From Propioniciclava sinopodophylli (lineage in GTDB: Bacteria > Actinomycetota > Actinomycetes > Propionibacteriales > Propionibacteriaceae), in the NCBI RefSeq assembly GCF_004324755.1, contig NZ_SDMQ01000001.1, forward strand, positions 1 through 64,000: a DNA stretch of 64,000 nucleotides. Reading direction: 5' to 3'. The notes under the pieces were generated by a model, which saw nothing but the letters and a program-made list of their open reading frames with translations, was not told the DNA's origin and did no database searches. This document shows, in pieces, positions 1 through 64,000 of this stretch. Within the stretch, counting starts at the first letter, position 1. The number at the start of each line of letters is the position of its first letter. Both the position numbers and the translations under genes were made by a program.

Positions 1-83
1 AACCGCAACGCCGGCACCAGACCGGCAGCAGACACCAGGTTCGGGTCATCGAACACGGGACGGATCGTGTGAGAGGCTTTCAC
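1..83 (-). mobile_element. IS1380-family transposase, 5' end only (runs off left edge)
   Basis: Reading the minus strand from a GTG at 83 gives 27 codons beginning VKASHTIRPVFDDPNLVSAA and continuing GLVPALR to the window edge. The FDDPNLVS...GLVP signature is how actinobacterial IS1380-type transposases usually begin. Only the N-terminus is in the window, so it cannot be said whether the element is intact. I could not identify its terminal inverted repeat in 84-283. It marks the left side of the island as transposon-associated. Confidence 0.75.
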
Positions 84-283
84 TTACGAGGTGACCCTTC
101 GACGCGGTGGACGGCGACTTCAGCAATCACCATCCTCCCTGCTCAGAACGGTCACCTCGCCCCATGCCACGCCCACACCCGCCACGACACCGGTGGATCA
201 GGGCTGAAGCTCCGTAACGTGATGTGTATACCGTCGACGAGCCGCTCGCGTGTTAGGACTCCATCGTCGCCTATCGTGGCCTT
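84..283. other. Gene-free stretch between IS end and the first island operon
   Basis: This stretch should hold the IS upstream end and the promoter of the gene starting at 284. I see no convincing ORF, hairpin or clear -35/-10 pair. A TATACC-like sequence near 226 could be a -10 element but is weak. Confidence 0.4.
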
Positions 284-634
284 ATGAAGGACGCGTTGCT
301 TCGCACACTGACCTCCGCCGCGGCTGGCCTGTTCGTGTACGTTCTGTCAGGACTCATCAGCGGACTGGACCAGTGGGGCAAAGCTGGCATCAGCGGCGCG
401 GCATTCATCGTTGTGCTGATCGGCAGCATCCTGATCGGACGAGCTTCGCCCGACAAGGGCTCCCCGACAACTGGACCCAGATACTTCTCCGGCCTGCGTG
501 GGAAGAACGTAACGATCAAGGGAGTGCGAGGACCAGCTCTTCTGGAATCGGGCGAATTCTTGAGTGACGTCCACGCAAAGCAATCCATAAACATCGATGA
601 TGTGGGATCTAGCAGTAACCCGCAGCAGCCATGA
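284..634 (+). CDS. Small two-TM membrane protein, first gene of a three-gene module
   Basis: This is a 116-aa protein of unknown family. Residues about 8-28 and 35-52 are two hydrophobic segments separated by a short loop with a Trp and a Gly-rich turn, so a two-helix membrane hairpin is likely. The remaining C-terminal part is polar and beta-prone (GKNVTIKGVRG and onward) and presumably cytoplasmic. The ATG of the next gene overlaps its stop (ATGA, 631-634), so the two are translationally coupled. A two-TM protein coupled to an NTPase-like gene and a TPR gene resembles membrane-effector arrangements in defence loci; that role is inference. No database family is recognised. Confidence 0.7.
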   Translation: MKDALLRTLTSAAAGLFVYVLSGLISGLDQWGKAGISGAAFIVVLIGSILIGRASPDKGSPTTGPRYFSGLRGKNVTIKGVRGPALLESGEFLSDVHAKQSINIDDVGSSSNPQQP

Positions 635-1461
635 GGAACTCACATGACATCTTCAACTGGGCTAACGAGGGAGAAGCCATCCGCTCATTTCTAGTTGGAA
701 ATCACTCAGTTCTACACGTTTTCGCGGGACACTCCTCAAAGCCTGATCAGTTCTTGAATCTCGTGGAGCGCATTGCGCAGGAACTATGGGCAGAGGATCA
801 CCGGATCTGTCGCGTGGACCACCTCGCGATGCCAACCGCCACCCCTGTAGCCGTCCTGTCTCACATCGCGGAGTCGCTCGGACTTTCTGACATGAAGGAA
901 AACAATGGCCGAGCAGTTGGCGGCAACTTCATGTCGGATCTCCGATCCCTTCGAGACATCACCATCTCAGGAAACCATATCACAATTGCATCGGGTGTCG
1001 ATGTAGAAGTCTTGACCTTTTGGCTGCGCGCGTTCTGTCAAGCCGCGAAGGCCGGTCTGGACCTTTCCAAGAACGTCATTGTAGTTCAAGCTTGCGAAAT
1101 CCTCACCGTCGAGGAGAAACGCGCCTTTGGCCGAAACGTTTGGGAATCGGCGCTCTGCCCCTTGCTGCCGGCCGGGTTGAAAGTAGTATTCTCGTTCAAC
1201 CCAGATGATGCTAGAGAAGCGGATTGTCCTTGGCCACCCCCAAGGGATGCCGTCCTTCAGTTGCCCAGTTTTTTCGACGCTTCAATAGAGTTGGTTCAAC
1301 AGATTGGCGAGTGGCTGATCGCCCATGGGCATGCGTCAACAGTTGAGACAGCACACGAATCGGCGAAAATGCTGGTCGCAAGTTCACGGACTGTCTCCGA
1401 CCTATACGACAGGTTGGCCATGCTGGAAATCACTGGGCACGCAAGGGGCTCTGCGACATGA
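631..1461 (+). CDS. Degenerate P-loop NTPase-like protein (STAND/ORC-like fold suspected)
   Basis: This is a 276-aa protein. Residues about 27-60 have the strand-loop-helix pattern of an AAA/STAND N-terminal core, but the loop where GxxxxGK[ST] would sit reads AGHSSKPD, so Walker A is absent. Residues about 144-156 (KNVIVVQACEILTVEE) sit where Walker B would be, with only partial acidic residues. It may therefore be an inactive NTPase scaffold. The gene is coupled to both neighbours by 4-bp ATGA overlaps. Its base composition is clearly lower in GC than the rest of the window, a sign of horizontal transfer. Family assignment is inference. Confidence 0.6.
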   Translation: MRNSHDIFNWANEGEAIRSFLVGNHSVLHVFAGHSSKPDQFLNLVERIAQELWAEDHRICRVDHLAMPTATPVAVLSHIAESLGLSDMKENNGRAVGGNFMSDLRSLRDITISGNHITIASGVDVEVLTFWLRAFCQAAKAGLDLSKNVIVVQACEILTVEEKRAFGRNVWESALCPLLPAGLKVVFSFNPDDAREADCPWPPPRDAVLQLPSFFDASIELVQQIGEWLIAHGHASTVETAHESAKMLVASSRTVSDLYDRLAMLEITGHARGSAT

Positions 1462-2534
1462 CTTCTGTCCTTGATGAGCTTGCTGGCATTGACGAACTGG
1501 CACTGCTAGCAGCGGCCCCCAGCCTGACGGACGAGATGGCCTCCCGCGCATTCGCTGAGTTCCACTTTTCGCGCAAGATTATCGATGCCCTCAATAGCCT
1601 GGGGTTTATCGTTAGCGCCGGTTCAGAATTCCGCTTGAGTGAGGAACTTCGGGCAAAGATCATATCGCGCCAGTCCGGCGGGTCTCTGTGGAAGCAAGCC
1701 AATACTCACTTCTATGCTCGCGCGAGCGAAGCGCAGTATGGCGAGTCTCTTCCCGAGTATTTAGTCACGGGACCAGGCCTGGCGTACCATGGCCTCGAGG
1801 TAAACACGGAAATTGGCGAGCAGGCGTACCGCGACGTGGCTCACATCGACTCCCTCCGAGTGAGCCTTGAAGCACGGCGGCTGGGGTTCGAACAAGCTTC
1901 TCGAGGATTGATTCATTTTGAGAGCGTCGGCCTGCTGTTTCTTCAAGGAATGACAATCTATCGGCTAGGATCACGAACTGAAGCCATAGGGGTTCTTCGC
2001 AGGGTTGCGCACGCGCACGAGGATTCCCGGGAGGTCGCAGTTGCTCAACATCTCGTAGGATATTGGGATTGCATGAGTCGTGGCGGTATTGGAGGTACGA
2101 AATCAGCGCAAGAGCTTCTTAGAGCAAGCCATAAGAGCGCAGCAAAAAGACAGGACCAATGGCACCTCGCCCATGTGAAGCACAGCATGGCGTTATGCAT
2201 GCTCAAGTCCAAACCACAGGAACGCCGCGGTCCTATTCAGCTGCTTCGGGCAAGCCTGGAGTTAACCCGTGAAATCGGGGACCGCTTCGGGGAGGCCAAG
2301 GTGCTTCACAGCCTCGGGCAAGCGTTGGCTCGTGATCCAGGATCGAAGAAGGAGGCCCGACTTCTGATGAACCAAAGTCTCTCCTTGGGCGTTGAACTGG
2401 GGTATATCCGGCATCAGGCCCTAGTGCTTCAGTCACTCGTCAAAATTGAAGATCGGCCCGCGCGTCGCGCTGACTTGGAGAGGCGATTGCGGCGCCTGGA
2501 AGCGTCTCTGCCCATCCGGGAGGGGGCTTGCTAG
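1458..2534 (+). CDS. Winged-helix plus TPR-solenoid protein, third gene of the module
   Basis: This is a 358-aa protein. Residues about 28-65 look like a winged-helix unit (RKIIDALNSLGFI then a hairpin with EFRLSEEL). Residues about 125-345 are alternating amphipathic helices with TPR-like spacing (for example GDRFGEAKVLHSLGQALARD), consistent with a helical-repeat sensor or scaffold. wHTH followed by TPR is the C-terminal half of many STAND proteins; here it is a separate ORF coupled by ATGA to the NTPase-like gene. Together the three genes look like a split STAND-type system. Low GC relative to flanks supports import. The specific ligand cannot be told. Confidence 0.6.
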   Translation: MTSVLDELAGIDELALLAAAPSLTDEMASRAFAEFHFSRKIIDALNSLGFIVSAGSEFRLSEELRAKIISRQSGGSLWKQANTHFYARASEAQYGESLPEYLVTGPGLAYHGLEVNTEIGEQAYRDVAHIDSLRVSLEARRLGFEQASRGLIHFESVGLLFLQGMTIYRLGSRTEAIGVLRRVAHAHEDSREVAVAQHLVGYWDCMSRGGIGGTKSAQELLRASHKSAAKRQDQWHLAHVKHSMALCMLKSKPQERRGPIQLLRASLELTREIGDRFGEAKVLHSLGQALARDPGSKKEARLLMNQSLSLGVELGYIRHQALVLQSLVKIEDRPARRADLERRLRRLEASLPIREGAC

Positions 2535-2632
2535 CGTTCGCGCCTACGCCATCGTTCAGACCTCACTTGTCGCTGCTCTGGCGGGGCGCGAGGACCGCAC
2601 CGCAGCGAAGCGAGGAGCGGACCGCAGAGGCC

Positions 2633-2651
2633 GCGCCGGCGCAGCCGGCGC
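2633..2651. terminator. GC-rich hairpin downstream of the TPR gene
   Basis: GCGCCGGC (2633-2640) and GCCGGCGC (2644-2651) are perfect 8-bp arms around a 3-nt loop. There is no U-tract, so it may terminate weakly. It lies about 100 bp after the module's last stop codon. Confidence 0.45.
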
Positions 2652-2665
2652 CTTGATCTCGTAGA

Positions 2666-2706
2666 GGCAGATTCACCAGAGGTCCGGTTTCACTGGTGTC
2701 TCTGCC
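2666..2706. repeat. Imperfect inverted repeat (12 bp of stem)
   Basis: GGCAGA-TT-CACCAG and CTGGTG-TC-TCTGCC pair around a 13-nt loop with one 2x2 internal loop. It could be a terminator for the preceding module, an RNA structure or an element end. No flanking direct repeat was seen. Confidence 0.5.
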
Positions 2707-2742
2707 GCCACACGAACTCGCCGGTAGCTAGGCGTCGCGCCG

Positions 2743-2800
2743 TGGAGCTGTCGTGGTCACCGGCCAGATGATGGAGCTGTCGTGGTCACCGGCCAGATGA
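2743..2800 (+). repeat. Perfect 29-bp tandem duplication
   Basis: The 29-bp unit beginning TGGAGCTGTCGTGGTCACC occurs at 2743-2771 and again at 2772-2800 without a mismatch. It covers the possible upstream start codons of the next gene. A recent slippage or recombination event is the simplest explanation. Confidence 0.9.
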
Positions 2801-2850
2801 AGGCAACTCGGGTGGCACTGCCGCAGCGCGGTGGCCAGTATCCTGCTGAA

Positions 2851-3471
2851 GTGTCTACACACGTTGTGACCGACGACCTGCCGGACGAGCTTGCTGATCG
2901 CCTCCGCGTGGAGCGGCGTGTGGCGGTCGACACCGAGACGACGGGGCTGAACTGGCGTGAAGACACCTTGGAGCTCTGCCAGATCTACTCCCCCGGCACC
3001 GGCGCCATCCTGGTCCGAAGGTCGTGGCGACGCCCAACTAACCTCTTGGATCTGCTCGAGGACTCCCGCGTGACCAAAGTGCTGCACTACGCGCCGTTCG
3101 ATCTGCGGTTCCTAGAGTCGACGTGGGGTGTGCGTTCGGAGTCAGTCTTCTGCACCAAGGCCGCCTCCAAGCTGCTAGATCCGCTCCTCCCCCCGGCGGA
3201 ACACAGCCTGAGTGCGCTCCTAGCCCGCCACTTCGGCATTCGGCTGGACAAGGGCGCAGTCCGGGTGAGCAACTGGGCAGCCCCCGACCTCACGCTCGAC
3301 CAGATAGCCTACGCGGCTGCCGACGTGTCCTCTCTGCTGATGCTGGCGGACAGCCAAGAGGCGCGGCTACGGGAACGGGGTCTGGCAGGAGATTTCGCAG
3401 CGATCTGCACCTACATGCCCTTGGACGCGCACCTAGAGATAAGCGGCATCCCGAACCCGCTGGCGTACTAG
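2851..3471 (+). CDS. RNase D-like 3'-5' exonuclease
   Basis: This is a 206-aa single-domain DEDD exonuclease. Exo I is VAVDTETTGLNW (the DxE pair), Exo II is KVLHYAPFDLRFL, and Exo III is YAAADVSSLL with the conserved Asp; a Tyr before it fits the DEDDy subtype. There is no HRDC domain, so it is much shorter than classical RNase D and matches the short actinobacterial type. I chose the GTG at 2851 because the fold starts there; an ATG at 2797 inside the 29-bp duplication is the alternative. Its stop shares the sequence CTAG with the stop of the convergent HIRAN gene. Substrate (RNA or DNA) cannot be told. Confidence 0.8.
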   Translation: MSTHVVTDDLPDELADRLRVERRVAVDTETTGLNWREDTLELCQIYSPGTGAILVRRSWRRPTNLLDLLEDSRVTKVLHYAPFDLRFLESTWGVRSESVFCTKAASKLLDPLLPPAEHSLSALLARHFGIRLDKGAVRVSNWAAPDLTLDQIAYAAADVSSLLMLADSQEARLRERGLAGDFAAICTYMPLDAHLEISGIPNPLAY

Positions 3472-4280
3472 CTGGCCAAAGCCTGCCAGCGACCCTCACG
3501 ATCGAACGCGAAGCCACTCGGGACCGGCACGTTCAAGTCGAGGACGAGGCGCAGGTGGAATGGAGCGTTGGGGCTGCCAATCCGATGGACCGTCGCGTGA
3601 CAGGGTGCGTTCTGAACAAGCTGTCGCACGCCGGATGACAAGACACGGGGCACCCATCCGACCGGAACTCCGCTTGCAGTAACGAGAACCGCGTTTGGAT
3701 CCTCGGGGTTACGCAGCTCAGGCTCAAGCAGCACCCCGTCACCGACGCGAAGGCCCCTCAGTGCTTCTTCCTGTTCCTGGCGCGTGACTCGGATGGAGCG
3801 TCCCGGCAGAACCCGTTCGTCTTCGGGGATGTGACTGACGCCGTTCGCCAGGAATCGTGCCTGGGCCCGGCCGCAAGTCACCCTCGGTATCGGCATGAAC
3901 TGCAGAGTGTCACCAGCTCGGTCCCCACCCGACTCGACGATCTGCTCCCATGGGGTAGCCAGCGCGGTAGTCAACCCGAGCGTGTCCATGTACTGGGCAT
4001 AGTCCGGCCGCTCAGGCGACATAACTCGCTGGCTAAAGACCGCCGGGATCTGACGACTCTCGTAGCGCCGGTGGAGATCAGTCATGCCCGGGAGAGGCCG
4101 AAATCCGTTCACCTCAGCTGCGGCTCGGGTGTATGAGAACGCGAACGCCCCGCCTTCGCGGATGAAGCGGCCAATGGGGACGATCTCACGCGTCACTGGA
4201 TGTTGCCAGAGCACGAGCAGGTCGTTGACGTCGTGCTGAGGAGTGGACGTACCCCTGTCAAGCACCGCCGTTGATCGCAT
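3468..4280 (-). CDS. HipA N-domain-like / HIRAN-domain protein
   Basis: This is a 270-aa protein. Residues about 20-105 resemble the N-terminal subdomain of HipA (GRFIREGGAFAFSYT, a LPGMTDLHRRY stretch, and RPDYAQYMDTLGL). Residues about 140-255 match a HIRAN domain, with core NPEDPNAVLVTASGVPVGWV; HIRAN domains of HLTF/Rad5 proteins bind DNA ends. It follows the HipA-like kinase with a 23-bp overlap and has a strong Shine-Dalgarno (AAGGAGG about 10 nt upstream). In HipBST systems a small HipA-N-like protein (HipS) restrains a HipT kinase, so this protein may be the regulatory or sensing partner. That role is inference. Confidence 0.65.
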   Translation of the reverse strand: MRSTAVLDRGTSTPQHDVNDLLVLWQHPVTREIVPIGRFIREGGAFAFSYTRAAAEVNGFRPLPGMTDLHRRYESRQIPAVFSQRVMSPERPDYAQYMDTLGLTTALATPWEQIVESGGDRAGDTLQFMPIPRVTCGRAQARFLANGVSHIPEDERVLPGRSIRVTRQEQEEALRGLRVGDGVLLEPELRNPEDPNAVLVTASGVPVGWVPRVLSSGVRQLVQNAPCHATVHRIGSPNAPFHLRLVLDLNVPVPSGFAFDREGRWQALAS

Positions 4281-5229
4281 CTCGGAGCCTCCTTAAGTTG
4301 ACATCGAGAACCCTGCTTGCGAACGTAGCTGCCGTCTCCGACATTCCGGACACCCCAGTCGCCAACACGCCGTGCAGTTCGCTCAGATCCAGACTGGCCA
4401 GCTGCGCATGCCACCATTGTGCGGCCTCGGGCGTGCACAACCTAACGGCCGCCGCCGCATGGTCGACCAATGTGGGCGCCGGGGGGGCGTGTTCGAAGCG
4501 ATGCGCTGTGCCCTTGGCCGCCCAAGCCTCTAGACCCGCCGGCTCACGCAGCAGCGTCTCCCTGCCCTCTTCCCGCAGATTGTATCCGAGGCTTCCACCA
4601 TGGTCATACGAGGGGGCCAGCCTCTCGGGCTGATCTGTGAGCCGTGGCCGCAGGACGGCCCAGTTCTGTTCGTGCCTGTCGCGATTAGCTACGAGCGCAT
4701 CCAGGATCAGGAAGCCTGCGAAGACGTCGAAGCCGGTGCACCCGACCGGCCCGTCGAAGGAGGGTGGCGGATGAACGTCACGCAGCACCTGGTTGATGTT
4801 GGACAAGTTGTGTCCAGGACGCCGTACATGGGGCCGGCGGGGATCGCGGGCCTTGTTGTTGTCCGTTTGCCGGATGTACCCGGGCACACATGCTGCCTCA
4901 AGAACGACTCCTCCTTCGTTTAGGTCGCAACCCGCCGGAACGACTGATCGGGACAAGGAGCCTGGCACTCCGTTCCGTATACAGAGTCGCGTCTCCGCGC
5001 ACGGGACCCTGAGCGCCATGGAAGCCTGGGTGGTTACGACCTCGGCCCAGTCCTCACCTTGAGCAACCCCGTTGGAAGGCACGTGGACGCTCTTGTGGAG
5101 CCACAGCTGTCCGGTATCGGGCGCCTTCAGCCAGACGACTTGGTTGGTGCCCGTTGTCTCCACGTGGCGTACGGGCCAACGGGACACGTCGATGCGTTCT
5201 GTAGCCCAGCGGGGGGTGCGCGGGTCCAC
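4258..5229 (-). CDS. HipA-like serine/threonine kinase
   Basis: This 323-aa protein corresponds to the HipA C-terminal kinase fold without the HipA N-subdomain. The catalytic loop is NRDRHEQNW (Asp184), the metal-binding DFG equivalent is SYDHGG (Asp209), and Lys46 in WLHKS is a candidate ATP-binding lysine. HipA/HipT toxins phosphorylate tRNA synthetases and arrest growth; the target here is unknown. The GTG start lies 3 bp after hsdR and the gene overlaps the HIRAN gene, so it is probably expressed from the hsd operon. There is no HipB-type helix-turn-helix antitoxin nearby, which is unusual for the family. Confidence 0.75.
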   Translation of the reverse strand: MDPRTPRWATERIDVSRWPVRHVETTGTNQVVWLKAPDTGQLWLHKSVHVPSNGVAQGEDWAEVVTTQASMALRVPCAETRLCIRNGVPGSLSRSVVPAGCDLNEGGVVLEAACVPGYIRQTDNNKARDPRRPHVRRPGHNLSNINQVLRDVHPPPSFDGPVGCTGFDVFAGFLILDALVANRDRHEQNWAVLRPRLTDQPERLAPSYDHGGSLGYNLREEGRETLLREPAGLEAWAAKGTAHRFEHAPPAPTLVDHAAAAVRLCTPEAAQWWHAQLASLDLSELHGVLATGVSGMSETAATFASRVLDVNLRRLRDAINGGA

Positions 5230-5232
5230 CGT

Positions 5233-8200
5233 TCACACCCCGTCTGCCATGACCTCGGCCTGTTGGAGGATGAGTTGCGTGGCCGTGGGTTCCTGGTCGG
5301 GTGGGTACCCGTGGATGAGCAGTAGTCGCTTGATGCGCGTCCTGAGCTTGGCGCGCACGGTCTCTTTGACCTGCCAGTCGGTCTTGGCGTCATTGCGGAC
5401 GATCTCGGTGAGTTCGTGGGCGATGGCCTTGAGCTTGTCGTCCTGCATGGCCGAACGTGCCGACTCGTTGCTTCCAAGGGCGTCGTAAAAGGCGAGCTCG
5501 TTCTCGGTGAGCCCAGTCTCCTCCCCTCGCTTGCGCTGGGCCCGGATCGCCTTGGCGATCTCGACGATTTCAGCGATGACCTGGGCTGCGTCGATGGTCC
5601 GGTTCTGGTACCGGTTCAGGGCTTCGGCGAGCATCGCGGAGAACTTGCGGCCGGCGACGATGTTGCGTTGGCCGATGACCTTGACCTCGTTCGAGATCAG
5701 TCGGCGGACGGCTTCGAGCTGCAGGTTCTGGTTGTCGGAGGCCTCGAACTTCTTGCGGAACTCATCATCGATGACAGAGAGGTCGGGCTTGTCCAGGCCT
5801 GCCTCGGCGAAGATGTCGATGACCCCACCGCCGGCCATGTGTTCGCTGACGATCTGCCGCACCGCGGTGTCGAGGGCGGGCTCACCGGTCGGCGTCCGGT
5901 CGATGGTCTCGATCTTCGCGATGGACTGGCGCACGGCGTCGAAGAACGCCACGTCATCCCTGATCGCCGTTGCCTCCGCCGACGTCGGCACCAGGGCGAA
6001 CAGGCGCTTCAGGCGTCCGGTGTGCGCCATGAACCGCTTCTTCAGCGACGGCACCTCCGAGGTGTTCATGTCGAACTCGCCGACGCTCACGTCGCTGGCG
6101 GACCAGTCCTGGCCACGCTCCGACTCCAACAGGTGGTCGACGGCATGCGTCACGGCGTACACGAACGCCTTCGCATCACCCGACCCCAGCACGGTGACCC
6201 AGTCGATGCCGTGCAGCAGGTCACTGACGATGGAGTGCTCGGCGAGCATTTCGGGGATCGCGGCCTGCCGGACGTCCTCGCCGATGGCCCGGTCCTGCTT
6301 GTCACGGTCGGTGTAGGTCGCAAGTGCGTCCTTGAGGTTCTCGGCGATCCCGATGTAGTCGACGATCAGCCCGGAGGGCTTGTCCTTGAACGTGCGGTTC
6401 ACCCGCGTGATCGCCTGCATCAGCCCGGCGCTGCGCATCGGCTTGTCGACGTACATGGTGTGCATCGGCGGGGAGTCGAAGCCGGTCAGCCACATGTCCC
6501 GCACGATCACCAACTCCAGGACATCCGACGTGTTCGACGCCCGCGCCTTCATCGCCCGACGTTCCTGCTTGTTCCGGACGTGCGGCTGGTAGGAGACTGG
6601 GTCGGTGGCGTTGCCCGTGATCACGACCTTCACGACACCCTCGTCATCGTTATCACTGTGCCACTCCGGTCGCAGGGCGATCATCGCCGCGTACAGGTCG
6701 ACGGCGATCCGCCGCGACATCGTGACGATCATGCCCTTGCCGGCCAGAACGTCGCGGCGGGCCTCCCAGTGCTCGATGATGTCAGCGGCCAACTGCTTGA
6801 CCCGCTCCTCGGAGCCGACGATCGCCTCGACCTTCGTCCACTTCGACTTCAACCGTTCGCTGATCTCGGTCTCGGAGCCGGTGGTCGCGTCCTCGAACTC
6901 GTCATCGATCTGCTCGCGCGCGTCGCCGGGCAGCTCCACCTTGGCCAGGCGGGGCTCGTAGAACACTTTGACGGTGACGCCGTCCTCGATGGCCTGAGTC
7001 ATGTCGTAAACATCGATGTACTCGCCGAAGATCTCCGCGGTCGAGCGGTCCTTCTCATCGATCGGCGTGCCTGTGAACCCAATGAAGGACGCCTCGGGCA
7101 GGGCGTCACGGACGTTACGCGCGAACCCGTCGATCACGTCGTAGTTGGACCGGTGCGCCTCATCGACCATCACCACGATGTTTGACCGGGCCGACAGCAG
7201 CGGGAACCTCCGGCCGGCGTCGCGGTCCTCCTTCGACAAGCCGAACTTCTGCAACGTGGTGAAGACGATGCCACCCGACTCGCGTCCCGCCAGCAATTCC
7301 TTCAAGTGGGCGCGGGTCTCGGCCTGAACCGGCGGCTCCGGCAAGGGCGATCCGGCCTTGGCGGGGGCGAACGTCTCATCAAACAGTTGTTCGTCGAGGT
7401 CGTTGCGGTCAGTGACCACCACCACCGTCGGGTTCGACATGCCCGGATGGCGCATGATCTTGCCGGCGTAGTACGCCATCTCCAGCGACTTTCCCGACCC
7501 CTGGGTGTGCCACACCACCCCGATCCGGCCGTCGGTCTCCATCGATTCCAACGTCTGGTCAACCGCCTTGTTGACCGCCCAGTACTGGTGATACTTCGCG
7601 ACCGCCTTGCGCGTGTCCGCACCGTCGCCGAACGTCGCCACGAAGTGCCGGCACAGGTCGAAGAACACATCGAGCCGGAACATGCCCCGGGTCAGGACCT
7701 CGATCGCCGGGATCCGATGTCCGTCGACATCTTTCGGGTCACGCCGCGCCCCATCGATGGTCTTCCAAGCAGCCCAGTGGTTCCACGGCGCCGAGAACGA
7801 TCCTGCACGCGCGTCCAACCCGTCGGACACGACCGCGATCTGGTTCCACTTGAACACCTCCGGGATCTGCGACCGGTAGGTCTGCAACTGCCGGAACGCA
7901 CCATCCACACGCGCGTACGACTTACCCGGCCGCTTGATCTCGAAGATCGCCAGCGGCAGACCGTTGACGAACAAGACGATGTCCGGGCGGCGCGTGCGCT
8001 TGGGGCCCTCGATACTGAACTGGTTCACCGCCACCAGGTCGTTGTTCTCTGGGTCATCCCAATCGACCAGCCAAGCCCGATCTGACCTCAGACGGCCGGC
8101 GTCGTCGCGGTATTCGACCGGCACCCCTTGGACCAAGTGGCGGTAGGCGTTCCAGTTCTCGGACTCGATCAAAGGTGACTCCGTCCGCCGCACAGTCGCC

Positions 8201-8424
8201 ACCACATCCGCCACCGCCTCCGCAGGAAGCTGCGGATTCAGCTGGCGGACACCATCCGTCAGACGACCTGCCAGTACAGCCTCCCGGTAGTCAGCCCGCT
8301 CCGCTTCGTGCTCGCCCGGTGCGACGTGCGGGCCGTGCACGTGGGTCCAGCCCAACTCGGTCAGGATCTCGAGCACCCAGCGCTCCAGCGCATCTTCGGT
8401 CAGACCGTTCGCACCTGACATCAC
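5233..8424 (-). CDS. hsdR: Type I restriction enzyme, R (motor/nuclease) subunit
   Basis: This 1063-aa protein has full family length. The N-terminal nuclease carries RPDIVLFVNG...IFEIKRPG (PD...ExK). The translocase has Walker A TQGSGKS, a VMVDEAHRSNYD DEAH box, a GFTGTP motif and a C-terminal helicase lobe with DMWLTGFDSP and QAITRVNR. It hydrolyses ATP to translocate DNA and cuts unmethylated invading DNA as part of the HsdR2M2S complex. It overlaps hsdS by 4 bp (ATGA) and is followed after 3 bp by the HipA-like kinase. All motifs look intact. Confidence 0.95.
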   Translation of the reverse strand: MMSGANGLTEDALERWVLEILTELGWTHVHGPHVAPGEHEAERADYREAVLAGRLTDGVRQLNPQLPAEAVADVVATVRRTESPLIESENWNAYRHLVQGVPVEYRDDAGRLRSDRAWLVDWDDPENNDLVAVNQFSIEGPKRTRRPDIVLFVNGLPLAIFEIKRPGKSYARVDGAFRQLQTYRSQIPEVFKWNQIAVVSDGLDARAGSFSAPWNHWAAWKTIDGARRDPKDVDGHRIPAIEVLTRGMFRLDVFFDLCRHFVATFGDGADTRKAVAKYHQYWAVNKAVDQTLESMETDGRIGVVWHTQGSGKSLEMAYYAGKIMRHPGMSNPTVVVVTDRNDLDEQLFDETFAPAKAGSPLPEPPVQAETRAHLKELLAGRESGGIVFTTLQKFGLSKEDRDAGRRFPLLSARSNIVVMVDEAHRSNYDVIDGFARNVRDALPEASFIGFTGTPIDEKDRSTAEIFGEYIDVYDMTQAIEDGVTVKVFYEPRLAKVELPGDAREQIDDEFEDATTGSETEISERLKSKWTKVEAIVGSEERVKQLAADIIEHWEARRDVLAGKGMIVTMSRRIAVDLYAAMIALRPEWHSDNDDEGVVKVVITGNATDPVSYQPHVRNKQERRAMKARASNTSDVLELVIVRDMWLTGFDSPPMHTMYVDKPMRSAGLMQAITRVNRTFKDKPSGLIVDYIGIAENLKDALATYTDRDKQDRAIGEDVRQAAIPEMLAEHSIVSDLLHGIDWVTVLGSGDAKAFVYAVTHAVDHLLESERGQDWSASDVSVGEFDMNTSEVPSLKKRFMAHTGRLKRLFALVPTSAEATAIRDDVAFFDAVRQSIAKIETIDRTPTGEPALDTAVRQIVSEHMAGGGVIDIFAEAGLDKPDLSVIDDEFRKKFEASDNQNLQLEAVRRLISNEVKVIGQRNIVAGRKFSAMLAEALNRYQNRTIDAAQVIAEIVEIAKAIRAQRKRGEETGLTENELAFYDALGSNESARSAMQDDKLKAIAHELTEIVRNDAKTDWQVKETVRAKLRTRIKRLLLIHGYPPDQEPTATQLILQQAEVMADGV

Positions 8425-9575
8425 GCCACCTCGAAGTCCTCGGACACCCTGACCCGGCCCGACATCAGCAACGGCAACAATTCATCGCGGGCCCTAACCA
8501 GGTCCTCCGACTCACGCGTCAACTCGAGGATCGAGTCGTCCAGAACCGCCAGAGTGGACTCAACGTCGTCACACTCCACCCAAGGCACCATCAGGTTCTC
8601 CATGCCAGCCCTGTTGACGGAGGCGAACACGGTGCCCGTTCCTTGGTGCATGTCCCACAGTTGGCTATCCACCAGGAGTGCCTGGAGCAGAGTCGCCGGG
8701 CGTCCGACCGCACGCAGGGCGCCCACGCCACGGCCAAGAGCGGTGTCCTCGGTCGCGACGTTCACCTCACCAACGGGCGCTCGCACAGAAACCAAGATGT
8801 CGCCCGCTCCCGCCATACGCGAAGGCTGGGATGTCCAGACCCGGCGCCCCGGGAAGCGCCATCCGAAGTCGCGAGTCCCTTGGTAGAAGACAGTGCCCTC
8901 ACCTGACTCGTTATAGGTATCACCGGGAGGAGATTGCCCCATCGTGATCGCAGCAACGTCTACCAGGCGCTCTCGTTGTTCGCCGTCCCAGTGTCGAGCG
9001 AAGATCGCCAGCTGAAGGTTCGCCGTGTACCGATTGACATCTCGATTGACCTCGATCAGGTCGTCCAAGGCACCCAAGAGGGCGCCGATCCGCCGCTGGT
9101 CTTCCACCGGGGGCAGGTCGACCGGCAGCGATGCGAGAATGCTGGTGTTGAGGTTCAGCATTGTGGCACCTACCGCGTGGCGGTATAGCCACTCGTGCGT
9201 CCAAGGAGTTGAAAGCCAATAGGCCAGCCAGCGGTGGTCCGCGCCAGAGCCAGGCCGAACCAAGAGGCATCCCGTGCCGCAAAGCCACCCCGCCTCGCGC
9301 TGGGTGATCCGGGCGCAACGGGTGATGTCGCCCCGACGTGAGTAGACGATGTCACCGACCTTCATTCTATGACGAGACAGCCTTACGGCATCCGCTTCGG
9401 TGATCCGGGCAATCCCAGACTCTTCAATGCGTCCTGACGCGATGTTCGCCGGCATCACCACCGGGACGCCGGCAGCCACATAGTCCTCGGCATGCAACTG
9501 GCTCCCAAACGGGCCAGTCTGGATGACCCCATCCGCACAGACCTGCCCGAGTGTTACGGATGTCCAATCAGCCAT
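8421..9575 (-). CDS. hsdS: Type I restriction-modification, S (specificity) subunit
   Basis: This 384-aa protein has two target-recognition halves. Each begins with the usual WxxVxLGxV-like pattern (DWTSVTLGQV near the N-terminus and LVDVAAITMGQSPPG near the middle) and ends in a conserved helix (LPPVEDQRRIGALLGALDDL in the first half). It sets the DNA sequence that is methylated and protected. I chose the ATG at 9575 (MADWTS); a start three codons upstream is possible. It overlaps hsdM by 8 bp and hsdR by 4 bp. TRDs diverge fast, so the recognition site cannot be predicted. Confidence 0.93.
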   Translation of the reverse strand: MADWTSVTLGQVCADGVIQTGPFGSQLHAEDYVAAGVPVVMPANIASGRIEESGIARITEADAVRLSRHRMKVGDIVYSRRGDITRCARITQREAGWLCGTGCLLVRPGSGADHRWLAYWLSTPWTHEWLYRHAVGATMLNLNTSILASLPVDLPPVEDQRRIGALLGALDDLIEVNRDVNRYTANLQLAIFARHWDGEQRERLVDVAAITMGQSPPGDTYNESGEGTVFYQGTRDFGWRFPGRRVWTSQPSRMAGAGDILVSVRAPVGEVNVATEDTALGRGVGALRAVGRPATLLQALLVDSQLWDMHQGTGTVFASVNRAGMENLMVPWVECDDVESTLAVLDDSILELTRESEDLVRARDELLPLLMSGRVRVSEDFEVA

Positions 9576-11172
9576 CCGTGCCACTCACCAACGCGCCCAG
9601 CGCCGTCGTCACCCGTCGTTGAAGCAGTTCTCGCCTCGCGAACCCCTCTCGGATCTGGGTTGCGAGTCGGGACACCTTCTCGTCCAGTGGCTCGCTGTCG
9701 TCTTCCGCCTCCGCGCTGCCCACATAGCGTCCAGGCGTGAGGACGTAGTCGTGGCCGGCGATGTCAGCGGCTCTGGTCGCCCTGCAGAATGCGGGCTGGT
9801 CGACGTAAGTCGTGCTGGTCGAAGTTCCGCGCCAGGCGTGGTAGGTGTCCGCGATCCGCAGGATGTCGTCCTGGCTGAAGGCACGGAGAGTGCGCCCTTC
9901 CATGTGGCCAATCTGCCGGGCGTCGATGAAGAGAGCCTCGCCGCGCCGGTCGCGGCTGGCGGGCAGTCCGTTGGCGTGCCCGATCTTGTTCTTGGTGAGG
10001 AACCACAGGCAGACAGGGATTTGCGTGCCGTAGAAGAGTTGAGGTGGTAGTGCGACGATGCACTCGACGACGTCCGCCTCGACCATGGCCCTGCGGATCT
10101 CGCCCTCGCCGTTCTGTTGCGACGACAGGGAACCGTTCGCGAGGACAGTCCCGACGGTGCCAGTGGGTGCGCAGTGATGGAGGAAGTGCTGCAGCCAGGC
10201 GTAGTTCGCGTTCTGCGGCGGCGGCGTCCCGTACTTCCACCGCACATCGCCCTTGAGGCGTTCCCCAGCCCAGTTGCTGTCATTGAACGGCGGGTTCGCG
10301 ATCACGAAGTCTGCGCGCAGGTCAGGGTGAGCATCAGCGTGGAATGAGTCGGCCCACTCCGGTCCGAGGTTGCCATCGATACCGCGAACGGCGAGGTTCA
10401 TCTTCGCCAGCCGCCAGGTGGTGGGGTTGGACTCCTGCCCAAACACAGAGATGTCGTTGCGACTACCGCCGTGGGCGGCGACGAACTTGTCGGCCTGGAC
10501 GAACATGCCACCCGACCCACAGGCGGGGTCGAGGACGCGGCCGTGGTAGGGCTGGAGCATCTCGACCAGGAGTTGAACGATGGTGCGAGGCGTGTAGAAC
10601 TCGCCGGCCTTCTTGCCTTCCTTAGAGGCGAATTGTCCCAGGAAGTACTCGTACACCCGGCCCAGCACGTCGAGGTCCTTGAACTCTTCCGACGCGAGGT
10701 CTTGGCGGGAGAACGTGTCGATCAAGCCGCCGATGGCCTCGGCGGACAGTTCACGCTGGGTGTAGTTCTTCGGTAGGACGCCGCGGAGGCTCGGGTTGTC
10801 GCGTTCGATGGCTTCCATGGCGGCGTCGACGCGCTTGCCGATGTCGGGCTGCTTGGCGGCGTTGCGCAGGTCCTGCCAGCGGTGGCCTTGCGGGATCCAG
10901 AAGACGCCTTCGGCGGTGTACTCGTCGCGGTCCTCCAGCACAGACTGCTTCGCGGCCTCGCTCGGCATGAAGTACTCCGAGGTGGGATCGCTGACGAGCC
11001 GCCGGAGTTGGTCGTGCCGGACCATGAACGTGTCCGAGACGTACTTGAGGAAGATGAGGCCCAGCACGACGTGCTTGTAAACGGCGGAGTCCATCTTCCC
11101 GCGTAGCTCGTCTGCGGCGTCCCATAGAGTCGCCTCCAGGCTCTTGGATGATTGCGCCGCCTTCTTCGCCAC
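9568..11172 (-). CDS. hsdM: Type I restriction-modification, M (adenine methyltransferase) subunit
   Basis: This 534-aa N6-adenine methyltransferase has an HsdM N-terminal helical domain (LWDAADELRGKMDSAVYKHV and onward). Its AdoMet motif I is LDPACGSGGMF and its catalytic motif IV is NPPFND. It is the first gene of the hsdM-hsdS-hsdR-kinase-HIRAN series. The GTG at 11172 is preceded by a GGAGGCGGAGAAGA ribosome-binding region and begins the conserved VAKKAAQSS stretch. Its promoter must lie in the 55 bp shared with the divergent integrase gene. Confidence 0.94.
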   Translation of the reverse strand: MAKKAAQSSKSLEATLWDAADELRGKMDSAVYKHVVLGLIFLKYVSDTFMVRHDQLRRLVSDPTSEYFMPSEAAKQSVLEDRDEYTAEGVFWIPQGHRWQDLRNAAKQPDIGKRVDAAMEAIERDNPSLRGVLPKNYTQRELSAEAIGGLIDTFSRQDLASEEFKDLDVLGRVYEYFLGQFASKEGKKAGEFYTPRTIVQLLVEMLQPYHGRVLDPACGSGGMFVQADKFVAAHGGSRNDISVFGQESNPTTWRLAKMNLAVRGIDGNLGPEWADSFHADAHPDLRADFVIANPPFNDSNWAGERLKGDVRWKYGTPPPQNANYAWLQHFLHHCAPTGTVGTVLANGSLSSQQNGEGEIRRAMVEADVVECIVALPPQLFYGTQIPVCLWFLTKNKIGHANGLPASRDRRGEALFIDARQIGHMEGRTLRAFSQDDILRIADTYHAWRGTSTSTTYVDQPAFCRATRAADIAGHDYVLTPGRYVGSAEAEDDSEPLDEKVSRLATQIREGFARRELLQRRVTTALGALVSGTDG

Positions 11173-11227
11173 TCTTCTCCGCCTCCAGCACCACTCCGCA
11201 ACGAATGTCTCTGTCGAACAATAGGCC

Positions 11228-12019
11228 GTGAGCACGCTCGGAGTCGTGTTCTCCGGTCCGGACCTGGTTCGGCAGGGGCTGGCTGAGGGTTCGGTGAAGC
11301 GGTACCGCGCGAGCCTGTCGTCCTTCTTCGGTTGGTGCGTGCGCGAGAAGTACGTCCTCGTCAATCCGGTCTCCTCGACCAGGGCTCCACGCTCCTCGGA
11401 CGAACCGACCGAGATGCTGCCGTTGGCGGAGGAGGAGCTCGAGGTGGTCTGGGAGCGGTGGGCGGCCAGGAACCGACGCCTGGCCGACATCATGCTGCTG
11501 CTCGGCTGGACCGGCCTGCGGTGGGCCGAGGCTCGCGCGGTCAGGGTTGGCGATGTGATGCAGGTGCCGACACCGGGGCTGGTCATCAGCCGTTCCAACC
11601 CTGAGGGGGTCGGGCTCAAGTCGACCAAGGGACGGCGTAGCCGGCTCGTCCCCCTGGCCGATCGGGTGCTGGACATCGTGGCCGAGCTGAGCAAGGACAA
11701 GGCGGCGACCGACCTGCTGTGCACCACCGACACCGGGAGCCCACTGCACCGCTCAGCCGTGGTGCGCACGCTTGCCTGGGAGGCCACTGCTGCTGGCCGC
11801 CGTATCCACGACCTGCGCCACACGGCTGCCTGCCTGTGGTTGGCCCGCGGGGTGGACCCGGGGACCGTTCAGGCGTGGCTGGGGCACGAGTCGATTGCGA
11901 CCACCAACCGGTATCTGCACTACCTCGGCACCGGGGCCCATCGGGCCGGTCTGGAGCGCCTCAACGCGCCGCGGGGCAATGCGGGGGCAATGGGGACAAG
12001 CGAAACGGACACCCAATAA
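11228..12019 (+). CDS. Tyrosine recombinase (integrase), probably N-terminally short
   Basis: This 263-aa protein has the catalytic domain intact: Arg in TGLRWAEAR, HxxR in IHDLRHTAAC, then LGHESIATTNRYLHY with the second His and the Tyr nucleophile. Phage-type integrases are usually 350-400 aa; the arm-binding domain and part of the core-binding domain are missing, and the ORF begins directly next to the hsdM promoter. It may be a simplified recombinase or an integrase truncated when the hsd operon was acquired. It ends 17 bp from the 3' end of tRNA-Ala, the classic arrangement for tRNA-targeting islands. Confidence 0.88.
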   Translation: MSTLGVVFSGPDLVRQGLAEGSVKRYRASLSSFFGWCVREKYVLVNPVSSTRAPRSSDEPTEMLPLAEEELEVVWERWAARNRRLADIMLLLGWTGLRWAEARAVRVGDVMQVPTPGLVISRSNPEGVGLKSTKGRRSRLVPLADRVLDIVAELSKDKAATDLLCTTDTGSPLHRSAVVRTLAWEATAAGRRIHDLRHTAACLWLARGVDPGTVQAWLGHESIATTNRYLHYLGTGAHRAGLERLNAPRGNAGAMGTSETDTQ

Positions 12020-12030
12020 TGAGTGTCCGT
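12005..12030 (+). terminator. Inverted repeat at the integrase stop codon
   Basis: ACGGACAC (12005-12012) and GTGTCCGT (12023-12030) are perfect 8-bp arms around a 10-nt loop that contains the integrase TAA. It may end the integrase transcript or form part of the attachment-site region next to the tRNA. Confidence 0.5.
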
Positions 12031-12035
12031 CCTTG

Positions 12036-12108
12036 TGGAGCTAAGGGGATTCGAACCCCTGACCTTCTCATTGCGAACGAGACGCGCTACCAACTGCGCC
12101 ATAGCCCC
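12036..12108 (-). tRNA. tRNA-Ala (anticodon CGC)
   Basis: On the minus strand the acceptor arms GGGGCTA and TAGCTCC pair with discriminator A, the D arm is GCGC...GCGC, the anticodon loop TTCGCAA gives CGC, and the T arm is AGGGG-TTCGAAT-CCCCT. The CCA is not encoded. The 3' end faces the integrase and is the presumed attachment site. Confidence 0.96.
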
Positions 12109-12182
12109 ATGCCCGAGAGCGAGGACGAGCATACCACCGCCCCGGCGACCCCAGAAATCAAGAAGATCACCCCGGGGGGAGG

Positions 12183-12812
12183 ATGTATCAGCCCGTCCCC
12201 CTGTCCGCTCCTTTCGGCATGGTGTTGGATCTGATCATGCACGGGCAGCCTCCCGCCGATGCGTCGGCGTCCCTGTGGGATCGCGCGGCCGAGGCGCACG
12301 CCCGGTGGCGGGCTGGCGACCGTCTCGCCCTCGACGACCTCGTGCGCACCTTGACCCCCGCGCTGTGGCACACGGCGCGCAGCTACGGCTTGTCGGAGGA
12401 CGCCGCGAAGGACGTCCTGCAGAACGCTTGGGTCCGCCTGGTCCGCGACCCCGGGCAGGTGCGGGATTCCCAGGCCGTCGCCGGCTGGCTGCTCACGACG
12501 ACCCGCCGTCTCGCGTGGGCGTCCACCCGTGCCCGCGAGGTGCCGGTCGAGGAGGTCGCCCCCACCGCACCCGACAGCTCCCCCACCCCCGAGGAAGCCG
12601 CCATCGCCGGGTTCGAGGCGTCCCGCCTCTGGGGGGCGGTCAACTCGCTCAACGCCCGCTGCCAGCGGCTGTTGCGCATCGTCGCGTTCGCCGAACGCCC
12701 CGACTACGCCGCCCTGTCGGCCGACACCGGCATGCCGGTCGGCAGCATCGGCCCCACCCGGCGCCGCTGCCTCGACAAGCTGCGCCTCCTGCTCGAAGGG
12801 GAACTCGCATGA
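12183..12812 (+). CDS. ECF-type RNA polymerase sigma factor of the protease operon
   Basis: This protein is up to 209 aa. Sigma region 2 is seen at about residues 55-110 (LTPALWHTARSYGLSEDAAK, DVLQNAWVRL, VAGWLLTTTRRLAW) and region 4 near residues 155-200 (LLRIVAFAERPDYAALS then MPVGSIGPTRRRCLDKL). The region 4 helix-turn-helix matches the usual ECF pattern. The start is uncertain: GGGGGGAGG sits too close to the ATG at 12183, and ATGs at 12219 and 12237 are alternatives. It overlaps the next gene by 4 bp (ATGA), so it is co-translated with the protease operon and presumably transcribes it. Confidence 0.88.
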   Translation: MYQPVPLSAPFGMVLDLIMHGQPPADASASLWDRAAEAHARWRAGDRLALDDLVRTLTPALWHTARSYGLSEDAAKDVLQNAWVRLVRDPGQVRDSQAVAGWLLTTTRRLAWASTRAREVPVEEVAPTAPDSSPTPEEAAIAGFEASRLWGAVNSLNARCQRLLRIVAFAERPDYAALSADTGMPVGSIGPTRRRCLDKLRLLLEGELA

Positions 12813-13288
12813 CCCAGCAGCCCACCCACGACGCGCTCGTCGACGCCGTCCGCGCCGCGTGGCAGCGTTGGGACCCGCCGCCACCCGACCTGGCCGACAC
12901 CATCCTCGTCGGGCTGGCGATGACCGACCTGGACGCCGACTACGAGCTGCTCACCCTGGTCAGTCGGCACGACCACCTCGCCGGGACGCGCGCCACGCCC
13001 GCCGACACGCAGCGCGTGCTCATCGAGTTCCGCTCCGGTGAGCTGACGGTGCTGGTCCGGGTCAGCCAGGACCAGCCCGCCGGCGCCCACCGCCTCGACG
13101 GGTGGGTCACCCCCGCGACGGGTGGCGAGGTCACCGTGGTGCAGGGCGACCGGTCCACCACGGTCGACCTCGACACGAACGGTCGCTTCGCCGTCCCGGG
13201 CACCGGCCCGGGGCTCACCCAACTCATCGTCCGGCCGGCGACGCACGCCGAGGCGTCCGACTTCCGCACGACCCTGTTCGAGATCTGA
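12809..13288 (+). CDS. Small protein coupled to the ECF sigma factor (possible regulator)
   Basis: This is a 159-aa protein without a membrane segment. The N-terminal part is helical (TQQPTHDALVDAVRAAWQRW). The C-terminal half is beta-rich (HRLDGWVTPATGGEVTVVQ, TTVDLDTNGRFAVPGTGPG), resembling the small beta-sandwich of carboxypeptidase-regulatory-like domains. The ATGA overlap with the sigma gene makes an anti-sigma or sensor role plausible, but it lacks the membrane helix and zinc motif of standard anti-sigma proteins. Family not recognised with certainty. Confidence 0.6.
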   Translation: MTQQPTHDALVDAVRAAWQRWDPPPPDLADTILVGLAMTDLDADYELLTLVSRHDHLAGTRATPADTQRVLIEFRSGELTVLVRVSQDQPAGAHRLDGWVTPATGGEVTVVQGDRSTTVDLDTNGRFAVPGTGPGLTQLIVRPATHAEASDFRTTLFEI

Positions 13289-13303
13289 CCCCAGGAGGCC
13301 CCC

Positions 13304-14845
13304 ATGAAGCCCGACCGCGAGCACCCCGAACCCGACCCCTACGACCGTGAACCCCGGCTCCCGTCCGCGCGCGTGCTGCGACGCCTGCGCGCCCGCGTCC
13401 TCGATCCGCTGCGGGACGTGGTCCTGGCCGGGCAGGACGTCCGGCCCACGGCGTACGTACCCGGCTCGGTCCTCGTCGGCCAGCACGACGACTCCCAGAT
13501 CGACGCGCTGAGGAAGGTGGCGGCCGAGCTGGGGTGGCGCCTGACCACCTCGCCCGATCAGGTGCACCAGACCCGTCCGTGGCGGCGCACCATCGCCCTG
13601 CAGATCGAGCCGCGGGAGGGCATGGTCGCCAGCGCGCCGGACGCGTGGGCCCTGCTTCAGCACCTGCGCCTGCTGGACTCCGACCTCGCCCAGCGCGCGT
13701 GCCTGAACCACGTGCTCACCCTGTCCCCCTACACCGAGTCGGCCCCGTACACCGAGTCCGCCCCGTACACCGAGTCGGCCCCGTACACCGAGTCCGCACC
13801 CGTCGCCGGGTACGGTGTCCCCGGCCGCGGCGGACGCCAGCCGGTCGCCTTCGTCGGCCGCCCACCCGTGCGCCGACCCGACGTGAAGCGTCGTCCCGTT
13901 GTGGCGATCCTGGACTCGGGCTGCGGGGAGCACCCCTGGCTCGGCACGCAGGCCCCGATCCCGCCCGACCCGGTGGTGCGCACCGATGTCAGGATCGACG
14001 GGGGCCTGCTGGGGCTCGAACCGAACTCCGGCCCCGAGTTCCTCCCCGACACGGTCGGCCCACTCGACGGGATCCTCGACGCGTATGCCGGGCACGGCAC
14101 GTTCAGCGCCGGACTGGTCCACCAGGCCGCCCCCGACGCCGACGTCGTGAGCTGGCGCATCCTCCCCGCCGAGGGTGCGATGGTCGAGCAGGACCTCCTC
14201 GACGCCCTCGACGACCTCGCCGAACTGGTCCGCCGCGCGCGCACGGGCGACCCCGACGGCCTGGACGTCGACATCGTGAGCCTGTCCGTCGGCTACTACC
14301 ACGAGCTGCCCGACGACCCGAAGTTCGACCTCCCCCTGTGGGAGTCGCTGCAGGCCCTGCTCAAGCTCGGGGTCGTGGTGGTCTGCGCGGCCGGCAACGA
14401 CGCGACCTCGCGCCCGCGGTTCCCGGCAGCGTTCGGCCCGTGGGACGACGGCAGGGGCCCCATCACCTGGGACGCCTCCCTCGCCCCGCTGGTCAGCGCC
14501 GGCGCCCTCAACCCCAACGGGACCTGCGACGCCCTGTTCAGCAACGTCGGGCCATGGGTCCGGGCCCACGTCCACGGCGCGGCGCTCGTCAGCACCATGC
14601 CGACGACCTTCCAGGGCGGGCTGCAGGCCACGGCGGCCACCCAAGCCTTCGGACGCCCGCGGGCCACCATCGACCCCGACGACTACTCCTCCGGCTTCGG
14701 CGTCTGGAGTGGCACCTCGTTCGCCGCGCCCCTGCTGGCGGGGCAGCTCGCCGCCGCGCTGATGGAGGCCGACCGCGCATCCGCGGATCCGGTCGAACGC
14801 GCCCGCACCCTGGTGGCCGAGACCACGGGAGTGGTGCCAGAGTAG
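13304..14845 (+). CDS. Subtilisin-like S8 serine protease, apparently cytoplasmic
   Basis: This 513-aa protein has the full catalytic triad: Asp204 in VAILDSGCG, His264 in GHGTFSAG and Ser472 in SGTSFAAP, with the oxyanion Asn in AAGND. About 170 residues precede the protease domain. There is no signal peptide, which is unusual for subtilases and suggests intracellular action. The linker at residues 143-166 is four exact YTESAP repeats. An AGGAGG ribosome-binding site precedes the ATG at 13304, and the next gene starts 4 bp after its stop. Substrate unknown; within this operon it may activate or be activated by the CHAT or papain protease. Confidence 0.92.
   Translation: MKPDREHPEPDPYDREPRLPSARVLRRLRARVLDPLRDVVLAGQDVRPTAYVPGSVLVGQHDDSQIDALRKVAAELGWRLTTSPDQVHQTRPWRRTIALQIEPREGMVASAPDAWALLQHLRLLDSDLAQRACLNHVLTLSPYTESAPYTESAPYTESAPYTESAPVAGYGVPGRGGRQPVAFVGRPPVRRPDVKRRPVVAILDSGCGEHPWLGTQAPIPPDPVVRTDVRIDGGLLGLEPNSGPEFLPDTVGPLDGILDAYAGHGTFSAGLVHQAAPDADVVSWRILPAEGAMVEQDLLDALDDLAELVRRARTGDPDGLDVDIVSLSVGYYHELPDDPKFDLPLWESLQALLKLGVVVVCAAGNDATSRPRFPAAFGPWDDGRGPITWDASLAPLVSAGALNPNGTCDALFSNVGPWVRAHVHGAALVSTMPTTFQGGLQATAATQAFGRPRATIDPDDYSSGFGVWSGTSFAAPLLAGQLAAALMEADRASADPVERARTLVAETTGVVPE
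13730..13801 (+). repeat. Four 18-bp tandem repeats encoding YTESAP
   Basis: Each unit is TACACCGAGTCSGCCCCG-like, at 13730-13747, 13748-13765, 13766-13783 and 13784-13801, with one or two synonymous differences. It lies in the linker before the S8 catalytic domain and could serve as a flexible linker or a multi-copy cleavage or recognition site. Confidence 0.9.
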
Positions 14846-14849
14846 GGGC

Positions 14850-17267
14850 GTGCTCGACGCCGCCGCGTTGCAGGTCCGCGCCCGGGCGGCCACGAACGCC
14901 GGCCGCCACGTGCAGGCCGCTGCCCTCGCCCGGCGCGGCCTCACCCGCGACCCCGACGCGGTCCAGCGGGCGCGGCTGCTGGCCACGCTGGCCTACGCCG
15001 AGTCCGAGCTCGGCCACCTCGACCTCGCCGAGACGCTGTGCTCCGAGGCGCTCGAGCTGGCTGGGGTCGACGACACGACGCGGGGGACGGTCCACGGGCA
15101 GCGGGCCGTGGTGCTGCTGCGCCGCGGCCACCGCGACCGGGCCCTGGCCGACTTCGGCGCGGCGATCCGCTCCCTGACCGGCGACCCGGCGAGCCTGGGT
15201 CGGCAGCTGCTCAACCGCGGCAACCTGCACCTGGAGGCCGGCGACGCCCGCCGCGCGCTCGCCGACTTCGAGCGTGCGGTCACCGAGTCCGACGCGGGCG
15301 GCCTGCCCGGGCAGGGCGCGAAGGCCCGCCACAACGCGGGCTACGCGGCGTTCCTGCTCGGGGACCACGTGCGCGCCCTGACGAGCATGGACGCCGTCGC
15401 CCAGGAGCTGGCCAGCTCCGCCACCTCCCGCGCCATCGGGCTGCAGGACCGCGCCGAGGTGCTCGCCGCGGCCGGGCTCCGCGGCGACGCGATCGCCGAC
15501 CTGCGCCAGGCCATCACGCTGTTCCGCGCCGGGCGGGCGCGGCGGGCCGAGGCCGCCGCCGAACTGGCGCTCGCCCGCACGCTCGTCGTCGCCGACCCCC
15601 GCACCGCCCTCGCGCTGGCCCGGCGGGCGTCGGCCCGCTTCGCCACCATGGGGGCCGAGCTGTCCCGCCTGCGCGCCGACGCCCTCGTCGCCGCCGCGGC
15701 CCGCTCGGCCCGCCTGCGCACCGTGCCCGACATCGCCCCCCTGGTCTCGGCCCTGCGCGAGCGCGGGCTCCACGACGACGCGGGCAGCCTGGCGATCGCC
15801 GAGTGCTCCTGGCTGCTGGCGCGCGGCCGGCTCGACGCGGCCGCGGCCGTGCGGCTGCCCCGGTCGAGCCGACGGCGTCCGGACGCCTGGGCGGCCTACG
15901 TCACCGCCGAACGCCAGGCCGCGCTCGGCCGTCGCGCTGCCGCCCTCGCCACCGTGCGCCGGGCCCTCGACGAGTCGCACGCGGTGCGGTCGGGGCTGGG
16001 CAGCCTCGAGTTGCAGGCCTCCTCGACCGACGCCGCCGCCCACCTCGGACGCCTCGGGCTCGCCCTGGCCCTCCGCCGCGGCGACCCCGGCCTCGTCCTG
16101 GAGTGGTCGGAGCGCACCCGGGCAGCCTCCTCGCGCATCGTCGCCGTCCGGCCGCCCGCCGACGCGCAGCAGGCCGACGACCTCACCGAACTGCGAACCC
16201 TGCAGGCCTTCGGCCGCGACACCGCCCGGCAGGACGACCTGCGCCGCCGCATCCGCGAGCGCGCCTGGCAGGTGGCCGGCTCCCACGCGGCCCAACCCGT
16301 GTGCCGGCTCGAGGACCTGCAGCGCGGCCTGGGCTCCCAGGCTGCCACCCTGGTCGCCCTGCTGGCCGACGACACGACGCTGACCGCGCTGGTCGTGCAC
16401 CCCGATGGGGCCACCCTGGTCCCCCTGGGCGCGCGCCCACCCGTGGACGACCTGCTCGCCGGCCTGCCCGCCGACCTCGACGTCGCCGCGACCGACCTCC
16501 CCGCCGCCATCGCGTCCCGGGTCCGCGCCGGGCTGGCCGACCGGCTGGCCCGCCTGGACGCCGTGCTGCTCGCCCCCCTGGCCCCCCACCTCGCGGGCCG
16601 GCGGGTGGTGCTCACACCGTCGGGTCCGTTCGCGCGCGTGCCGTGGCCCCTGCTGCCGACGCTCGCGGGGCGTCCCGTGACGGTCGCCCGCTCGGCCACC
16701 GCCTGGCTGTCGACCCCCGCCGCCGCCCCCGCCCCGACCCGCGCCCTGTTCGTGGCCGGGCCGGGCCTGGCCCGCGCCGAGGACGAACTGGCCGCCTGCG
16801 CGCGACACTGGACGGAGCCGACCACGCTGGTGGGCGACGGGGCCACAGTGGGCGCGACCGCGCGGGCCGCGGCGCACGCCGACGTGGTCCACCTCGCCGC
16901 CCACGGTCGCCACGAACCCCAGAACCCTCTGTTCAGCCACGTGCAACTGGCCGACGGCCCGGCCTACGGCTACGAGCTGGACCGGGTGCGCCCCATGCCG
17001 GCGGTGATGGTGCTGTCGGCGTGCGAGGTGGGCGGCCACACGGCCAGCGACGACCCGCTCGGGCTGGCGACCGCGCTGCTGCACGCGGGCGCCCGCACCA
17101 TCCTGGCGTCCCCGGCCGCCCTGTCCGACGACGCCGCGGCGGCGGTCATGCCCGAACTCCACGGGCGGCTGGCCGCCGGGGAGGCCGCGTGGGACGCCCT
17201 CGCCACCACCCTCGCCGCCCACGGCCCCGCAGCTCCCCCCCTGGTCTGTTTCGGCGCCGGTTGGTGA
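14850..17267 (+). CDS. TPR-CHAT protease (caspase-like)
   Basis: This is an 805-aa protein. Residues about 1-420 are TPR-like helical repeats (for example HRDRALADFGAAIRSL and GDARRALADFERAV). Residues about 600-805 are a CHAT domain with the dyad His685 (VVHLAAHGRHE) and Cys725 (VMVLSACEVGG). CHAT proteases are distant caspase relatives; TPR-CHAT proteins include gRAMP-activated Csx29. No signal peptide or membrane segment is seen. The GTG start lies 4 bp after the S8 stop. The TPR part is probably the sensor or partner-binding surface that gates proteolysis, by analogy. Confidence 0.88.
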   Translation: MLDAAALQVRARAATNAGRHVQAAALARRGLTRDPDAVQRARLLATLAYAESELGHLDLAETLCSEALELAGVDDTTRGTVHGQRAVVLLRRGHRDRALADFGAAIRSLTGDPASLGRQLLNRGNLHLEAGDARRALADFERAVTESDAGGLPGQGAKARHNAGYAAFLLGDHVRALTSMDAVAQELASSATSRAIGLQDRAEVLAAAGLRGDAIADLRQAITLFRAGRARRAEAAAELALARTLVVADPRTALALARRASARFATMGAELSRLRADALVAAAARSARLRTVPDIAPLVSALRERGLHDDAGSLAIAECSWLLARGRLDAAAAVRLPRSSRRRPDAWAAYVTAERQAALGRRAAALATVRRALDESHAVRSGLGSLELQASSTDAAAHLGRLGLALALRRGDPGLVLEWSERTRAASSRIVAVRPPADAQQADDLTELRTLQAFGRDTARQDDLRRRIRERAWQVAGSHAAQPVCRLEDLQRGLGSQAATLVALLADDTTLTALVVHPDGATLVPLGARPPVDDLLAGLPADLDVAATDLPAAIASRVRAGLADRLARLDAVLLAPLAPHLAGRRVVLTPSGPFARVPWPLLPTLAGRPVTVARSATAWLSTPAAAPAPTRALFVAGPGLARAEDELAACARHWTEPTTLVGDGATVGATARAAAHADVVHLAAHGRHEPQNPLFSHVQLADGPAYGYELDRVRPMPAVMVLSACEVGGHTASDDPLGLATALLHAGARTILASPAALSDDAAAAVMPELHGRLAAGEAAWDALATTLAAHGPAAPPLVCFGAGW

Positions 17268-17369
17268 CAGGGCGCGTGTATCACGACGCCGACGGCCCGC
17301 CTCCTGAGGACACCAGCGCGCCCCCGGCCGCACCCCGTGGCCCCCCGCTGGACCTACCAAGGAGAAGAC

Positions 17370-18479
17370 ATGGCCAAGGACTTCGACCTCGCCGCCGTGA
17401 AGGCGGACATCGAGGCGTCCCCCTTCGACTGGACGGCCGGCGAGACCGCCCTCACCCGCATGACGGAGGCCGAGCGCGACCACCGGCTCGGCGTCCCGCT
17501 GCCCTCGAAAGCCGAGGTCGCCCGCCTGGAGAAGGCCGGTGCCAAGATCGAACGGGCCGCACTCGCGGCGTCCGCCGACGACGGCGTCGCACTGCCGGCC
17601 GCGTTCAACCTGAACAACGTGGGCGGCGTCAGCTACGTCGCGGGCGTCCGCAACCAGCTCGGCTGTGGATCCTGCGTGGCGTTCGGCTCGGTCGCAGCGC
17701 TGGAGGGCACCGCCCGCTGGACGCGCCGGATGCCGAACCTCGACGTCGACCTCTCCGAGGCCCACCTGTTCTACGGCTGGGGCGCCTCCGTGGGCCGCAC
17801 CTGCGACAACGGCTGGTTCCCCGAGCCCGCGCTGGGCTTCTGCACCAACCGCGGCGTCACCTTCGAGAACGAGTGGCCCTACTCCGACGGCAACTCCAAC
17901 GGGCGCTCCCTGCCCGCGTCCTGGGAGAGCCACCGGGCCAAGTCGGTCGGCGTGGTCACCCTGACCAACAACGTCGCCGGCATCAAGCAGCACCTCAACG
18001 ACTACGGCCCCGTCGCCGCCTGCTTCATCGTGTACGCCGACTTCTTCGCCTACCGCGGCGGCGTCTACCGGCGCACCAGCAACGACCAGCGCGGTGGCCA
18101 CTGCGTCGCGATCGTCGGCTACGACGACGCGCAGTCCGCCTGGATCTGCAAGAACAGCTGGGGCACCGGCTTCGGCGAGGGCGGCTTCTTCCGCATCGGT
18201 TATGGCCAGTGCGGCATCGAGACGTGGCAGGTCGTCGGGGTCCGCGGGGTCAACCTGCGCACCTGGACCGGCAACAAGGCCGTCGTCGGGCTCTACGCCT
18301 CGGGCCACGACCGCAACGCGTGGGCCTACCTGGCCGACCACGGCTGGCTCCGGATCGGCGGCACCACTCAGGTCGCCCACACCACGATGCTCACCCAGGT
18401 CGCGGCCAGCAAGACCCGCAACCGTCCGGTCAACACCTACTGCGACGACGGCCTCGTCACCACCCTCTACGCACTCTGA
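17370..18479 (+). CDS. Papain-like C1 cysteine protease with a C-terminal partner-like domain
   Basis: This 369-aa protein has papain motifs in order: oxyanion Gln and Cys102 in RNQLGCGSCVAFG, His244 in GGHCVAIVGYDD, and Asn262 in CKNSWGTGFGEGGF. Residues 1-75 look like a short propeptide. Residues about 300-369 form an extra domain (VVGLYASGHDRNAWAYLADH then GW) related to the protein encoded next. No signal peptide is visible, so it probably acts in the cytoplasm. The ATG at 17370 follows a strong AAGGAGAAG ribosome-binding site. C1 proteases are uncommon in bacteria and rarer still without export signals. Confidence 0.9.
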   Translation: MAKDFDLAAVKADIEASPFDWTAGETALTRMTEAERDHRLGVPLPSKAEVARLEKAGAKIERAALAASADDGVALPAAFNLNNVGGVSYVAGVRNQLGCGSCVAFGSVAALEGTARWTRRMPNLDVDLSEAHLFYGWGASVGRTCDNGWFPEPALGFCTNRGVTFENEWPYSDGNSNGRSLPASWESHRAKSVGVVTLTNNVAGIKQHLNDYGPVAACFIVYADFFAYRGGVYRRTSNDQRGGHCVAIVGYDDAQSAWICKNSWGTGFGEGGFFRIGYGQCGIETWQVVGVRGVNLRTWTGNKAVVGLYASGHDRNAWAYLADHGWLRIGGTTQVAHTTMLTQVAASKTRNRPVNTYCDDGLVTTLYAL

Positions 18480-18514
18480 CCACCCGACCCACCCGACCCA
18501 CCCGAGGAGACACC

Positions 18515-18886
18515 ATGACCATCCTGCTGAACGCGCCCGAACAGGGCGGCGCCCCCATCCTGACCGATGGCGACCTCGCCGCCCTGCTGGGCCAGACCAC
18601 GGACGCCGCCGGTGAGGCCCCCGTCCCCACCATGCAGCCGCCGACGGCCGCCGACGGCGTCACCGCGTCGATCAGCGGCAAGGTCGTCGACGCGCTGTAC
18701 AGCGACGGCGCCAACCGCAACGCCTGGCTCGCGATCCGCGACGTCGGCTGGCGGAAGGTCTCGCAGACCTCCGACTCCGGCGCGATGGCGATCTCGATCA
18801 TCGCCGGCGTCGCCATGCAGACCGGCCGCGCACCGGGACTGGAGGACGACGCGGCCCAGCTCATCCAGTCGATCGTGCTGTGGTGA
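18515..18886 (+). CDS. 123-aa protein homologous to the papain C-terminal domain
   Basis: Residues about 55-85 (VVDALYSDGANRNAWLAIRD then VGW) match residues near 300-330 of the upstream papain (VVGLYASGHDRNAWAYLADH then GW), sharing the LY, G, RNAW, D and GW positions. The N-terminal half is a low-complexity, Ala/Pro-rich tail. It could be a substrate, decoy, adaptor or inhibitor-like copy that binds where the protease's own C-domain binds. An AGGAGA ribosome-binding site precedes the ATG at 18515. Not a family I can name. Confidence 0.75.
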   Translation: MTILLNAPEQGGAPILTDGDLAALLGQTTDAAGEAPVPTMQPPTAADGVTASISGKVVDALYSDGANRNAWLAIRDVGWRKVSQTSDSGAMAISIIAGVAMQTGRAPGLEDDAAQLIQSIVLW

Positions 18887-18887
18887 G

Positions 18888-19199
18888 ATGACCCTGCACC
18901 GCCTGACGGAGGAGGTCACCGGCCCGGTACTCGCCCGGGTCGGTGACCTCCTCGAGGTGCACGTCGTCGAGAACGCCGGCACAGGCCACCTCTGGGAGGT
19001 CGCGCGCATGCCGGCCGGAATGGTCGAGGTCGACGCGGAGTCCCTGACCGGGTCGGCGGCGCCGGGGGCCGCGTCCCTGCGCGTGTTCACCGTGCGCGCG
19101 GACGCCGCGGGCCGCGGTCAGCTCCGCCTGGAGCTGCGGCGGCCGTGGGAGGACGAGCCGCTGCGCGCGGTCACCTGGGCGGTGACCGTCGCGGACTGA
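18888..19199 (+). CDS. Chagasin-family (I42-like) cysteine protease inhibitor
   Basis: This 103-aa protein has a single beta-sandwich pattern with the two hallmark loops of chagasins: ENAGTGHLWEV (family NPTTGYxW loop) and ELRRPWEDEP (family RPW loop). Chagasins block papain-like C1 proteases. It starts 2 bp after the preceding stop, in the same operon as a C1 protease, so it is the likely dedicated inhibitor. No signal peptide, matching a cytoplasmic target. The middle DE loop is less clear, so the assignment rests on two motifs plus context. Confidence 0.75.
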   Translation: MTLHRLTEEVTGPVLARVGDLLEVHVVENAGTGHLWEVARMPAGMVEVDAESLTGSAAPGAASLRVFTVRADAAGRGQLRLELRRPWEDEPLRAVTWAVTVAD

Positions 19200-19200
19200 G

Positions 19201-19944
19201 TCACTCGCCGACGGCGCGGGGGCGGTCCTGTTCGGTCGCCGTGGCCGACTCGTGCGGCAGATCGGCCGTGACGGGCACCCCGGTCAGTGCCGGGATCGGG
19301 GCCGTCAGGTCGATGGTGCGCACGGTGCGCGGCGTCAGCGGGCGGCTCACGTAGGTGGGCGCCGTGATGGGGATCGGGTCCCACAGCGTGCCGGTGCTCT
19401 CGACCGGCGCGGTCAGTTCGATGGAGAGCTCGGCCTCCTCCTCGACCTCGTCGAGGACGGCGATCGGGACGGTGTGCTCGTCCACGGTGTCCCCGCCGCG
19501 GATCAGTCGGGCGCGGGCGTCCAGCCCCTTGCGCATGGCGCGGACGGAGAAGCGGGCGATGCCCAGGAACACGACGATCAGGCCGAGCGGGGCGGTGATC
19601 GTCCACCAGGAGATCAGGCCGAAGCCGGCGAAGGCGCCCACGATGCAGACGACGACGGCCAGGAACGCGAGCACGATGCGGCGCCGGCGGGCGGCCTCGC
19701 GGTCGATGTCGGCCAGTTCGCGCAGGGCGGCCCGACGGTTCAGGGGGGTCGAGACGACGGCAGTACCGTTCTCCGCGGAATCCAGCGGGGTGCCCCGGCG
19801 CACGATGGTCACGGAGGCGGAGAAGGGCTCCCCGGGCTCGATCTCGTCCATCAGCCCGTTCTCGTTGCGGTTGAGCACCAGGGGGACCAGGTAGACCAAC
19901 CAGAACGCCGCGAGGGCGCCGAAGATCAGACCTGTGTAGCTCAT
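19201..19944 (-). CDS. glpR: GlpR/SepX-like divisome membrane protein
   Basis: This 247-aa membrane protein has an N-terminal TM helix (residues about 5-25), two more near residues 88-130 after a basic stretch, and a long acidic, Thr/Pro-rich cytoplasmic tail. This layout and its position beside rimJ and the gephyrin-like glp gene match GlpR of corynebacteria (SepX in Streptomyces), the membrane receptor that tethers Glp to the FtsZ ring. It converges on the chagasin gene with stops 1 bp apart. Family known; precise partner in this organism inferred. Confidence 0.8.
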   Translation of the reverse strand: MSYTGLIFGALAAFWLVYLVPLVLNRNENGLMDEIEPGEPFSASVTIVRRGTPLDSAENGTAVVSTPLNRRAALRELADIDREAARRRRIVLAFLAVVVCIVGAFAGFGLISWWTITAPLGLIVVFLGIARFSVRAMRKGLDARARLIRGGDTVDEHTVPIAVLDEVEEEAELSIELTAPVESTGTLWDPIPITAPTYVSRPLTPRTVRTIDLTAPIPALTGVPVTADLPHESATATEQDRPRAVGE

Positions 19945-20023
19945 GCCGTCGACCCTAGGACGCCGCCACGCGAGGGCCCCGGCGGACGCGCCGCCGACGG
20001 CCTAGAACAAGGTGCAATCAGAG

Positions 20024-20677
20024 CTAGGACGAGTCCTCGCCGGTCGTTGCACGAGTCCTCGGCGGGGGGAGGCGGCCGATGAGGCCCTCGGGCCCGACCT
20101 CCTCGGCGTGCAAGGCGAACATCAGGTGGTCGCGCCAGGCGCCGTCGACGTGCATGTAGGCGGGGCGGGTGCCCTCGAAGCGGAAGCCGAGCTTCTCCAC
20201 CACGCGCAGCGACTTGGTGTTCTCCGGCCGGATGGCGACTTCGAGCCGGTGCAGCCCCATCGGGCCGAACATGTGGTCGGCGGCCAGAGCGAGCGCGGTG
20301 GGCGCGATCCCGCGCCCGGCCAGGTCACGGTCGACCCAGTAGCCCGCCATCCCCCAGCGCGCCGAACCCCACACGATGCCGGAGATCGTCATCTGGCCGG
20401 CCAGCACGGGCCTGCCGCCGGGTTCGGTCCAGGTGATCAGCCACGGCAGCGAACGGCCGGCACGGGCGTCCGCGTTGAAGCGCGAGACCATCTGCTCGAA
20501 GGTGAAGTCGTCCTCGGCGGCGTCGCTGGGGCGCGTGCCGTCCCAGGGGGTCGTCCAGCCGCCGTTGCGTCCGCGCGCCTCGAACCAGGCGCGGGCGTCC
20601 CGTCGACGGATCGGGCGCAGGCCGACCGGCCCGTGCGCCAGGCTCACGGGCCACCGGTGCGGCCCGAAGCGGCTCAC
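20024..20677 (-). CDS. rimJ: RimJ-type GNAT N-acetyltransferase
   Basis: This 217-aa GNAT acetyltransferase has an acetyl-CoA loop in YWVDRDLAGRGIAPTALALA and a C-terminal GLHRLEVAIRPENTKSLRV stretch typical of RimJ/RimL. It presumably acetylates the N-terminus of a ribosomal or other protein. I chose the GTG at 20677 because it overlaps the glp stop by 4 bp (GTGA); longer starts would run inside glp. The rimJ position between glp and glpR is conserved in many actinobacteria. Confidence 0.88.
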   Translation of the reverse strand: MSRFGPHRWPVSLAHGPVGLRPIRRRDARAWFEARGRNGGWTTPWDGTRPSDAAEDDFTFEQMVSRFNADARAGRSLPWLITWTEPGGRPVLAGQMTISGIVWGSARWGMAGYWVDRDLAGRGIAPTALALAADHMFGPMGLHRLEVAIRPENTKSLRVVEKLGFRFEGTRPAYMHVDGAWRDHLMFALHAEEVGPEGLIGRLPPPRTRATTGEDSS

Positions 20678-22023
20678 TGGGCGGATGCCGCCGTGTGGGC
20701 GTCGTCCAGGACGATGCACTGGACCGCGCTGCCGGCCGCCGCGCCGTCCCAGTCCTCCGGGATGACGGCGAGCACGTTGGCGCGGGCCAGGTCCCAGGCC
20801 AGCTCGGAGTCGGCGCCGCCGACGGGGCGGACCGTGCCACCCTCGTCGCGGATGGCGGGCACGAACTGGGTGAGCCCGGCCGGGGCGTCCAGCCGCTCGG
20901 CGAGGCGGCCCTCGAGGCGCTGGGCGCTGAGCGGGTCCACGTCGTTGAGCTTGTTGATCACCGGGCGTACCAGCGCGTGGTAGGCCACGTACGAGCTCAC
21001 GACGCCGGCGGGCAGGATGATCAACGGCGTCCTCGTGTCGCCGAGGCCGGCGTAGGCGACGCGGGACTCGCGATTGATCGCGACGACGGCCTCGTCGAGC
21101 TCACCCAGGTCGTCGACCACGTCACGGATCAGCTCGCCGCCGCCAACCACGACGAGGAGGTCGGCGCGGATCTGCTGGTCGGAGATGGCCTGCTTCACCT
21201 TGGCCGCGTCCGAGGGGACGATGCCCAGCGGGTAAACCGTGGCGCCGTCGGCGCGGGCCGCGGCGGTGATCAGAGCGGTCGCGGAGTCGTAGCGCTGCTG
21301 CGGCTTGGTGAGGGCCTGGCCGGGCGCGACGAGCGACTCGCCGACGGTGAGGACGACCACGCGCGGACGCGGGCGCACGAGCACCTTGTCGAGGCCCACC
21401 TCGGCGAGCACGGCGACCGAGCGGGGGGTCAGCACCTCGCCGGCGCGGAGCAGGGGCGTGCCGTCCGCCAACTCGGAGCCGGCGCGGCGGAGGTTCTGGT
21501 AGAGGCGCACCTCGGAGCCGATCTCGACGTAGCCGTCCTCGGCGAGGCGGCCCGCCGCGGCCGGGACGACGGCGTCCACACCCTCGGGGATGATCGCGCC
21601 CTCCTCGATCTCCACGGCGGCACCGGAGACCAACGGGCGGCCCGGCCCGTCGGAGACGCTGATGGTGTCGACCACGAACAGGCGCTTGGGGGCCTGCTCG
21701 GTGGCGCCGACCAGGTCGGAGCCCCGGACGCCCCAGCCGCCCACGCGGGCGGTGGTCACCAGCGGAAGGTCGAGGTCGGACTCGATGTCCTCACACAGGA
21801 CCAGCCCCGGGACGTCCCAGATCTGCATACCGAACGGGCGCATGGCCCCCACCTTGTCGAGCAGGAACGAACGCTGCTCCTCGAGCGTGCGGCGGGTGGG
21901 CGTCGCGGCTGCCTCCTCGTCGCGCCACAGCGACGCGGTGGTCGCGTCGGTGGTCGCATCGGTGGTCGGGCCGGCATCGGCGGCGGAGTCGCCGTCAGTC
22001 GTCTTGCGTCCAAACAGGGCCAT
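20674..22023 (-). CDS. glp: Gephyrin/MoeA-like protein Glp (cell division)
   Basis: This 449-aa protein is MoeA-like: residues about 65-220 cover domains I/II and residues about 225-370 the MogA-like domain III, with VVVGGGELIRD and RTPLIILPAGVVSSYVAY near the fold's active-site region. A low-complexity Ala/Thr-rich N-terminus of about 45 residues precedes it. The expected MoeA catalytic pocket looks eroded (GVDAVVP instead of GADAVV with its usual partners), consistent with the Glp branch that works with GlpR at the septum rather than in Moco synthesis. It is probably transcribed leaderless. Confidence 0.82.
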   Translation of the reverse strand: MALFGRKTTDGDSAADAGPTTDATTDATTASLWRDEEAAATPTRRTLEEQRSFLLDKVGAMRPFGMQIWDVPGLVLCEDIESDLDLPLVTTARVGGWGVRGSDLVGATEQAPKRLFVVDTISVSDGPGRPLVSGAAVEIEEGAIIPEGVDAVVPAAAGRLAEDGYVEIGSEVRLYQNLRRAGSELADGTPLLRAGEVLTPRSVAVLAEVGLDKVLVRPRPRVVVLTVGESLVAPGQALTKPQQRYDSATALITAAARADGATVYPLGIVPSDAAKVKQAISDQQIRADLLVVVGGGELIRDVVDDLGELDEAVVAINRESRVAYAGLGDTRTPLIILPAGVVSSYVAYHALVRPVINKLNDVDPLSAQRLEGRLAERLDAPAGLTQFVPAIRDEGGTVRPVGGADSELAWDLARANVLAVIPEDWDGAAAGSAVQCIVLDDAHTAASAQ

Positions 22024-22028
22024 GAAAC

Positions 22029-22035
22029 TACAGTA
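22029..22035. promoter_or_regulatory. Shared bidirectional -10 element
   Basis: TACAGT (22029-22034) faces right and TACTGT (22035-22030) faces left within the palindrome CTACAGTAG. Each sits exactly 6 nt from a start codon (22041 on plus, 22023 on minus), so both genes are probably leaderless and read from the same melted element. -35 sequences are not convincing. Confidence 0.55.
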
Positions 22036-22040
22036 GGCGA

Positions 22041-22715
22041 ATGTCCTCAGCGTCGCCGGAAGGGGCCCCGCGAGCCTCCCAAAGTGGCGCGCCGACGTCC
22101 CCGCACCCCGCCAAGGACGCGCTGCGGGCGGCGGTCCGCGCGGCCCGCGCCGCCGACCCCGGCCGTGAGGCTGCCGACGCGGCCCGCCTGCCCCGCCTTC
22201 TCGAGGTCAGCCGCGGTCACGCCACGGTCGCCTGCTACTTCTCCGTTCCACCCGAGCCCGACACCACTGCGCTGGTCGAGGCGTTGGCGGACGCCGGCGT
22301 CCGGGTGCTGCTGCCGGTGCTGAAGGGCCACCGGACGCCCGCGTGGGGCTGGTACGACGGGCCGGGTTCGCTCGTGCCCGGCTGGCGCGGCATCCCGGAA
22401 CCGGGGGGCGAGGCGCTGGGACCGGACGCCCTGGCAGCCTGCTCGCTCGTCTGGGTCTCGGCGCTGCGGGCCACGCCCGCCGGCTACCGGCTGGGCACCG
22501 GCGGCGGCTGGTACGACCGCGCGCTGCTGCGCGCACGGCCGGACGCGGTACGAGCCACCCTGGTCGGCGAAGGCGAGCTCGTGGACGCCCTGCCCCGCGA
22601 CCCCTGGGACCTCCCGGTGGACCTCGTGGTCACCCCCACGGACACGATCGCGACCGGCGCCCGCGGCGTCCCGTGGCCGCCGGAGGCGGAACAACCCCGC
22701 CCGCCCGCGCGTTAG
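22041..22715 (+). CDS. fthC: 5-formyltetrahydrofolate cyclo-ligase
   Basis: This 224-aa protein uses ATP to convert 5-formyl-THF to 5,10-methenyl-THF. The C-terminal family motif is seen as GYRLGTGGGWYDRALL. An N-terminal KDALRAAVRAARA helix and VACYFSVPPEPDT also match the family. The ATG at 22041 lies 6 nt from the shared -10 element. It is the first gene of a short run with the FmdB-like and SAF genes, an arrangement common in actinobacteria. Confidence 0.92.
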   Translation: MSSASPEGAPRASQSGAPTSPHPAKDALRAAVRAARAADPGREAADAARLPRLLEVSRGHATVACYFSVPPEPDTTALVEALADAGVRVLLPVLKGHRTPAWGWYDGPGSLVPGWRGIPEPGGEALGPDALAACSLVWVSALRATPAGYRLGTGGGWYDRALLRARPDAVRATLVGEGELVDALPRDPWDLPVDLVVTPTDTIATGARGVPWPPEAEQPRPPAR

Positions 22716-22750
22716 GATGCGTAGCCGCTGAGACGTCGCGAGGAGAACCG

Positions 22751-23044
22751 ATGCCCACCTACCAGTACCGTTGTGCCGATTGCGGGCGCGAGCTCGAGGT
22801 CGTGCAAAAGTTCACCGACGCCTCCCTGACCGAGTGCCCCAGCTGCACCGGCGACCTGCGCAAGGTGTTCAACGCCGTCGGCGTGGTCTTCAAGGGTTCT
22901 GGCTTCTACGCCACCGACAACCGCACCAAGGGCAAGACGGACGCCACCAAGCCGGCCACCTCCGCCCCGGCCGCCGAATCGTCGTCCCCCCCGGCGTCCG
23001 CCCCGGCCGCCTCCGCAACCCCCGCGAAGGGCTCCGCCGCCTGA
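22751..23044 (+). CDS. FmdB-family zinc-ribbon protein
   Basis: This 97-aa protein has an N-terminal zinc ribbon (YQYRCADCG and ECPSC, four Cys at the expected spacing) in the first 45 residues. A KGSGFY motif follows, then a Ser/Pro/Ala-rich tail. FmdB-like proteins are small regulatory or ribosome-associated zinc ribbons of unclear function. A good AGGAGAA site lies before the ATG at 22751. Confidence 0.9.
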   Translation: MPTYQYRCADCGRELEVVQKFTDASLTECPSCTGDLRKVFNAVGVVFKGSGFYATDNRTKGKTDATKPATSAPAAESSSPPASAPAASATPAKGSAA

Positions 23045-23072
23045 GTGACAGGCGCCGCCTAGTGTCCCGGGC

Positions 23073-23678
23073 GTGAGTGCCCATCCGTCCCGAGCGGCCC
23101 TGCGCCGCACCCTGTACCTGCGCCGACGACCGCTGGCCGCGCTGTGCGCCTTCGCCGCGGTGCTCGCGGCATTGCTCGCCCTCGCTCCCGCGCGCGAGCC
23201 GACCGTGACCGCGGTGGCCGCGCGCACCGCCCTGCCCGCCGGGACGGTGCTCGAAGCAGGCCACCTGACCGCGGTTCAGGTCCCAGCGCCCCTCGTGCCC
23301 GCCGGCGCCGCCTCCGCCGAGGCGGACGTGGCCGGTCGTGCCCTGGCGGGCCCCGTGACGGCGGGCAGCATCCTCACGACGGCCTCGGTCTCGTCCGGCG
23401 GGCGGGTGGCGCGCCCCGGGCACGTGGTCACGTCCCTGCCGCTGCCCGACGAGAGCATCGCGGCGCTCGTCCGCCCGGGCGTCCGGGTGGACGTGCTGGA
23501 CGCGACGGGGGTGGTCCTGGCGGCCGACGTTGCCGTCGTGGCCCCTCCCGACACGCCCGGTGGCAACAGCCTCACCACCAGCCCCACGGGGCGAACGGCG
23601 CTGGTCGAGGTGCCGGTGGAGGTGGCAGGAAAGCTGGTCTCACAAGGGGCGATGTCGCTGACTGTCGTGGTGCGCTGA
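23073..23678 (+). CDS. SAF-domain, CpaB/RcpC-like membrane-anchored protein
   Basis: This 201-aa protein has a single TM helix at residues about 20-40 after a basic start, then an SAF domain (VTAVAARTALPAGTVLEAGH, where ARxxLPAGTVL is the CpaB/RcpC signature). CpaB proteins belong to Flp/Tad pilus assembly, but no other pilus genes are nearby. It may have another envelope role. The start is a GTG preceded by no strong ribosome-binding site. Confidence 0.8.
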   Translation: MSAHPSRAALRRTLYLRRRPLAALCAFAAVLAALLALAPAREPTVTAVAARTALPAGTVLEAGHLTAVQVPAPLVPAGAASAEADVAGRALAGPVTAGSILTTASVSSGGRVARPGHVVTSLPLPDESIAALVRPGVRVDVLDATGVVLAADVAVVAPPDTPGGNSLTTSPTGRTALVEVPVEVAGKLVSQGAMSLTVVVR

Positions 23679-23770
23679 CGGTGCGCAAGCACCGTTCTTC
23701 ATTGCCCCCAAATCCCCACACTACCGCGCGGTTTTCTTTGAGGTAGCGGTTTCGTTAGAATCTTCGGGGC

Positions 23771-23806
23771 CGGATAGCCCCACGCCCCCCAACGGGGCAC
23801 TATCCG
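23771..23806 (+). promoter_or_regulatory. Hairpin in the leader of mscL
   Basis: CGGATAGCCCC (23771-23781) pairs with GGGGCACTATCCG (23794-23806) with one bulged A. It is 25 bp upstream of the mscL start. It may protect or regulate the leader, or terminate read-through from the SAF gene. Confidence 0.45.
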
Positions 23807-23830
23807 TCCCACTGAGAGGGAAGATTCTCA

Positions 23831-24211
23831 ATGAAGGGTTTCAAGGACTTCTTGATGCAGGGCAACCTGATCGAGCTGGCGACCGCCGTCATCATCGCTG
23901 GTGCCTTCGGTAAGGTCGTCGAGGCCTTCACCAAGCTCATCATGGACTTCATCGGCCTGGCCGGTGGCACCCCCGACTTCAGCACCGTGACCATCCCCGG
24001 CCTCGGCATCAACATCGGCGTGTTCATCACCGCCCTGATTTCGTTCATCATGATCGCGGCGATCGTCTACTTCTTCGTCATCAAGCCGTACCAGCACGTC
24101 AAGGAGCTGGCCGACGCCCGCCTGAAGGCCGACAAGGACGCGGAGGCCCCGGCCCCCACGACCGACGAGCTGCTCGCCGAGATCCGCGACCTGCTCAAGA
24201 CCCGCGCCTGA
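23831..24211 (+). CDS. mscL: Large-conductance mechanosensitive channel MscL
   Basis: This 126-aa protein has typical family length. The N-terminal amphipathic helix and TM1 read GFKDFLMQGNLIELATAVII, followed by the AFGKVVEAF stretch, a periplasmic loop, TM2 at residues about 60-82 (FITALISFIMIAAIVYFFVI) and an acidic/Lys helical bundle tail ending LLAEIRDLL. It opens under membrane tension to release solutes in osmotic downshock. A strong terminator follows. Confidence 0.96.
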   Translation: MKGFKDFLMQGNLIELATAVIIAGAFGKVVEAFTKLIMDFIGLAGGTPDFSTVTIPGLGINIGVFITALISFIMIAAIVYFFVIKPYQHVKELADARLKADKDAEAPAPTTDELLAEIRDLLKTRA

Positions 24212-24234
24212 GCCTCACGCTCACCCGGTGTTGA

Positions 24235-24264
24235 ACGGGGCCCGTCCACACGGACGGGCCCCGT
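24235..24264 (+). terminator. Rho-independent-type terminator after mscL
   Basis: A perfect 13-bp stem ACGGGGCCCGTCC / GGACGGGCCCCGT with an ACAC tetraloop, followed by TTTCG. It separates mscL from the convergent gene ending at 24297 and could serve both strands. Confidence 0.85.
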
Positions 24265-24296
24265 TTCGCATGCGGGCCGCCCGAGCGGTCGGAGGG

Positions 24297-24653
24297 TCAG
24301 CGGCCGAAGTGCGGCGGAACCTCGGCCAGCAGTCGCCGCTCGTCAGCGTCCAGCCGGGTGCGGCGCGAGGGCGGTAGCACGGTGAGCACGGTGAGCCCGA
24401 GCCGGTCGCGCGCGCGGGCTACCGCCGCGTGCAGCTGGGCTGCGCCGAGACCGGCGCGCAGGTTGTCCGGCACGGGGTGGGGCCACGGCTGGACGCCCGC
24501 GGCGTGCTGGGCGTGGGCGATGACCCGCTCGGCGGGCCAGCCGGCCTCCTCGAGTTCCCGGGCCAAGGCGTCCGGGTCGGGCACGGCCTGCGCCCCGAGG
24601 TCCAGCCGCTCCCCCGTCAGGGCGAAGGCGATCGCCGCGTGCCAGGCGCTCAC
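24297..24653 (-). CDS. Small conserved-looking protein coupled to the UDP-glucose pyrophosphorylase gene
   Basis: This is a 118-aa protein with no recognised family. It is helical, with a VPDPDALARELEEAGWPAERV stretch and several His/Pro/Trp positions (HAAGVQPWPHPVP). Its GTG start overlaps the preceding stop by 4 bp (GTGA), so it should be made together with that enzyme. No signal or membrane segment. Confidence 0.65.
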   Translation of the reverse strand: MSAWHAAIAFALTGERLDLGAQAVPDPDALARELEEAGWPAERVIAHAQHAAGVQPWPHPVPDNLRAGLGAAQLHAAVARARDRLGLTVLTVLPPSRRTRLDADERRLLAEVPPHFGR

Positions 24654-26026
24654 GGCTTGCCGATGACCTCGTCCTCGACGGTGCGGGGCTGGCCCTCGTC
24701 CGGCAGGAACGCGTCGCCGAGCACCGTGACCGGCTCGGCGAAGGTCCAGTCACCCTCAACGGTGAGCGAGCGCGCTTCGCGCAGGGAGGGGACGTACTCC
24801 ACGCGCGCATCGAAATCGGGAAGCAGGCCGTAGAAGCGCTTGTCCAAGGAGATGCCGGGCAGCCGCTCGGTCGTGGCGACCAGGCGGGCGTCGCCGTCGA
24901 GCGCGAAGGCGTCCGAGCGGACGAGCATGAGCTCGTTGGTCGTCTTCACCGGCAGGAAGCGGTCGCGCTCCACCGCGATCGCCTGCGCGCCCGGGAAGAC
25001 CTCGATGGCCGCACCCATGGCCGTCTCCATCTGCACCACCGGGGTGGAGCTCGGGTCGGACGGGTCGACCGTCTTGATGTTGCGGATCAGCGGAAGGCCG
25101 AGGACGTTGTGGCGCTCCGACATGAGGCGGCGCAGCGCCCCGAGGTCGATCCACAGGTTGTTGGCGTGGAAGTAGGGGTGCCGGTCCTCGTCGGTGAAGA
25201 AGTGCATCTCCTCGGGGGCGCACTGGGCGGTGTCGCGCAGGATGAGCTGCCCGTCCGACTTCCGCACCGCGAGGTGGCCGCCCTTGCGGTCGTTCGGCGT
25301 CCGGGGGCAGACCTCGGCGGCGTAGGGGGCACCCGACTGCGCGAACCAGCCGGCAAGCTCGGCGTTGGGGCCTGCCCCGAGGTTGTCGCCGTTGGCGATG
25401 CTGACGTACTGGAACCCCTCGTGCAGCAGCTGGTCGAGGATGCCGGTACCCACGAGCGCGGTGTAGATGTCGCCGTGACCGGGCGGGCACCACTCCAGCG
25501 TCGGGTCGGCTGGCCACTCGACGGGCTCGTACCCGTCGAGGGTGAGCTTGGGCTCGAAGCCCTGCAGGAAGTCGATGGGCAGGTCGCCGACGGCGAGCTC
25601 GTCGTAGACGTCGAGGTGGTCGAGCGTGGCCTCGCGCGTGCGGAAGCTGTTCATGAACAGCAGCGGCAGGCGGGCGTCGTAGCGCTCGCGGGCGTGCAGC
25701 ACCTGGGAGACGAGGATGTCGAGGAACGTCTTGCGGCCGCGGACGGGCAGGAGCGTCTTGGGGCCTTCCAGCCCCATGGAGGTGCCGAGGCCGCCGTTCA
25801 ACTTGATGAGCGCCGTGCGCGCGAGGGCGTCCCGAGCGCGATCGGGGTCGATGTCCACCGCGGCGAGGCGGGGCGGGTCCGTGAGGGGTTCGATGTCGTC
25901 CTCGCGGATGAATCCCCCACCGCCGGCGTCCAGCTGCCCGAGGTAGTGGGTGAAGACGTCGATCGCCGCATCGGTGGCGCCCGCGTCCGCCATCTTCTGG
26001 CGGGCGCGTTCCAAGCCTGAGGTCAT
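24650..26026 (-). CDS. UTP-glucose-1-phosphate uridylyltransferase (UDPGP family)
   Basis: This 458-aa protein is of the eukaryote-like UDPGP family rather than bacterial GalU. The nucleotide-binding motif is KLNGGLGTSMGLEGPKTLLP near residues 74-93. Downstream are LFMNSFRTREATL, EWCPPGHGDIY and SIANGDNLGAGPN, all family hallmarks. It makes UDP-glucose from UTP and glucose-1-phosphate for cell-envelope and glycan synthesis. In corynebacteria a UDP-glucose pyrophosphorylase gene also lies near glp-rimJ-glpR. Confidence 0.93.
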   Translation of the reverse strand: MTSGLERARQKMADAGATDAAIDVFTHYLGQLDAGGGGFIREDDIEPLTDPPRLAAVDIDPDRARDALARTALIKLNGGLGTSMGLEGPKTLLPVRGRKTFLDILVSQVLHARERYDARLPLLFMNSFRTREATLDHLDVYDELAVGDLPIDFLQGFEPKLTLDGYEPVEWPADPTLEWCPPGHGDIYTALVGTGILDQLLHEGFQYVSIANGDNLGAGPNAELAGWFAQSGAPYAAEVCPRTPNDRKGGHLAVRKSDGQLILRDTAQCAPEEMHFFTDEDRHPYFHANNLWIDLGALRRLMSERHNVLGLPLIRNIKTVDPSDPSSTPVVQMETAMGAAIEVFPGAQAIAVERDRFLPVKTTNELMLVRSDAFALDGDARLVATTERLPGISLDKRFYGLLPDFDARVEYVPSLREARSLTVEGDWTFAEPVTVLGDAFLPDEGQPRTVEDEVIGKP

Positions 26027-26059
26027 GGCCTCGACTCTAGCCGGGGTGCGAGGAGGCTG

Positions 26060-26148
26060 GAAAAAGTAAAGGAGAGCGACGCCGGTCGAAGGGCTAGAAG
26101 CCGTCTACCCACCCCCAGGAGACATCAACTACCTGGCGTCGCTCTCGC
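26060..26148 (-). ncRNA. Structured small RNA or leader RNA candidate
   Basis: Perfect 12-bp arms GAGAGCGACGCC (26146-26135 on the minus strand) and GGCGTCGCTCTC (26083-26072) enclose 51 nt. Inside, GGCT-TCT-AGCC and GTCT...AGAC can form two more stems, giving a three-way junction. On the minus strand the outer stem is followed by CTTTACTTTTT, and a TATAGT box (26155-26160) sits just upstream, so a transcript of about 85-90 nt is predicted. It could be a free sRNA or a terminator-type leader for the pyrophosphorylase gene starting at 26026. No known family recognised. Confidence 0.5.
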
Positions 26149-26154
26149 GTCTCC

Positions 26155-26160
26155 ACTATA
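26155..26160 (-). promoter_or_regulatory. -10 element TATAGT for the RNA candidate
   Basis: TATAGT on the minus strand lies about 7 nt before the expected RNA start. The -35 region (TGGTGA, 17 bp further up) is a poor match, so the promoter is plausible but unproven. Confidence 0.45.
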
Positions 26161-26335
26161 GACCAATCCGGCGGTTTCACCAGCCCCAACTACCCCCGAT
26201 TGGGCCCAACCTCGTGTTGACCGGTAGATAACTCTTCAACTTTCGCACCGATCAGCATCACCCCACCCCACACGGAGTAGGGCATGTGGCGCCCGGAGGC
26301 CGAGAGCCTCCGCGACCCCCTAGGATGGCGGGGCT

Positions 26336-26411
26336 GGCCCCGTAGCTCAGGGGATAGAGCAGTGGTTTCCTAAACCATGTGTCGGAGGTTCGAATCCTCC
26401 CGGGGCCGCCA
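26336..26411 (+). tRNA. tRNA-Arg (anticodon CCT)
   Basis: Acceptor arms GGCCCCG / CGGGGCC pair, discriminator is G, CCA is encoded (26409-26411), the anticodon loop TTCCTAA gives CCT, and the T arm is GGAGG-TTCGAAT-CCTCC. It stands alone between the RNA candidate and the heat-shock regulator. Confidence 0.96.
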
Positions 26412-26480
26412 CCTGAACTCCGCTCTGGCTACAGGGTTCACCCGGATTCGGCCAGCACCGACCGGGCCAAAACGCGGGGG

Positions 26481-26783
26481 TCACGTCGACGAGGGCGGCT
26501 TTCGACGGAGATGCTCGATCTCGCGGCGTAGTTCGAGGTTCTCGGCACGCAGCAACAGCACTTGCGCGACTCCTGCGAGGTTGAGCCCAGCAGCGAGCAG
26601 GCTCGCGATTTCGCCAATCCGCTCCAGTTCCCGAGTGCTGTAACGACGAGTTCCACCCTCGGTGCGGTGGGGCTCGAGCAAGCCCTTCTGCTCGTAGATG
26701 CGAAGCATTTGAGGGTTCACCCCGGTCACTTCCGCGGCGACGGAGATCGAGTACAGGGCCCGGTCGGTGTTCAGATCCACCAT
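26481..26783 (-). CDS. hspR: HspR-like MerR-family repressor
   Basis: This 100-aa protein has a MerR-type winged helix (YSISVAAEVTGVNPQMLRIY, then EPHRTEGGTRRYSTRELERI) and a short C-terminal coiled coil. The opening ISVAAEVTG...TLR-like wording and LNLAGVAQVL match HspR, the heat-shock repressor of actinobacteria. It is divergent from hsp20, its probable target. Classical HAIR half sites were not found between them, so its operator may differ. Confidence 0.8.
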   Translation of the reverse strand: MVDLNTDRALYSISVAAEVTGVNPQMLRIYEQKGLLEPHRTEGGTRRYSTRELERIGEIASLLAAGLNLAGVAQVLLLRAENLELRREIEHLRRKPPSST

Positions 26784-26926
26784 GGCGCACCTCCGAGTCC
26801 GTGACGCCTGTCTCCTGCTACGTGCGCGATCTGGTAGGCGGCAGAAATGGCGGCGAACCGCTCGGCCGCGTCGGAGCGCTTCGACACACCCAGCAACCGC
26901 AGCGCCTCCGCTCGCTTCCCCTCCAT
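26771..26926 (-). CDS. Possible 51-aa leader peptide overlapping hspR
   Basis: An ATG at 26926 opens 51 codons (MEGKRAEALRLLGVSKRSDA and onward) that end 13 bp inside hspR. Its helical, charged composition looks protein-like, and the overlap would couple it to hspR. No family recognised; it could also be non-coding leader. Confidence 0.3.
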   Translation of the reverse strand: MEGKRAEALRLLGVSKRSDAAERFAAISAAYQIAHVAGDRRHGLGGAPWWI

Positions 26927-26968
26927 GACTCCCCGATCCGACCTGCCCCGACTTCTCCGACGTGATGC

Positions 26969-26997
26969 TTGACATCTTTGCACAGGCCAACCAAAAT
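26969..26997 (+). promoter_or_regulatory. Candidate hsp20 promoter
   Basis: TTGACA (26969-26974) is a perfect -35, with CAAAAT (26992-26997) 17 bp downstream as a weak -10. The first AATCTGAAG repeat begins inside the -10. Confidence 0.4.
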
Positions 26998-27050
26998 CTG
27001 AAGTATCCAGTTTAGATAATCTGAAGAGTACCGGCGCAGTGCTCTTCAGA
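26995..27050 (+). promoter_or_regulatory. Operator-like repeats upstream of hsp20
   Basis: AATCTGAAG occurs twice (26995-27003 and 27018-27026). The second copy begins an inverted repeat, TCTGAAGAG (27020-27028) and CTCTTCAGA (27042-27050), with a 13-nt spacer. The motif is not the HAIR consensus CTTGAGT-N7-ACTCAAG but is placed where an HspR operator would be. Confidence 0.5.
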
Positions 27051-27074
27051 GCACACGGTTAGGAGGAAGAACCC

Positions 27075-27494
27075 ATGTTGATGCGCACCGATCCGTTCCG
27101 GGACTTCGACCGTCTGGCCGAGGCCATGTTGGGCACGCGCGCCCGCCCGGCCGCCATGCCCATGACGGCCTACCGGGACGATGGCTCGTTCGTGGTCGAA
27201 CTCGACCTGCCAGGGGTCTCGGCCGACTCGATCGACCTGATGGTGGAGCAGAACGTGCTCACCGTTCACGCGGAGCGCAGGCCCCCCGCCGATGACACCG
27301 AGCGCATCGTGGACGAGCGCAGCTACGGGGTGTTCAGCCGTCAGCTCTTCCTGGGCGAGACGCTGGACGCCGAACGGCTCTCCGCCAACTACGACGCAGG
27401 CGTGCTCACGATCCGGATTCCCATCGCCGAGAAGGCCAAGCCACGCAAGGTCGAGATCACGTCCGGCGATACCGCCAAGGAGATCAGCGCCTGA
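27075..27494 (+). CDS. hsp20: Hsp20 / alpha-crystallin small heat-shock protein
   Basis: This 139-aa protein has the alpha-crystallin domain at residues about 35-130 (DGSFVVELDLPGVSADSIDL, then LTVHAERR, GVFSRQLFLGE, and DAGVLTIRIPIAEKAKPR with the GVLxIxIP core). It is an ATP-independent chaperone that holds unfolding proteins. A strong AGGAGGAAG site precedes the ATG. Divergent from hspR, which probably represses it. Confidence 0.95.
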   Translation: MLMRTDPFRDFDRLAEAMLGTRARPAAMPMTAYRDDGSFVVELDLPGVSADSIDLMVEQNVLTVHAERRPPADDTERIVDERSYGVFSRQLFLGETLDAERLSANYDAGVLTIRIPIAEKAKPRKVEITSGDTAKEISA

Positions 27495-27518
27495 ACGGAC
27501 GCCGCAATTCTGGAGTCC

Positions 27519-27550
27519 TCAGGGGGTCGGGATGCGTCCCGACCCCCTGA
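27519..27550 (+). terminator. Perfect 14-bp hairpin after hsp20
   Basis: TCAGGGGGTCGGGA / TCCCGACCCCCTGA around a TGCG tetraloop, 25 bp after the hsp20 stop. No U-tract, but the stem is very stable. It may end most hsp20 transcripts before the next gene. Confidence 0.75.
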
Positions 27551-27582
27551 AGTCCGACCAACGCCCCACAGGAAGGAGAGAA

Positions 27583-27990
27583 ATGTACCCGTCCAAGGAA
27601 GCTCGTGAACTTGCGATCCTCCTCCGCATCAGCCGCGAGCTCGACATCGTCGGAGACGTCACAGCCACCGTCGAGTCGCCCTCAGAGCTCCTCGCTTGGA
27701 CGCTCATCCTCCACAAACCCCAGGTTCTGGCCTGGCGCGCCACCCACTCGGGCCACCGCTACATCCAAGTGACGGCGCACCGCTCCAAGGCGCCCATCCG
27801 CGGCCACATCACCGCCATCCTCCACTGCGAACGTCACCCGGAGTTCTGGGAGGCGCTCTCCTTGGCCAGTCTCAACCCGGGGGACCGCCGTGAGCTCGCC
27901 CCCGGGACGCTCTCTGAGGGATGGGCCATCATGCCACTCACCCCGGAAGCCTCCGGACAAGAGGCGCCACCCCAACCCCCTCAGCCCTGA
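27583..27990 (+). CDS. Uncharacterised 135-aa protein downstream of hsp20
   Basis: The ATG at 27583 follows a good GGAAGGAGAG site. The sequence has a helical start (SKEARELAILLRISRELDIV), a mixed core and a Pro/Gln-rich tail. No family recognised. Its last codons overlap the convergent photolyase gene by 10 bp. Whether it is transcribed with hsp20 depends on read-through of the strong hairpin upstream. Confidence 0.65.
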   Translation: MYPSKEARELAILLRISRELDIVGDVTATVESPSELLAWTLILHKPQVLAWRATHSGHRYIQVTAHRSKAPIRGHITAILHCERHPEFWEALSLASLNPGDRRELAPGTLSEGWAIMPLTPEASGQEAPPQPPQP

Positions 27991-29345
27991 ACTCGGCTGG
28001 CGGCCAGCCGGCCCAACGCCTCGGCGCGCTCGACACGCAGGTCGACCAGCGGGTCGGGGTAGTCGCCGCGCGCCTGGGCGGGGAGCTTCCACGGCTGGTG
28101 GACGGCCGACCCCGGGATGCCGCGCAGTTCGGGGACCCAGCGGCGCACGTAGTCACCCTCGGGGTCGAAGCGCTCGCCCTGCAGCGTGGGGTTGAACACC
28201 CGGAAGTAGGGGGCCGCGTCGGTGCCGGTGCCGGCGACCCATTGCCAGCCGTGCTGGTTGGAGGCCAGGTCGGCGTCCGCGAGGTGCTTCAGGAAGTGCT
28301 CGGCCCCCACCTGCCAGCGTGTGTGCAGGTGTTTGACCAGGAAGCTGGCCGTCACCATCCGCACGCGGTTGTGCACCCACCCCTCGCCCAACAGTTGGCG
28401 CATGCCCGCGTCCACGATGGGGTACCCGGTGCGTCCCTGTTTCCAGGCCGCGACGCGGTCGGGAACTTCGTCGTAGGCAAGGTCGGCGAGGGAGTGGTTG
28501 AGGTCGTCCGTCGCCGAAGCCGGGTGGTGGTGCAGCACGTCGGCATAGAACTCGCGCCACGCCAGCTCGGTCCGGAAACGATCCGCCCCCCGGCCGCCGT
28601 GCGCCTGGAGGTCGGCGAGCAACGTGCGGGGGTGGATCGCCCCGACCGACAGGTGGGGCGACAGGCGGGAGGTGCCGTCGAGGTCGGGTCGGTTGCGGTC
28701 GGCGTCGTAGGTGCCCAGCGGTCCAGCGAGGAACCGGTGCCACGCGTCGAGGGCAACCTCCTCCCCGGCGTCGGGGAGCGCCACGTCCCGTACCGCCGCG
28801 GCACGTTCGACCTCGGCCCAGGCGTCCGGGTCGCTGCGGTCGGCAGCCAGCCGCAGTCCGGCCGGCTCCTCGGCCGGTGGCCTCCAGCCGTGCTCGAACC
28901 ACGCCGCGCTGAACGGGGTGAAGACCCGGTAGGGCGAGCCATCCTTGCGGCGCACCCTTCCGGGGGTGACTGCATACGGGCTGCCGGTGCGGACCAGCGA
29001 CACCCCCGACGCCGCGAGGGCGGCCTCCACCCTCGCGTCGCGGGCCGCTCCGTCCGGCTCGGTCTCCGCCGACACATGGACACTGGGGGCGGCGAACTCG
29101 CGGGACAGGGCGGGTATCACCTTCACGGGATCACCCCGCCTCAGGGTGAGCCGGCCCTCATAGGCCGCTCGGGTCGCCAGCAGGGTGCGCGCCGTGAACG
29201 TGCGCTTGGGTGCCCCGAGGGCAGCCCAACCATCCGGGTCCAGGACGAACACGATGGCCACCTCACCACCCAGGGCGGTCGCGGCCCCCAGCGTGGGCAG
29301 GTCACTGCGCCGCAGGTCGCGGCGGAGCCAGACGATCTCAGCCAT
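27981..29345 (-). CDS. phr: Deoxyribodipyrimidine photolyase (CPD type)
   Basis: This 454-aa protein starts with the photolyase alpha/beta domain (EIVWLRRDLRRSDLPTLG). The FAD-binding half shows TSRLSPHLSVGAIHPRTLL, WREFYADVLHHHP, GYPIVDAGMRQL, WVHNRVRMVTASFLVKHL and DADLASNQHGWQW, all family landmarks. It repairs UV-made pyrimidine dimers with blue light. It is the last gene of a tight minus-strand group (CPBP, SDR-TspO, photolyase; 1- and 3-bp gaps) facing a carotenoid cluster. Confidence 0.94.
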   Translation of the reverse strand: MAEIVWLRRDLRRSDLPTLGAATALGGEVAIVFVLDPDGWAALGAPKRTFTARTLLATRAAYEGRLTLRRGDPVKVIPALSREFAAPSVHVSAETEPDGAARDARVEAALAASGVSLVRTGSPYAVTPGRVRRKDGSPYRVFTPFSAAWFEHGWRPPAEEPAGLRLAADRSDPDAWAEVERAAAVRDVALPDAGEEVALDAWHRFLAGPLGTYDADRNRPDLDGTSRLSPHLSVGAIHPRTLLADLQAHGGRGADRFRTELAWREFYADVLHHHPASATDDLNHSLADLAYDEVPDRVAAWKQGRTGYPIVDAGMRQLLGEGWVHNRVRMVTASFLVKHLHTRWQVGAEHFLKHLADADLASNQHGWQWVAGTGTDAAPYFRVFNPTLQGERFDPEGDYVRRWVPELRGIPGSAVHQPWKLPAQARGDYPDPLVDLRVERAEALGRLAASRVQG

Positions 29346-29348
29346 CGG

Positions 29349-30740
29349 TCACCGGTTCAGGCGGGCTAGTTCAGCCGACAGCGCCGTCGCGAACCCGCAC
29401 CAGGCGGCGTAGAGCCCCAGCCCGACCGCCTTGCCGGACCCAGTCGCGGCGGCTCGGCGGGCAAGATCGGCGGACGAGGCGGCCAGCGCCGCGGCGCCCA
29501 GGGTCGCAGCGGGCAGGTTGCGCGATCGGAAGAAGACCCCGCTCCAGGCAGCATTGAGCGGAAGGTTCACCGCCAACGACCGGCGGAGGTCCGCGGCCTT
29601 TTCGAGGTCGCCGGCCTCCTCGGCTTCGGTGATCGCGGCGGTGGTCGCCACCGCGATGATCGCGTAGAGACCGGTCCACACGATCGGGAACGCGCTGGCC
29701 GGGGGCTGCCACGTTGGCTTGCGCAGCGACCGGTACCAGGCGCTGTCCGGGTCGGTGAGCAGGGAACCGGCCACAGCGGTCGCCGCGACCGCTGCTGACA
29801 CGGTTGCCAGCGTCCTGCCCCAGCGGTGGGGGTCGATGTCCCGGGTTGCCAGGGCGATGGCGTCCTCGAAGCCCTTCAGGCCCCCTTCGGGGTCCCCGAG
29901 GAGGGTCGCGGCGTCATCCTCTGACTTGACCGCATCGTGGATGAGACTGCCCACCAACGGCCGGGCGATACCGGCCGGGACGGGGGTGACGAGTCCGACC
30001 CACAGCGACGCCAGGCGGGGCGTCAACACCGGCACCGTCCCCACCAGGCGGGGTCCCAGGCCCGTGGCAGCGGCGTAGCGGCGCATCATCTCGAGGTAGG
30101 TCAACTGCTCGGGCATGCCGACGTCGATCGTCCGGTTCACGCCCGGATCCAGGTCGGCCGCGCGCACGAGGTAGTGGACGACGTCGCTCACCGCGATGGG
30201 CTGGATGCGGTTGCGCAGCCACTTGGGTCCGAACGAGACGGGAAGACGCTCGGTGAGGTGGCGCAGCATGTCGAAGGACGCCGACCCCTCACCGAGGACC
30301 ACCCCCGCCTGCAGAACAGCCGTCGGGACACCGGACTCCAAAAGGATCTCCCCCACCTCGACGCGGGAGGCGAGGTGGTCGGACAGCCTGCCCTGGGGGT
30401 GTAATCCCGACAGATAGACGATGCGGCCCACCTCGGCGGCGCGGGCGCTGTCGGCGAACCGGCGGGCCAGCCGGCGGTCCCGGTCACGATAGTCACCCTT
30501 GCCGTCCATCGAGTGCAGCAGGTAGTACGCCACCCGGCAGCCCGCCAGTGCCTCAGCCAGCGCGTCCGGATCGGTCGCGTCGCCCTGCACGACGTCCACC
30601 CGGTCGCGCCACGCCTGCTCGAGTCCTCCGGGGTTGCGCGCCAGGACCCGGACGGTCCATCCCTGTTCCAGGAGGGCGGGCACGAGTTGGGATCCGACGT
30701 AGCCGGATGCCCCCGTGACGAGGGCGGTGCGATCAGGCAT
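29349..30740 (-). CDS. SDR oxidoreductase fused to a TspO/MBR domain
   Basis: This 463-aa protein has an extended-SDR Rossmann fold at residues about 1-290 (ALVTGASGYVGSQLVPALLE, NAD(P)-binding GxxGxxG; the family wording is near NmrA-like epimerases). Residues about 310-463 are a five-helix TspO domain with WYRSLRKPTWQPP, VWTGLYAI and NAAWSGVFF. TspO proteins bind tetrapyrroles or sterols and respond to oxygen and light stress. Fusion to an SDR suggests an enzyme acting on the bound ligand, or membrane anchoring of the SDR. Confidence 0.85.
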   Translation of the reverse strand: MPDRTALVTGASGYVGSQLVPALLEQGWTVRVLARNPGGLEQAWRDRVDVVQGDATDPDALAEALAGCRVAYYLLHSMDGKGDYRDRDRRLARRFADSARAAEVGRIVYLSGLHPQGRLSDHLASRVEVGEILLESGVPTAVLQAGVVLGEGSASFDMLRHLTERLPVSFGPKWLRNRIQPIAVSDVVHYLVRAADLDPGVNRTIDVGMPEQLTYLEMMRRYAAATGLGPRLVGTVPVLTPRLASLWVGLVTPVPAGIARPLVGSLIHDAVKSEDDAATLLGDPEGGLKGFEDAIALATRDIDPHRWGRTLATVSAAVAATAVAGSLLTDPDSAWYRSLRKPTWQPPASAFPIVWTGLYAIIAVATTAAITEAEEAGDLEKAADLRRSLAVNLPLNAAWSGVFFRSRNLPAATLGAAALAASSADLARRAAATGSGKAVGLGLYAAWCGFATALSAELARLNR

Positions 30741-30741
30741 A

Positions 30742-31461
30742 TCAGCCTCCCAGGGCGAAGACGGGTGGTAGTAGGAAGAGCATCCCCATCGACCAGGTCA
30801 GGTGCGAGGCGATGGGGCCCAGCACGCCACCGGTCACGCGCCGCTGGGCTGCGGTCAGCAACCCGAGGCAGATGGCGGCGAAGGTGAGCAGCAGCACCCC
30901 CGAGAACAAGGTGGACGCCGCGTAGAGGGCGGTGCTGCCCAAGGCGTTGATGCGCGGGGGCAGAGCGGCGTAGAGGGCACCGCGGAAGAACAGTTCCTCG
31001 GCGATCCCGTTGACCGCCGTGACCAGGGCCACGACCCACAGGGCGCCGTAGCGGGCGTGGTCCAGCAACCCCTCGACGGGTCCCCGCAGGATCGGCACCT
31101 GCGCGACGACCAGAGCCCCGACCAGGAAGACGGCCAGCAGCAGGATCCCCAGCAGGAACCCTTGCAGCAGACCGAGGCTGGTGTCCCCGCTGCGGGTCCG
31201 CGCCGCGCCGAGATGGAGGGGGCCGGACACGATCGCACCGGCGATCCACAACAGGGCGACGCCGAGCGATGCCAGGTAGAACAGCGGGTCGCCGGGCCGG
31301 ACGGCCAGGGCCAGCCCGAGGCCGACCGCGCCCAGGACGACGGTGACGCCCACCACGACCCGACGGCGGCGCCGAGCTGACACGCTCTCGGTGCGGGTGC
31401 GCTCGACCGGGGTGACCAACGACGCCGCCAGGAAGGCGCGGAACTCCTCGATCGCCGCCAT
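30742..31461 (-). CDS. CPBP-family intramembrane protease
   Basis: This 239-aa membrane protein has about six to eight hydrophobic segments. The CPBP (Abi) motifs are seen as GIAEELFFRGALYAAL (EExxxR) and SHLTWSMGMLFLLP near the C-terminus. Relatives include RCE1 CAAX proteases and bacteriocin-immunity proteins. It starts the group that continues into SDR-TspO (1-bp gap). Substrate unknown. Confidence 0.88.
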   Translation of the reverse strand: MAAIEEFRAFLAASLVTPVERTRTESVSARRRRRVVVGVTVVLGAVGLGLALAVRPGDPLFYLASLGVALLWIAGAIVSGPLHLGAARTRSGDTSLGLLQGFLLGILLLAVFLVGALVVAQVPILRGPVEGLLDHARYGALWVVALVTAVNGIAEELFFRGALYAALPPRINALGSTALYAASTLFSGVLLLTFAAICLGLLTAAQRRVTGGVLGPIASHLTWSMGMLFLLPPVFALGG

Positions 31462-31578
31462 CTCAGCAGCCCTGCCGGGGCGTCTGGGTGCGGGGGGCCG
31501 TGGTCATGTCCCCACACTAGGCGTGATCGGCATCGCGACCCAACCACCTTGGACATGACGCGGGGTTAGGGTGGCCGG

Positions 31579-32691
31579 GTGTTCGATGTCGCGATCGTGG
31601 GCCTGGGCCCGGCCGGCAGGGCCCTCGCGTCGGCCTGCGCCAGCGCGGGCCTGCAGGTGCTCGCGGTGGATCCCCACCCCGATGCCGTGTGGGCTCCCAC
31701 GTTCGGAATGTGGGCGGACGAGTTGGGCGACCTCCCCACGACCGTGGTGAGGGCGCGCGTGGATCACCCCGAGATCCGGGGGCGAGCGGCACACGACCTG
31801 ACGCGCACGTACGTGATCCTGGACAACCCAGCCCTCCAGGCGGCCCTCCCCCTCACCGGCGTCGAGATCGAGCGATCGAGGCTGGACGACGACGACGTGT
31901 TGGCCCTGTCGGGGCGCGCACGCGTCGTCGTTGACGCGCGGGGTGCCCGGCCGGACGGCAGGGTCCTGGACGACCCCACCCCCCATCAGACGGCGTACGG
32001 CATCGTCCTCCCGAGCGCTCTGGCCGCGCCCGCCCTGGGCCACGCCGAGGGGTTCCTGATGGACTTCACCCCGGACTGGGCGGCCGACCCCGACCGCCCC
32101 GAGGATCCTGCGTCGTTCCTGTACGCGCTGCCGTTGGGCGACGGTCAGGTGCTGCTGGAGGAGACCTGTCTCGCCGCTGCCCCGGGCGTCCCGATCGACA
32201 CGCTGAAGGTGCGGCTGGGGCGACGGCTCGAGCGTCGCGGCGTCGACCCCGCAGCGATCGCCACCCCGTCGGGCCGCGAGGTCGTGCGCATCCCCATGCT
32301 CGGCCGCGGCGCCCCTCCCCCGCCGGGGGTGGTCGCGATCGGCACGGCGGGGCGCGGAGGCCATCCGGTCAGCGGGTACTCGGTCGCGCACGCGCTGGCC
32401 AGCGCCCCACGCCTGGCCTCCGCCATCGCTGCCGGGCGCACTCCTGTTCCGGATCCCACGCGCGCCGGCGACCACGTGCGGTCCCTCGCGTTGCGGGCGC
32501 TGCTCCGTCTGGATTCCGACACCACCATCGAGCTCTTCGACGCTTTCGGACGGCTACGTCCCGGCCAGCAACGTGCGTTCCTGTCCCGCCAGAGCAGCGC
32601 ACTCAGCGTCCTGGGTGCCATGTGGGGCATCTTCCGGCGCATGCCCGGGAAGGCCCAACGTCGTTTGGTGGCAGCGACGTTCGGGCGCTGA
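31579..32691 (+). CDS. crtY: Lycopene beta-cyclase (CrtY type)
   Basis: This 370-aa flavoprotein has an N-terminal FAD-binding motif (FDVAIVGLGPAGRALASACA), a central RVVVDARGARPDG segment and a later GRGGHPVSGYSVAHALAS FAD-contact stretch typical of CrtY/CrtL. It turns lycopene into beta-carotene, the substrate for CrtU. It uses a GTG start with no strong ribosome-binding site. It is separated from the crtE-U operon by a convergent cytochrome P450 gene. Confidence 0.88.
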   Translation: MFDVAIVGLGPAGRALASACASAGLQVLAVDPHPDAVWAPTFGMWADELGDLPTTVVRARVDHPEIRGRAAHDLTRTYVILDNPALQAALPLTGVEIERSRLDDDDVLALSGRARVVVDARGARPDGRVLDDPTPHQTAYGIVLPSALAAPALGHAEGFLMDFTPDWAADPDRPEDPASFLYALPLGDGQVLLEETCLAAAPGVPIDTLKVRLGRRLERRGVDPAAIATPSGREVVRIPMLGRGAPPPPGVVAIGTAGRGGHPVSGYSVAHALASAPRLASAIAAGRTPVPDPTRAGDHVRSLALRALLRLDSDTTIELFDAFGRLRPGQQRAFLSRQSSALSVLGAMWGIFRRMPGKAQRRLVAATFGR

Positions 32692-32728
32692 TTCGCGGCG
32701 CTCCACCCGCTCGCACCCGTGCTGGGCT

Positions 32729-33925
32729 TCACCGCACCTGGAGTTCGAAGTCGCGCAGTGTGTACCCCTCGATCAGGTCATCCCAATCGATCGAAGGTTC
32801 TCGCACGATCCGGACCTCGCGCGCCAAGAGGCGCACGAGCAGGGCATCGGCCTCCAGCAACGCGAGCGGTTGGCCAGGACACTTGTGGGCCCCGTCACCG
32901 AACGTCATCCCGGCCGGGTCGACGCCGCGGGCCCTCTGCCGATCCGGACACACGTTCAACGGCTGGTCGCCGACCGCGTCGAGGTCGATGTTGGTGCTGC
33001 GGACGTGCACGTCGACGAGGTCCCCGGGCTCCAGCGCCACCTGGGTGTCCCGGTCGCGGATGGTGAAGCCCTCGTGAACACGGCGGTACAGGTGGCCGAC
33101 GACGGGCTCCAGCCGGATGACCTCGTTCAGGATCGCAAGCCTTTCCTCCTGCTCGCCCTCGAGGAACCGGCCCCGAAGGGAGTCATCGGTCAGGAGGTGC
33201 CAAGCAGCCATGCAGATGAACTCGCGCGTGGTGACCATGCCTGCGGTCCCGTAGGTCACGGACTCGACGAGGATGTCGGTGTCGGTGTATCCCTCCGCGA
33301 TGAGGTGGCTGATCACGTCGTTGGCGGGCTCCCGGCGGCGAGCCCGGACGGCGGGCCGGACGTCGGCGACGTAGAAGCGGACCAGCGGCACGAGACCGTT
33401 GACCGCCGCCTGCATCCACTGGCGGCGCGTGCGCCCCAGGCCCGGTTGGTCGAGATCGAAGGGTGGCTGGTTGAAGAACGTCACGAGGCGACGCGCCATC
33501 GAGCGAACGTCGGAGCCGGTCAGCCCGACGACCTGGGCGGTGACCTCCACGGAGTAGAACAGGGCGAGGTCGTCGAGTCGGCACCGAGGTGAGGACACGG
33601 CCTCTGCGACGATCCGCTCGGCGCACGACTCCATCAGGTCGGTGTACCGCTCGCGCACCACGGAGGGGGCGAAGAAGCGGGCCACCTTCGTGCGCTGCTG
33701 GTCGTGGAGCGGACCGTCCGACATCAGGATGGGATGGTGCTTCAGGACGCCCTGCGGGATGGACTCGGCGGTGAACCCAGCTTGGGTCGTGCGCTGACGC
33801 GCCCGCAGCACCTGTCTGGCGGCCTCGAGCGATCGGACGCGAACAGTACGGCCCCGGCGCTCGATACGCGGCCCGGCGCCCTCTCCGGGGCGGTGCGCCT
33901 TGCGGTGGCCAGGGTCCGGCTCCAT
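32729..33925 (-). CDS. Cytochrome P450, possibly a carotenoid hydroxylase
   Basis: This 398-aa P450 has the I-helix motif GTAGMVTTREF, ExxR in EVIRLEP, and a heme loop TFGDGAHKCPGQPLALLE with the axial Cys. Soluble bacterial CYP length, no membrane anchor. The ATG at 33925 is preceded by CGGAGGAG. Its place between crtY and idi-crtE suggests ring hydroxylation of the aromatic carotenoid, as proposed for 3-hydroxy isorenieratenes in Brevibacterium; the substrate is inference. It diverges from the main crt operon. Confidence 0.9.
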   Translation of the reverse strand: MEPDPGHRKAHRPGEGAGPRIERRGRTVRVRSLEAARQVLRARQRTTQAGFTAESIPQGVLKHHPILMSDGPLHDQQRTKVARFFAPSVVRERYTDLMESCAERIVAEAVSSPRCRLDDLALFYSVEVTAQVVGLTGSDVRSMARRLVTFFNQPPFDLDQPGLGRTRRQWMQAAVNGLVPLVRFYVADVRPAVRARRREPANDVISHLIAEGYTDTDILVESVTYGTAGMVTTREFICMAAWHLLTDDSLRGRFLEGEQEERLAILNEVIRLEPVVGHLYRRVHEGFTIRDRDTQVALEPGDLVDVHVRSTNIDLDAVGDQPLNVCPDRQRARGVDPAGMTFGDGAHKCPGQPLALLEADALLVRLLAREVRIVREPSIDWDDLIEGYTLRDFELQVR

Positions 33926-34070
33926 CACACTCCTCCGTGGGTGTCCCCGCCACTCTAGGTGATCTGACCCCAGACCCAGCCGCCTCCGAGCAGCGTCGGG
34001 CGATCCTTCTTTGGCGGGGTTATTTCCTTCATTGTCTGAACTAGAGTGGCGACGAGGGGGCAGTAGACAG

Positions 34071-34085
34071 GTTGCTTTCTGCAAC
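34071..34085 (+). promoter_or_regulatory. Short operator-like inverted repeat upstream of idi-crtE
   Basis: GTTGC-TTTCT-GCAAC is a perfect 5-bp-arm palindrome about 60 bp upstream of the chosen idi-crtE start, in the region divergent from the P450. It could bind a regulator, but no cognate gene is adjacent. Confidence 0.35.
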
Positions 34086-34143
34086 GATTTGGTGTTCCCC
34101 CGGACAGCGACCGCGCACGATTGGACGAACCTTGGAACTTCAG

Positions 34144-35796
34144 ATGCCCGTCCGGCAAGACTCTGCGCCGCGCGAACCCGACGTCGCCGTCGCCGACGAA
34201 GTCGTGCTTCTCGACGAGCAGGGCCAGCCCGTCGGCGCCGCCGACCGGCGTAGTGTCCACACTCGCCAGACCCCGCTCCACCTCGCCTTCTCCACCTACC
34301 TGTTCGATCCCGAGGGCCGGGTGCTGATCACGCGGCGTGCCCTCCACAAGGCCACCTGGCCGGGCGTGTGGACCAACAGCTGCTGCGGGCACCCGCTTCC
34401 GGGCGAGGACATCGAGACGGCGGCCCGGCGGCGCGTGAGCGAGGAACTGGGCCTGGAGGTCACCGAGCTGCTCCCGGCGGTGCCCGACTTCCGTGATCGG
34501 GCAGTGGACGCCAGCGGAATCGTGGAGAACGAGTTCTGCCCCGTCTTCATCGGCCACGTCTCCTCCTCCCGCGTCACCCCCGACCCGGACGAGGTCGCTG
34601 AGCACGCTTGGGTGAGGTGGGAGGACCTGGTGGCCGCGATCACCGCCACCCCCGCTGTGTACAGCCCGTGGAGCGTCCTCCAGGTGCCCCGTGTCGCGCT
34701 CGCGCTCGAGGGCGCCTCGTGCGCCCCGGCCCCCTCGGCCACGGATTTCATCGACCGCGTGGACGGGCTGCTGACCACCACCTTGCGCGACCTGGCCGGC
34801 ACCTGGGAGCGGACCAACCGTGCCGAGGGCGTCGAGGTGCTCCCTGACGACCTGCCGGCCTGGCTCGAACGCCTGCTCGTGGGGCGCGGCAAGCGCCTGC
34901 GCGCCACCATGCTCCACTGGGCCTTCGTGGCGGCCGGCGGTGACATCGCCGGCCCCGATTATCCGGGGCTGATCCGGATCGCCGCGGCCCTGGAGACCCT
35001 GCACCTGTTCGCCATGGTGCACGACGACATCATGGATGAGTCGGGGTCACGTCGCGGGATGCCGGCGGCACACGTCGAGGCCGCCGAATGGCACCGGCAG
35101 GCGGGCGCCGCCGGTGAGCCCAACGCCTTCGGGGTCAACCTCGCCATGCTCCTGGGTGACTTGGCGCACACGCTGGCCGACAGCCTCGTCCAGCCGCTCC
35201 CCCTCCGCCTGCGCCGCCTGTGGTTCGAGCTCTGCGTCGAGCTGATGGTCGGGCAACGCGCCGATCTCACCGGCGCCGCGGCAGGTCGACGTGACCTTGC
35301 CCACGCCGAGCACATCGCCCGGCTCAAGTCGGGCATGTACACCATCGAGCGCCCCCTGCAGTTGGGCGCGCTCGCTGCGGACGCCGAGGAGGGCACGTGC
35401 GCCGCACTGCAGCAATGGGGGGAGCACATCGGCCGCGCCTTCGCCCTGCGTGACGATCAGCTGGGGATTTGGGGCGACCCGGCGCTCACCGGGAAGCCGG
35501 CTGGCGACGATCTGGCCGAGGGCAAGGCAACGGTGATCCTCGCACTGGCCTTCGAGCGCCTGGAAGGTCCCGCCCGCGAGGCACTCACCCGCCTCGGGAC
35601 CGTGGATCTTCGCCCGGGCGACGTCACCGTGGTGAGTGATGCCCTGGTATCCACCGGCGTCCGCGACGACATCGAAACCATGATTGAGGACGCCGTGGCC
35701 CGCGCCGACGCCTGCCTCGCCCACGGCCAGCTCACCGAAGCCGGCATCGAGGGGCTGCGATCCGCGGCCCGCGCCATCGCCTGGAGGGACGCATGA
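34144..35796 (+). CDS. idi-crtE: Fused IPP isomerase and geranylgeranyl diphosphate synthase
   Basis: This 550-aa fusion joins two enzymes. Residues about 20-190 are type 1 IPP isomerase (TWPGVWTNSCCGHPLPGED with the catalytic Cys, VSEELGLEV, Nudix-like fold). Residues about 205-550 are a trans-prenyltransferase with aspartate-rich motifs HDDIMDESGSRRG and RDDQLGIWGD. The isomerase makes DMAPP from IPP and the synthase extends it to GGPP, the precursor of phytoene. I chose the ATG at 34144; a TTG at 34072 would add 24 residues. It overlaps crtI by 4 bp (ATGA). Confidence 0.9.
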   Translation: MPVRQDSAPREPDVAVADEVVLLDEQGQPVGAADRRSVHTRQTPLHLAFSTYLFDPEGRVLITRRALHKATWPGVWTNSCCGHPLPGEDIETAARRRVSEELGLEVTELLPAVPDFRDRAVDASGIVENEFCPVFIGHVSSSRVTPDPDEVAEHAWVRWEDLVAAITATPAVYSPWSVLQVPRVALALEGASCAPAPSATDFIDRVDGLLTTTLRDLAGTWERTNRAEGVEVLPDDLPAWLERLLVGRGKRLRATMLHWAFVAAGGDIAGPDYPGLIRIAAALETLHLFAMVHDDIMDESGSRRGMPAAHVEAAEWHRQAGAAGEPNAFGVNLAMLLGDLAHTLADSLVQPLPLRLRRLWFELCVELMVGQRADLTGAAAGRRDLAHAEHIARLKSGMYTIERPLQLGALAADAEEGTCAALQQWGEHIGRAFALRDDQLGIWGDPALTGKPAGDDLAEGKATVILALAFERLEGPAREALTRLGTVDLRPGDVTVVSDALVSTGVRDDIETMIEDAVARADACLAHGQLTEAGIEGLRSAARAIAWRDA

Positions 35797-37259
35797 ACGT
35801 ACTCGTCATCGGAGCCGGCCTGTCCGGCCTGTCCGCTGCGCTGCACCTGCGGGGGCAGGGTCACCAGGTCACGGTGCTCGAGCGTGCTGCCGTGCCCGGC
35901 GGGCGGAGCGGCCGCATCGAGCGCGACGGGTTCACCTTCGACTCCGGCCCGACCGTGTTCACCATGGTGGACCTGCTCGACCAGGCCTTCCGGGCGGTGG
36001 GTCGCCGCGCGGACGACTACCTGACGATGCAGCTGCTCGACCCGGCCTACCGTGCGTGCTTCGACGACGGCTCCACCCTCCACGTGCGCCACGGAGTGGA
36101 GGCGATGCGCGCCGAGATCGCCCGCGAGTGCGGGTCGGTCGACGCCGCCGCCTACGAGGAGTTCGTCGTCTGGCTGCGCAAGCTGTACCTGGCGGAACTG
36201 CCCCACTTCATCGACGTGAACTTCGACCGCCCGACCGACCTGCTGCGCAACCCGGTCGCGGCCGCCCGTCTGGTGGCGCTGGGCGGCTTCGAACGCCTCG
36301 GTCCCGCCATCGAGCGCCGTTTCTCCGACCCGCGCCTCCACCGCATCTTCAGCTTCCAGGCGATGTACGCCGGCCTCGCGCCCGCCCAGGCGCTGGCGCT
36401 GTACGCCGTCATCACCTACATGGACTCGGTCGAGGGCGTCTGGTTCCCCGAAGGAGGCATGCGCGCGGTCCCCGATGCGATGGCGCAGGCCGCCATGGAC
36501 GCCGGGGTCGCGTTCCACTACGGGGCCACCGTGGACCGCATCACCTGCGCGCAGGGGCGAGCCACCGGCGTGCTGCTGACCGGTGGAGAACGCCTGAACG
36601 CGGATGCCGTGGTCTGCACGCTGGACCTCCCGGTCGCCTACGAAGAGCTCCTCCCCGAGGTCCCCACACCCCGCGTCGCCGCGCGGGGGCGCTACTCCCC
36701 CTCGTGCGTGGTGTGGCACCTGGGCGTCAAGGGCGCCCCACCGCCGGAGGCCGCCCACCACAACATCCACTTCGGGCAGCAGTGGCACGACGCCTTCGAC
36801 GACCTGCTCCGGCGCGGGCGTCCCATGGCCGACCCCTCCCGCTTCGTGGCCGTCCCGTCCCTGCACGACCGCGACGCGGCACCCGAGGGCTGCACCAGCC
36901 TCTACGTCCTGGAACCCACCCCCAACCTGGAGGTGGGCCGGCTCGACTGGCCCAGCGAAGGCCCCCGCCTGCGCGAACGCATGCTCACCGACCTGCAGCG
37001 CTGGGGCTACCCCACCGACATCGTGACCGAGGAGTTGGTCACCCCCCAGGACTGGCTGGCCCAGGGCATGGCAGCAGGAACCCCGTTCGCGCTCGCCCAC
37101 ACGTTCCGCCAGACCGGCCCCTTCCGGGCCAAGAACGTCGACAAGCGCGTGAAGGGCCTGGTCTTCGCCGGGTCGAGCACCACCCCCGGTGTGGGTATCC
37201 CCATGGTGCTCATCTCCGGGAAGCTCGCCGCCCGACGCGTTGCGGAGATGACCAGGTGA
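35793..37259 (+). CDS. crtI: Phytoene desaturase
   Basis: This 488-aa flavoprotein begins with the dinucleotide motif VIGAGLSGLSAALHL and ends with FAGSSTTPGVGIPMVLISGK, the CrtI C-terminal signature. It desaturates phytoene to lycopene using FAD. It is joined to idi-crtE by ATGA and to crtB by GTGA overlaps. Length is normal for the family. Confidence 0.93.
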   Translation: MNVLVIGAGLSGLSAALHLRGQGHQVTVLERAAVPGGRSGRIERDGFTFDSGPTVFTMVDLLDQAFRAVGRRADDYLTMQLLDPAYRACFDDGSTLHVRHGVEAMRAEIARECGSVDAAAYEEFVVWLRKLYLAELPHFIDVNFDRPTDLLRNPVAAARLVALGGFERLGPAIERRFSDPRLHRIFSFQAMYAGLAPAQALALYAVITYMDSVEGVWFPEGGMRAVPDAMAQAAMDAGVAFHYGATVDRITCAQGRATGVLLTGGERLNADAVVCTLDLPVAYEELLPEVPTPRVAARGRYSPSCVVWHLGVKGAPPPEAAHHNIHFGQQWHDAFDDLLRRGRPMADPSRFVAVPSLHDRDAAPEGCTSLYVLEPTPNLEVGRLDWPSEGPRLRERMLTDLQRWGYPTDIVTEELVTPQDWLAQGMAAGTPFALAHTFRQTGPFRAKNVDKRVKGLVFAGSSTTPGVGIPMVLISGKLAARRVAEMTR

Positions 37260-38185
37260 GCACCCTGCTGGAGGAGGGGTACCGCACCGCCGCACGCCTC
37301 ACCCGCGAGCACGGCACCACGTACTACTGGGGCGCCCTGCTCCTGCCCCCACCCCAGCGCCGGGACGTGCACGCGGTCTACGCGCTGTGCCGACTGGCCG
37401 ACGACATCGTCGACGAGCCGGACAAGACCCCCCACCCATCGGTGCCGGCCCACGGCACCCCGACGGAGCGTCTCGACGCGTTCCGCGCCTGGTTCTTCGC
37501 GGCATTGGCCCGCGGCACCTCAGACGAACCGGTGATGGCCTCGGTGATCGACAGCGTGCGGCGACGCGGCACCGACCCCGAGTGCTTCGAGCGGTTCTTC
37601 GACGCCATGGCGCTCGACCTGACCCACTCCACCTGGCCCACGTGGCCCGCGCTCCGCGACGGCTACATGGAGGGCTCGGCGGCCGTCATCGGAGAGATGA
37701 TGCTGCCCGTCCTGGAACCCACCAGCGACGCTGCCCGCGACCACGCACGCTCTCTGGGATTGGCCTTTCAACTCACCAATTTCCTGCGTGACGTCGACGA
37801 GGATCTCAGCCGTGGCCGCGTCTACCTGCCCCAGGACGAGCTCGCCAGGCACGGCGCCGCCCCCCACCTGCGCCAGGTGACGCCGCAGTGGCGCACGTTC
37901 ATGGCCGAGCAGGTGACCCGCAACCGCACGCTGTACGCCCACGCAGCCGATGGCCTGCCCTATCTGCCCGAAGCCTCGCGCCGCTGCGTTGGCACCGCCC
38001 TGACCCTGTACCAACGGATCCTCGACCGGATCGAAGCAGCCGACTACGACGTCTTCAACGGACGCATCCGGGTACCCGCCCACGAGAAGCTGGCCCTGTT
38101 CGGTCGCCAAGCCGCAGTCGGCGCGCTACGCCCCTCGCGTTGGACCGGCGTGCGAGGCCGCGTGGACCGCCACCAGCAACGATGA
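37256..38185 (+). CDS. crtB: Phytoene synthase
   Basis: This 309-aa squalene/phytoene synthase has YALCRLADDIVDE as the first Asp-rich motif and NFLRDVDEDLSRGRVYLP as the second. It condenses two GGPP molecules into phytoene. The GTG at 37256 overlaps the crtI stop (GTGA) and its own stop overlaps crtT (ATGA). All catalytic aspartates appear present. Confidence 0.94.
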   Translation: MSTLLEEGYRTAARLTREHGTTYYWGALLLPPPQRRDVHAVYALCRLADDIVDEPDKTPHPSVPAHGTPTERLDAFRAWFFAALARGTSDEPVMASVIDSVRRRGTDPECFERFFDAMALDLTHSTWPTWPALRDGYMEGSAAVIGEMMLPVLEPTSDAARDHARSLGLAFQLTNFLRDVDEDLSRGRVYLPQDELARHGAAPHLRQVTPQWRTFMAEQVTRNRTLYAHAADGLPYLPEASRRCVGTALTLYQRILDRIEAADYDVFNGRIRVPAHEKLALFGRQAAVGALRPSRWTGVRGRVDRHQQR

Positions 38186-38904
38186 GCACCCGAGCAGCGT
38201 TCGACCGCGGGGCGCGGCACTACGACCTCATGGTGGCCCTCAACCCCGGCTACCACGCCCATCTGCGCAGGGCAGCCGCATCACTGGTGGACGCGCTGCG
38301 CGGCCAGCCCGGACCATGGCGCCTCCTCGACCTCGCCTGCGGTTCGGGAGCATCGACCCGAGCACTGGTGGACGCAACCCCACCCGACACCCACATCCAA
38401 GGGTTGGACGCCTCCCCCGGCATGCTCAGCCGCGCCCGCGCCAAACACTGGCCTGCGTCGGTCACCTTCGCCGAGGCCACCGCCGGCTCGCTGGACACCC
38501 AAGCGTGGCAGCCCGGAACCCACCACGGCATCCTGTCGGCCTATCTCTTCCGCAACCTCACGCCCGTTCAACGCCGAGACGCACTGGCGGAGATCCAGGC
38601 GCTGCTCACACCCGGCGGCACCCTGACCGTCGTCGAGTACTCCGTGCGCGAGCGATTCCGCGCGCAACTGGTGTGGAGCATCGTGAGCTGGCTGGTCATC
38701 ATCCCGCTCGGAGCCCTGCTCGACCGCAACCCCTCGCTGTACACCTACCTCTGGCGCAGCGTGATGGAGTTCGACACACCGACGGACTTCATGGAGCAGC
38801 TCCACACCGCCGGCTTCGTGGACATCGCCACCCGGAGTGTGCCCGGCTGGCAACACGGCATCCTCCACCTCTACATGGCCCGCAAGCCCCAGGAGACCGC
38901 ATGA
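38182..38904 (+). CDS. crtT: SAM-dependent methyltransferase of the carotenoid operon (CrtT-like)
   Basis: This 240-aa class I methyltransferase has motif I LLDLACGSGASTRAL, an acidic residue in IQGLDASPGML and post-motifs LSAYLFRNL and LTPGGTLTVVEYS, near UbiE/CrtT proteins. In Streptomyces griseus a methyltransferase gene crtT accompanies crtU and crtY, with no firmly known substrate. Coupled by ATGA overlaps on both sides. It may methylate a carotenoid or a quinone. Confidence 0.82.
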   Translation: MSTRAAFDRGARHYDLMVALNPGYHAHLRRAAASLVDALRGQPGPWRLLDLACGSGASTRALVDATPPDTHIQGLDASPGMLSRARAKHWPASVTFAEATAGSLDTQAWQPGTHHGILSAYLFRNLTPVQRRDALAEIQALLTPGGTLTVVEYSVRERFRAQLVWSIVSWLVIIPLGALLDRNPSLYTYLWRSVMEFDTPTDFMEQLHTAGFVDIATRSVPGWQHGILHLYMARKPQETA

Positions 38905-40406
38905 AGCGACCCGCCCGCCCCGGCCGCGATCGGCGCGCCGTCCACCACCCCGGTCCCTCCGGTGCCGAGCGCTTGACGGGCGAAGCGAAGGTCGTCGTCG
39001 TCGGAGGCGGCATCGCCGGCCTGTCGGCCGCCACGATCCTGGCCGAACGTGGAGTCCGAGTGACGCTGGTGGAGGCATCACCCCGACTCGGCGGACGCGT
39101 CGCCGCGTGGCCGCTCGAGGACGGACGCACCATGAGTCGCGGCTTCCACGCCTTCTTCCGCCAGTACTACAACCTACGGGCGGTGCTGGGCCGACCCGAC
39201 CCCGACCTGGCACGGCTGATCCCGATACGCGACTACCCACTGCAGCGTCCCGACGGAATGCGGGACTCCTTCAACAACATCCCCAGGACGCCACCGTTCA
39301 GCGTCATGGGGTTTGTCGCCCGGAGCCCCTCATTCACACTCGCGTCCCTGGCGAAGGTCGACGTACCCGCCGCCCTGGAGCTGTTGCGCGTCCGCTTCCC
39401 CGACACCTACAGCCATTACGACGGCGAATCGGCCGCCGCGTTCCTGGACCGACTGCGCTTCCCCGCCGACGCACGCGACCTCGCCCTCGAGGTGTTCGCA
39501 CGCTCCTTCTTCGCCGATCCGAACGACTTCGCCGCCGGCGAACTGGTCGCCATGTTCCACACCTACTTCATGGGCTCGGCCGAAGGACTCCTGTTCGACG
39601 TCCCCGACGACGACTACGACACCGCCCTGTGGCAACCCCTCGGCCACTACCTGGCCCGGCTCGGCGTGGAGGTACGCACCGGCGTCCGCGTGAGCACCAT
39701 CGGCCCGGCCGGAGCCCGGACCGACCACGGCGAGCTCATCGAGGCGGACGCCGTCGTCCTGGCCACCGACCCCCGCGCTGCCCGCTCCCTGGTGGCCGGC
39801 ATCGGCGACCCCTCTGGGCCGATGGACGCGTTCACGCGTCGGGTCGCCGAGACGGTCAACGCACCCCCGTTCGCCGTGGTGCGGCTGTGGCTCGATGCGC
39901 TGGTCGCCCCACAGCGCCCCGCCTTCCTGGGCACCAGCGGCTACGGCGCGCTCGACAACGTTTCGGTGCTGGAACGTTTCGAGGCAGGAGCCGCCGCCTG
40001 GAGCCGGACACACGGAGGATCCGTCGTGGAACTGCACGCCTACGCGTGCGACCCGGACGTTCTCGGGAACGAGGGCTCGACCGACCGCCTCGTCCAGCAC
40101 CTGACCAGCGAGCTGCACCGGGTCTTCCCTGAGACGGCGCACATGGGGACGCTGCACAGCGAGGTGCTGGTTCAGGACGACTGCACCCTCATCACCCCAT
40201 CCCCGTGGAACGACCGTCCGGGGGTGGAGACACCTGCCTCCTGGCTCGTCCTGGCCGGCGACTGGGTACGCAGCGATTATCCCGTGGCGCTGATGGAGCG
40301 CGCCGCAACGACCGGGATCCTGGCAGCGAACGCATTGCTCCAGCGATGGGGAGTCCAGGGCGAGGGCCTGTGGACCGTCCCGACCCGCGGACTCCTGGCC
40401 CGCTGA
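38901..40406 (+). CDS. crtU: Carotenoid beta-ring desaturase/methyltransferase (CrtU, isorenieratene synthase)
   Basis: This 501-aa flavoprotein has an FAD motif VVVVGGGIAGLSAATILAE after a 30-residue basic start, then RGFHAFFRQYYNLR, the fingerprint of CrtU proteins, and a C-terminal LVLAGDWVRSDYPVALMERA segment. CrtU aromatises beta-rings and shifts a methyl group, giving isorenieratene from beta-carotene. It is the last gene of the crt operon and starts with an ATGA overlap. No methyltransferase fold is present, as in other CrtU enzymes. Confidence 0.9.
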   Translation: MKRPARPGRDRRAVHHPGPSGAERLTGEAKVVVVGGGIAGLSAATILAERGVRVTLVEASPRLGGRVAAWPLEDGRTMSRGFHAFFRQYYNLRAVLGRPDPDLARLIPIRDYPLQRPDGMRDSFNNIPRTPPFSVMGFVARSPSFTLASLAKVDVPAALELLRVRFPDTYSHYDGESAAAFLDRLRFPADARDLALEVFARSFFADPNDFAAGELVAMFHTYFMGSAEGLLFDVPDDDYDTALWQPLGHYLARLGVEVRTGVRVSTIGPAGARTDHGELIEADAVVLATDPRAARSLVAGIGDPSGPMDAFTRRVAETVNAPPFAVVRLWLDALVAPQRPAFLGTSGYGALDNVSVLERFEAGAAAWSRTHGGSVVELHAYACDPDVLGNEGSTDRLVQHLTSELHRVFPETAHMGTLHSEVLVQDDCTLITPSPWNDRPGVETPASWLVLAGDWVRSDYPVALMERAATTGILAANALLQRWGVQGEGLWTVPTRGLLAR

Positions 40407-40433
40407 GGTCCCGACCCCCGGATGGTTCCGTTG

Positions 40434-40449
40434 CCACCGTGCACGGTGG
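40434..40449. terminator. 16-bp perfect palindrome between crtU and the LLM gene
   Basis: CCACCGTGCACGGTGG lies midway between two convergent genes. It can form a hairpin or a protein-binding site. No U-tract. Confidence 0.45.
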
Positions 40450-40464
40450 GCTCGTCGCCGAGCG

Positions 40465-41493
40465 TCAGGCCAGCATCTCCCGCACCAGCGGGACGACGCG
40501 CGTGGCGTACAGCTCGATGGACTTCATCAGCTGGCTGTGCGGCATGGGCCCGTTGGCGTACTTCAGGTCGAACTGGTCGACCTTGAGTTCGCGCACGGTC
40601 GCGGCGATCTTGGCCGCCACCGTCTCCGGCGACCCGACGTACAGCGCGCCGTGCTCGATCTCGTTGGTGAACTCGTCGGACCCCATGGCCCCCCAGCCCC
40701 GCTCCCGGCCGATGCGGTCACGCTGGGCCTTGAAGTGCGGGAACAACTGCTCGGCCGCCAGCTCGTCCGTCTCGGCGACGTGGCCGGGGCTGTGCACGGC
40801 GACGGGCATCTCGGTCGTCACGCCGAACTCGTCCACCGCACGGCGGTACAGGTCGGCGAAAGGCTTGAAGCGCTGGGCGGGGCCGCCGATGATCGCGAGC
40901 TGCAGCCCGAACCCGCGGTGGGCGGCGCGGACGACCGACTGCGGCGATCCGCCGACCGCGACCCAGGAGCGCATGCGTCCGCCCTCGGTCTTGGGGAACA
41001 CATCGACGTCGGCAAGGGGCGTCCGGTAGGTGCCCGACCAGGTGACCGGGCCCTCCTCGCGCAGCAGCGAGAAGACCTCGAGCTTCTCCTCGAAGAGCTT
41101 CTCGTAGTCGGCCAGGTCGAAGCCGTACAACCCGAAGGACTCGATGAAGGACCCGCGGCCCAGCACGGGCTCGGCGCGTCCGCCGCTGAGCGCGTCGATG
41201 GTGGCGAAGCGCTCGTACACGCGGATCGGGTCGTCCGACGACAGCACCACGACAGCCGACCCGAGGCGGATCCTCCCGGTCGCGGTGGCGAGGCCAGCCA
41301 GCACCGTGTCGGGCGCGCTGACGGCGAAGTCGGGGCGGTGGTGCTCCCCGATGGCGAAGTAGTCGACGCCGAGGGAGTCGGCGAGGACGCCCTGGGCCAC
41401 GACGTCGCGGATCACCTGGGCCTGCGTGACCGGCTTGCCCGCGCCGTCGACGGTGACGTCACCGAAGGTGTCGAGCCCGAACTGGAGATCCAT
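40465..41493 (-). CDS. LLM-class flavin-dependent oxidoreductase
   Basis: This 342-aa protein has the bacterial luciferase-like TIM barrel. LGVDYFAIGEHHRPDFA near residues 40-56 is the family signature, with RIRLGSAVVVLSSDDPIRV and RAEPVLGRGSFIESF. It probably uses FMN or F420; the sequence resembles FMN-type members without CoA-like features. Substrate unknown. It stands just downstream of crtU in the opposite direction and next to thioredoxin. Confidence 0.88.
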   Translation of the reverse strand: MDLQFGLDTFGDVTVDGAGKPVTQAQVIRDVVAQGVLADSLGVDYFAIGEHHRPDFAVSAPDTVLAGLATATGRIRLGSAVVVLSSDDPIRVYERFATIDALSGGRAEPVLGRGSFIESFGLYGFDLADYEKLFEEKLEVFSLLREEGPVTWSGTYRTPLADVDVFPKTEGGRMRSWVAVGGSPQSVVRAAHRGFGLQLAIIGGPAQRFKPFADLYRRAVDEFGVTTEMPVAVHSPGHVAETDELAAEQLFPHFKAQRDRIGRERGWGAMGSDEFTNEIEHGALYVGSPETVAAKIAATVRELKVDQFDLKYANGPMPHSQLMKSIELYATRVVPLVREMLA

Positions 41494-41536
41494 GACGCGC
41501 CTCTCGAAGCAGTTGATTCTTCAACTCACCGGTGTC

Positions 41537-41980
41537 TCAGTGCTGATGGTCGGCGTGGTCGTGGTCGGCGTGGTCGTGGTCGGCGTGGTCGTGGTCGGCG
41601 TGGCCGCCGGCCTCGTGGGCGGCCTGCGCGGCAGCGGCCTGCTGGCGGACCTCCTCGACGTCGAGGGCCTTGACGGCCTCGACGAGCTGGTCGAAGCCCG
41701 CGGCGTTCATGGCGCCGGCCTCGCGGTAGACGAGGACGCCGCCGCGGAAGGCCATGAGGGTCGGGATCGACTGGATCTCGAGCGCGGCCGCGATCTCCTG
41801 CTGCGCCTCGGTGTCGAGCTTGGCGAAGGTTGCGTCGGTGTGCTTCTCCGCGGCGCCCTCGAAGACGGGGGCGAACATGCGGCACGGGCCACACCAAGCG
41901 GCCCAGAAGTCGATGAACAGGGTGTCGGAGTTCTCGATCGTGCTGGCGAAGTTCTCGGCAGTCAGCTCGACGGTGGCCAT
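41537..41980 (-). CDS. Thioredoxin with a His/Asp-rich C-terminal tail
   Basis: This 147-aa protein has a normal thioredoxin fold at residues about 1-105 with active site WAAWCGPCRMFAP (CGPC) and cis-Pro in QSIPTLMAF. The last 25 residues are ADHDH repeats ending HQH, a likely metal-binding tail coded by a 15-bp tandem repeat. The ATG at 41980 follows a GAGAGGAT site; a longer start is possible. Such tails may bind zinc, nickel or copper; function inferred. Confidence 0.9.
   Translation of the reverse strand: MATVELTAENFASTIENSDTLFIDFWAAWCGPCRMFAPVFEGAAEKHTDATFAKLDTEAQQEIAAALEIQSIPTLMAFRGGVLVYREAGAMNAAGFDQLVEAVKALDVEEVRQQAAAAQAAHEAGGHADHDHADHDHADHDHADHQH
41551..41600. repeat. 15-bp tandem repeats encoding the thioredoxin tail
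   Basis: CGGCGTGGTCGTGGT is repeated exactly at 41551-41565, 41566-41580 and 41581-41595, with partial units on either side. On the coding strand it gives the ADHDH repeat. The copy number is likely to vary between strains. Confidence 0.85.
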
Positions 41981-42044
41981 GGGATGGATCCTCTCGTAGA
42001 TACCCTCCCTCAACACCGCGGGCGGGCGAGGCATTCCCGGGTGG

Positions 42045-42845
42045 CTACAACTCCGGGCCGCGGGTGGCCACCGGCTGCTTCAGTACCAGGAAGCGGCGCA
42101 TCGCCAGCGAGATGCGGACGGGCCCCTCCTTGGCCGTCCGGTCGACGAGCCACTCGACGGCCGCCGCGCGGCGCCGGGCCGACGTGGTCGGCAGGTAGAG
42201 GGCCGACACGATGACCTCGGCGTCCTGGAGGGTGGCGACCTCGAAGTGGTAGCGCTCGCGGGCGTCCTCGACCTTGCGCAGCCCGGTGCCGATCAGGGCG
42301 TCCTTGTAGCCGGTGATCTCGGTGGGGCCGGGGAACCGCGGCAGCGACCTGAGGCGTCCCACCACGCCCAGGGACGTGACCAGGTCGCGGGGGTGCAGCG
42401 GCAGGACGGTGGGCGCGGTGAACGCGAACACCCCGCCGGGCCTGAGGACGCGCCCCACCTCGGTGAACAGGGCGTGCGCCGGCTGGATCACCACGGCGCC
42501 CATCGAGCTGACCACGGCGTCCACCGACGCGTCGGCCAGCGGCAGGGCGAGGCCGTCAGCGCAGACCCACGGACCCTCCGACCGTTCCGAGGCCAACCGC
42601 AGTTCCGACTCGGCCAGGTCGACGCCCAGCACCGTTCGGCCGGGTAGGGCCAGCTCGCGGGACATGGCGCCCGAGCCGCAGGCGAGGTCGACGATCAGCT
42701 GGGCGCGCGGGGAGACGGCGCGGGCCAACCAGCGGTAGGGGGTGTGCCCGCCGGCGAGGGTCCTCGACAGCACGGCCTCGGTCACGCCGGGGGCGGCGTC
42801 GTGGAAGCCCCGCACGTAGGCGGCCCAGTCGAAACCCTTCCTCAT
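42045..42845 (-). CDS. SAM-dependent class I methyltransferase
   Basis: This 266-aa protein has motif I LIVDLACGSGAMSRELAL, acidic GVDLAESEL, CADGLALPLADASVDAVVSS (motif post-I/II) and VLRPGGVFAF, typical of UbiE/small-molecule methyltransferases. It is coupled to the upstream gene by ATGA at 42842-42845 and belongs to the operon headed by the DtxR regulator. Substrate unknown. Confidence 0.85.
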   Translation of the reverse strand: MRKGFDWAAYVRGFHDAAPGVTEAVLSRTLAGGHTPYRWLARAVSPRAQLIVDLACGSGAMSRELALPGRTVLGVDLAESELRLASERSEGPWVCADGLALPLADASVDAVVSSMGAVVIQPAHALFTEVGRVLRPGGVFAFTAPTVLPLHPRDLVTSLGVVGRLRSLPRFPGPTEITGYKDALIGTGLRKVEDARERYHFEVATLQDAEVIVSALYLPTTSARRRAAAVEWLVDRTAKEGPVRISLAMRRFLVLKQPVATRGPEL

Positions 42846-43882
42846 GACTCCCCCTCCAACTCCGCGATGGTCGCCCCGATCTCGCGCAGCAGCCGTCCCG
42901 GGCCCATCGTCGCCCCGGCGACGGCCGATACCAGCGCCGCCATGCCCGGCAGCGCCTCGGTCGGGTCGGGCCGGCCCAGCACGTCCCCCGCGGTGAGCGG
43001 GTTGCTGCCGTCCGGCCAGGGGGCGACGAGGCGGGTCCAGGTCGCGAGCCACGCCTCGGAGATCTCGGTGGTGCTGGGGACGCCGAAGAAGTGGCCCACC
43101 GGGGCGTGGTGCCGCAGGCCCACGATCGGGGACGCCTGGTAGATGATCGCGAGCCGGACGCGGGCGTCCAGGTCGCGCTGCTGGTCGAGGGTGCCGCGGG
43201 TGGCCCACGAGCACGGGTTGGGGCAGGTCTCGCCCACGTCGGGCCGCTCCCCCACCGAGGTGGCCTCGTGGTGCATGGCGCAGATGGCCAGCGCTGCGCC
43301 TTGGCGACTGTGGAAGCGGTCGAGGTAAGCACGGTAGCCCGCCTCGTCGCCGGAGCAGGCGTGCAGCGCCCGCCGGGCCGTGGTGCGCAGGGCCGAGCCG
43401 TGGGGGCAGGCCCTGTCGTTGGTGCCCCAGCGCTCGCTCACGTACTCCCCCAGCACGAGCGGGTCCCCCGCGTGGCCCAGGGTCGACTCCCACGCCAGTT
43501 GCGGCAGGTACTCGCCGATGAGGTGCGCCGTCACGACGACCTGCAACGGTTCGTGGCGCTGCGCTCGCAGGTCGAGCACCTCGAGCATCAGCTCGTACAG
43601 GGGCACCAGCGAGCCCAGTGCCCCGCGTTCCTCGCTGCGCGGCGCCGCCGGGAAGCAGGCGCCGTTGAGGCCCTCGCGCCACTCCGCGCGCGGGAACGCC
43701 GCCGAGATCGACTCGAAGTCCTCGGCGTCCAGGTCGAGGACGCGCTTGGCGGCGGTGGCCAGGTCGCGGGCGCGGACGAGCTCCGGCGTCGCGGCGCCGC
43801 GCCGCACCTCGGCGTCCAGGACCGAGGACAGGGCGTCGTACCAGTGCCCCTCCAACAGCGGACGCAGGAGCGCGCGATCCAT
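42842..43882 (-). CDS. Uncharacterised 346-aa protein between DtxR and the methyltransferase
   Basis: No family is recognised. It has a helical N-terminus and a central stretch with Cys/His positions (AICAMHHEATS, VGETCPNPCSWATRG) that could bind metal or an iron-sulfur cluster, followed by HHAPVGHFFGVPSTTEISEAW. No signal or TM helix. The start overlaps the DtxR stop by one base (TGATG) and its end overlaps the methyltransferase start by 4 bp. Metal-linked regulation is suggested by the context. Confidence 0.7.
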   Translation of the reverse strand: MDRALLRPLLEGHWYDALSSVLDAEVRRGAATPELVRARDLATAAKRVLDLDAEDFESISAAFPRAEWREGLNGACFPAAPRSEERGALGSLVPLYELMLEVLDLRAQRHEPLQVVVTAHLIGEYLPQLAWESTLGHAGDPLVLGEYVSERWGTNDRACPHGSALRTTARRALHACSGDEAGYRAYLDRFHSRQGAALAICAMHHEATSVGERPDVGETCPNPCSWATRGTLDQQRDLDARVRLAIIYQASPIVGLRHHAPVGHFFGVPSTTEISEAWLATWTRLVAPWPDGSNPLTAGDVLGRPDPTEALPGMAALVSAVAGATMGPGRLLREIGATIAELEGES

Positions 43883-44562
43883 CAGGGGATGCGCACGAAG
43901 AGGTGGTGGGCCACCTCCGCCTCGACCGCCTGCGGGCCGTCGGACGCCGTGAGCTCGAGGCGGTCGCCGGACAGGAGGGCGGTTACGGTCGTTCCGGGCG
44001 CGATGCCGGAGCGGTGGAGCAGGGAGATGAGCTCGGGGTCGGCCTGGATGACCTCGGTGAGGCGCTCCACCACGACGCTGAGGGGGGAGCCCGGGCGCAG
44101 GACGGTCGCCAGCGTGCAGAGGCCGGCGGTCTCCGGCCCCGACGGGCCGAGCGTGCCGGCCTCGGGGATCGGGTTTCCGTAGGGCGAGCGGGTCGGCGCG
44201 TCCAGGATGGCGACGATGCGCTCCTCGACGGCGTCGGAGATCACGTGCTCCCAACGGCAGGCCTCGTCGTGGACGAGTTCCAGCGGCAGCCCGATCACCT
44301 CGGTGAGCAGCACCTCGGCCAGGCGGTGCTTGCGCATCACGCTGGTGGCCTTGGCCCGGCCCGCCGGCGTCAGCTGGATCGTCCGGTCGTCAGCGACGTG
44401 CAGGAGGCCGTCGCGCTCCATCCGCTGGACGGTCTGGCTGACGGTGGGGCCGCTCTGGGCCAACCGCTCGGCGATGCGCGCGCGCAGGGGCGGGACGCCC
44501 TCCTCCTCGAGCTCGTACACCGTACGGAGGTACATCTCGGTAGTGTCGATCAGGTCACTCAC
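43882..44562 (-). CDS. DtxR/IdeR-family metal-dependent repressor
   Basis: This 226-aa protein has the DtxR winged helix (LIDTTEMYLRTVYELEEEGV, then RLAQSGPTVSQTVQRMERDG) and the metal/dimerisation domain with HRLAEVLLTEVIGL and DEACRWEHVISDAVEERI, where metal-binding His/Cys/Glu lie. A C-terminal SH3-like domain follows. It represses iron or manganese genes when metal is bound. Coupled to the unknown and methyltransferase genes. I saw no clear IdeR box upstream. Confidence 0.9.
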   Translation of the reverse strand: MSDLIDTTEMYLRTVYELEEEGVPPLRARIAERLAQSGPTVSQTVQRMERDGLLHVADDRTIQLTPAGRAKATSVMRKHRLAEVLLTEVIGLPLELVHDEACRWEHVISDAVEERIVAILDAPTRSPYGNPIPEAGTLGPSGPETAGLCTLATVLRPGSPLSVVVERLTEVIQADPELISLLHRSGIAPGTTVTALLSGDRLELTASDGPQAVEAEVAHHLFVRIP

Positions 44563-44592
44563 GCCGCCTCCTTCTGGCTCGACGTGCCCACC

Positions 44593-45558
44593 CTAGCGCC
44601 GGACGAGGACGACCAGCCCCGCCAGCGCGGCCACGGCCACAGCCGCACCAACGGCGAACGTCGTCCCGGTCTGCTCGAACGTGGCCGTGTCGTCCTCGGC
44701 CTCGGCCACCACCGGACGCGGTGCGGCGGCCCGGGTGCGGGCAGGGGCCGGGGTCGCGGTGGGTGCCGGCCCCGGGATCTCGGTGCTCGTCACGAGGCCG
44801 CCGGGGCCCATCGCGGTGAGCACGGTGTCGTCAGCCAAGCCCTGGGCGAGCACCTGCCCGGTCTCCTCGACGCCGATCTCCACCTCGCCGATGGGCTCGT
44901 GGGTGGTGGCGTCGAGGGTGACCAGCGTGGTCGCGGTGCGCACGACCCAGCGCCCGTCGCGCAGCACGGTGGCGTCGGTGGTCCCGGCCGGGGCGTCCCC
45001 CACCCGCTCGAGCACGTTGGGTTCGGAGCTGGACGGCGCGACCGGGGCGGCGTAGATGCCGGGGGCGTCGCCGCCGGTGACGACATAGAGGCGTCCGTCG
45101 CGGTCGAGCAGGATCGCGGTGCCGACGTGCACGCCGTCGGGGTAGGTGAGCACGAACGGGACAGCCTTGAGGATGTCCGTGGCCGGCCACGGCTCCATCA
45201 CCTGGTAGACGGTCACCTCGGGGCGCTCGCCGCCGACGTCGCCCACGTAGAGCTCGCCGGCGTCGTAGGCCAATCCGGTCGCGTTCACGAGGGTGTCGCG
45301 GGAGGTCATGTGGCCCTGCACCGCCCCGTCGGCCCCGAGCGCGGTGAGCGAGAGGCGTCCGGACGCCTTGTCGAGCAGCCAGTAGCGGGAGCGCTCATGG
45401 TCGGTCGCCATGCCGACCGGGGCGGAGCGGACTGTGAGGGTGAAGGCTTCGGCGGCGCGTGCGGGGGGCGCGCCCGAGAGCAGGGCACCGAAGACGACCA
45501 GGAGGAGCAGGAGCACGAGGGCTGCCGTCACGATCCGGTTTCGCGCCTTGAGCTTCAC
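44593..45558 (-). CDS. Secreted or membrane-anchored beta-propeller-like protein
   Basis: This 321-aa protein has a signal peptide (basic start, LVLLLLLVVFGALLSG, cleavage near ARA-AEA), then repeated WLLDK, LYVGDV, LYVVTGGD strands typical of a beta-propeller, an Ala/Pro/Thr spacer and a C-terminal TM helix followed by RR. Likely displayed outside the membrane. Leaderless transcription is possible: TAGACT lies 6 nt before the GTG. No specific family recognised. Confidence 0.75.
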   Translation of the reverse strand: MKLKARNRIVTAALVLLLLLVVFGALLSGAPPARAAEAFTLTVRSAPVGMATDHERSRYWLLDKASGRLSLTALGADGAVQGHMTSRDTLVNATGLAYDAGELYVGDVGGERPEVTVYQVMEPWPATDILKAVPFVLTYPDGVHVGTAILLDRDGRLYVVTGGDAPGIYAAPVAPSSSEPNVLERVGDAPAGTTDATVLRDGRWVVRTATTLVTLDATTHEPIGEVEIGVEETGQVLAQGLADDTVLTAMGPGGLVTSTEIPGPAPTATPAPARTRAAAPRPVVAEAEDDTATFEQTGTTFAVGAAVAVAALAGLVVLVRR

Positions 45559-45623
45559 CGCGCCAGTCTAGTCGGCGACCCCCAGAGGGCCTGCCCGGGG
45601 TCGCCGTCTGGCAGGCTGGGGCC

Positions 45624-46280
45624 ATGGGCACCGTCAGCCTCCACGCCATCAGCATCGACGAGTTGCGGGACGTCTTCTCGGGCACGGACGCCGCCGTCGA
45701 CCGCCTGCGCAGCGTCGCGCTCGCGACGTGGCCGCCCGCCCCGGCACCAGGACGCCGCGAGGGCGGGCTGCTCGGCAAGCTCGGCCCCTTCTCCCGGCGC
45801 GCGGTGGGCGCACCCGTCGTCCGGCCCGGCGTCCCGACCGGGCGCGACCTCCACGACGTCACCCACGGCCGCGAGGTGCCGCCGGACCGCCGCGAGGCCG
45901 CCTGGGCGCTCGTGGACGCCTTCGTCGCCGCCACCGCGCGCGACAGCCTCGCCTTCGAGGCGGACGACCGCACGATCGACGACCTCGACTTCGCGATGGC
46001 CGCGGCGGGGCTGCCGAGCAGGTACGGCCTGCGTCAGCTGTTCAAGGGCGACACCGCGCTCCCGATCAAGCTGCTGCCGGGGATGGCCGACGGGTACGTC
46101 CGCAACCGTGTGGCCGTGGCCATGGCGTCCGCCTGGGGCGAGGCGGTCGGACAGCTGGAGGGCGAGCACGCCCTCGCCCGCCGCGTGGCGGGCTGGCTGG
46201 GCGTCTACACCAACGGCGCCCCAGACGCCGACGAGGCCGGACGCCCAGCGCCCGACCTCGTCGTGTGGTACCGCTGCTGA
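45624..46280 (+). CDS. Uncharacterised 218-aa protein
   Basis: The sequence is helical, with no signal or TM. Recurrent features are REAAWALVDAFVAATARDSL, TIDDLDFAMAAAGLPSRYGL and a Gly-rich WLGVYTNGAPDADEAG end. No known family. It converges with the NCS2 permease with no gap between stops (46280 and 46281). Confidence 0.7.
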   Translation: MGTVSLHAISIDELRDVFSGTDAAVDRLRSVALATWPPAPAPGRREGGLLGKLGPFSRRAVGAPVVRPGVPTGRDLHDVTHGREVPPDRREAAWALVDAFVAATARDSLAFEADDRTIDDLDFAMAAAGLPSRYGLRQLFKGDTALPIKLLPGMADGYVRNRVAVAMASAWGEAVGQLEGEHALARRVAGWLGVYTNGAPDADEAGRPAPDLVVWYRC

Positions 46281-47762
46281 CTAGCTGATCAGCGCGCCGA
46301 TCACGCCCTCGGCGAAGAACAGCACGAAGGCCGCCGCCACCGCGAACAGCAGCGGGTGCACCTCGCGCGCCTTGCCGCGGACGAGCTTGATGAGCACGTA
46401 GAAGATGAAGCCGGCGCCGATGCCCACCGTGATCGAGTAGGTGAACGGCATGGCGATCATCGTGATGAAGGCGGGGAAGCCCTCCTCCGGGTCGGTCCAG
46501 TCGACATGGATGACCTGGCTCAGCATCAGGAAGCCGACGAACACCAGTGCGGGCGCCGCGGCCTCGGACGGCACCAGCTTGACCAGCGGGGCCAGGAACA
46601 GGCTGAGCAGGAACGCGATCCCCGTGACGACGGAGGCCAAGCCCGTGCGGGCGCCCTCGCCGACGCCGGCGGCCGACTCGATGTAGGAGGTGTTCGACGA
46701 CACGGACCCGAGGCCACCGGCCACGGCGGCCAGCGAGTCGACCACGAGGATCTCGCGGGTGCGCTCGGGGTTGCCGTCCTCGCCGAGCAGGTTGCCCTCG
46801 GCGCCCACGGCCACGATGGTGCCCATCGAGTCGAAGAAGTCGGCCAGCAGCAGCGCGAAGACCGTCATCAGCATGGCGATCGTGACCTCCGGGCCGACGG
46901 TGAACGCACCGAAGATGTCCACCCGGCCGAGCAGGGAGAGGTCGGGCAGGCTGAACACGGAACCCTCGATGGCGGGCACGTTGAGCATCCAGCCGGTGGG
47001 GTTGGAACCGTCGGGGAGGTTCGCCCCGATCTTCAGCACGGCCTCGAGGATGACCCCCAGCACGGTCAGGCTCACGATCGTGATGAGCATCGCGCCGGGG
47101 ACGCGGCGCACGAACAGCAGCACGAGCAGGATCAGGCCCACCACGAAGACCGCCATCGGCCAGCCGAGCAGGTGGTTGTTGACGCCCATCTGCAGCAGCG
47201 GGCTGCCGGGGCGGACGATGCCGGCGTCGGCCAGGCCGACCAGCGTGATGAACAGGCCGATGCCGACGGCGATTCCGGTGCGCAGCGGGCGCGGCACGGC
47301 GCGGAAGACCGCCTCGCGGAACCCAGTGAGCACCAGGACGAGGATGATGATGCCCTCCCACACGACCAGGCCCATGGCCTGCGGCCAGGTGACCTGCGGG
47401 GCGATCACGTAGGCGAGCATGGCGTTGAGGCCCAGGCCGGTCGCCAACGCGAGCGGGAAGCGGCCGACCACGCCCATGAGGATTGTCATGATGCCGGCGA
47501 CCAGGGCCGTCGCGGCCGCGACCATGGCGATGGTGGGCCCGATGTTGGCCGGGTCGGCGGCCGAGAGGCCGCTCACGAGGTTGCCGTCCTTGTCGGGGGT
47601 GGTACCGATGATGAGCGGGTTCAGGGCGATGATGTAGGCCATCGTGAAGAAGGTCACGAGGCCGCCGCGGACCTCTTGGGCGATCGACGAACCCCGGCGC
47701 GAGATGCCGAAGTACCCGTCGAGCCCGGACGCCGGCGCGACAGGAGCTGTGGTGGAAGACAT
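46281..47762 (-). CDS. NCS2-family purine permease
   Basis: This 493-aa protein has about 12-14 TM segments. FFTMAYIIALNPLIIGTTPD and FDSMGTIVAVGAEGNLLGEDG are hallmarks of the AzgA/GhxP-like hypoxanthine/guanine/adenine branch of NCS2. It imports a purine base with protons. The start MSSTTAPV at 47762 is preferred; an in-frame start seven codons upstream exists. Confidence 0.92.
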   Translation of the reverse strand: MSSTTAPVAPASGLDGYFGISRRGSSIAQEVRGGLVTFFTMAYIIALNPLIIGTTPDKDGNLVSGLSAADPANIGPTIAMVAAATALVAGIMTILMGVVGRFPLALATGLGLNAMLAYVIAPQVTWPQAMGLVVWEGIIILVLVLTGFREAVFRAVPRPLRTGIAVGIGLFITLVGLADAGIVRPGSPLLQMGVNNHLLGWPMAVFVVGLILLVLLFVRRVPGAMLITIVSLTVLGVILEAVLKIGANLPDGSNPTGWMLNVPAIEGSVFSLPDLSLLGRVDIFGAFTVGPEVTIAMLMTVFALLLADFFDSMGTIVAVGAEGNLLGEDGNPERTREILVVDSLAAVAGGLGSVSSNTSYIESAAGVGEGARTGLASVVTGIAFLLSLFLAPLVKLVPSEAAAPALVFVGFLMLSQVIHVDWTDPEEGFPAFITMIAMPFTYSITVGIGAGFIFYVLIKLVRGKAREVHPLLFAVAAAFVLFFAEGVIGALIS

Positions 47763-47813
47763 GGAGCGCAGCCTACGGCCCATCGCTACCGATGGATCGG
47801 GCCGTCTCGGGTG

Positions 47814-48593
47814 TCAGTCGAAAAGCAGGTCGTCGGTGGAGATGGTGTCCCACACCGGACGCGGCAGGTCGACCCCGCGCTGCGGCTCCACGACGTCGGA
47901 GTGCGCGCCGCACCCGTGATCGACGGTGACGACGTGCGCGTCCTGCGGCGAGAACTCGTTGGCGCAGACGCCGAACTGGCGGCCCAGCGACCCCGTGAGG
48001 CGGACGAAGTAGGCGCAGCCCTGGCAGACGCCCGGCGCCTGCTTGGTCATTTCGTTGTGCGGGCCGCCCTCGCCCTCGACCCAGCGGTCTGCGGCCTCGT
48101 CGCGGCCGTACTGGCTCATCACGCGCTCGCGGCCCAGGCCCAGCTCGGCGACCACGGCGCGGGTGGCGGCCCACTCGGCCGGCTCGGTGTCGCGGGCCGA
48201 GTCGCCCCCGGTGAAGCCCGCCTCGACGCGCGGGTCGTTGTCGGCGGTCGGCATGAGGACGCCGGGGGTGACGTCGCCGGCCTGGATGCGGTCGGACCAC
48301 GGCACCCACGCGGGGGCCAGCAGCGCGCCCTCGCCGGGCAGCATGACGACCTCGCTGACGGTGACGACGCGGGCGCGCGCGGCGCGGGCGACGGTCACGG
48401 CCCAGCGCCAGCCGTGGTAGCCGGGGTGCTCGACGGCGAAGTAGTGGGTGGCCACGCGGCTGTCCTCGCCCACGACGGCCAGGTGCTCGCCGACGCCGGC
48501 GACGTCCGCCCGCCCCTCGGCGGCGGCCCGGGCCAGGTCGACGGCGGCCGCGCAGGCGGCGTCCAGCTCGATTGTCTTCGTCGCCACGCTCAC
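47814..48593 (-). CDS. DUF3027 protein
   Basis: This 259-aa protein is of the DUF3027 family, typical of actinobacteria and often coded next to a cold-shock protein, as here. A Cys pattern VCQGCAYFVRLTGSLGRQFG, then CANEFSP and DHGCGAHSD suggests metal binding. The GTG at 48593 overlaps the cold-shock gene stop by 4 bp. Function unknown. Confidence 0.85.
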   Translation of the reverse strand: MSVATKTIELDAACAAAVDLARAAAEGRADVAGVGEHLAVVGEDSRVATHYFAVEHPGYHGWRWAVTVARAARARVVTVSEVVMLPGEGALLAPAWVPWSDRIQAGDVTPGVLMPTADNDPRVEAGFTGGDSARDTEPAEWAATRAVVAELGLGRERVMSQYGRDEAADRWVEGEGGPHNEMTKQAPGVCQGCAYFVRLTGSLGRQFGVCANEFSPQDAHVVTVDHGCGAHSDVVEPQRGVDLPRPVWDTISTDDLLFD

Positions 48594-48976
48594 AGCTCCA
48601 ACTCGTCGGCGACCGCGCGCAGTACCTGGGCGGTCTTGGCGGCGTGCTTGGCGTCGGGGTGCCGGTGGTGCCGGTAGCCGTTGCCGATCGAGTCAAGCAT
48701 CTTGATCAGGTCCTCGACGATGACGGCCATCGTGTCCGGCGACTTGCGCTGGGCCTTCGACAGCGACACGGGGGCCTCCAGGAGGCGCACCGAGATGGCC
48801 TGCTCGCCACGGCGTCCGTCGATGATGCCGAACTCGACGGGCTGGCCCTTCTTCAGGGTCGCCGTGCCCGCGGGCAGCGCGGATGCGTGCACGTACACCT
48901 CGTCGCTCCCGCCATCCTTGGCGATGAACCCGAAGCCCTTGTCGGCATCGAAAAACCGCACGCGGCCGGTCGGCAT
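48590..48976 (-). CDS. Cold-shock-domain protein
   Basis: This 128-aa protein has an N-terminal cold-shock domain (GRVRFFDADKGFGFIAKDG with RNP1-like KGFGFI; EVYVHASAL RNP2-like) and a roughly 60-residue C-terminal extension found in the actinobacterial CspA-DUF3027 pair. The start at 48976 (MPTGRV) is preferred over 48985. It presumably binds single-stranded RNA or DNA. Confidence 0.9.
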   Translation of the reverse strand: MPTGRVRFFDADKGFGFIAKDGGSDEVYVHASALPAGTATLKKGQPVEFGIIDGRRGEQAISVRLLEAPVSLSKAQRKSPDTMAVIVEDLIKMLDSIGNGYRHHRHPDAKHAAKTAQVLRAVADELEL

Positions 48977-49091
48977 GGCACTCACTCCTGATTGGTCACA
49001 CTGGGGACCGACTCATCGTACCGGAGCCGGACAACCGGCCGCCACGCGCCCTCGGGTACCCTGAACGCGCACCGCGCGGAAGGAGGATGCC

Positions 49092-50057
49092 GTGGCCAAC
49101 TGGACCGACGGCCCCGAGTACGCGCCCACCCACCGCCCCGACGTGTTCGTCGAGCCGGACGCCACGCGCCTGCCCGACCTCGCCCCGCCGGACGTCCCGG
49201 CCACGGCACCCGAGCCTCCCGCGCCGCCACATCAGCCCACCTACGCCGCCCCGGACGCCGCGCCGCTGGACGCCGTCGCGCCGCCCAGCGCCCCCACCCG
49301 CGACCCGCACCAGGCGTTCGACGTGGCGTCCACCCCGATGACGTCGTGGTCGCCGCGCACGCTGCCTCCGCCCGACGGCGAGCCGGTCCCCCTCGCCCCG
49401 CCCGAGGGGGCGCCGCCGATCCCGGCTCCCATCCCGCAGATGGGTCCGGACGGCTACCCGGCCCTGCCGCCCCCGGCCTCGGCGTGGGGTCACGCGCGCG
49501 CCCCGCAGGCGCCGGGCCGACCGGTCGATGCTCCCCCGCCGTGGGCACCGCAGCAGCCGTTCCCGCCGGGCGCGCCGCCGCCGCTCTCCAACGTCCCCGG
49601 GCCGCCGCCGACGTGGCCGCCGGCCCAGGTGAACCCGGGCGGCTTCCCCCAACCGGGCCCGGCCCCGTGGGAGCGACCCGGCGCGCCGCGTCGCTTCGAG
49701 CCCGTCACGGTCGGAGCCATCGCCCGCAACACGACCCCGGCCGTCCTGATCACCCTCGGCGTCGGGGCGCTCGTGGCGCCGCTGTCGCTCGCGCTGCTGT
49801 TCGTGGCGTCCGTGCTGGCGGTCCGCGTCCGGTACCGCCGGCGCGTGGTCGGGCGGGTGTTCTCCGGGTCGATCCTGGGCAGCTTCCTGCTGGGGCTGAT
49901 CGGCCAGTTCAGCTACTACGGGGCGCTCGACCTGTTCACCTGGTACGACGCCTCCACCGGGTGGGCTCAGCTGGCGTGCCTGGCGCTGGTCATCGTCGTC
50001 CCGCTCATCGTCGGAGATGCGATGCGCCGGGGAGAGCCGCCCGAGGAGGGCCTGTGA
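49092..50057 (+). CDS. Proline-rich protein with C-terminal membrane segments
   Basis: This 321-aa protein has about 200 Pro/Ala-rich, disordered residues followed by three hydrophobic segments near the C-terminus (PAVLITLGVGALVAPLSLAL, RVFSGSILGSFLLGLIGQFS, LACLALVIVVPLIVGDAMRR). The GTG follows GGAAGGAGG. A cytoplasmic Pro-rich tail on a membrane anchor suggests a binding platform. No specific family. It overlaps the Nudix gene by 4 bp. Confidence 0.75.
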   Translation: MANWTDGPEYAPTHRPDVFVEPDATRLPDLAPPDVPATAPEPPAPPHQPTYAAPDAAPLDAVAPPSAPTRDPHQAFDVASTPMTSWSPRTLPPPDGEPVPLAPPEGAPPIPAPIPQMGPDGYPALPPPASAWGHARAPQAPGRPVDAPPPWAPQQPFPPGAPPPLSNVPGPPPTWPPAQVNPGGFPQPGPAPWERPGAPRRFEPVTVGAIARNTTPAVLITLGVGALVAPLSLALLFVASVLAVRVRYRRRVVGRVFSGSILGSFLLGLIGQFSYYGALDLFTWYDASTGWAQLACLALVIVVPLIVGDAMRRGEPPEEGL

Positions 50058-50605
50058 GCGAGCCGTTCCGGTCGCGGACGTTCACGCCTGTTCCCCCCGG
50101 GCAGCGCCCGTTCAAGACCCGCCGTGGCGTCCGGGTGGTCGTCACCGACGGGACCCACGTCCTGCTGTTCGCCGACACCGACCCGGGCATCCCGGGGTCG
50201 CGGTGGTGGGTGACGCCCGGCGGCGGCATGGACCCGGGCGAGACCGAGGAGCAGACCGCGCTGCGCGAGCTCGAGGAGGAGACCGGGCTGCGGGCCAGCG
50301 CGTCCGACCTCGTGGGGCCGGTCATGCGCCGGGTGGCCGCGCACGGCTACTCCGACCAGGTGTGCGAGCAGTCCGAGTGCTTCTACGTGCTGCGCACCGA
50401 ACGGTTCGAGGTCGACACCGCCGGCCACACCCCCCACGAGCTGCGCACGCTCGCCGGCCACGCGTGGCTCCCGCTCGACGGGCTGGCCGACCTGCCGGAC
50501 GAGGTCTGGCCGGGCAACCTGCCCGAGGTGGTGGCGTCCGCCGGCACGCCCGACGCGTGGCCCGGCGACGTCGGCCGCGTCGAGGAGTCGACCGTCCCGA
50601 TCTGA
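50054..50605 (+). CDS. Nudix hydrolase
   Basis: This 183-aa protein contains a complete Nudix box: GGGMDPGETEEQTALRELEE then ETGL (GX5EX7REUXEEXGU) in the middle of the chain. It hydrolyses a nucleoside diphosphate linked to another group; the substrate cannot be told. GTG start overlapping the upstream stop (GTGA). Confidence 0.92.
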   Translation: MSEPFRSRTFTPVPPGQRPFKTRRGVRVVVTDGTHVLLFADTDPGIPGSRWWVTPGGGMDPGETEEQTALRELEEETGLRASASDLVGPVMRRVAAHGYSDQVCEQSECFYVLRTERFEVDTAGHTPHELRTLAGHAWLPLDGLADLPDEVWPGNLPEVVASAGTPDAWPGDVGRVEESTVPI

Positions 50606-50697
50606 GCCCCCACCGGTCGAGCGCATCAGATGGCAACGCCGGCACGATCCCGCGCGCCGCGACTAACCTTTTCTGGGCCCACCCGAGAGGATCCACC

Positions 50698-51654
50698 ATG
50701 CAGAGCAACGTGCCCACCGCCGAGGCGGAGGTGTCGACGAAGTTCCTGCTGCGCTTCATCGTGCTCTCGATCATCGCCGCTGTGCTGACAGTGTCCATCA
50801 AGTTCGCGGCCGCCTGGATCACCGGCTCTGTCGGCTTCCTCTCCGACGCCATGGAGTCCATCGTCAACCTGCTCGCCGCCATGGTCGCCCTGTGGGCGCT
50901 GATCGTGTCGGGCAAGCCGGCGGACCACAACCACGACTTCGGGCACGGCAAGGCCGAGTACATGTCCTCGCTGGTCGAGGGCGCGCTGATCTTCGTCGCG
51001 GCCGCCGGCATCATCGTCACCGCCATCCAGCGCCTGGCGAACCCGCAACCGCTGGAGGAGGTGGGCATCGGCCTCGTGCTGTCGGTGGTGGCCACTCTCA
51101 TCAACCTGGTGGTAGGGGCCATCCTCGTCCGCGCCGGCCGCAAGCACCGCTCGATCACGCTGGAGGCCGACGGCCACCACCTGCTCACCGACGTGTGGAC
51201 CACGGTCGGTGTCATCGTCGGCATCGGCCTGCTGTTCGTCTTCCCCGACCAGCTGTGGATCGACCCCGTCGTCGCCCTCGTGGTCGGCGTCAACATCCTC
51301 TGGACCGGCGGCAAGCTGCTGCGCCGCTCGTCGGTCGGCCTGCTGGACGCCGCCCTGCCGGCCGAGGAGGTCACCGCGATCCGCTCCGCCATCGACGGCG
51401 TGATCGGCGACGACCGGGTCACCGTGACCGACCTGCGCACCCGCGAGTCGGGCCGCCAGCGGTTCGTACAGACCACCGTGGTCGTCCCCGGACACTGGAC
51501 GGTCGCCCGCAGCCACGACCTGGCCGACGACATCGAGGCGGCCGTAGGTGCGACGTTCCCCGAGTGCCAGACGGTCGTTCACATCGAGCCGGGACGCTCC
51601 GACCACCCCGAGCCCCCGCCCGCGGCGCCGGTCCCGGAGGACCACTCGATCTGA
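50698..51654 (+). CDS. Cation diffusion facilitator (zinc/manganese efflux)
   Basis: This 318-aa CDF transporter has six TM segments. Metal-site motifs are LSDAMESIVNLLAA in TM2 and EADGHHLLTDVWTTVG in TM5, plus HNHDFGHGKAEY between TM2 and TM3. A cytoplasmic C-terminal domain (residues about 215-300) follows. It exports zinc or another divalent ion using protons. An ACCCGAGAGG site lies upstream. Its stop codon falls in a copy of the repeat family described at 51657. Confidence 0.93.
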   Translation: MQSNVPTAEAEVSTKFLLRFIVLSIIAAVLTVSIKFAAAWITGSVGFLSDAMESIVNLLAAMVALWALIVSGKPADHNHDFGHGKAEYMSSLVEGALIFVAAAGIIVTAIQRLANPQPLEEVGIGLVLSVVATLINLVVGAILVRAGRKHRSITLEADGHHLLTDVWTTVGVIVGIGLLFVFPDQLWIDPVVALVVGVNILWTGGKLLRRSSVGLLDAALPAEEVTAIRSAIDGVIGDDRVTVTDLRTRESGRQRFVQTTVVVPGHWTVARSHDLADDIEAAVGATFPECQTVVHIEPGRSDHPEPPPAAPVPEDHSI

Positions 51655-51656
51655 GT

Positions 51657-51877
51657 GGGCGACGGATCTGAGTGACGGGGCTGGGGTGCTGGCGCGTGGG
51701 TCGCGTGTCTGAGTGACGCCACTCAGCCCCGGGTGACAGATCTGGCTGACGGATGCCGCGCTGGGGCGCGTGTTTGGTCACTCAGATACGCAACCCGGAT
51801 TGATGGAGGATCAGCCAGACCCGCCGCACGACCTGTGGATCGTCCGCGTTTTCCACAGGTCCTCGGATTGAGTGACC
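51657..51877. repeat. Short repeat family, upstream cluster
   Basis: Five copies of a roughly 22-bp motif with consensus GGGYGACANATCTGAGTGAC lie at 51657-51678, 51698-51719, 51731-51752, 51776-51797 (inverted) and 51862-51877 (partial). CTGAGTG/CACTCAG between copies also pairs as a hairpin. They fill the space between the CDF gene and the AbiEi-like gene. Confidence 0.8.
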
Positions 51878-51908
51878 AGAATCGACCCGGACTGCCCATT
51901 GTCACGGC

Positions 51909-52889
51909 ATGCCCCATCCACGATTCCCCGAGATCGATGGTCAACGCGGCTTCGCGACGACCTCGCAGCTCCTCGCCGCCGGCTGGACCTACTCCGCGCT
52001 CTCCCACCTGGTCGCCACGACGGGCTCGCGCGTCCTCCCTCGCGTCTACCTCCCCCATCAAAGCCACGTCGCCGTGGACGACATCACCGTGGCCGGCTGG
52101 CTCTGGGCCGGCCATGACACTGCCCTCACCGGCACGCGAGCCCTGGCTCGACACGGCCTCGCCCTCACGGCGTTCTCCCCCATCACACGGTTCCTCACCC
52201 GGCGGAACGGACGGAACCGCGAAACGATTCACGGCATGGAACTGCGCCGTACACGACGGGCGCCCCGCGCGTCCGTCCGCGACGACATCGCGGTCGCGCC
52301 GGTGGAGCGCGCACTGGTGGACGCCGCCCGTTACAAGGAGGCATCGGCCCGGGACATCACCGGTTGGACGATCGCGGCCCTGCAACGAAGGCTCACCACG
52401 CTCGACAGGTTGGACGCCGAGGTGACCGCCAGTGGCTGGATCGGCCTCGGCGCCGTCACCGACGGGTGTGCGGCATTCCGCCGCGGCGCCTGGTCGTTGC
52501 CCGAGGCCACGCTGGGGACGCTGGTGGCCGAGGACCCCCGGTTCCCGCGCATGCTCCCCAACCCGCGCCTCGAAGATGAGTCGGGCGTGCTCATCGGACG
52601 CCCGGACGGGTACTTCGAGGAGGAAGGGGTCGTCGTCCAGGTGCATTCCCGCGCATTCCACGACGGTGAGGCCCCGGACGGCCGAGACCGCTGGAACGCC
52701 ACCGTCCAGGCGGACAACCGGTACACCGCTGTCGGTCTGGCCGTGATCGGGGTGACGCCGACCGCGCTCGCCGAATCCCCCACACGCTTCCTCGACGAAC
52801 TCGCTGCCACCTTGGTGACACACAGAGGACGGGCGCCCAAGGGCGTCCGCGTGGTCCTCGACGCGCCCCCGGGCGACAAGTCTGGCTGA
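51909..52889 (+). CDS. AbiEi-like / DUF559-like protein (orphan)
   Basis: This 326-aa protein resembles actinobacterial AbiEi-like proteins: an N-terminal winged-helix portion (RGFATTSQLLAAGWTYSALS) and a C-terminal nuclease-like fold (GRPDGYFEEEGVVVQVHSRA) where the usual PD...ExK reads PD...QxH, so catalysis is doubtful. No AbiEii toxin gene is adjacent. Its 3' end is itself a copy of the flanking repeat (stop TGA at 52887-52889 within 52871-52892). Homologs are common as orphans; function unclear. Confidence 0.72.
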   Translation: MPHPRFPEIDGQRGFATTSQLLAAGWTYSALSHLVATTGSRVLPRVYLPHQSHVAVDDITVAGWLWAGHDTALTGTRALARHGLALTAFSPITRFLTRRNGRNRETIHGMELRRTRRAPRASVRDDIAVAPVERALVDAARYKEASARDITGWTIAALQRRLTTLDRLDAEVTASGWIGLGAVTDGCAAFRRGAWSLPEATLGTLVAEDPRFPRMLPNPRLEDESGVLIGRPDGYFEEEGVVVQVHSRAFHDGEAPDGRDRWNATVQADNRYTAVGLAVIGVTPTALAESPTRFLDELAATLVTHRGRAPKGVRVVLDAPPGDKSG

Positions 52890-53097
52890 CGACCCTGCAC
52901 CCTGGGTGACAAACCTGAGCGGCAGAACCCACGCCCTGGCGTGCAACCGGTCACTCAGGTTTGTCGCCCGGCGCGGGCACCGTCACTCAGGTTGTCGCCC
53001 GGCGCGGGAACCGTCACTCAGGTTTGTCGCCCGGCGCGCGAACCGTCACTCAGGCTTGTCGCACAGGCGCGAGGACCGTCACTCAGACACGCCGCAC
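52871..53097. repeat. Short repeat family, downstream cluster with a 32-bp tandem array
   Basis: Two forward copies (52871-52892, 52904-52923) are followed by five inverted copies (starting 52949, 52982, 53013, 53045, 53079). The inverted ones form a tandem array with a period of 31-34 bp (unit GTCACTCAGGTTTGTCGCCC plus GGCGCGGGAACC). The spacers are themselves similar, so this is not a CRISPR. The last copy reaches into the end of cutC. Confidence 0.88.
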
Positions 53098-53793
53098 GGC
53101 GTGCGCCACCTCCGTGTCGATCAGCGTGCGCCACGAGCGGACGAGGGCCTCGTCGACGTAGGCCTTGCGGGAGCCGCCGGGCCGGACCTGGTCGTCCAGG
53201 TGGAACTGCCGGACGCCCGCGCGCGCCAACCACGGCACGTGGTCGGGGTGGAGCTGGCCGTCGGCGACGACCAGGGCCGCGACCTCGGCGTCCGTCTTGG
53301 CGCGGCGGACGAGGTCGTCCAGGCCGTGTTCCAGCGTGCGGGCCGAGCCGGCCGTCCGGACGCCGTCGAGGCCCGGCAACCGCCGCGCCGCGGTCCACGC
53401 GTCGTCGGAGTCGAGCACGGTGTCGAAGGCGCGGGAGAAGGTCCACGGGCAGGTGAAGCCGTCCATCAGCGCGCCGATGACCTCGGCGTCCACCTCGCCC
53501 AGCCCGTTGAGGAACCCGAACACGAGGCCGTCAGCGCCGGCGTCCAGGTAGGCGGCCACCAGGCCGCGCAGCCGGACCAGCTCGCCGCCGTCGGTCGAGT
53601 AGCCCTCGCGCAGCCGCACCACCGGTCGCAGGTGGATGTTAGTCCTGTCCCTGATCGCCGCCACCGCGCGTGGTTCGGGCGAACGGGCGTCGTCCACCGG
53701 CTCCCCCACAACCTCGAGGCGGTCGGCTCCCCCGGCCTCCGCGGGCACGGCGTCGTGCGCGGCCAGCACCCGGACCTCCAGCGTCCCGCTCAT
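53083..53793 (-). CDS. cutC: CutC-family copper homeostasis protein
   Basis: This 236-aa TIM-barrel protein has LEVRVLAAHDAV and GGADRLEVVGEPV near the N-terminus, RPVVRLREGYS, and DGLVFGFLNGLGEVDAEVIG matching CutC. Its copper role is debated; the fold is a divalent-metal-binding barrel. I chose the ATG at 53793. The C-terminal codons run into the repeat array. Confidence 0.85.
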   Translation of the reverse strand: MSGTLEVRVLAAHDAVPAEAGGADRLEVVGEPVDDARSPEPRAVAAIRDRTNIHLRPVVRLREGYSTDGGELVRLRGLVAAYLDAGADGLVFGFLNGLGEVDAEVIGALMDGFTCPWTFSRAFDTVLDSDDAWTAARRLPGLDGVRTAGSARTLEHGLDDLVRRAKTDAEVAALVVADGQLHPDHVPWLARAGVRQFHLDDQVRPGGSRKAYVDEALVRSWRTLIDTEVAHAVRRV

Positions 53794-53887
53794 GCCCCCA
53801 TCTTGCCGGACGCGGTGCGCGAGACCGGGCAGCACCGCCGCACATCGCGCTGCGGGCGTGTCACCGTCCGTTCACCCGGATGCGGTA

Positions 53888-53911
53888 CGATACATCGCTG
53901 GCGATACATCG
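53888..53911 (+). promoter_or_regulatory. Operator-like tandem CGATACATCG repeats
   Basis: CGATACATCG occurs twice (53888-53897 and 53902-53911), 14 bp apart. Each is a near-palindrome (CGAT/ATCG). They sit 33 bp upstream of the Pls-like gene and its GGAGGAG site, a likely place for a TetR/PadR-type repressor. Confidence 0.6.
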
Positions 53912-53943
53912 GTAACGCTGGAACCCAGGAGGAGCCAACCCCC

Positions 53944-56900
53944 GTGACGCAGCTCCGCGCCCACCTCGCCCCGCCGCCCCGCACGCTCGTGGACGTCTTC
54001 CGCGCCACCGTGGACGCCGTGGGCGACGCGCACGCCCTCGACAACGGCGTGGAGGTGCTCAGCTACGCCGAGTTCGCCGGGGCGGCCGAGGAGGTCGCGG
54101 TCGAACTCGCCGCAGCCGGCATCGGGCGGGGCGACCGCGTGGGCGTCCGCATCGCTTCGGGCACCACCGATCTCTACGTCGCGATCATGGGCATCCTGCT
54201 GGCCGGCTCGGCCTACGTCCCGGTGGACGCCGACGACCCCGATGAGCGGGCCCGCACCGTGTTCGACGAGGCCGCGGTCGCTGGGGTGCTCGGCAACGGG
54301 TTGTCCCTGACGACCCGTGGCCCACGGCGGCAGGCACGGGAGGCGCTGCCCGAGGTCCAGCTCGACGACGACGCCTGGATCATCTTCACTTCCGGCTCCA
54401 CCGGCAAGCCCAAGGGCGTCGCCGTGCAGCACCGTTCGGCGGCCGCCTTCGTGGACGCCGAGGCACGGCTGTTCTGCCAGGACGACCCGATCAACGAGAC
54501 CGACCGCGTGATGGCGGGGCTGTCGGTCGCGTTCGACGCCTCGTGCGAGGAGATGTGGCTCGCCTGGCGCTACGGCGCCTGTCTGGTGCCTGCCCCTCGC
54601 TCGCTGGTGAAGTCCGGCATGGACCTCGGGCCGTGGCTGGTCGCCCACCGCCTCACGATCGTGTCCACGGTGCCCACCCTGGTGCTGCTGTGGCCGGCGG
54701 ACGCCCTCGAGCGCGTCCGCCTGCTCATCCTCGGCGGCGAGGCCTGCCCGCCCGAGATCGGCATCCGGTTCGCCACCGAGCACCGCGAGGTCTGGAACAC
54801 CTACGGCCCCACCGAGGCCACCGTCGTCGCCTGCGGGGCCCGCGTGCACGCGCACGAGACGGTACGCATCGGCTGGGCCCTGGACGGCTGGGACCTCGCG
54901 GTCGTCGACCACGACGGCAACCCCGTCGAGCCAGGCGGGCAGGGCGAGCTCGTCATCGGCGGCGTCGGCCTGGCCCGCTACCTCGACCCCGTGAAGGACG
55001 CCGAGAAGTACGCCCCCATGCCCTCGCTCGGCTGGGAGCGCGCCTACCGCTCCGGCGACCTCGTCGTCGACGACCCCCAGGGCCTGCTGTTCCTCGGCCG
55101 CGCCGACGACCAGGTCAAGGTCGGCGGCCGACGCATCGAGCTCGGCGAGTTGGACGCCGCCCTGTCGGCGCTGCCCGGCGTCCGGGGCGGCGCAGCGGCC
55201 GTGCGAAAGACCGCCGCAGGCACGCAGGTGCTCGTCGGCTACCTCGCCGCCGACCCCGACTTCGACACCCACGCGGCCACGGCGATCCTGCGTGAGCAGC
55301 TGCCGGCGGCACTGGTCCCCCGGCTGGCGGTCGTCGACGACCTGCCCACGCGCACCTCCGGCAAGATCGACCGGGACGCCCTGCCGTGGCCCCTGTCCGG
55401 CGGCCCGGCCGAGTCGGCGGCGTCGGGTGAGGCCGCCGCACTGACGGAGGACGAGGCCTGGCTCGCCGGGCTGTGGGCCGACACCCTGGGCACCGTGGTG
55501 TCCGATCCGGCGGCCGACTTCTTCGACCTGGGCGGCACCTCGTTGGCCGTCGCGCACCTGCTGGCCGGCATCCGGCGGCGGTTCCCCGAGGCCGGTGTCA
55601 CCGACATCTACGACCACGCCTCCCTCGGCGCGATGGCCGCCCACCTCACGGCGATGGAGGCCCCCGACGTCCCGCTGAACGACCGGGTCGAGCCCGTCCG
55701 GCGCCGGACCCGCGTGGCGCAGCTGATCGCGATCGTCCCGCTGCGCGGGGTCGGCGCCCTGCGCTGGCTGACGTGGCTGGCGACCGGCGTGAACCTCGCC
55801 GGGTGGCTCGCCCTGCCCGTGGCGGCCGTCCCGTGGTGGCTGGTGGCGCTCGGCTGGGTCCTGTTCGTGCTTCCACCCGGGCGCATGGTGCTGGCGGCGT
55901 TGGGCGCCCGCGTCCTGCTGGCGCCCGTCGTGCCCGGTAGGTACCCGCGCGGCGGGCGAGCGCACCTGCGCATCTGGCTGGCCGAGCGCCTCCAGGAGGA
56001 GCTGATGGCCACCAGCAACGCGGCCGCACCCGGCATGGCCTGGTACGCCCGCCTACTCGGGGCGCAGGTCGGGCGCGGCGTGGACCTGCACGCCCTGCCC
56101 CCGGTCACCGGCCACCTGACCATCGGCGACGGCGCGACCCTCGAGCTGGAGACCGACCTCGCGGGCCACTGGCTCGACGGCGACACCCTGCACGTGGGCC
56201 GCATCACGATCGGAGAGGACGCCCGCATCGGCATGCGCTCCACCCTCGGCCCCGACACGGTGGTCGGCGCAGGCGCCGAGGTCGGGCCCGGCTCGGCGGT
56301 GGTCGGCGACGTCCCCGCCGGCGAGTACTGGACAGGGTCCCCCGCTGCGAAGGCCAAGCGCCAGGCCCGCGGGCCGTGGGGCGCACCGCCCCCGCGGCGT
56401 CCGGCGTGGTGGTTCGGCTACGTGGCCGCCTCGCTCGTGATCGGGGGCATCCCGGTCGCGGGACTGGCCGCGGGCGTGGCACTGGTGCTCGCGACCGCGC
56501 CGGCCGGTGCCGGCATCACCGCCCTGCTCGGGCACGCCCTGGCCTTGCTGCCGCTCGCCGTGCTGCTCGGGTTCGCCCTCGTCGCGTTGCTCGTACTCGG
56601 CCTGGTCCGCGCGCTGGCGCCCTTCGTCACCGAGGGGCCCGTTCCGGTGCACTCGGGCCGCGGCCTGGCGGCGTGGTCGACCGTGCGGGTGCTCGACGAG
56701 TCCCGCACGTGGCTCTACCCGCTGTACGCAGGCTGGTTCACCACCGTGTGGCTGCGGCTGCTGGGCGCCGAGATGGGGAAGGACGCCGAGGCGTCCACCG
56801 TGCTGATGATCCCGAAGCTGGCGTCGGTCGGCGAAGGGTCGTTCCTGGCCGACGACACCCTCGTCGGCGGCTACGAGCTCGGCGGCGGCTGGCTGCGAAC

Positions 56901-57819
56901 GGCCCGGACGCGCGTGGGCAAGCACGCGTTCCTCGGCAACTCCGGCATGGCCGCCCCCGGCCGCAAGGTGCCGGCACGGGGTCTGGTCGCGGTGCTGTCG
57001 TCCGCGCCGCCGCGCGCTCTGGCGCGCAAGACCACCTCGTGGATCGGCTCCCCGCCCGCTCCCCTGCGACGCGCGGTGCAGGACGTCGACGAGTCCCTGA
57101 CCTACGACCCGCCCCGCCGCCTGCGCGTGGCGCGGGCCGTGGTCGAGAGTTTCCGCATCGTCGCGGTCATGGTGTCGATGGCACTGGGCGTCGGCGTCGT
57201 CGCCGCACTCCTGGCGCTGGCGTCCGTCTCGTGGTGGCTGGCGGTGGCCTTGGGCGGGGTCGTGCTCGTGGTGGCCGGCTACCTGTCGACCTGGCTGTCG
57301 GTTCTGCCCAAGCGACTGCTGGTCGGCCGGGTCGAGTCGGGCGAGCACCCGCTGTGGAGCTCCTTCGTGTGGCGCAACGAGCTGGCCGACCAGTTCGTCG
57401 AGTTGGTGACCGCCCCTTGGTTCGCCCGCTGGGCCACCGGGACGCCGCTGCTGAACGTCTGGCTCCGCACCATGGGCGCCCGCATCGGCGCCGGGGTGTG
57501 GAACGAGACGTACTGGCTGCCCGAGCCCGACCTCGTCGAGATCGGCCCGGGCGCGACCATCTCGCGCGGCGTCGTGGTGCAGACCCACCTGTTCCACGAC
57601 CGCGTGCTGGCGCTGGACACGGTGGTCGTGAAGTCCGGAGCCACGCTGTCCCCCAACAGCGTCGTGCTGCCCGGCGCGACCGTGGGCCGGCACTCGACGA
57701 TCGGGCCGGCGTCGCTGGTGATGCGCGGTGAGTCCGTGCCGCGCCGCACGCGGTGGATCGGCAACCCGATCGGCCCGTGGGCCGATGTGGCAGGATCGTC
57801 CGGTGCGCGTCGTCCCTGA
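53944..57819 (+). CDS. Pls/PosA-like single-module NRPS with membrane acyltransferase-like tail
   Basis: This is a 1291-aa protein. Residues about 30-480 are an adenylation domain (IIFTSGSTGKPKGVAVQHRS, NTYGPTEATV, YRSGDLVV, GRADDQVKVGGRRIEL). Residues about 500-560 are a carrier domain with DFFDLGGTSLAVAHL (Ser at about 532). Residues about 590-1291 combine several TM segments with left-handed beta-helix (hexapeptide) repeats such as GEDARIGMRSTLGPDTVVGAGAEVG. This layout is shared with epsilon-poly-lysine synthetase-type enzymes. A full Pls has tandem soluble C-terminal condensation-like domains in the membrane region; the product cannot be predicted. GTG start after GGAGGAG. Confidence 0.88.
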   Translation: MTQLRAHLAPPPRTLVDVFRATVDAVGDAHALDNGVEVLSYAEFAGAAEEVAVELAAAGIGRGDRVGVRIASGTTDLYVAIMGILLAGSAYVPVDADDPDERARTVFDEAAVAGVLGNGLSLTTRGPRRQAREALPEVQLDDDAWIIFTSGSTGKPKGVAVQHRSAAAFVDAEARLFCQDDPINETDRVMAGLSVAFDASCEEMWLAWRYGACLVPAPRSLVKSGMDLGPWLVAHRLTIVSTVPTLVLLWPADALERVRLLILGGEACPPEIGIRFATEHREVWNTYGPTEATVVACGARVHAHETVRIGWALDGWDLAVVDHDGNPVEPGGQGELVIGGVGLARYLDPVKDAEKYAPMPSLGWERAYRSGDLVVDDPQGLLFLGRADDQVKVGGRRIELGELDAALSALPGVRGGAAAVRKTAAGTQVLVGYLAADPDFDTHAATAILREQLPAALVPRLAVVDDLPTRTSGKIDRDALPWPLSGGPAESAASGEAAALTEDEAWLAGLWADTLGTVVSDPAADFFDLGGTSLAVAHLLAGIRRRFPEAGVTDIYDHASLGAMAAHLTAMEAPDVPLNDRVEPVRRRTRVAQLIAIVPLRGVGALRWLTWLATGVNLAGWLALPVAAVPWWLVALGWVLFVLPPGRMVLAALGARVLLAPVVPGRYPRGGRAHLRIWLAERLQEELMATSNAAAPGMAWYARLLGAQVGRGVDLHALPPVTGHLTIGDGATLELETDLAGHWLDGDTLHVGRITIGEDARIGMRSTLGPDTVVGAGAEVGPGSAVVGDVPAGEYWTGSPAAKAKRQARGPWGAPPPRRPAWWFGYVAASLVIGGIPVAGLAAGVALVLATAPAGAGITALLGHALALLPLAVLLGFALVALLVLGLVRALAPFVTEGPVPVHSGRGLAAWSTVRVLDESRTWLYPLYAGWFTTVWLRLLGAEMGKDAEASTVLMIPKLASVGEGSFLADDTLVGGYELGGGWLRTARTRVGKHAFLGNSGMAAPGRKVPARGLVAVLSSAPPRALARKTTSWIGSPPAPLRRAVQDVDESLTYDPPRRLRVARAVVESFRIVAVMVSMALGVGVVAALLALASVSWWLAVALGGVVLVVAGYLSTWLSVLPKRLLVGRVESGEHPLWSSFVWRNELADQFVELVTAPWFARWATGTPLLNVWLRTMGARIGAGVWNETYWLPEPDLVEIGPGATISRGVVVQTHLFHDRVLALDTVVVKSGATLSPNSVVLPGATVGRHSTIGPASLVMRGESVPRRTRWIGNPIGPWADVAGSSGARRP

Positions 57820-59110
57820 TCCCTACCTGCCCGGGCACGGTGACGTCTCCTACGCGGTCGAGCACTACGACCTCAAGCTGGACTACCGCACCGCTACCAA
57901 CCGCCTGGACGCCACGGCCACCCTCACGATCCGCGCCCTGCACCCCGTCACCACGCTGCGGCTGGACCTGAGCGGCCTCCACGTCGACAAGGTGCGCGTC
58001 GGCGGCGCTAAACCGCCCAAGTACGTCCACAAGGCGCGCGTCCTCACGGTCCAGCTGTCGGCCCCGCTGGCCGTCGGCGAGCGCACCACCCTGCAGGTCG
58101 GCTACAGCGGCAAGCCGGGCCCGGTCCCGGGCGCCCACGGCCCCGCCGGCTGGGAGGAACTCACCGACGGCATCCTCGTCGCCTCGCAGCCCTACGGTGC
58201 CCCGTCGTTCTACCCCTGCAACGACCGTGCTGACGATCGCGCCACCTACCGCATCGCGGTCACCACCGAGGCCGAGTACACCGCCGTCGCCACGGGCCGG
58301 ACGGCCAGCACCACGACGCGGGCCGGGCGCACCACGTCCGTCTTCGTCGAGGACGCCCCCACCGCGCCCTACCTCGTGAGCCTCGTGATCGGACGCCTGG
58401 TCGATCAGGCCCTGCCCGGCTCGGGCGACAGGGTCACGCTCGTGCGGCCGCGCGCCACGGTCGTGGCCGGGGCGTCCCCCCTCCTGCGGCTGCCCACCAT
58501 GCTGGACGCCCTCGAGGGCTGGTTCGGGCCGTACCCGTTCCACTCCTACCGTGCGGTGGTGGTGGACGAGCCGCTGGAGATCCCGCTCGAGGCGATGGCG
58601 ATGGCGAGCTTCGGCACCAACCACCTGGCCGACACGTGGGACAACGAGCGGCTCGTCGTGCACGAGCTCGCCCACCAGTGGTTCGGCAACAAGGTCACGT
58701 CGGCGCTCTTGTCCGACATCTGGCTGCACGAGGGCTTCGCCTGCTACACCGAGTGGCTCTGGTCGGAGCACCGCGGCCTGGGGAGCGCCGACGAGCGCGC
58801 CGCCCGCCACCACAAGGCACTCCCGATGCAGAAGCAGGCCACGCCGCTGTCGAACCCGGGCATGGCCGCGATGTTCGACGACTGGGTGTACAAGCGCGGG
58901 GCGCTGACCCTGCACGCGCTCAGGGCAGCACTCGGCGACGAGTCGTTCTTCACCGCCTGCCGCACGTGGGTGGCCGACCACGAGGTGGTCACGACGCGCG
59001 CGTTCGTCGACCACGTGGCGCGCGTCACCGGGACCGACCAGTCGGCGCTGCTGGCCGCGTGGCTGGACGGGGTCGCCCTGCCGCCCTGCCCGCGTCTTAA
59101 AAGACCCTGA
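57803..59110 (+). CDS. M1-family zinc aminopeptidase
   Basis: This 435-aa protein has the zinc motif VVHELAHQWFGNKVTS...WLHEGFACYTE (HExxH with downstream E). The substrate-anchoring GAMEN equivalent reads EAMAMASFGTN. It lacks the C-terminal helical domain of PepN-like enzymes, so it is a short M1. The GTG at 57803 overlaps the Pls-like gene by 17 bp and has an AGGAT site; an ATG at 57785 is possible. Coupling suggests it may process the Pls-like product or a related peptide (inference). Confidence 0.87.
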   Translation: MRVVPDPYLPGHGDVSYAVEHYDLKLDYRTATNRLDATATLTIRALHPVTTLRLDLSGLHVDKVRVGGAKPPKYVHKARVLTVQLSAPLAVGERTTLQVGYSGKPGPVPGAHGPAGWEELTDGILVASQPYGAPSFYPCNDRADDRATYRIAVTTEAEYTAVATGRTASTTTRAGRTTSVFVEDAPTAPYLVSLVIGRLVDQALPGSGDRVTLVRPRATVVAGASPLLRLPTMLDALEGWFGPYPFHSYRAVVVDEPLEIPLEAMAMASFGTNHLADTWDNERLVVHELAHQWFGNKVTSALLSDIWLHEGFACYTEWLWSEHRGLGSADERAARHHKALPMQKQATPLSNPGMAAMFDDWVYKRGALTLHALRAALGDESFFTACRTWVADHEVVTTRAFVDHVARVTGTDQSALLAAWLDGVALPPCPRLKRP

Positions 59111-59115
59111 CGACG

Positions 59116-59151
59116 CCACAGGGCGCCCCGCGTGTGCGGGACGCCCTGTGG
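59116..59151. terminator. Bidirectional terminator hairpin
   Basis: CCACAGGGCG-C-CCCGC / GCGGG-A-CGCCCTGTGG around a GTGT loop gives a 15-bp stem with one mismatch, between the convergent M1 and groEL genes. Confidence 0.85.
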
Positions 59152-59182
59152 TCGGGTGTTGCGTTGCGCCGTGCGGCGTGGG

Positions 59183-60886
<1,704 letters not shown>

Positions 60887-60903
60887 TCACACGGCCGGTG
60901 CTG

Positions 60904-60930
60904 GTGGCACTCTCAACCGGAGAGTGCCAA
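60904..60930 (-). promoter_or_regulatory. CIRCE-like operator 1 of groEL
   Basis: GTGGCACTC-N9-GAGTGCCAA matches the CIRCE layout (TTAGCACTC-N9-GAGTGCTAA) with changes at the outer bases. It lies about 90 bp upstream of groEL and would bind HrcA. Confidence 0.85.
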
Positions 60931-60949
60931 CTACATGTTTACCAGCCCG

Positions 60950-60976
60950 TTAGCACTCGAGACAAGCGAGTGCTAC
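60950..60976 (-). promoter_or_regulatory. CIRCE operator 2 of groEL
   Basis: TTAGCACTC-GAGACAAGC-GAGTGCTAC is a near-perfect CIRCE (8 of 9 bases in the second arm). Two tandem operators, 46 bp apart, give strong HrcA repression. Confidence 0.95.
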
Positions 60977-60999
60977 CCGGTTGGCCCTAGGCTGACGCC

Positions 61000-61551
61000 A
61001 TGCGCCGCTCCGACCGCCTTCGCCACGCGGCGAACTGGCTCAACCTGACGACGCCGGTGGGGCTGCTGGTGGCCGGCATCGGCGGCGCGCGGGTGCGCCG
61101 GGGCGACCATGGCCTGTACGTGGCCGAGGGCTACCGCTTCCGGTTCCCCGACGCCGGGGCGTTCACGATCGGCGACGTGGTGGTGACGGCGAGCACGATC
61201 CAGCGCCTCGAGGCGCGGACGCCGGGGGTGCTGGGGCACGAGCGGCAGCACGCGCGCCAGTACTCGGTGGCCGGGGTGTGGTTCCTGCCCGCGTACCTGC
61301 TCGGGTCGGCCTGGTCGCTGGCGCGGACGGGCAACCCTGCCTGGCACAACCCGCTGGAGCGGCACGCGGGGTTGCTGACCGGCGGCTACGCCGACGAGGC
61401 GGGGACGCCCGTTGGCGCGGTGTGGACCTTCAGGGGCCGGCCGGGGCTGTCGGCACTCTCGGTTCGGGCGCTCAGACCGTCGAGGAGACCGGCAGGTGGC
61501 GCGCGGAGCGGTTCCGCTGGCGCTGGTCGCGCAGGCGGCGCAGACGCTTGA
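61000..61551 (+). CDS. Putative membrane-associated protein with an HExxH motif
   Basis: This 183-aa protein contains GHERQHARQYSV near residue 75 (HExxH, a zinc-metalloprotease motif), followed by a hydrophobic FLPAYLLGSAWSLA segment. The N-terminal hydrophobic stretch TTPVGLLVAGIGGARV could also be membrane-embedded. No family recognised and a downstream zinc ligand is not obvious. Its end overlaps the DUF3263 gene tail-to-tail by 80 bp. Confidence 0.6.
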   Translation: MRRSDRLRHAANWLNLTTPVGLLVAGIGGARVRRGDHGLYVAEGYRFRFPDAGAFTIGDVVVTASTIQRLEARTPGVLGHERQHARQYSVAGVWFLPAYLLGSAWSLARTGNPAWHNPLERHAGLLTGGYADEAGTPVGAVWTFRGRPGLSALSVRALRPSRRPAGGARSGSAGAGRAGGADA

Positions 61552-61792
61552 CGAGCAGGGGTGCGTGAGCGAGCGCCTCGGGGCGGTCGATCAGGGCGTT
61601 GATCTCCTGGTAGTAGCGCGGGACCGACAGGTCGAACCGCTGCAGGATCGCCGCGTCCTTGCCCTCGGGGGCCTTCCACGCGGTGGCCTCGAAGTCGAGC
61701 AGGTCGGCTTCGAACTCCGACAGGCCGGACGCCGTGGCGGCCCTGCCCGACTGGAGGTGCGCGACCGACGCGGTGCTGGTGACGACTGGCAT
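61472..61792 (-). CDS. DUF3263 family protein
   Basis: This 106-aa protein contains LSEFEADLLDFEATAWKAPE then GKDAAILQRFDLSVPRYYQE, the DUF3263 core, a small actinobacterial helix-turn-helix-like family. It may bind DNA; function unknown. The upstream start may be later, because the first 20 residues are not conserved-looking. Confidence 0.85.
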   Translation of the reverse strand: MPVVTSTASVAHLQSGRAATASGLSEFEADLLDFEATAWKAPEGKDAAILQRFDLSVPRYYQEINALIDRPEALAHAPLLVKRLRRLRDQRQRNRSARHLPVSSTV

Positions 61793-61942
61793 GGCCTCAT
61801 GCTACGTCACGAATCACAGGCGTGTCATTCACCGCCCGCGCGACGGCCACGGCGCACGGCGGCTTGCCGGAGTCCGGTCCGGGGAGAAGAATAGGCGGAC
61901 GCCCGCACCCGGATGGGCCCGACCAGAGGAGGACCGCGCGGC

Positions 61943-63130
61943 ATGCAGCACCTGCGGGGCACACTCGTCCATTACCCGTGGGGCACGTTCGACACCATCC
62001 ACGAGCTGCTGGGCAGCCAGCCCGACGGCCGACCCGTCGCCGAGCTGTGGCTGGGTGCGCACCCCCTCGCCCCGTCCACCCTGGTCGACACCACTCTCGA
62101 CGTGGCCGTGGCCCAGCGGCCCGAGCTGCTGGGCGCCCCGAGCGTGGCCGAGTTCGGCCCGAACCTGCCGTTCCTCATGAAGGTGCTCTCCGCCCGACAC
62201 CCTCTGTCGCTCCAGGCGCACCCCTCCCGCCAGCAGGCCCGCGAGGGTTTCGCCGCGGAGGAGGCCGCCGGCGTCCCGCTCACCTCACCCCAACGCATCT
62301 ACAAGGACGACTGGCCCAAGCCCGAGATCCTCGTGGCGCTGACGGAGTTCCACGCCCTGTGCGGCTTCCGCGACCCGGACCGGACGTTCGCACTGTTCGA
62401 GGCGCTGGGCGCCGGCCCGCTGGTCGACCGCCTCGTCGCACCGCTTCGCGGCCGCGGGGGCGAGGTCGGGCTCCAGGAGTTCTTCCTCGAGGTGCTGTCG
62501 ATGAAGGAGCGCCACGTCGACGTGGTGGACGCCGTCCTCGCGGCCGCCGTCCCCCTGCGCCACGAGCGAGGCGAGCTCGGCGCGTTCGCGGCCACGGCCC
62601 TCGAGCTGGACGACGTCTTCCCGCGCGACCCCGGCATCCTGGCCGCCCTCCTGATGAACCGCATCACGCTGGCGCCCGGCCAGGGCATGTACACCGACGC
62701 CGGCGTGATGCACGCGCACCTGCGCGGCACCGGCGTCGAGGTGATGGCCAGCAGCGACAACGTCCTGCGCGGCGGCCTCACCGCCAAGCACGTGTCGGTC
62801 GACGAGCTCGTCCGGGTGGTCGACTTCGGCTGGGGCGACCCTGAGGTGATGGACGGCGTCGAGACCAGCCCCGGCGTGTGGGACTACCCCACGCACTGCC
62901 ACGAGTTCGACGTCTGGCGCCTCGAGGTCGCCCCCGGCGCGAGCGTCGCGGTGCCCGCGCCCGAGGGGGCCCGGATCGCCCTGGTCACGCAAGGAACCGT
63001 CACGCTCGCCAGCAGCGTGCACACGCTCGAGCTCACCCGCGGCGCTTCGGTGTTCATCCCGGCCGGCAGCCCGGCGATCACGGCCACCGGCTCGGGGCAG
63101 GTCTTCCTCTCGGCGCCCGGCCTCGGCTGA
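61943..63130 (+). CDS. manA: Mannose-6-phosphate isomerase, class I
   Basis: This 395-aa cupin enzyme has the PMI motif LPFLMKVLSARHPLSLQAHP (Gln/His zinc ligands) and a second conserved EGARIALVTQGTVTLAS cupin near the C-terminus. It interconverts fructose-6-phosphate and mannose-6-phosphate for glycan and mannolipid synthesis. The ATG at 61943 is preceded by AGAGGAGGACC; starts further up are unlikely. Confidence 0.95.
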   Translation: MQHLRGTLVHYPWGTFDTIHELLGSQPDGRPVAELWLGAHPLAPSTLVDTTLDVAVAQRPELLGAPSVAEFGPNLPFLMKVLSARHPLSLQAHPSRQQAREGFAAEEAAGVPLTSPQRIYKDDWPKPEILVALTEFHALCGFRDPDRTFALFEALGAGPLVDRLVAPLRGRGGEVGLQEFFLEVLSMKERHVDVVDAVLAAAVPLRHERGELGAFAATALELDDVFPRDPGILAALLMNRITLAPGQGMYTDAGVMHAHLRGTGVEVMASSDNVLRGGLTAKHVSVDELVRVVDFGWGDPEVMDGVETSPGVWDYPTHCHEFDVWRLEVAPGASVAVPAPEGARIALVTQGTVTLASSVHTLELTRGASVFIPAGSPAITATGSGQVFLSAPGLG

Positions 63131-63155
63131 GCGCGAGCGCTTCCGGCTTGGACGC

Positions 63156-63183
63156 GCTGAGCCAACCGATCGGCGGGCTCAGC
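63156..63183. terminator. Hairpin between manA and the VOC gene
   Basis: GCTGAGCC (63156-63163) pairs with GGCTCAGC (63176-63183) across a 12-nt loop. It spans the convergent VOC stop and may terminate manA transcripts. Confidence 0.55.
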
Positions 63184-63616
63184 CGCGCCCGTCCGCGCCG
63201 ACGAGGGTCCGGCCGTCGTCGGTGACCGTCCAGTACGGGTTGTAGGCGATCTCCCACGGGTGGTCGTCCGGGTCGCAGAACACGCCCGCGTAGCCGCCCC
63301 AGTAGGTCGCCGCGGGCTCGCGCACCACGCGCGCGCCGGCGTCCGCCGCCTCGGCCATCAGCCGGTCGACCTCGGACGGTTCGGACACGTTGACGGCCAG
63401 CGTCACACCGCCCCAGCCACCGCGGTCGAGGTCCTGGGTGCCGGAGTCGATGGCCAGGGCCGAGCGCTCCCACAGCGCCACGACCAGCCCACCCGCCTGG
63501 TAGAAGACGATCCCGTCCGGTGAGGGCGACTCGCTCCAGCCGAGCGCGCCGTAGAAGGCGCGCGACCGGTCGAGGTCGGCGACACCGAGGGTCACCAGGG
63601 AGATCCGCATATCCAT
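63179..63616 (-). CDS. VOC-superfamily (glyoxalase-like) protein
   Basis: This 145-aa protein has the paired beta-alpha-beta-beta-beta VOC fold: ISLVTLGVADLDRSRAFYGA, ALGWSES, then VTLAVNVSEP and GVFCDPDDHPWEIAYNPYW. It is of the small-molecule lyase/dioxygenase-like group; substrate unknown. The ATG at 63616 is chosen because upstream codons are not VOC-like. Confidence 0.88.
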   Translation of the reverse strand: MDMRISLVTLGVADLDRSRAFYGALGWSESPSPDGIVFYQAGGLVVALWERSALAIDSGTQDLDRGGWGGVTLAVNVSEPSEVDRLMAEAADAGARVVREPAATYWGGYAGVFCDPDDHPWEIAYNPYWTVTDDGRTLVGADGRG

Positions 63617-63709
63617 GCGGCCATCCTCCCCCACGCGGCCCGGTGGTGCACGCACTACCGCCCGTGCCCGTAAACTTGGGGCGCACACCGAGCGGAGAAG
63701 GACAAACCC

Positions 63710-64000
63710 ATGAGTGGTGGCCTGGCTGCACTGCTGGACGACATCGCGGCTCTGGCCAAGCTGGCCGCAGCCTCGGTCGACGACGTGGCCGCGGCCGCCG
63801 GGCGCGCGGGCGCCAAGGCCGCCGGCGTCGTCATCGACGACGCGGCCGTGACCCCCCGCTACGTGACCGGCTTCAGCCCGGCGCGCGAGCTGCCGATGAT
63901 CAGGACGATCGCGATCGGGTCGCTGCGCAACAAGTTCCTGTTCATCCTCCCGGCCATCCTGGTGCTGTCCCAGTTCGTGCCGTGGATCCTCACGCCCCTG
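63710..64000 (+). CDS. DUF808 membrane protein, 5' part (runs off right edge)
   Basis: From the ATG at 63710 (after GAGCGGAGAAGGA) 97 codons are open to the window edge. The start MSGGLAALLDDIAALAKLAA, the KAAGVVIDDAAVTPRYVTGF stretch and the RNKFLFILPAILVLSQFVPW TM helix are typical of DUF808 proteins, large actinobacterial/proteobacterial membrane proteins of unknown function. The rest lies beyond the window. Confidence 0.9.
   Translation, partial: MSGGLAALLDDIAALAKLAAASVDDVAAAAGRAGAKAAGVVIDDAAVTPRYVTGFSPARELPMIRTIAIGSLRNKFLFILPAILVLSQFVPWILTPL

What the first reader, a model, noticed from the sequence alone, without database searches (positions are those of the whole stretch)
3468..11172. 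HipA-like kinase and HipA-N/HIRAN protein appended to a type I RM operon
hsdM, hsdS, hsdR, a HipT-sized kinase and a HipA-N/HIRAN fusion run in one direction with overlaps or gaps of only a few bp. The split of HipA into a kinase and an N-domain partner resembles HipBST, but the HipB repressor is missing and the N-domain carries a DNA-end-binding-type HIRAN domain. The kinase could be an abortive-infection arm triggered when the RM complex cuts or stalls.
Basis: partly seen in the sequence, partly recalled or inferred. Interest (0 to 1): 0.78.

Follow-up and report, generated by a model that had tools for sequence, protein, structure and literature searches.

The report
Kinase–HIRAN pair behind restriction operon
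Bacterial genes for a DNA-cutting anti-virus system are followed, in the same operon, by a known but untested toxin-like kinase and its likely inhibitor; the pair turns out to have been placed next to DNA-cutting systems many separate times, so it probably is an add-on backup defence rather than a new kind of machine.

Summary
The five-gene run is real: hsdM–hsdS–hsdR–kinase–HIRAN protein, one strand, every junction an overlap or a 3-nt gap. The last two genes are a known module: hipIN (HipI kinase, HipN = HipS-like + HIRAN; Gerdes 2021), also catalogued as PADLOC candidate PDC-M03. Predicted structures confirm a CtkA/HipT-like kinase with intact catalytic residues and a HipS+HIRAN fusion; HipB is absent. 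The proposed DNA-end-sensing abortive infection was published for hipIN in 2021. 'DNA-end-binding type HIRAN' is weakened: most HLTF contact residues are replaced. Most hipIN modules stand alone, but same-strand adjacency to a type I or type IIG restriction gene occurs in 15 of 97 loci versus 1 of 80 control toxin-gene loci, in several lineages independently; two more lie inside DISARM. The closest hsdMSR operons lack hipIN and carry other or unknown genes after hsdR. I read it as a plug-in back-up kinase toxin–antitoxin on a tRNA-Ala island; whether the restriction complex triggers it is open. New member of a known kind; interest moderate.

The parts
9568..11172 (-). hsdM, type I DNA methyltransferase (start GTG 11172)
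   Evidence: HsdM_N 1.5e-25, N6_Mtase 9e-105; MTase_I 1.7e-194; start region
8421..9584 (-). hsdS, specificity subunit
   Evidence: Methylase_S 1.3e-11; Specificity_I 1.3e-56
5233..8424 (-). hsdR, restriction/translocase subunit, 1063 aa
   Evidence: HSDR_N, SWI2_SNF2, T1RH-like_C; TIGR00348 567 bits
4258..5229 (-). hipI-type kinase (PDC-M03A), 323 aa, catalytic residues intact
   Evidence: PDLC04342 1.1e-103; K46, D184, N189, D209 invariant in 64 homologues; model pLDDT 95, CtkA Z 26.7, HipT Z 17.7, HipA Z 16.5
3468..4280 (-). hipN-type protein (PDC-M03B): HipS-like domain (residues 18-132) + HIRAN domain (135-265)
   Evidence: PDLC04347 1.1e-72; PF08797 1.6e-06; model pLDDT 91, HipS Z 11.8/11.4, HLTF HIRAN Z 8.5
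2782..3471 (+). diDNase (DEDDy deoxydinucleotide-specific nuclease), convergent with hipN
   Evidence: best solved structures are diDNases 9qrf 7e-42, 9f7g 1e-33, 9f7d 5e-28; active-site and C-terminal Tyr pattern; same gene beside hipIN in other loci
11228..12019 (+). XerC-like tyrosine integrase, divergent from hsdM
   Evidence: Phage_integrase 3e-19; XerC model below cut-off
12035..12108 (-). tRNA-Ala(CGC), probable integration site of the island
   Evidence: ARAGORN
12037..12077 (.). 3' part of tRNA-Ala repeated (41 bp, 95%) near the end of another contig of the same genome: candidate att pair
   Evidence: G000:C7:313-353

Best explanation
A hipIN-type two-component kinase toxin–antitoxin carried as the 3' accessory cargo of a type I restriction-modification operon on a tRNA-Ala island. 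HipI is an active Ser/Thr kinase. HipN holds it inactive through its HipS-like domain, which occupies the place of HipA N-subdomain 1, and uses the HIRAN domain as the sensor arm. When infection disturbs HipN (a nucleic-acid product, a DNA end or a phage protein), the kinase is released and stops growth, probably by phosphorylating a translation factor. It acts as a second line when restriction fails, and also works without RM. The convergent diDNase is an accessory of the same cassette. Shown here: the parts, their folds, intact catalytic residues, the order and the recurrent adjacency. Inferred: toxicity, neutralisation, trigger, target and defence function.
For: PADLOC PDC-M03A/B 1e-103 and 1e-72. 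The HIRAN partner is directly downstream in 85/85 loci. Kinase model fits CtkA/HipT/HipA, with K46, D184, N189, D209 in 64/64 homologues. HipN residues 18-132 fit HipS (Z 11.8, 11.4) and HipA N-subdomain (Z 10.8); 135-265 fit HIRAN. HipS silences HipT in solved complexes (PMC9325769). The pair is cargo of a tailless Vibrio phage next to the integrase and occurs on 21 of 23 matched viral contigs, with none of the RM genes searched for in the 6-kb flanks. Adjacent RM gene in 15/97 hipIN loci vs 1/80 controls, p = 0.0009; inside DISARM in L071/L088. Closest hsdMSR operons lack hipIN; after hsdR two of five carry a defence-like gene directly, two an unknown gene, one nothing on that strand.
Against: No experiment. 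Toxicity of any HipI and neutralisation by any HipN are undocumented in the papers I could read. The closest solved relative of the kinase is CtkA, not a TA toxin. Most hipIN loci have no RM neighbour within about 10 kb. Residues through which HLTF HIRAN binds DNA are mostly not kept.
Confidence: 0.62

Rival explanations
1. RM-coupled alarm, working like PrrC: HipN or HipI contacts the RM complex or senses DNA it has cut, so the kinase fires when HsdR cuts, stalls or is inhibited by a phage anti-restriction protein. RM and hipIN are one functional unit.
For: Start codon 3 nt after the hsdR stop; in L100, L104 and L114 hipIN sits between hsdS and hsdR; adjacency is enriched and arose several times, with type I, type IIG and DISARM, all of which use methylation. 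PrrC, latent within a type I RM complex and activated by a phage anti-restriction peptide, is a proven precedent (PMC2610378).
Against: Most hipIN loci and all viral ones scanned lack RM. Gene order relative to hsd genes varies (M-S-R-KH, R-S-KH-M, M-KH-S-R, M-S-KH-R). The window's nearest kinase (L010/L122) has no RM neighbour. Five nearest hsdMSR operons have no hipIN.
Confidence: 0.2
2. Passenger: an ordinary addiction-type TA that landed behind hsdR by island recombination, kept for island stability and co-transcribed only by read-through, with no shared function.
For: Island with integrase and tRNA-Ala repeat; hipIN and the RM operon each occur alone; other genes occupy the same 3' slot in relatives; plasmid and phage carriage.
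Against: Same-strand adjacency to RM genes is enriched over other toxin genes (15/97 vs 1/80), including insertion inside operons without separating them.
Confidence: 0.14

Closest known systems
hipIN modules (Gerdes, Baerentsen and Brodersen 2021, PMC8262856)
   Same: Short HipA-family kinase without N-subdomain 1 followed by a HipS-like + HIRAN protein; actinobacterial members already listed; same abortive-infection hypothesis.
   Different: That paper's main text does not mention restriction; here the module is the tail of an hsdMSR operon and has a convergent diDNase.
PDC-M03 (PADLOC-DB phage-defence candidate)
   Same: Both proteins match M03A and M03B at 1e-103 and 1e-72.
   Different: A catalogue entry; I could not read a description of it (the Payne 2024 preprint on embedded defences is not held).
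diDNase with HipA/HIRAN neighbours (PMC11706625)
   Same: About a third of diDNase genes sit next to a HipA and a HIRAN gene; RM type I genes were noticed near some.
   Different: That paper centres on the nuclease; it does not measure how often the kinase pair adjoins RM genes.
HipBST (PMC9325769, PMC10627512)
   Same: Split HipA: kinase core plus a HipS-fold partner.
   Different: No HipB; kinase first rather than last; HIRAN domain added; kinase closer to CtkA in sequence and fold.
Toxins embedded in type I RM operons: PrrC (PMC2610378) and DarTG2 (PMC12255303)
   Same: A toxin or TA pair encoded among hsd genes as a back-up.
   Different: Different enzymes (tRNA nuclease, DNA ADP-ribosyltransferase); here the pair follows hsdR, whereas DarTG2 lies between hsdS and hsdR.

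Membership tests
hipIN (HipI kinase + HipN) | Short kinase lacking N-subdomain 1, with core Hip motifs intact | tested here: met
   323 aa; K46, D184, N189, D209 invariant in 64 homologues; model aligns to HipT and to the HipA core
[quoted passage not shown]
hipIN (HipI kinase + HipN) | Partner neutralises the kinase (antitoxin) | not testable with these tools
   Only the HipS fold supports it
PDC-M03 | M03A and M03B matches in adjacent genes | tested here: met
HipBST | HipB-type helix-turn-helix gene in the operon, order B-S-T | tested here: not met
   None of the five genes has such a domain; order is kinase then partner
HLTF/Rad5-type HIRAN DNA-end binder | HIRAN fold | tested here: met
   PF08797 above cut-off; HLTF Z 8.5
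HLTF/Rad5-type HIRAN DNA-end binder | HLTF contact residues R71, Y72, N91, Y93, D94, H110 (residue list partly from own knowledge) | tested here: inconclusive
   N91 and D94 kept (N191, D194); Y93 to E193, H110 to W209 (no His among 65 homologues); R71/Y72 to F143/L144 by hand alignment. Other residues could bind.
diDNase | DEDDy catalytic set, Thr and Leu wedge, conserved Phe, C-terminal Tyr | tested here: met
   D50, E52, T53, L56, F106, D107, Y177, D181, Y229 invariant in the seven-row alignment; top structure hits are diDNases
Type I restriction-modification | HsdM, HsdS and HsdR all present, full length and in one operon | tested here: met
   methylation and restriction activity not tested
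PrrC-type RM-gated toxin | Toxin physically held and gated by the RM complex | not testable with these tools
   Only gene position is analogous

The most novel reading that the evidence does not exclude
The HipN HIRAN domain senses very short DNA products (deoxydinucleotides or 3' ends) made when invading DNA is cut by the RM enzyme and degraded; binding frees the kinase, and the convergent diDNase is the dedicated off-switch that destroys the ligand. RM, kinase pair and diDNase would then form a signalling defence with a DNA-fragment messenger.
Probability: 0.06. Interest if true: 0.82.

Novelty: new member of a known kind. Interest (0 to 1): 0.4.

Why it matters
hipIN/PDC-M03 is catalogued as a TA or defence candidate, but I found no reported test of it. 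Its repeated, independent placement beside type I RM, type IIG RM and (once) DISARM suggests what it backs up, and gives natural paired designs (with and without RM, with and without diDNase). If HipN links nucleic-acid state to a HipA-type kinase, it would be a new trigger for an old toxin fold. The slot after hsdR also looks like a place where cargo genes are exchanged.

Tried and rejected
HipBST membership: rejected (no HipB, other order). New system without precedent: rejected by PADLOC and the 2021 and 2025 papers. RM adjacency as pure coincidence: rejected for the family as a whole, not for this single locus. RM as an obligate partner: rejected (most loci lack it). Empty-site comparison in a congener: the right flank is syntenic, but C7 and the relative share only the 41 bp, so the empty site is not shown. 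Payne 2024 preprint not held. Promoter/terminator scan uninformative for a high-GC organism. Profile comparison of HipN with HipI: no relation. Complex prediction of HipI with HipN was not available.

Full report
WHAT IS THERE. The window is the first 64 kb of contig C11 of a 3.07-Mb genome. On the minus strand, hsdM (11172-9568), hsdS (9584-8421), hsdR (8424-5233), a HipA-like kinase (5229-4258) and a HIRAN protein (4280-3468) follow one another with overlaps or a 3-nt gap. The HIRAN gene has AAGGAGG 7 nt before its ATG, inside the kinase gene. A plus-strand exonuclease gene (2782-3471) meets the HIRAN gene tail to tail with a shared CTAG. On the other side a XerC-like integrase (11228-12019) abuts tRNA-Ala (12035-12108). 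A 41-bp copy (95%) of the tRNA 3' part lies at C7:313-353, near the end of another contig, which fits a tRNA-integrated island running off C11 (inference).

WHAT THE TWO EXTRA GENES ARE. PADLOC names them PDC-M03A (1.1e-103) and PDC-M03B (1.1e-72). Gerdes et al. [quoted passage not shown] My tests agree. The kinase model (pLDDT 95) fits CtkA (Z 26.7), HipT (17.7) and HipA (16.5); K46, D184, N189 and D209 are present in all 64 aligned homologues. The HipN model (pLDDT 91) fits HipS/HipA N-subdomain over residues 18-132 (Z 10.8-11.8) and HLTF HIRAN over 135-265 (Z 8.5). HipS blocks ATP binding of HipT in a solved complex (PMC9325769), which makes neutralisation plausible but does not show it.

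HIRAN SENSOR. Against HLTF (aligned stretch; contact residues partly from my own knowledge, R71/Y72 aligned by hand), N91 and D94 are kept, Y93 is E, H110 is W, R71/Y72 are F/L. Across 65 HipN proteins N191 is nearly invariant but position 209 is never His. Gerdes et al. also noted that actinobacterial HipN lacks the motifs. DNA-end binding is therefore unproven, not excluded.

THE MISSED THIRD GENE. The 2782-3471 product is a diDNase: its best solved relatives are diDNases (7e-42 and weaker), and the DEDDy residues, Thr/Leu wedge, conserved Phe and C-terminal Tyr are invariant in seven homologues. It adjoins hipIN in eight further loci (L002, L043, L044, L122, L125, L127, L128, L130), tail to tail in most. 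The NAR 2025 paper (PMC11706625) found HipA+HIRAN beside about a third of diDNase genes and RM type I near some.

IS THE RM LINK REAL? In the same order 20 of 392 genomes hold the kinase. Among 80 loci drawn from genome contigs plus 19 actinobacterial loci (97 after removing two duplicates), 15 have a type I or type IIG restriction gene adjacent on the same strand (type IIG identified, hsd genes checked). Orders vary: window M-S-R-K-H; L082 (and plasmid L005) R-S-K-H-M; L101 M-K-H-S-R; L100, L104 and L114 M-S-K-H-R; type IIG directly upstream in L042, L067, L123, L124 and L134. L071 and L088 (one MAG) have the pair inside DISARM. Controls: 40 ordinary HipA and 40 AbiEii loci of the same order gave 3 with an RM-like gene in the roughly 20-kb stretch and 1 adjacent (L168); Fisher p = 0.0009. 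HsdM density in 34 genomes (24 in about 124 Mb) predicts about 0.3 type I neighbours in 80 loci; 12 were seen. Caveats: the 80 loci are the best matches to the query, not a random sample; controls come from one order only; some contigs are short. On a kinase tree the type I label needs at least 7 changes (5 forced by starred branches) and type IIG 3, so placement recurred.

IS THE LINK OBLIGATE? No. Most hipIN loci have no RM neighbour. The window's nearest kinase (L010/L122) has the diDNase but no RM. Phages and viral contigs carry the pair without the RM genes searched for. Conversely the five nearest hsdMSR operons (HsdR 58-81% identical) lack hipIN; after hsdR they carry an AriAB-like ATPase (L249), an unknown gene and then a ThsB-like TIR gene (L250), a PDC-S60-like gene (L251), an unknown gene (L248) or nothing on that strand (L247). 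The position after hsdR looks like a cargo slot, from five cases only.

MECHANISM. Most likely (0.62) a plug-in kinase toxin–antitoxin that backs up restriction. An RM-gated alarm in the manner of PrrC (PMC2610378) is the main rival (0.20); a passenger addiction module is third (0.14). TA pairs inside type I RM operons are known (DarTG2, PMC12255303), so the arrangement is a new member of a known kind.

VERDICT. Observation confirmed; interpretation partly supported and mostly anticipated in the literature; interest 0.4.

Noticed in passing
L071 and L088 (one actinomycete MAG): hipIN pair inside a DISARM operon (drmD, drmMI, kinase, HIRAN, drmA and more).
   Followed up: partly
L042, L067, L123, L124, L134: hipIN directly behind a single-chain type IIG restriction-methyltransferase; in L123 that gene is split over more than one reading frame.
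   Followed up: partly
L247-L251: Close relatives of this hsdMSR operon carry different genes after hsdR (AriAB-like ATPase, unknown gene then ThsB-like TIR, PDC-S60-like, unknown): a possible exchangeable cargo slot.
   Followed up: partly
L063:7756-9894: A GmrSD type IV enzyme gene lies between hsdS and hipIN, so two add-ons share one type I operon.
   Followed up: no
window 12183-17267 (+): Sigma-70 region 2 ORF, an ORF without a family, a subtilase and a TPR-CHAT protein in a row right of tRNA-Ala: possible protease-based conflict operon.
   Followed up: no
window 631-1461 and 1458-2534 (+): Overlapping ORF pair on the island with no Pfam family and only a weak TPR match.
   Followed up: no
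L004:9953-11646: A tailless Vibrio phage carries the kinase-HIRAN pair as cargo next to its integrase.
   Followed up: no
L168: Control locus: an AbiEii gene lies among hsd genes, another toxin placed in a type I RM operon.
   Followed up: no
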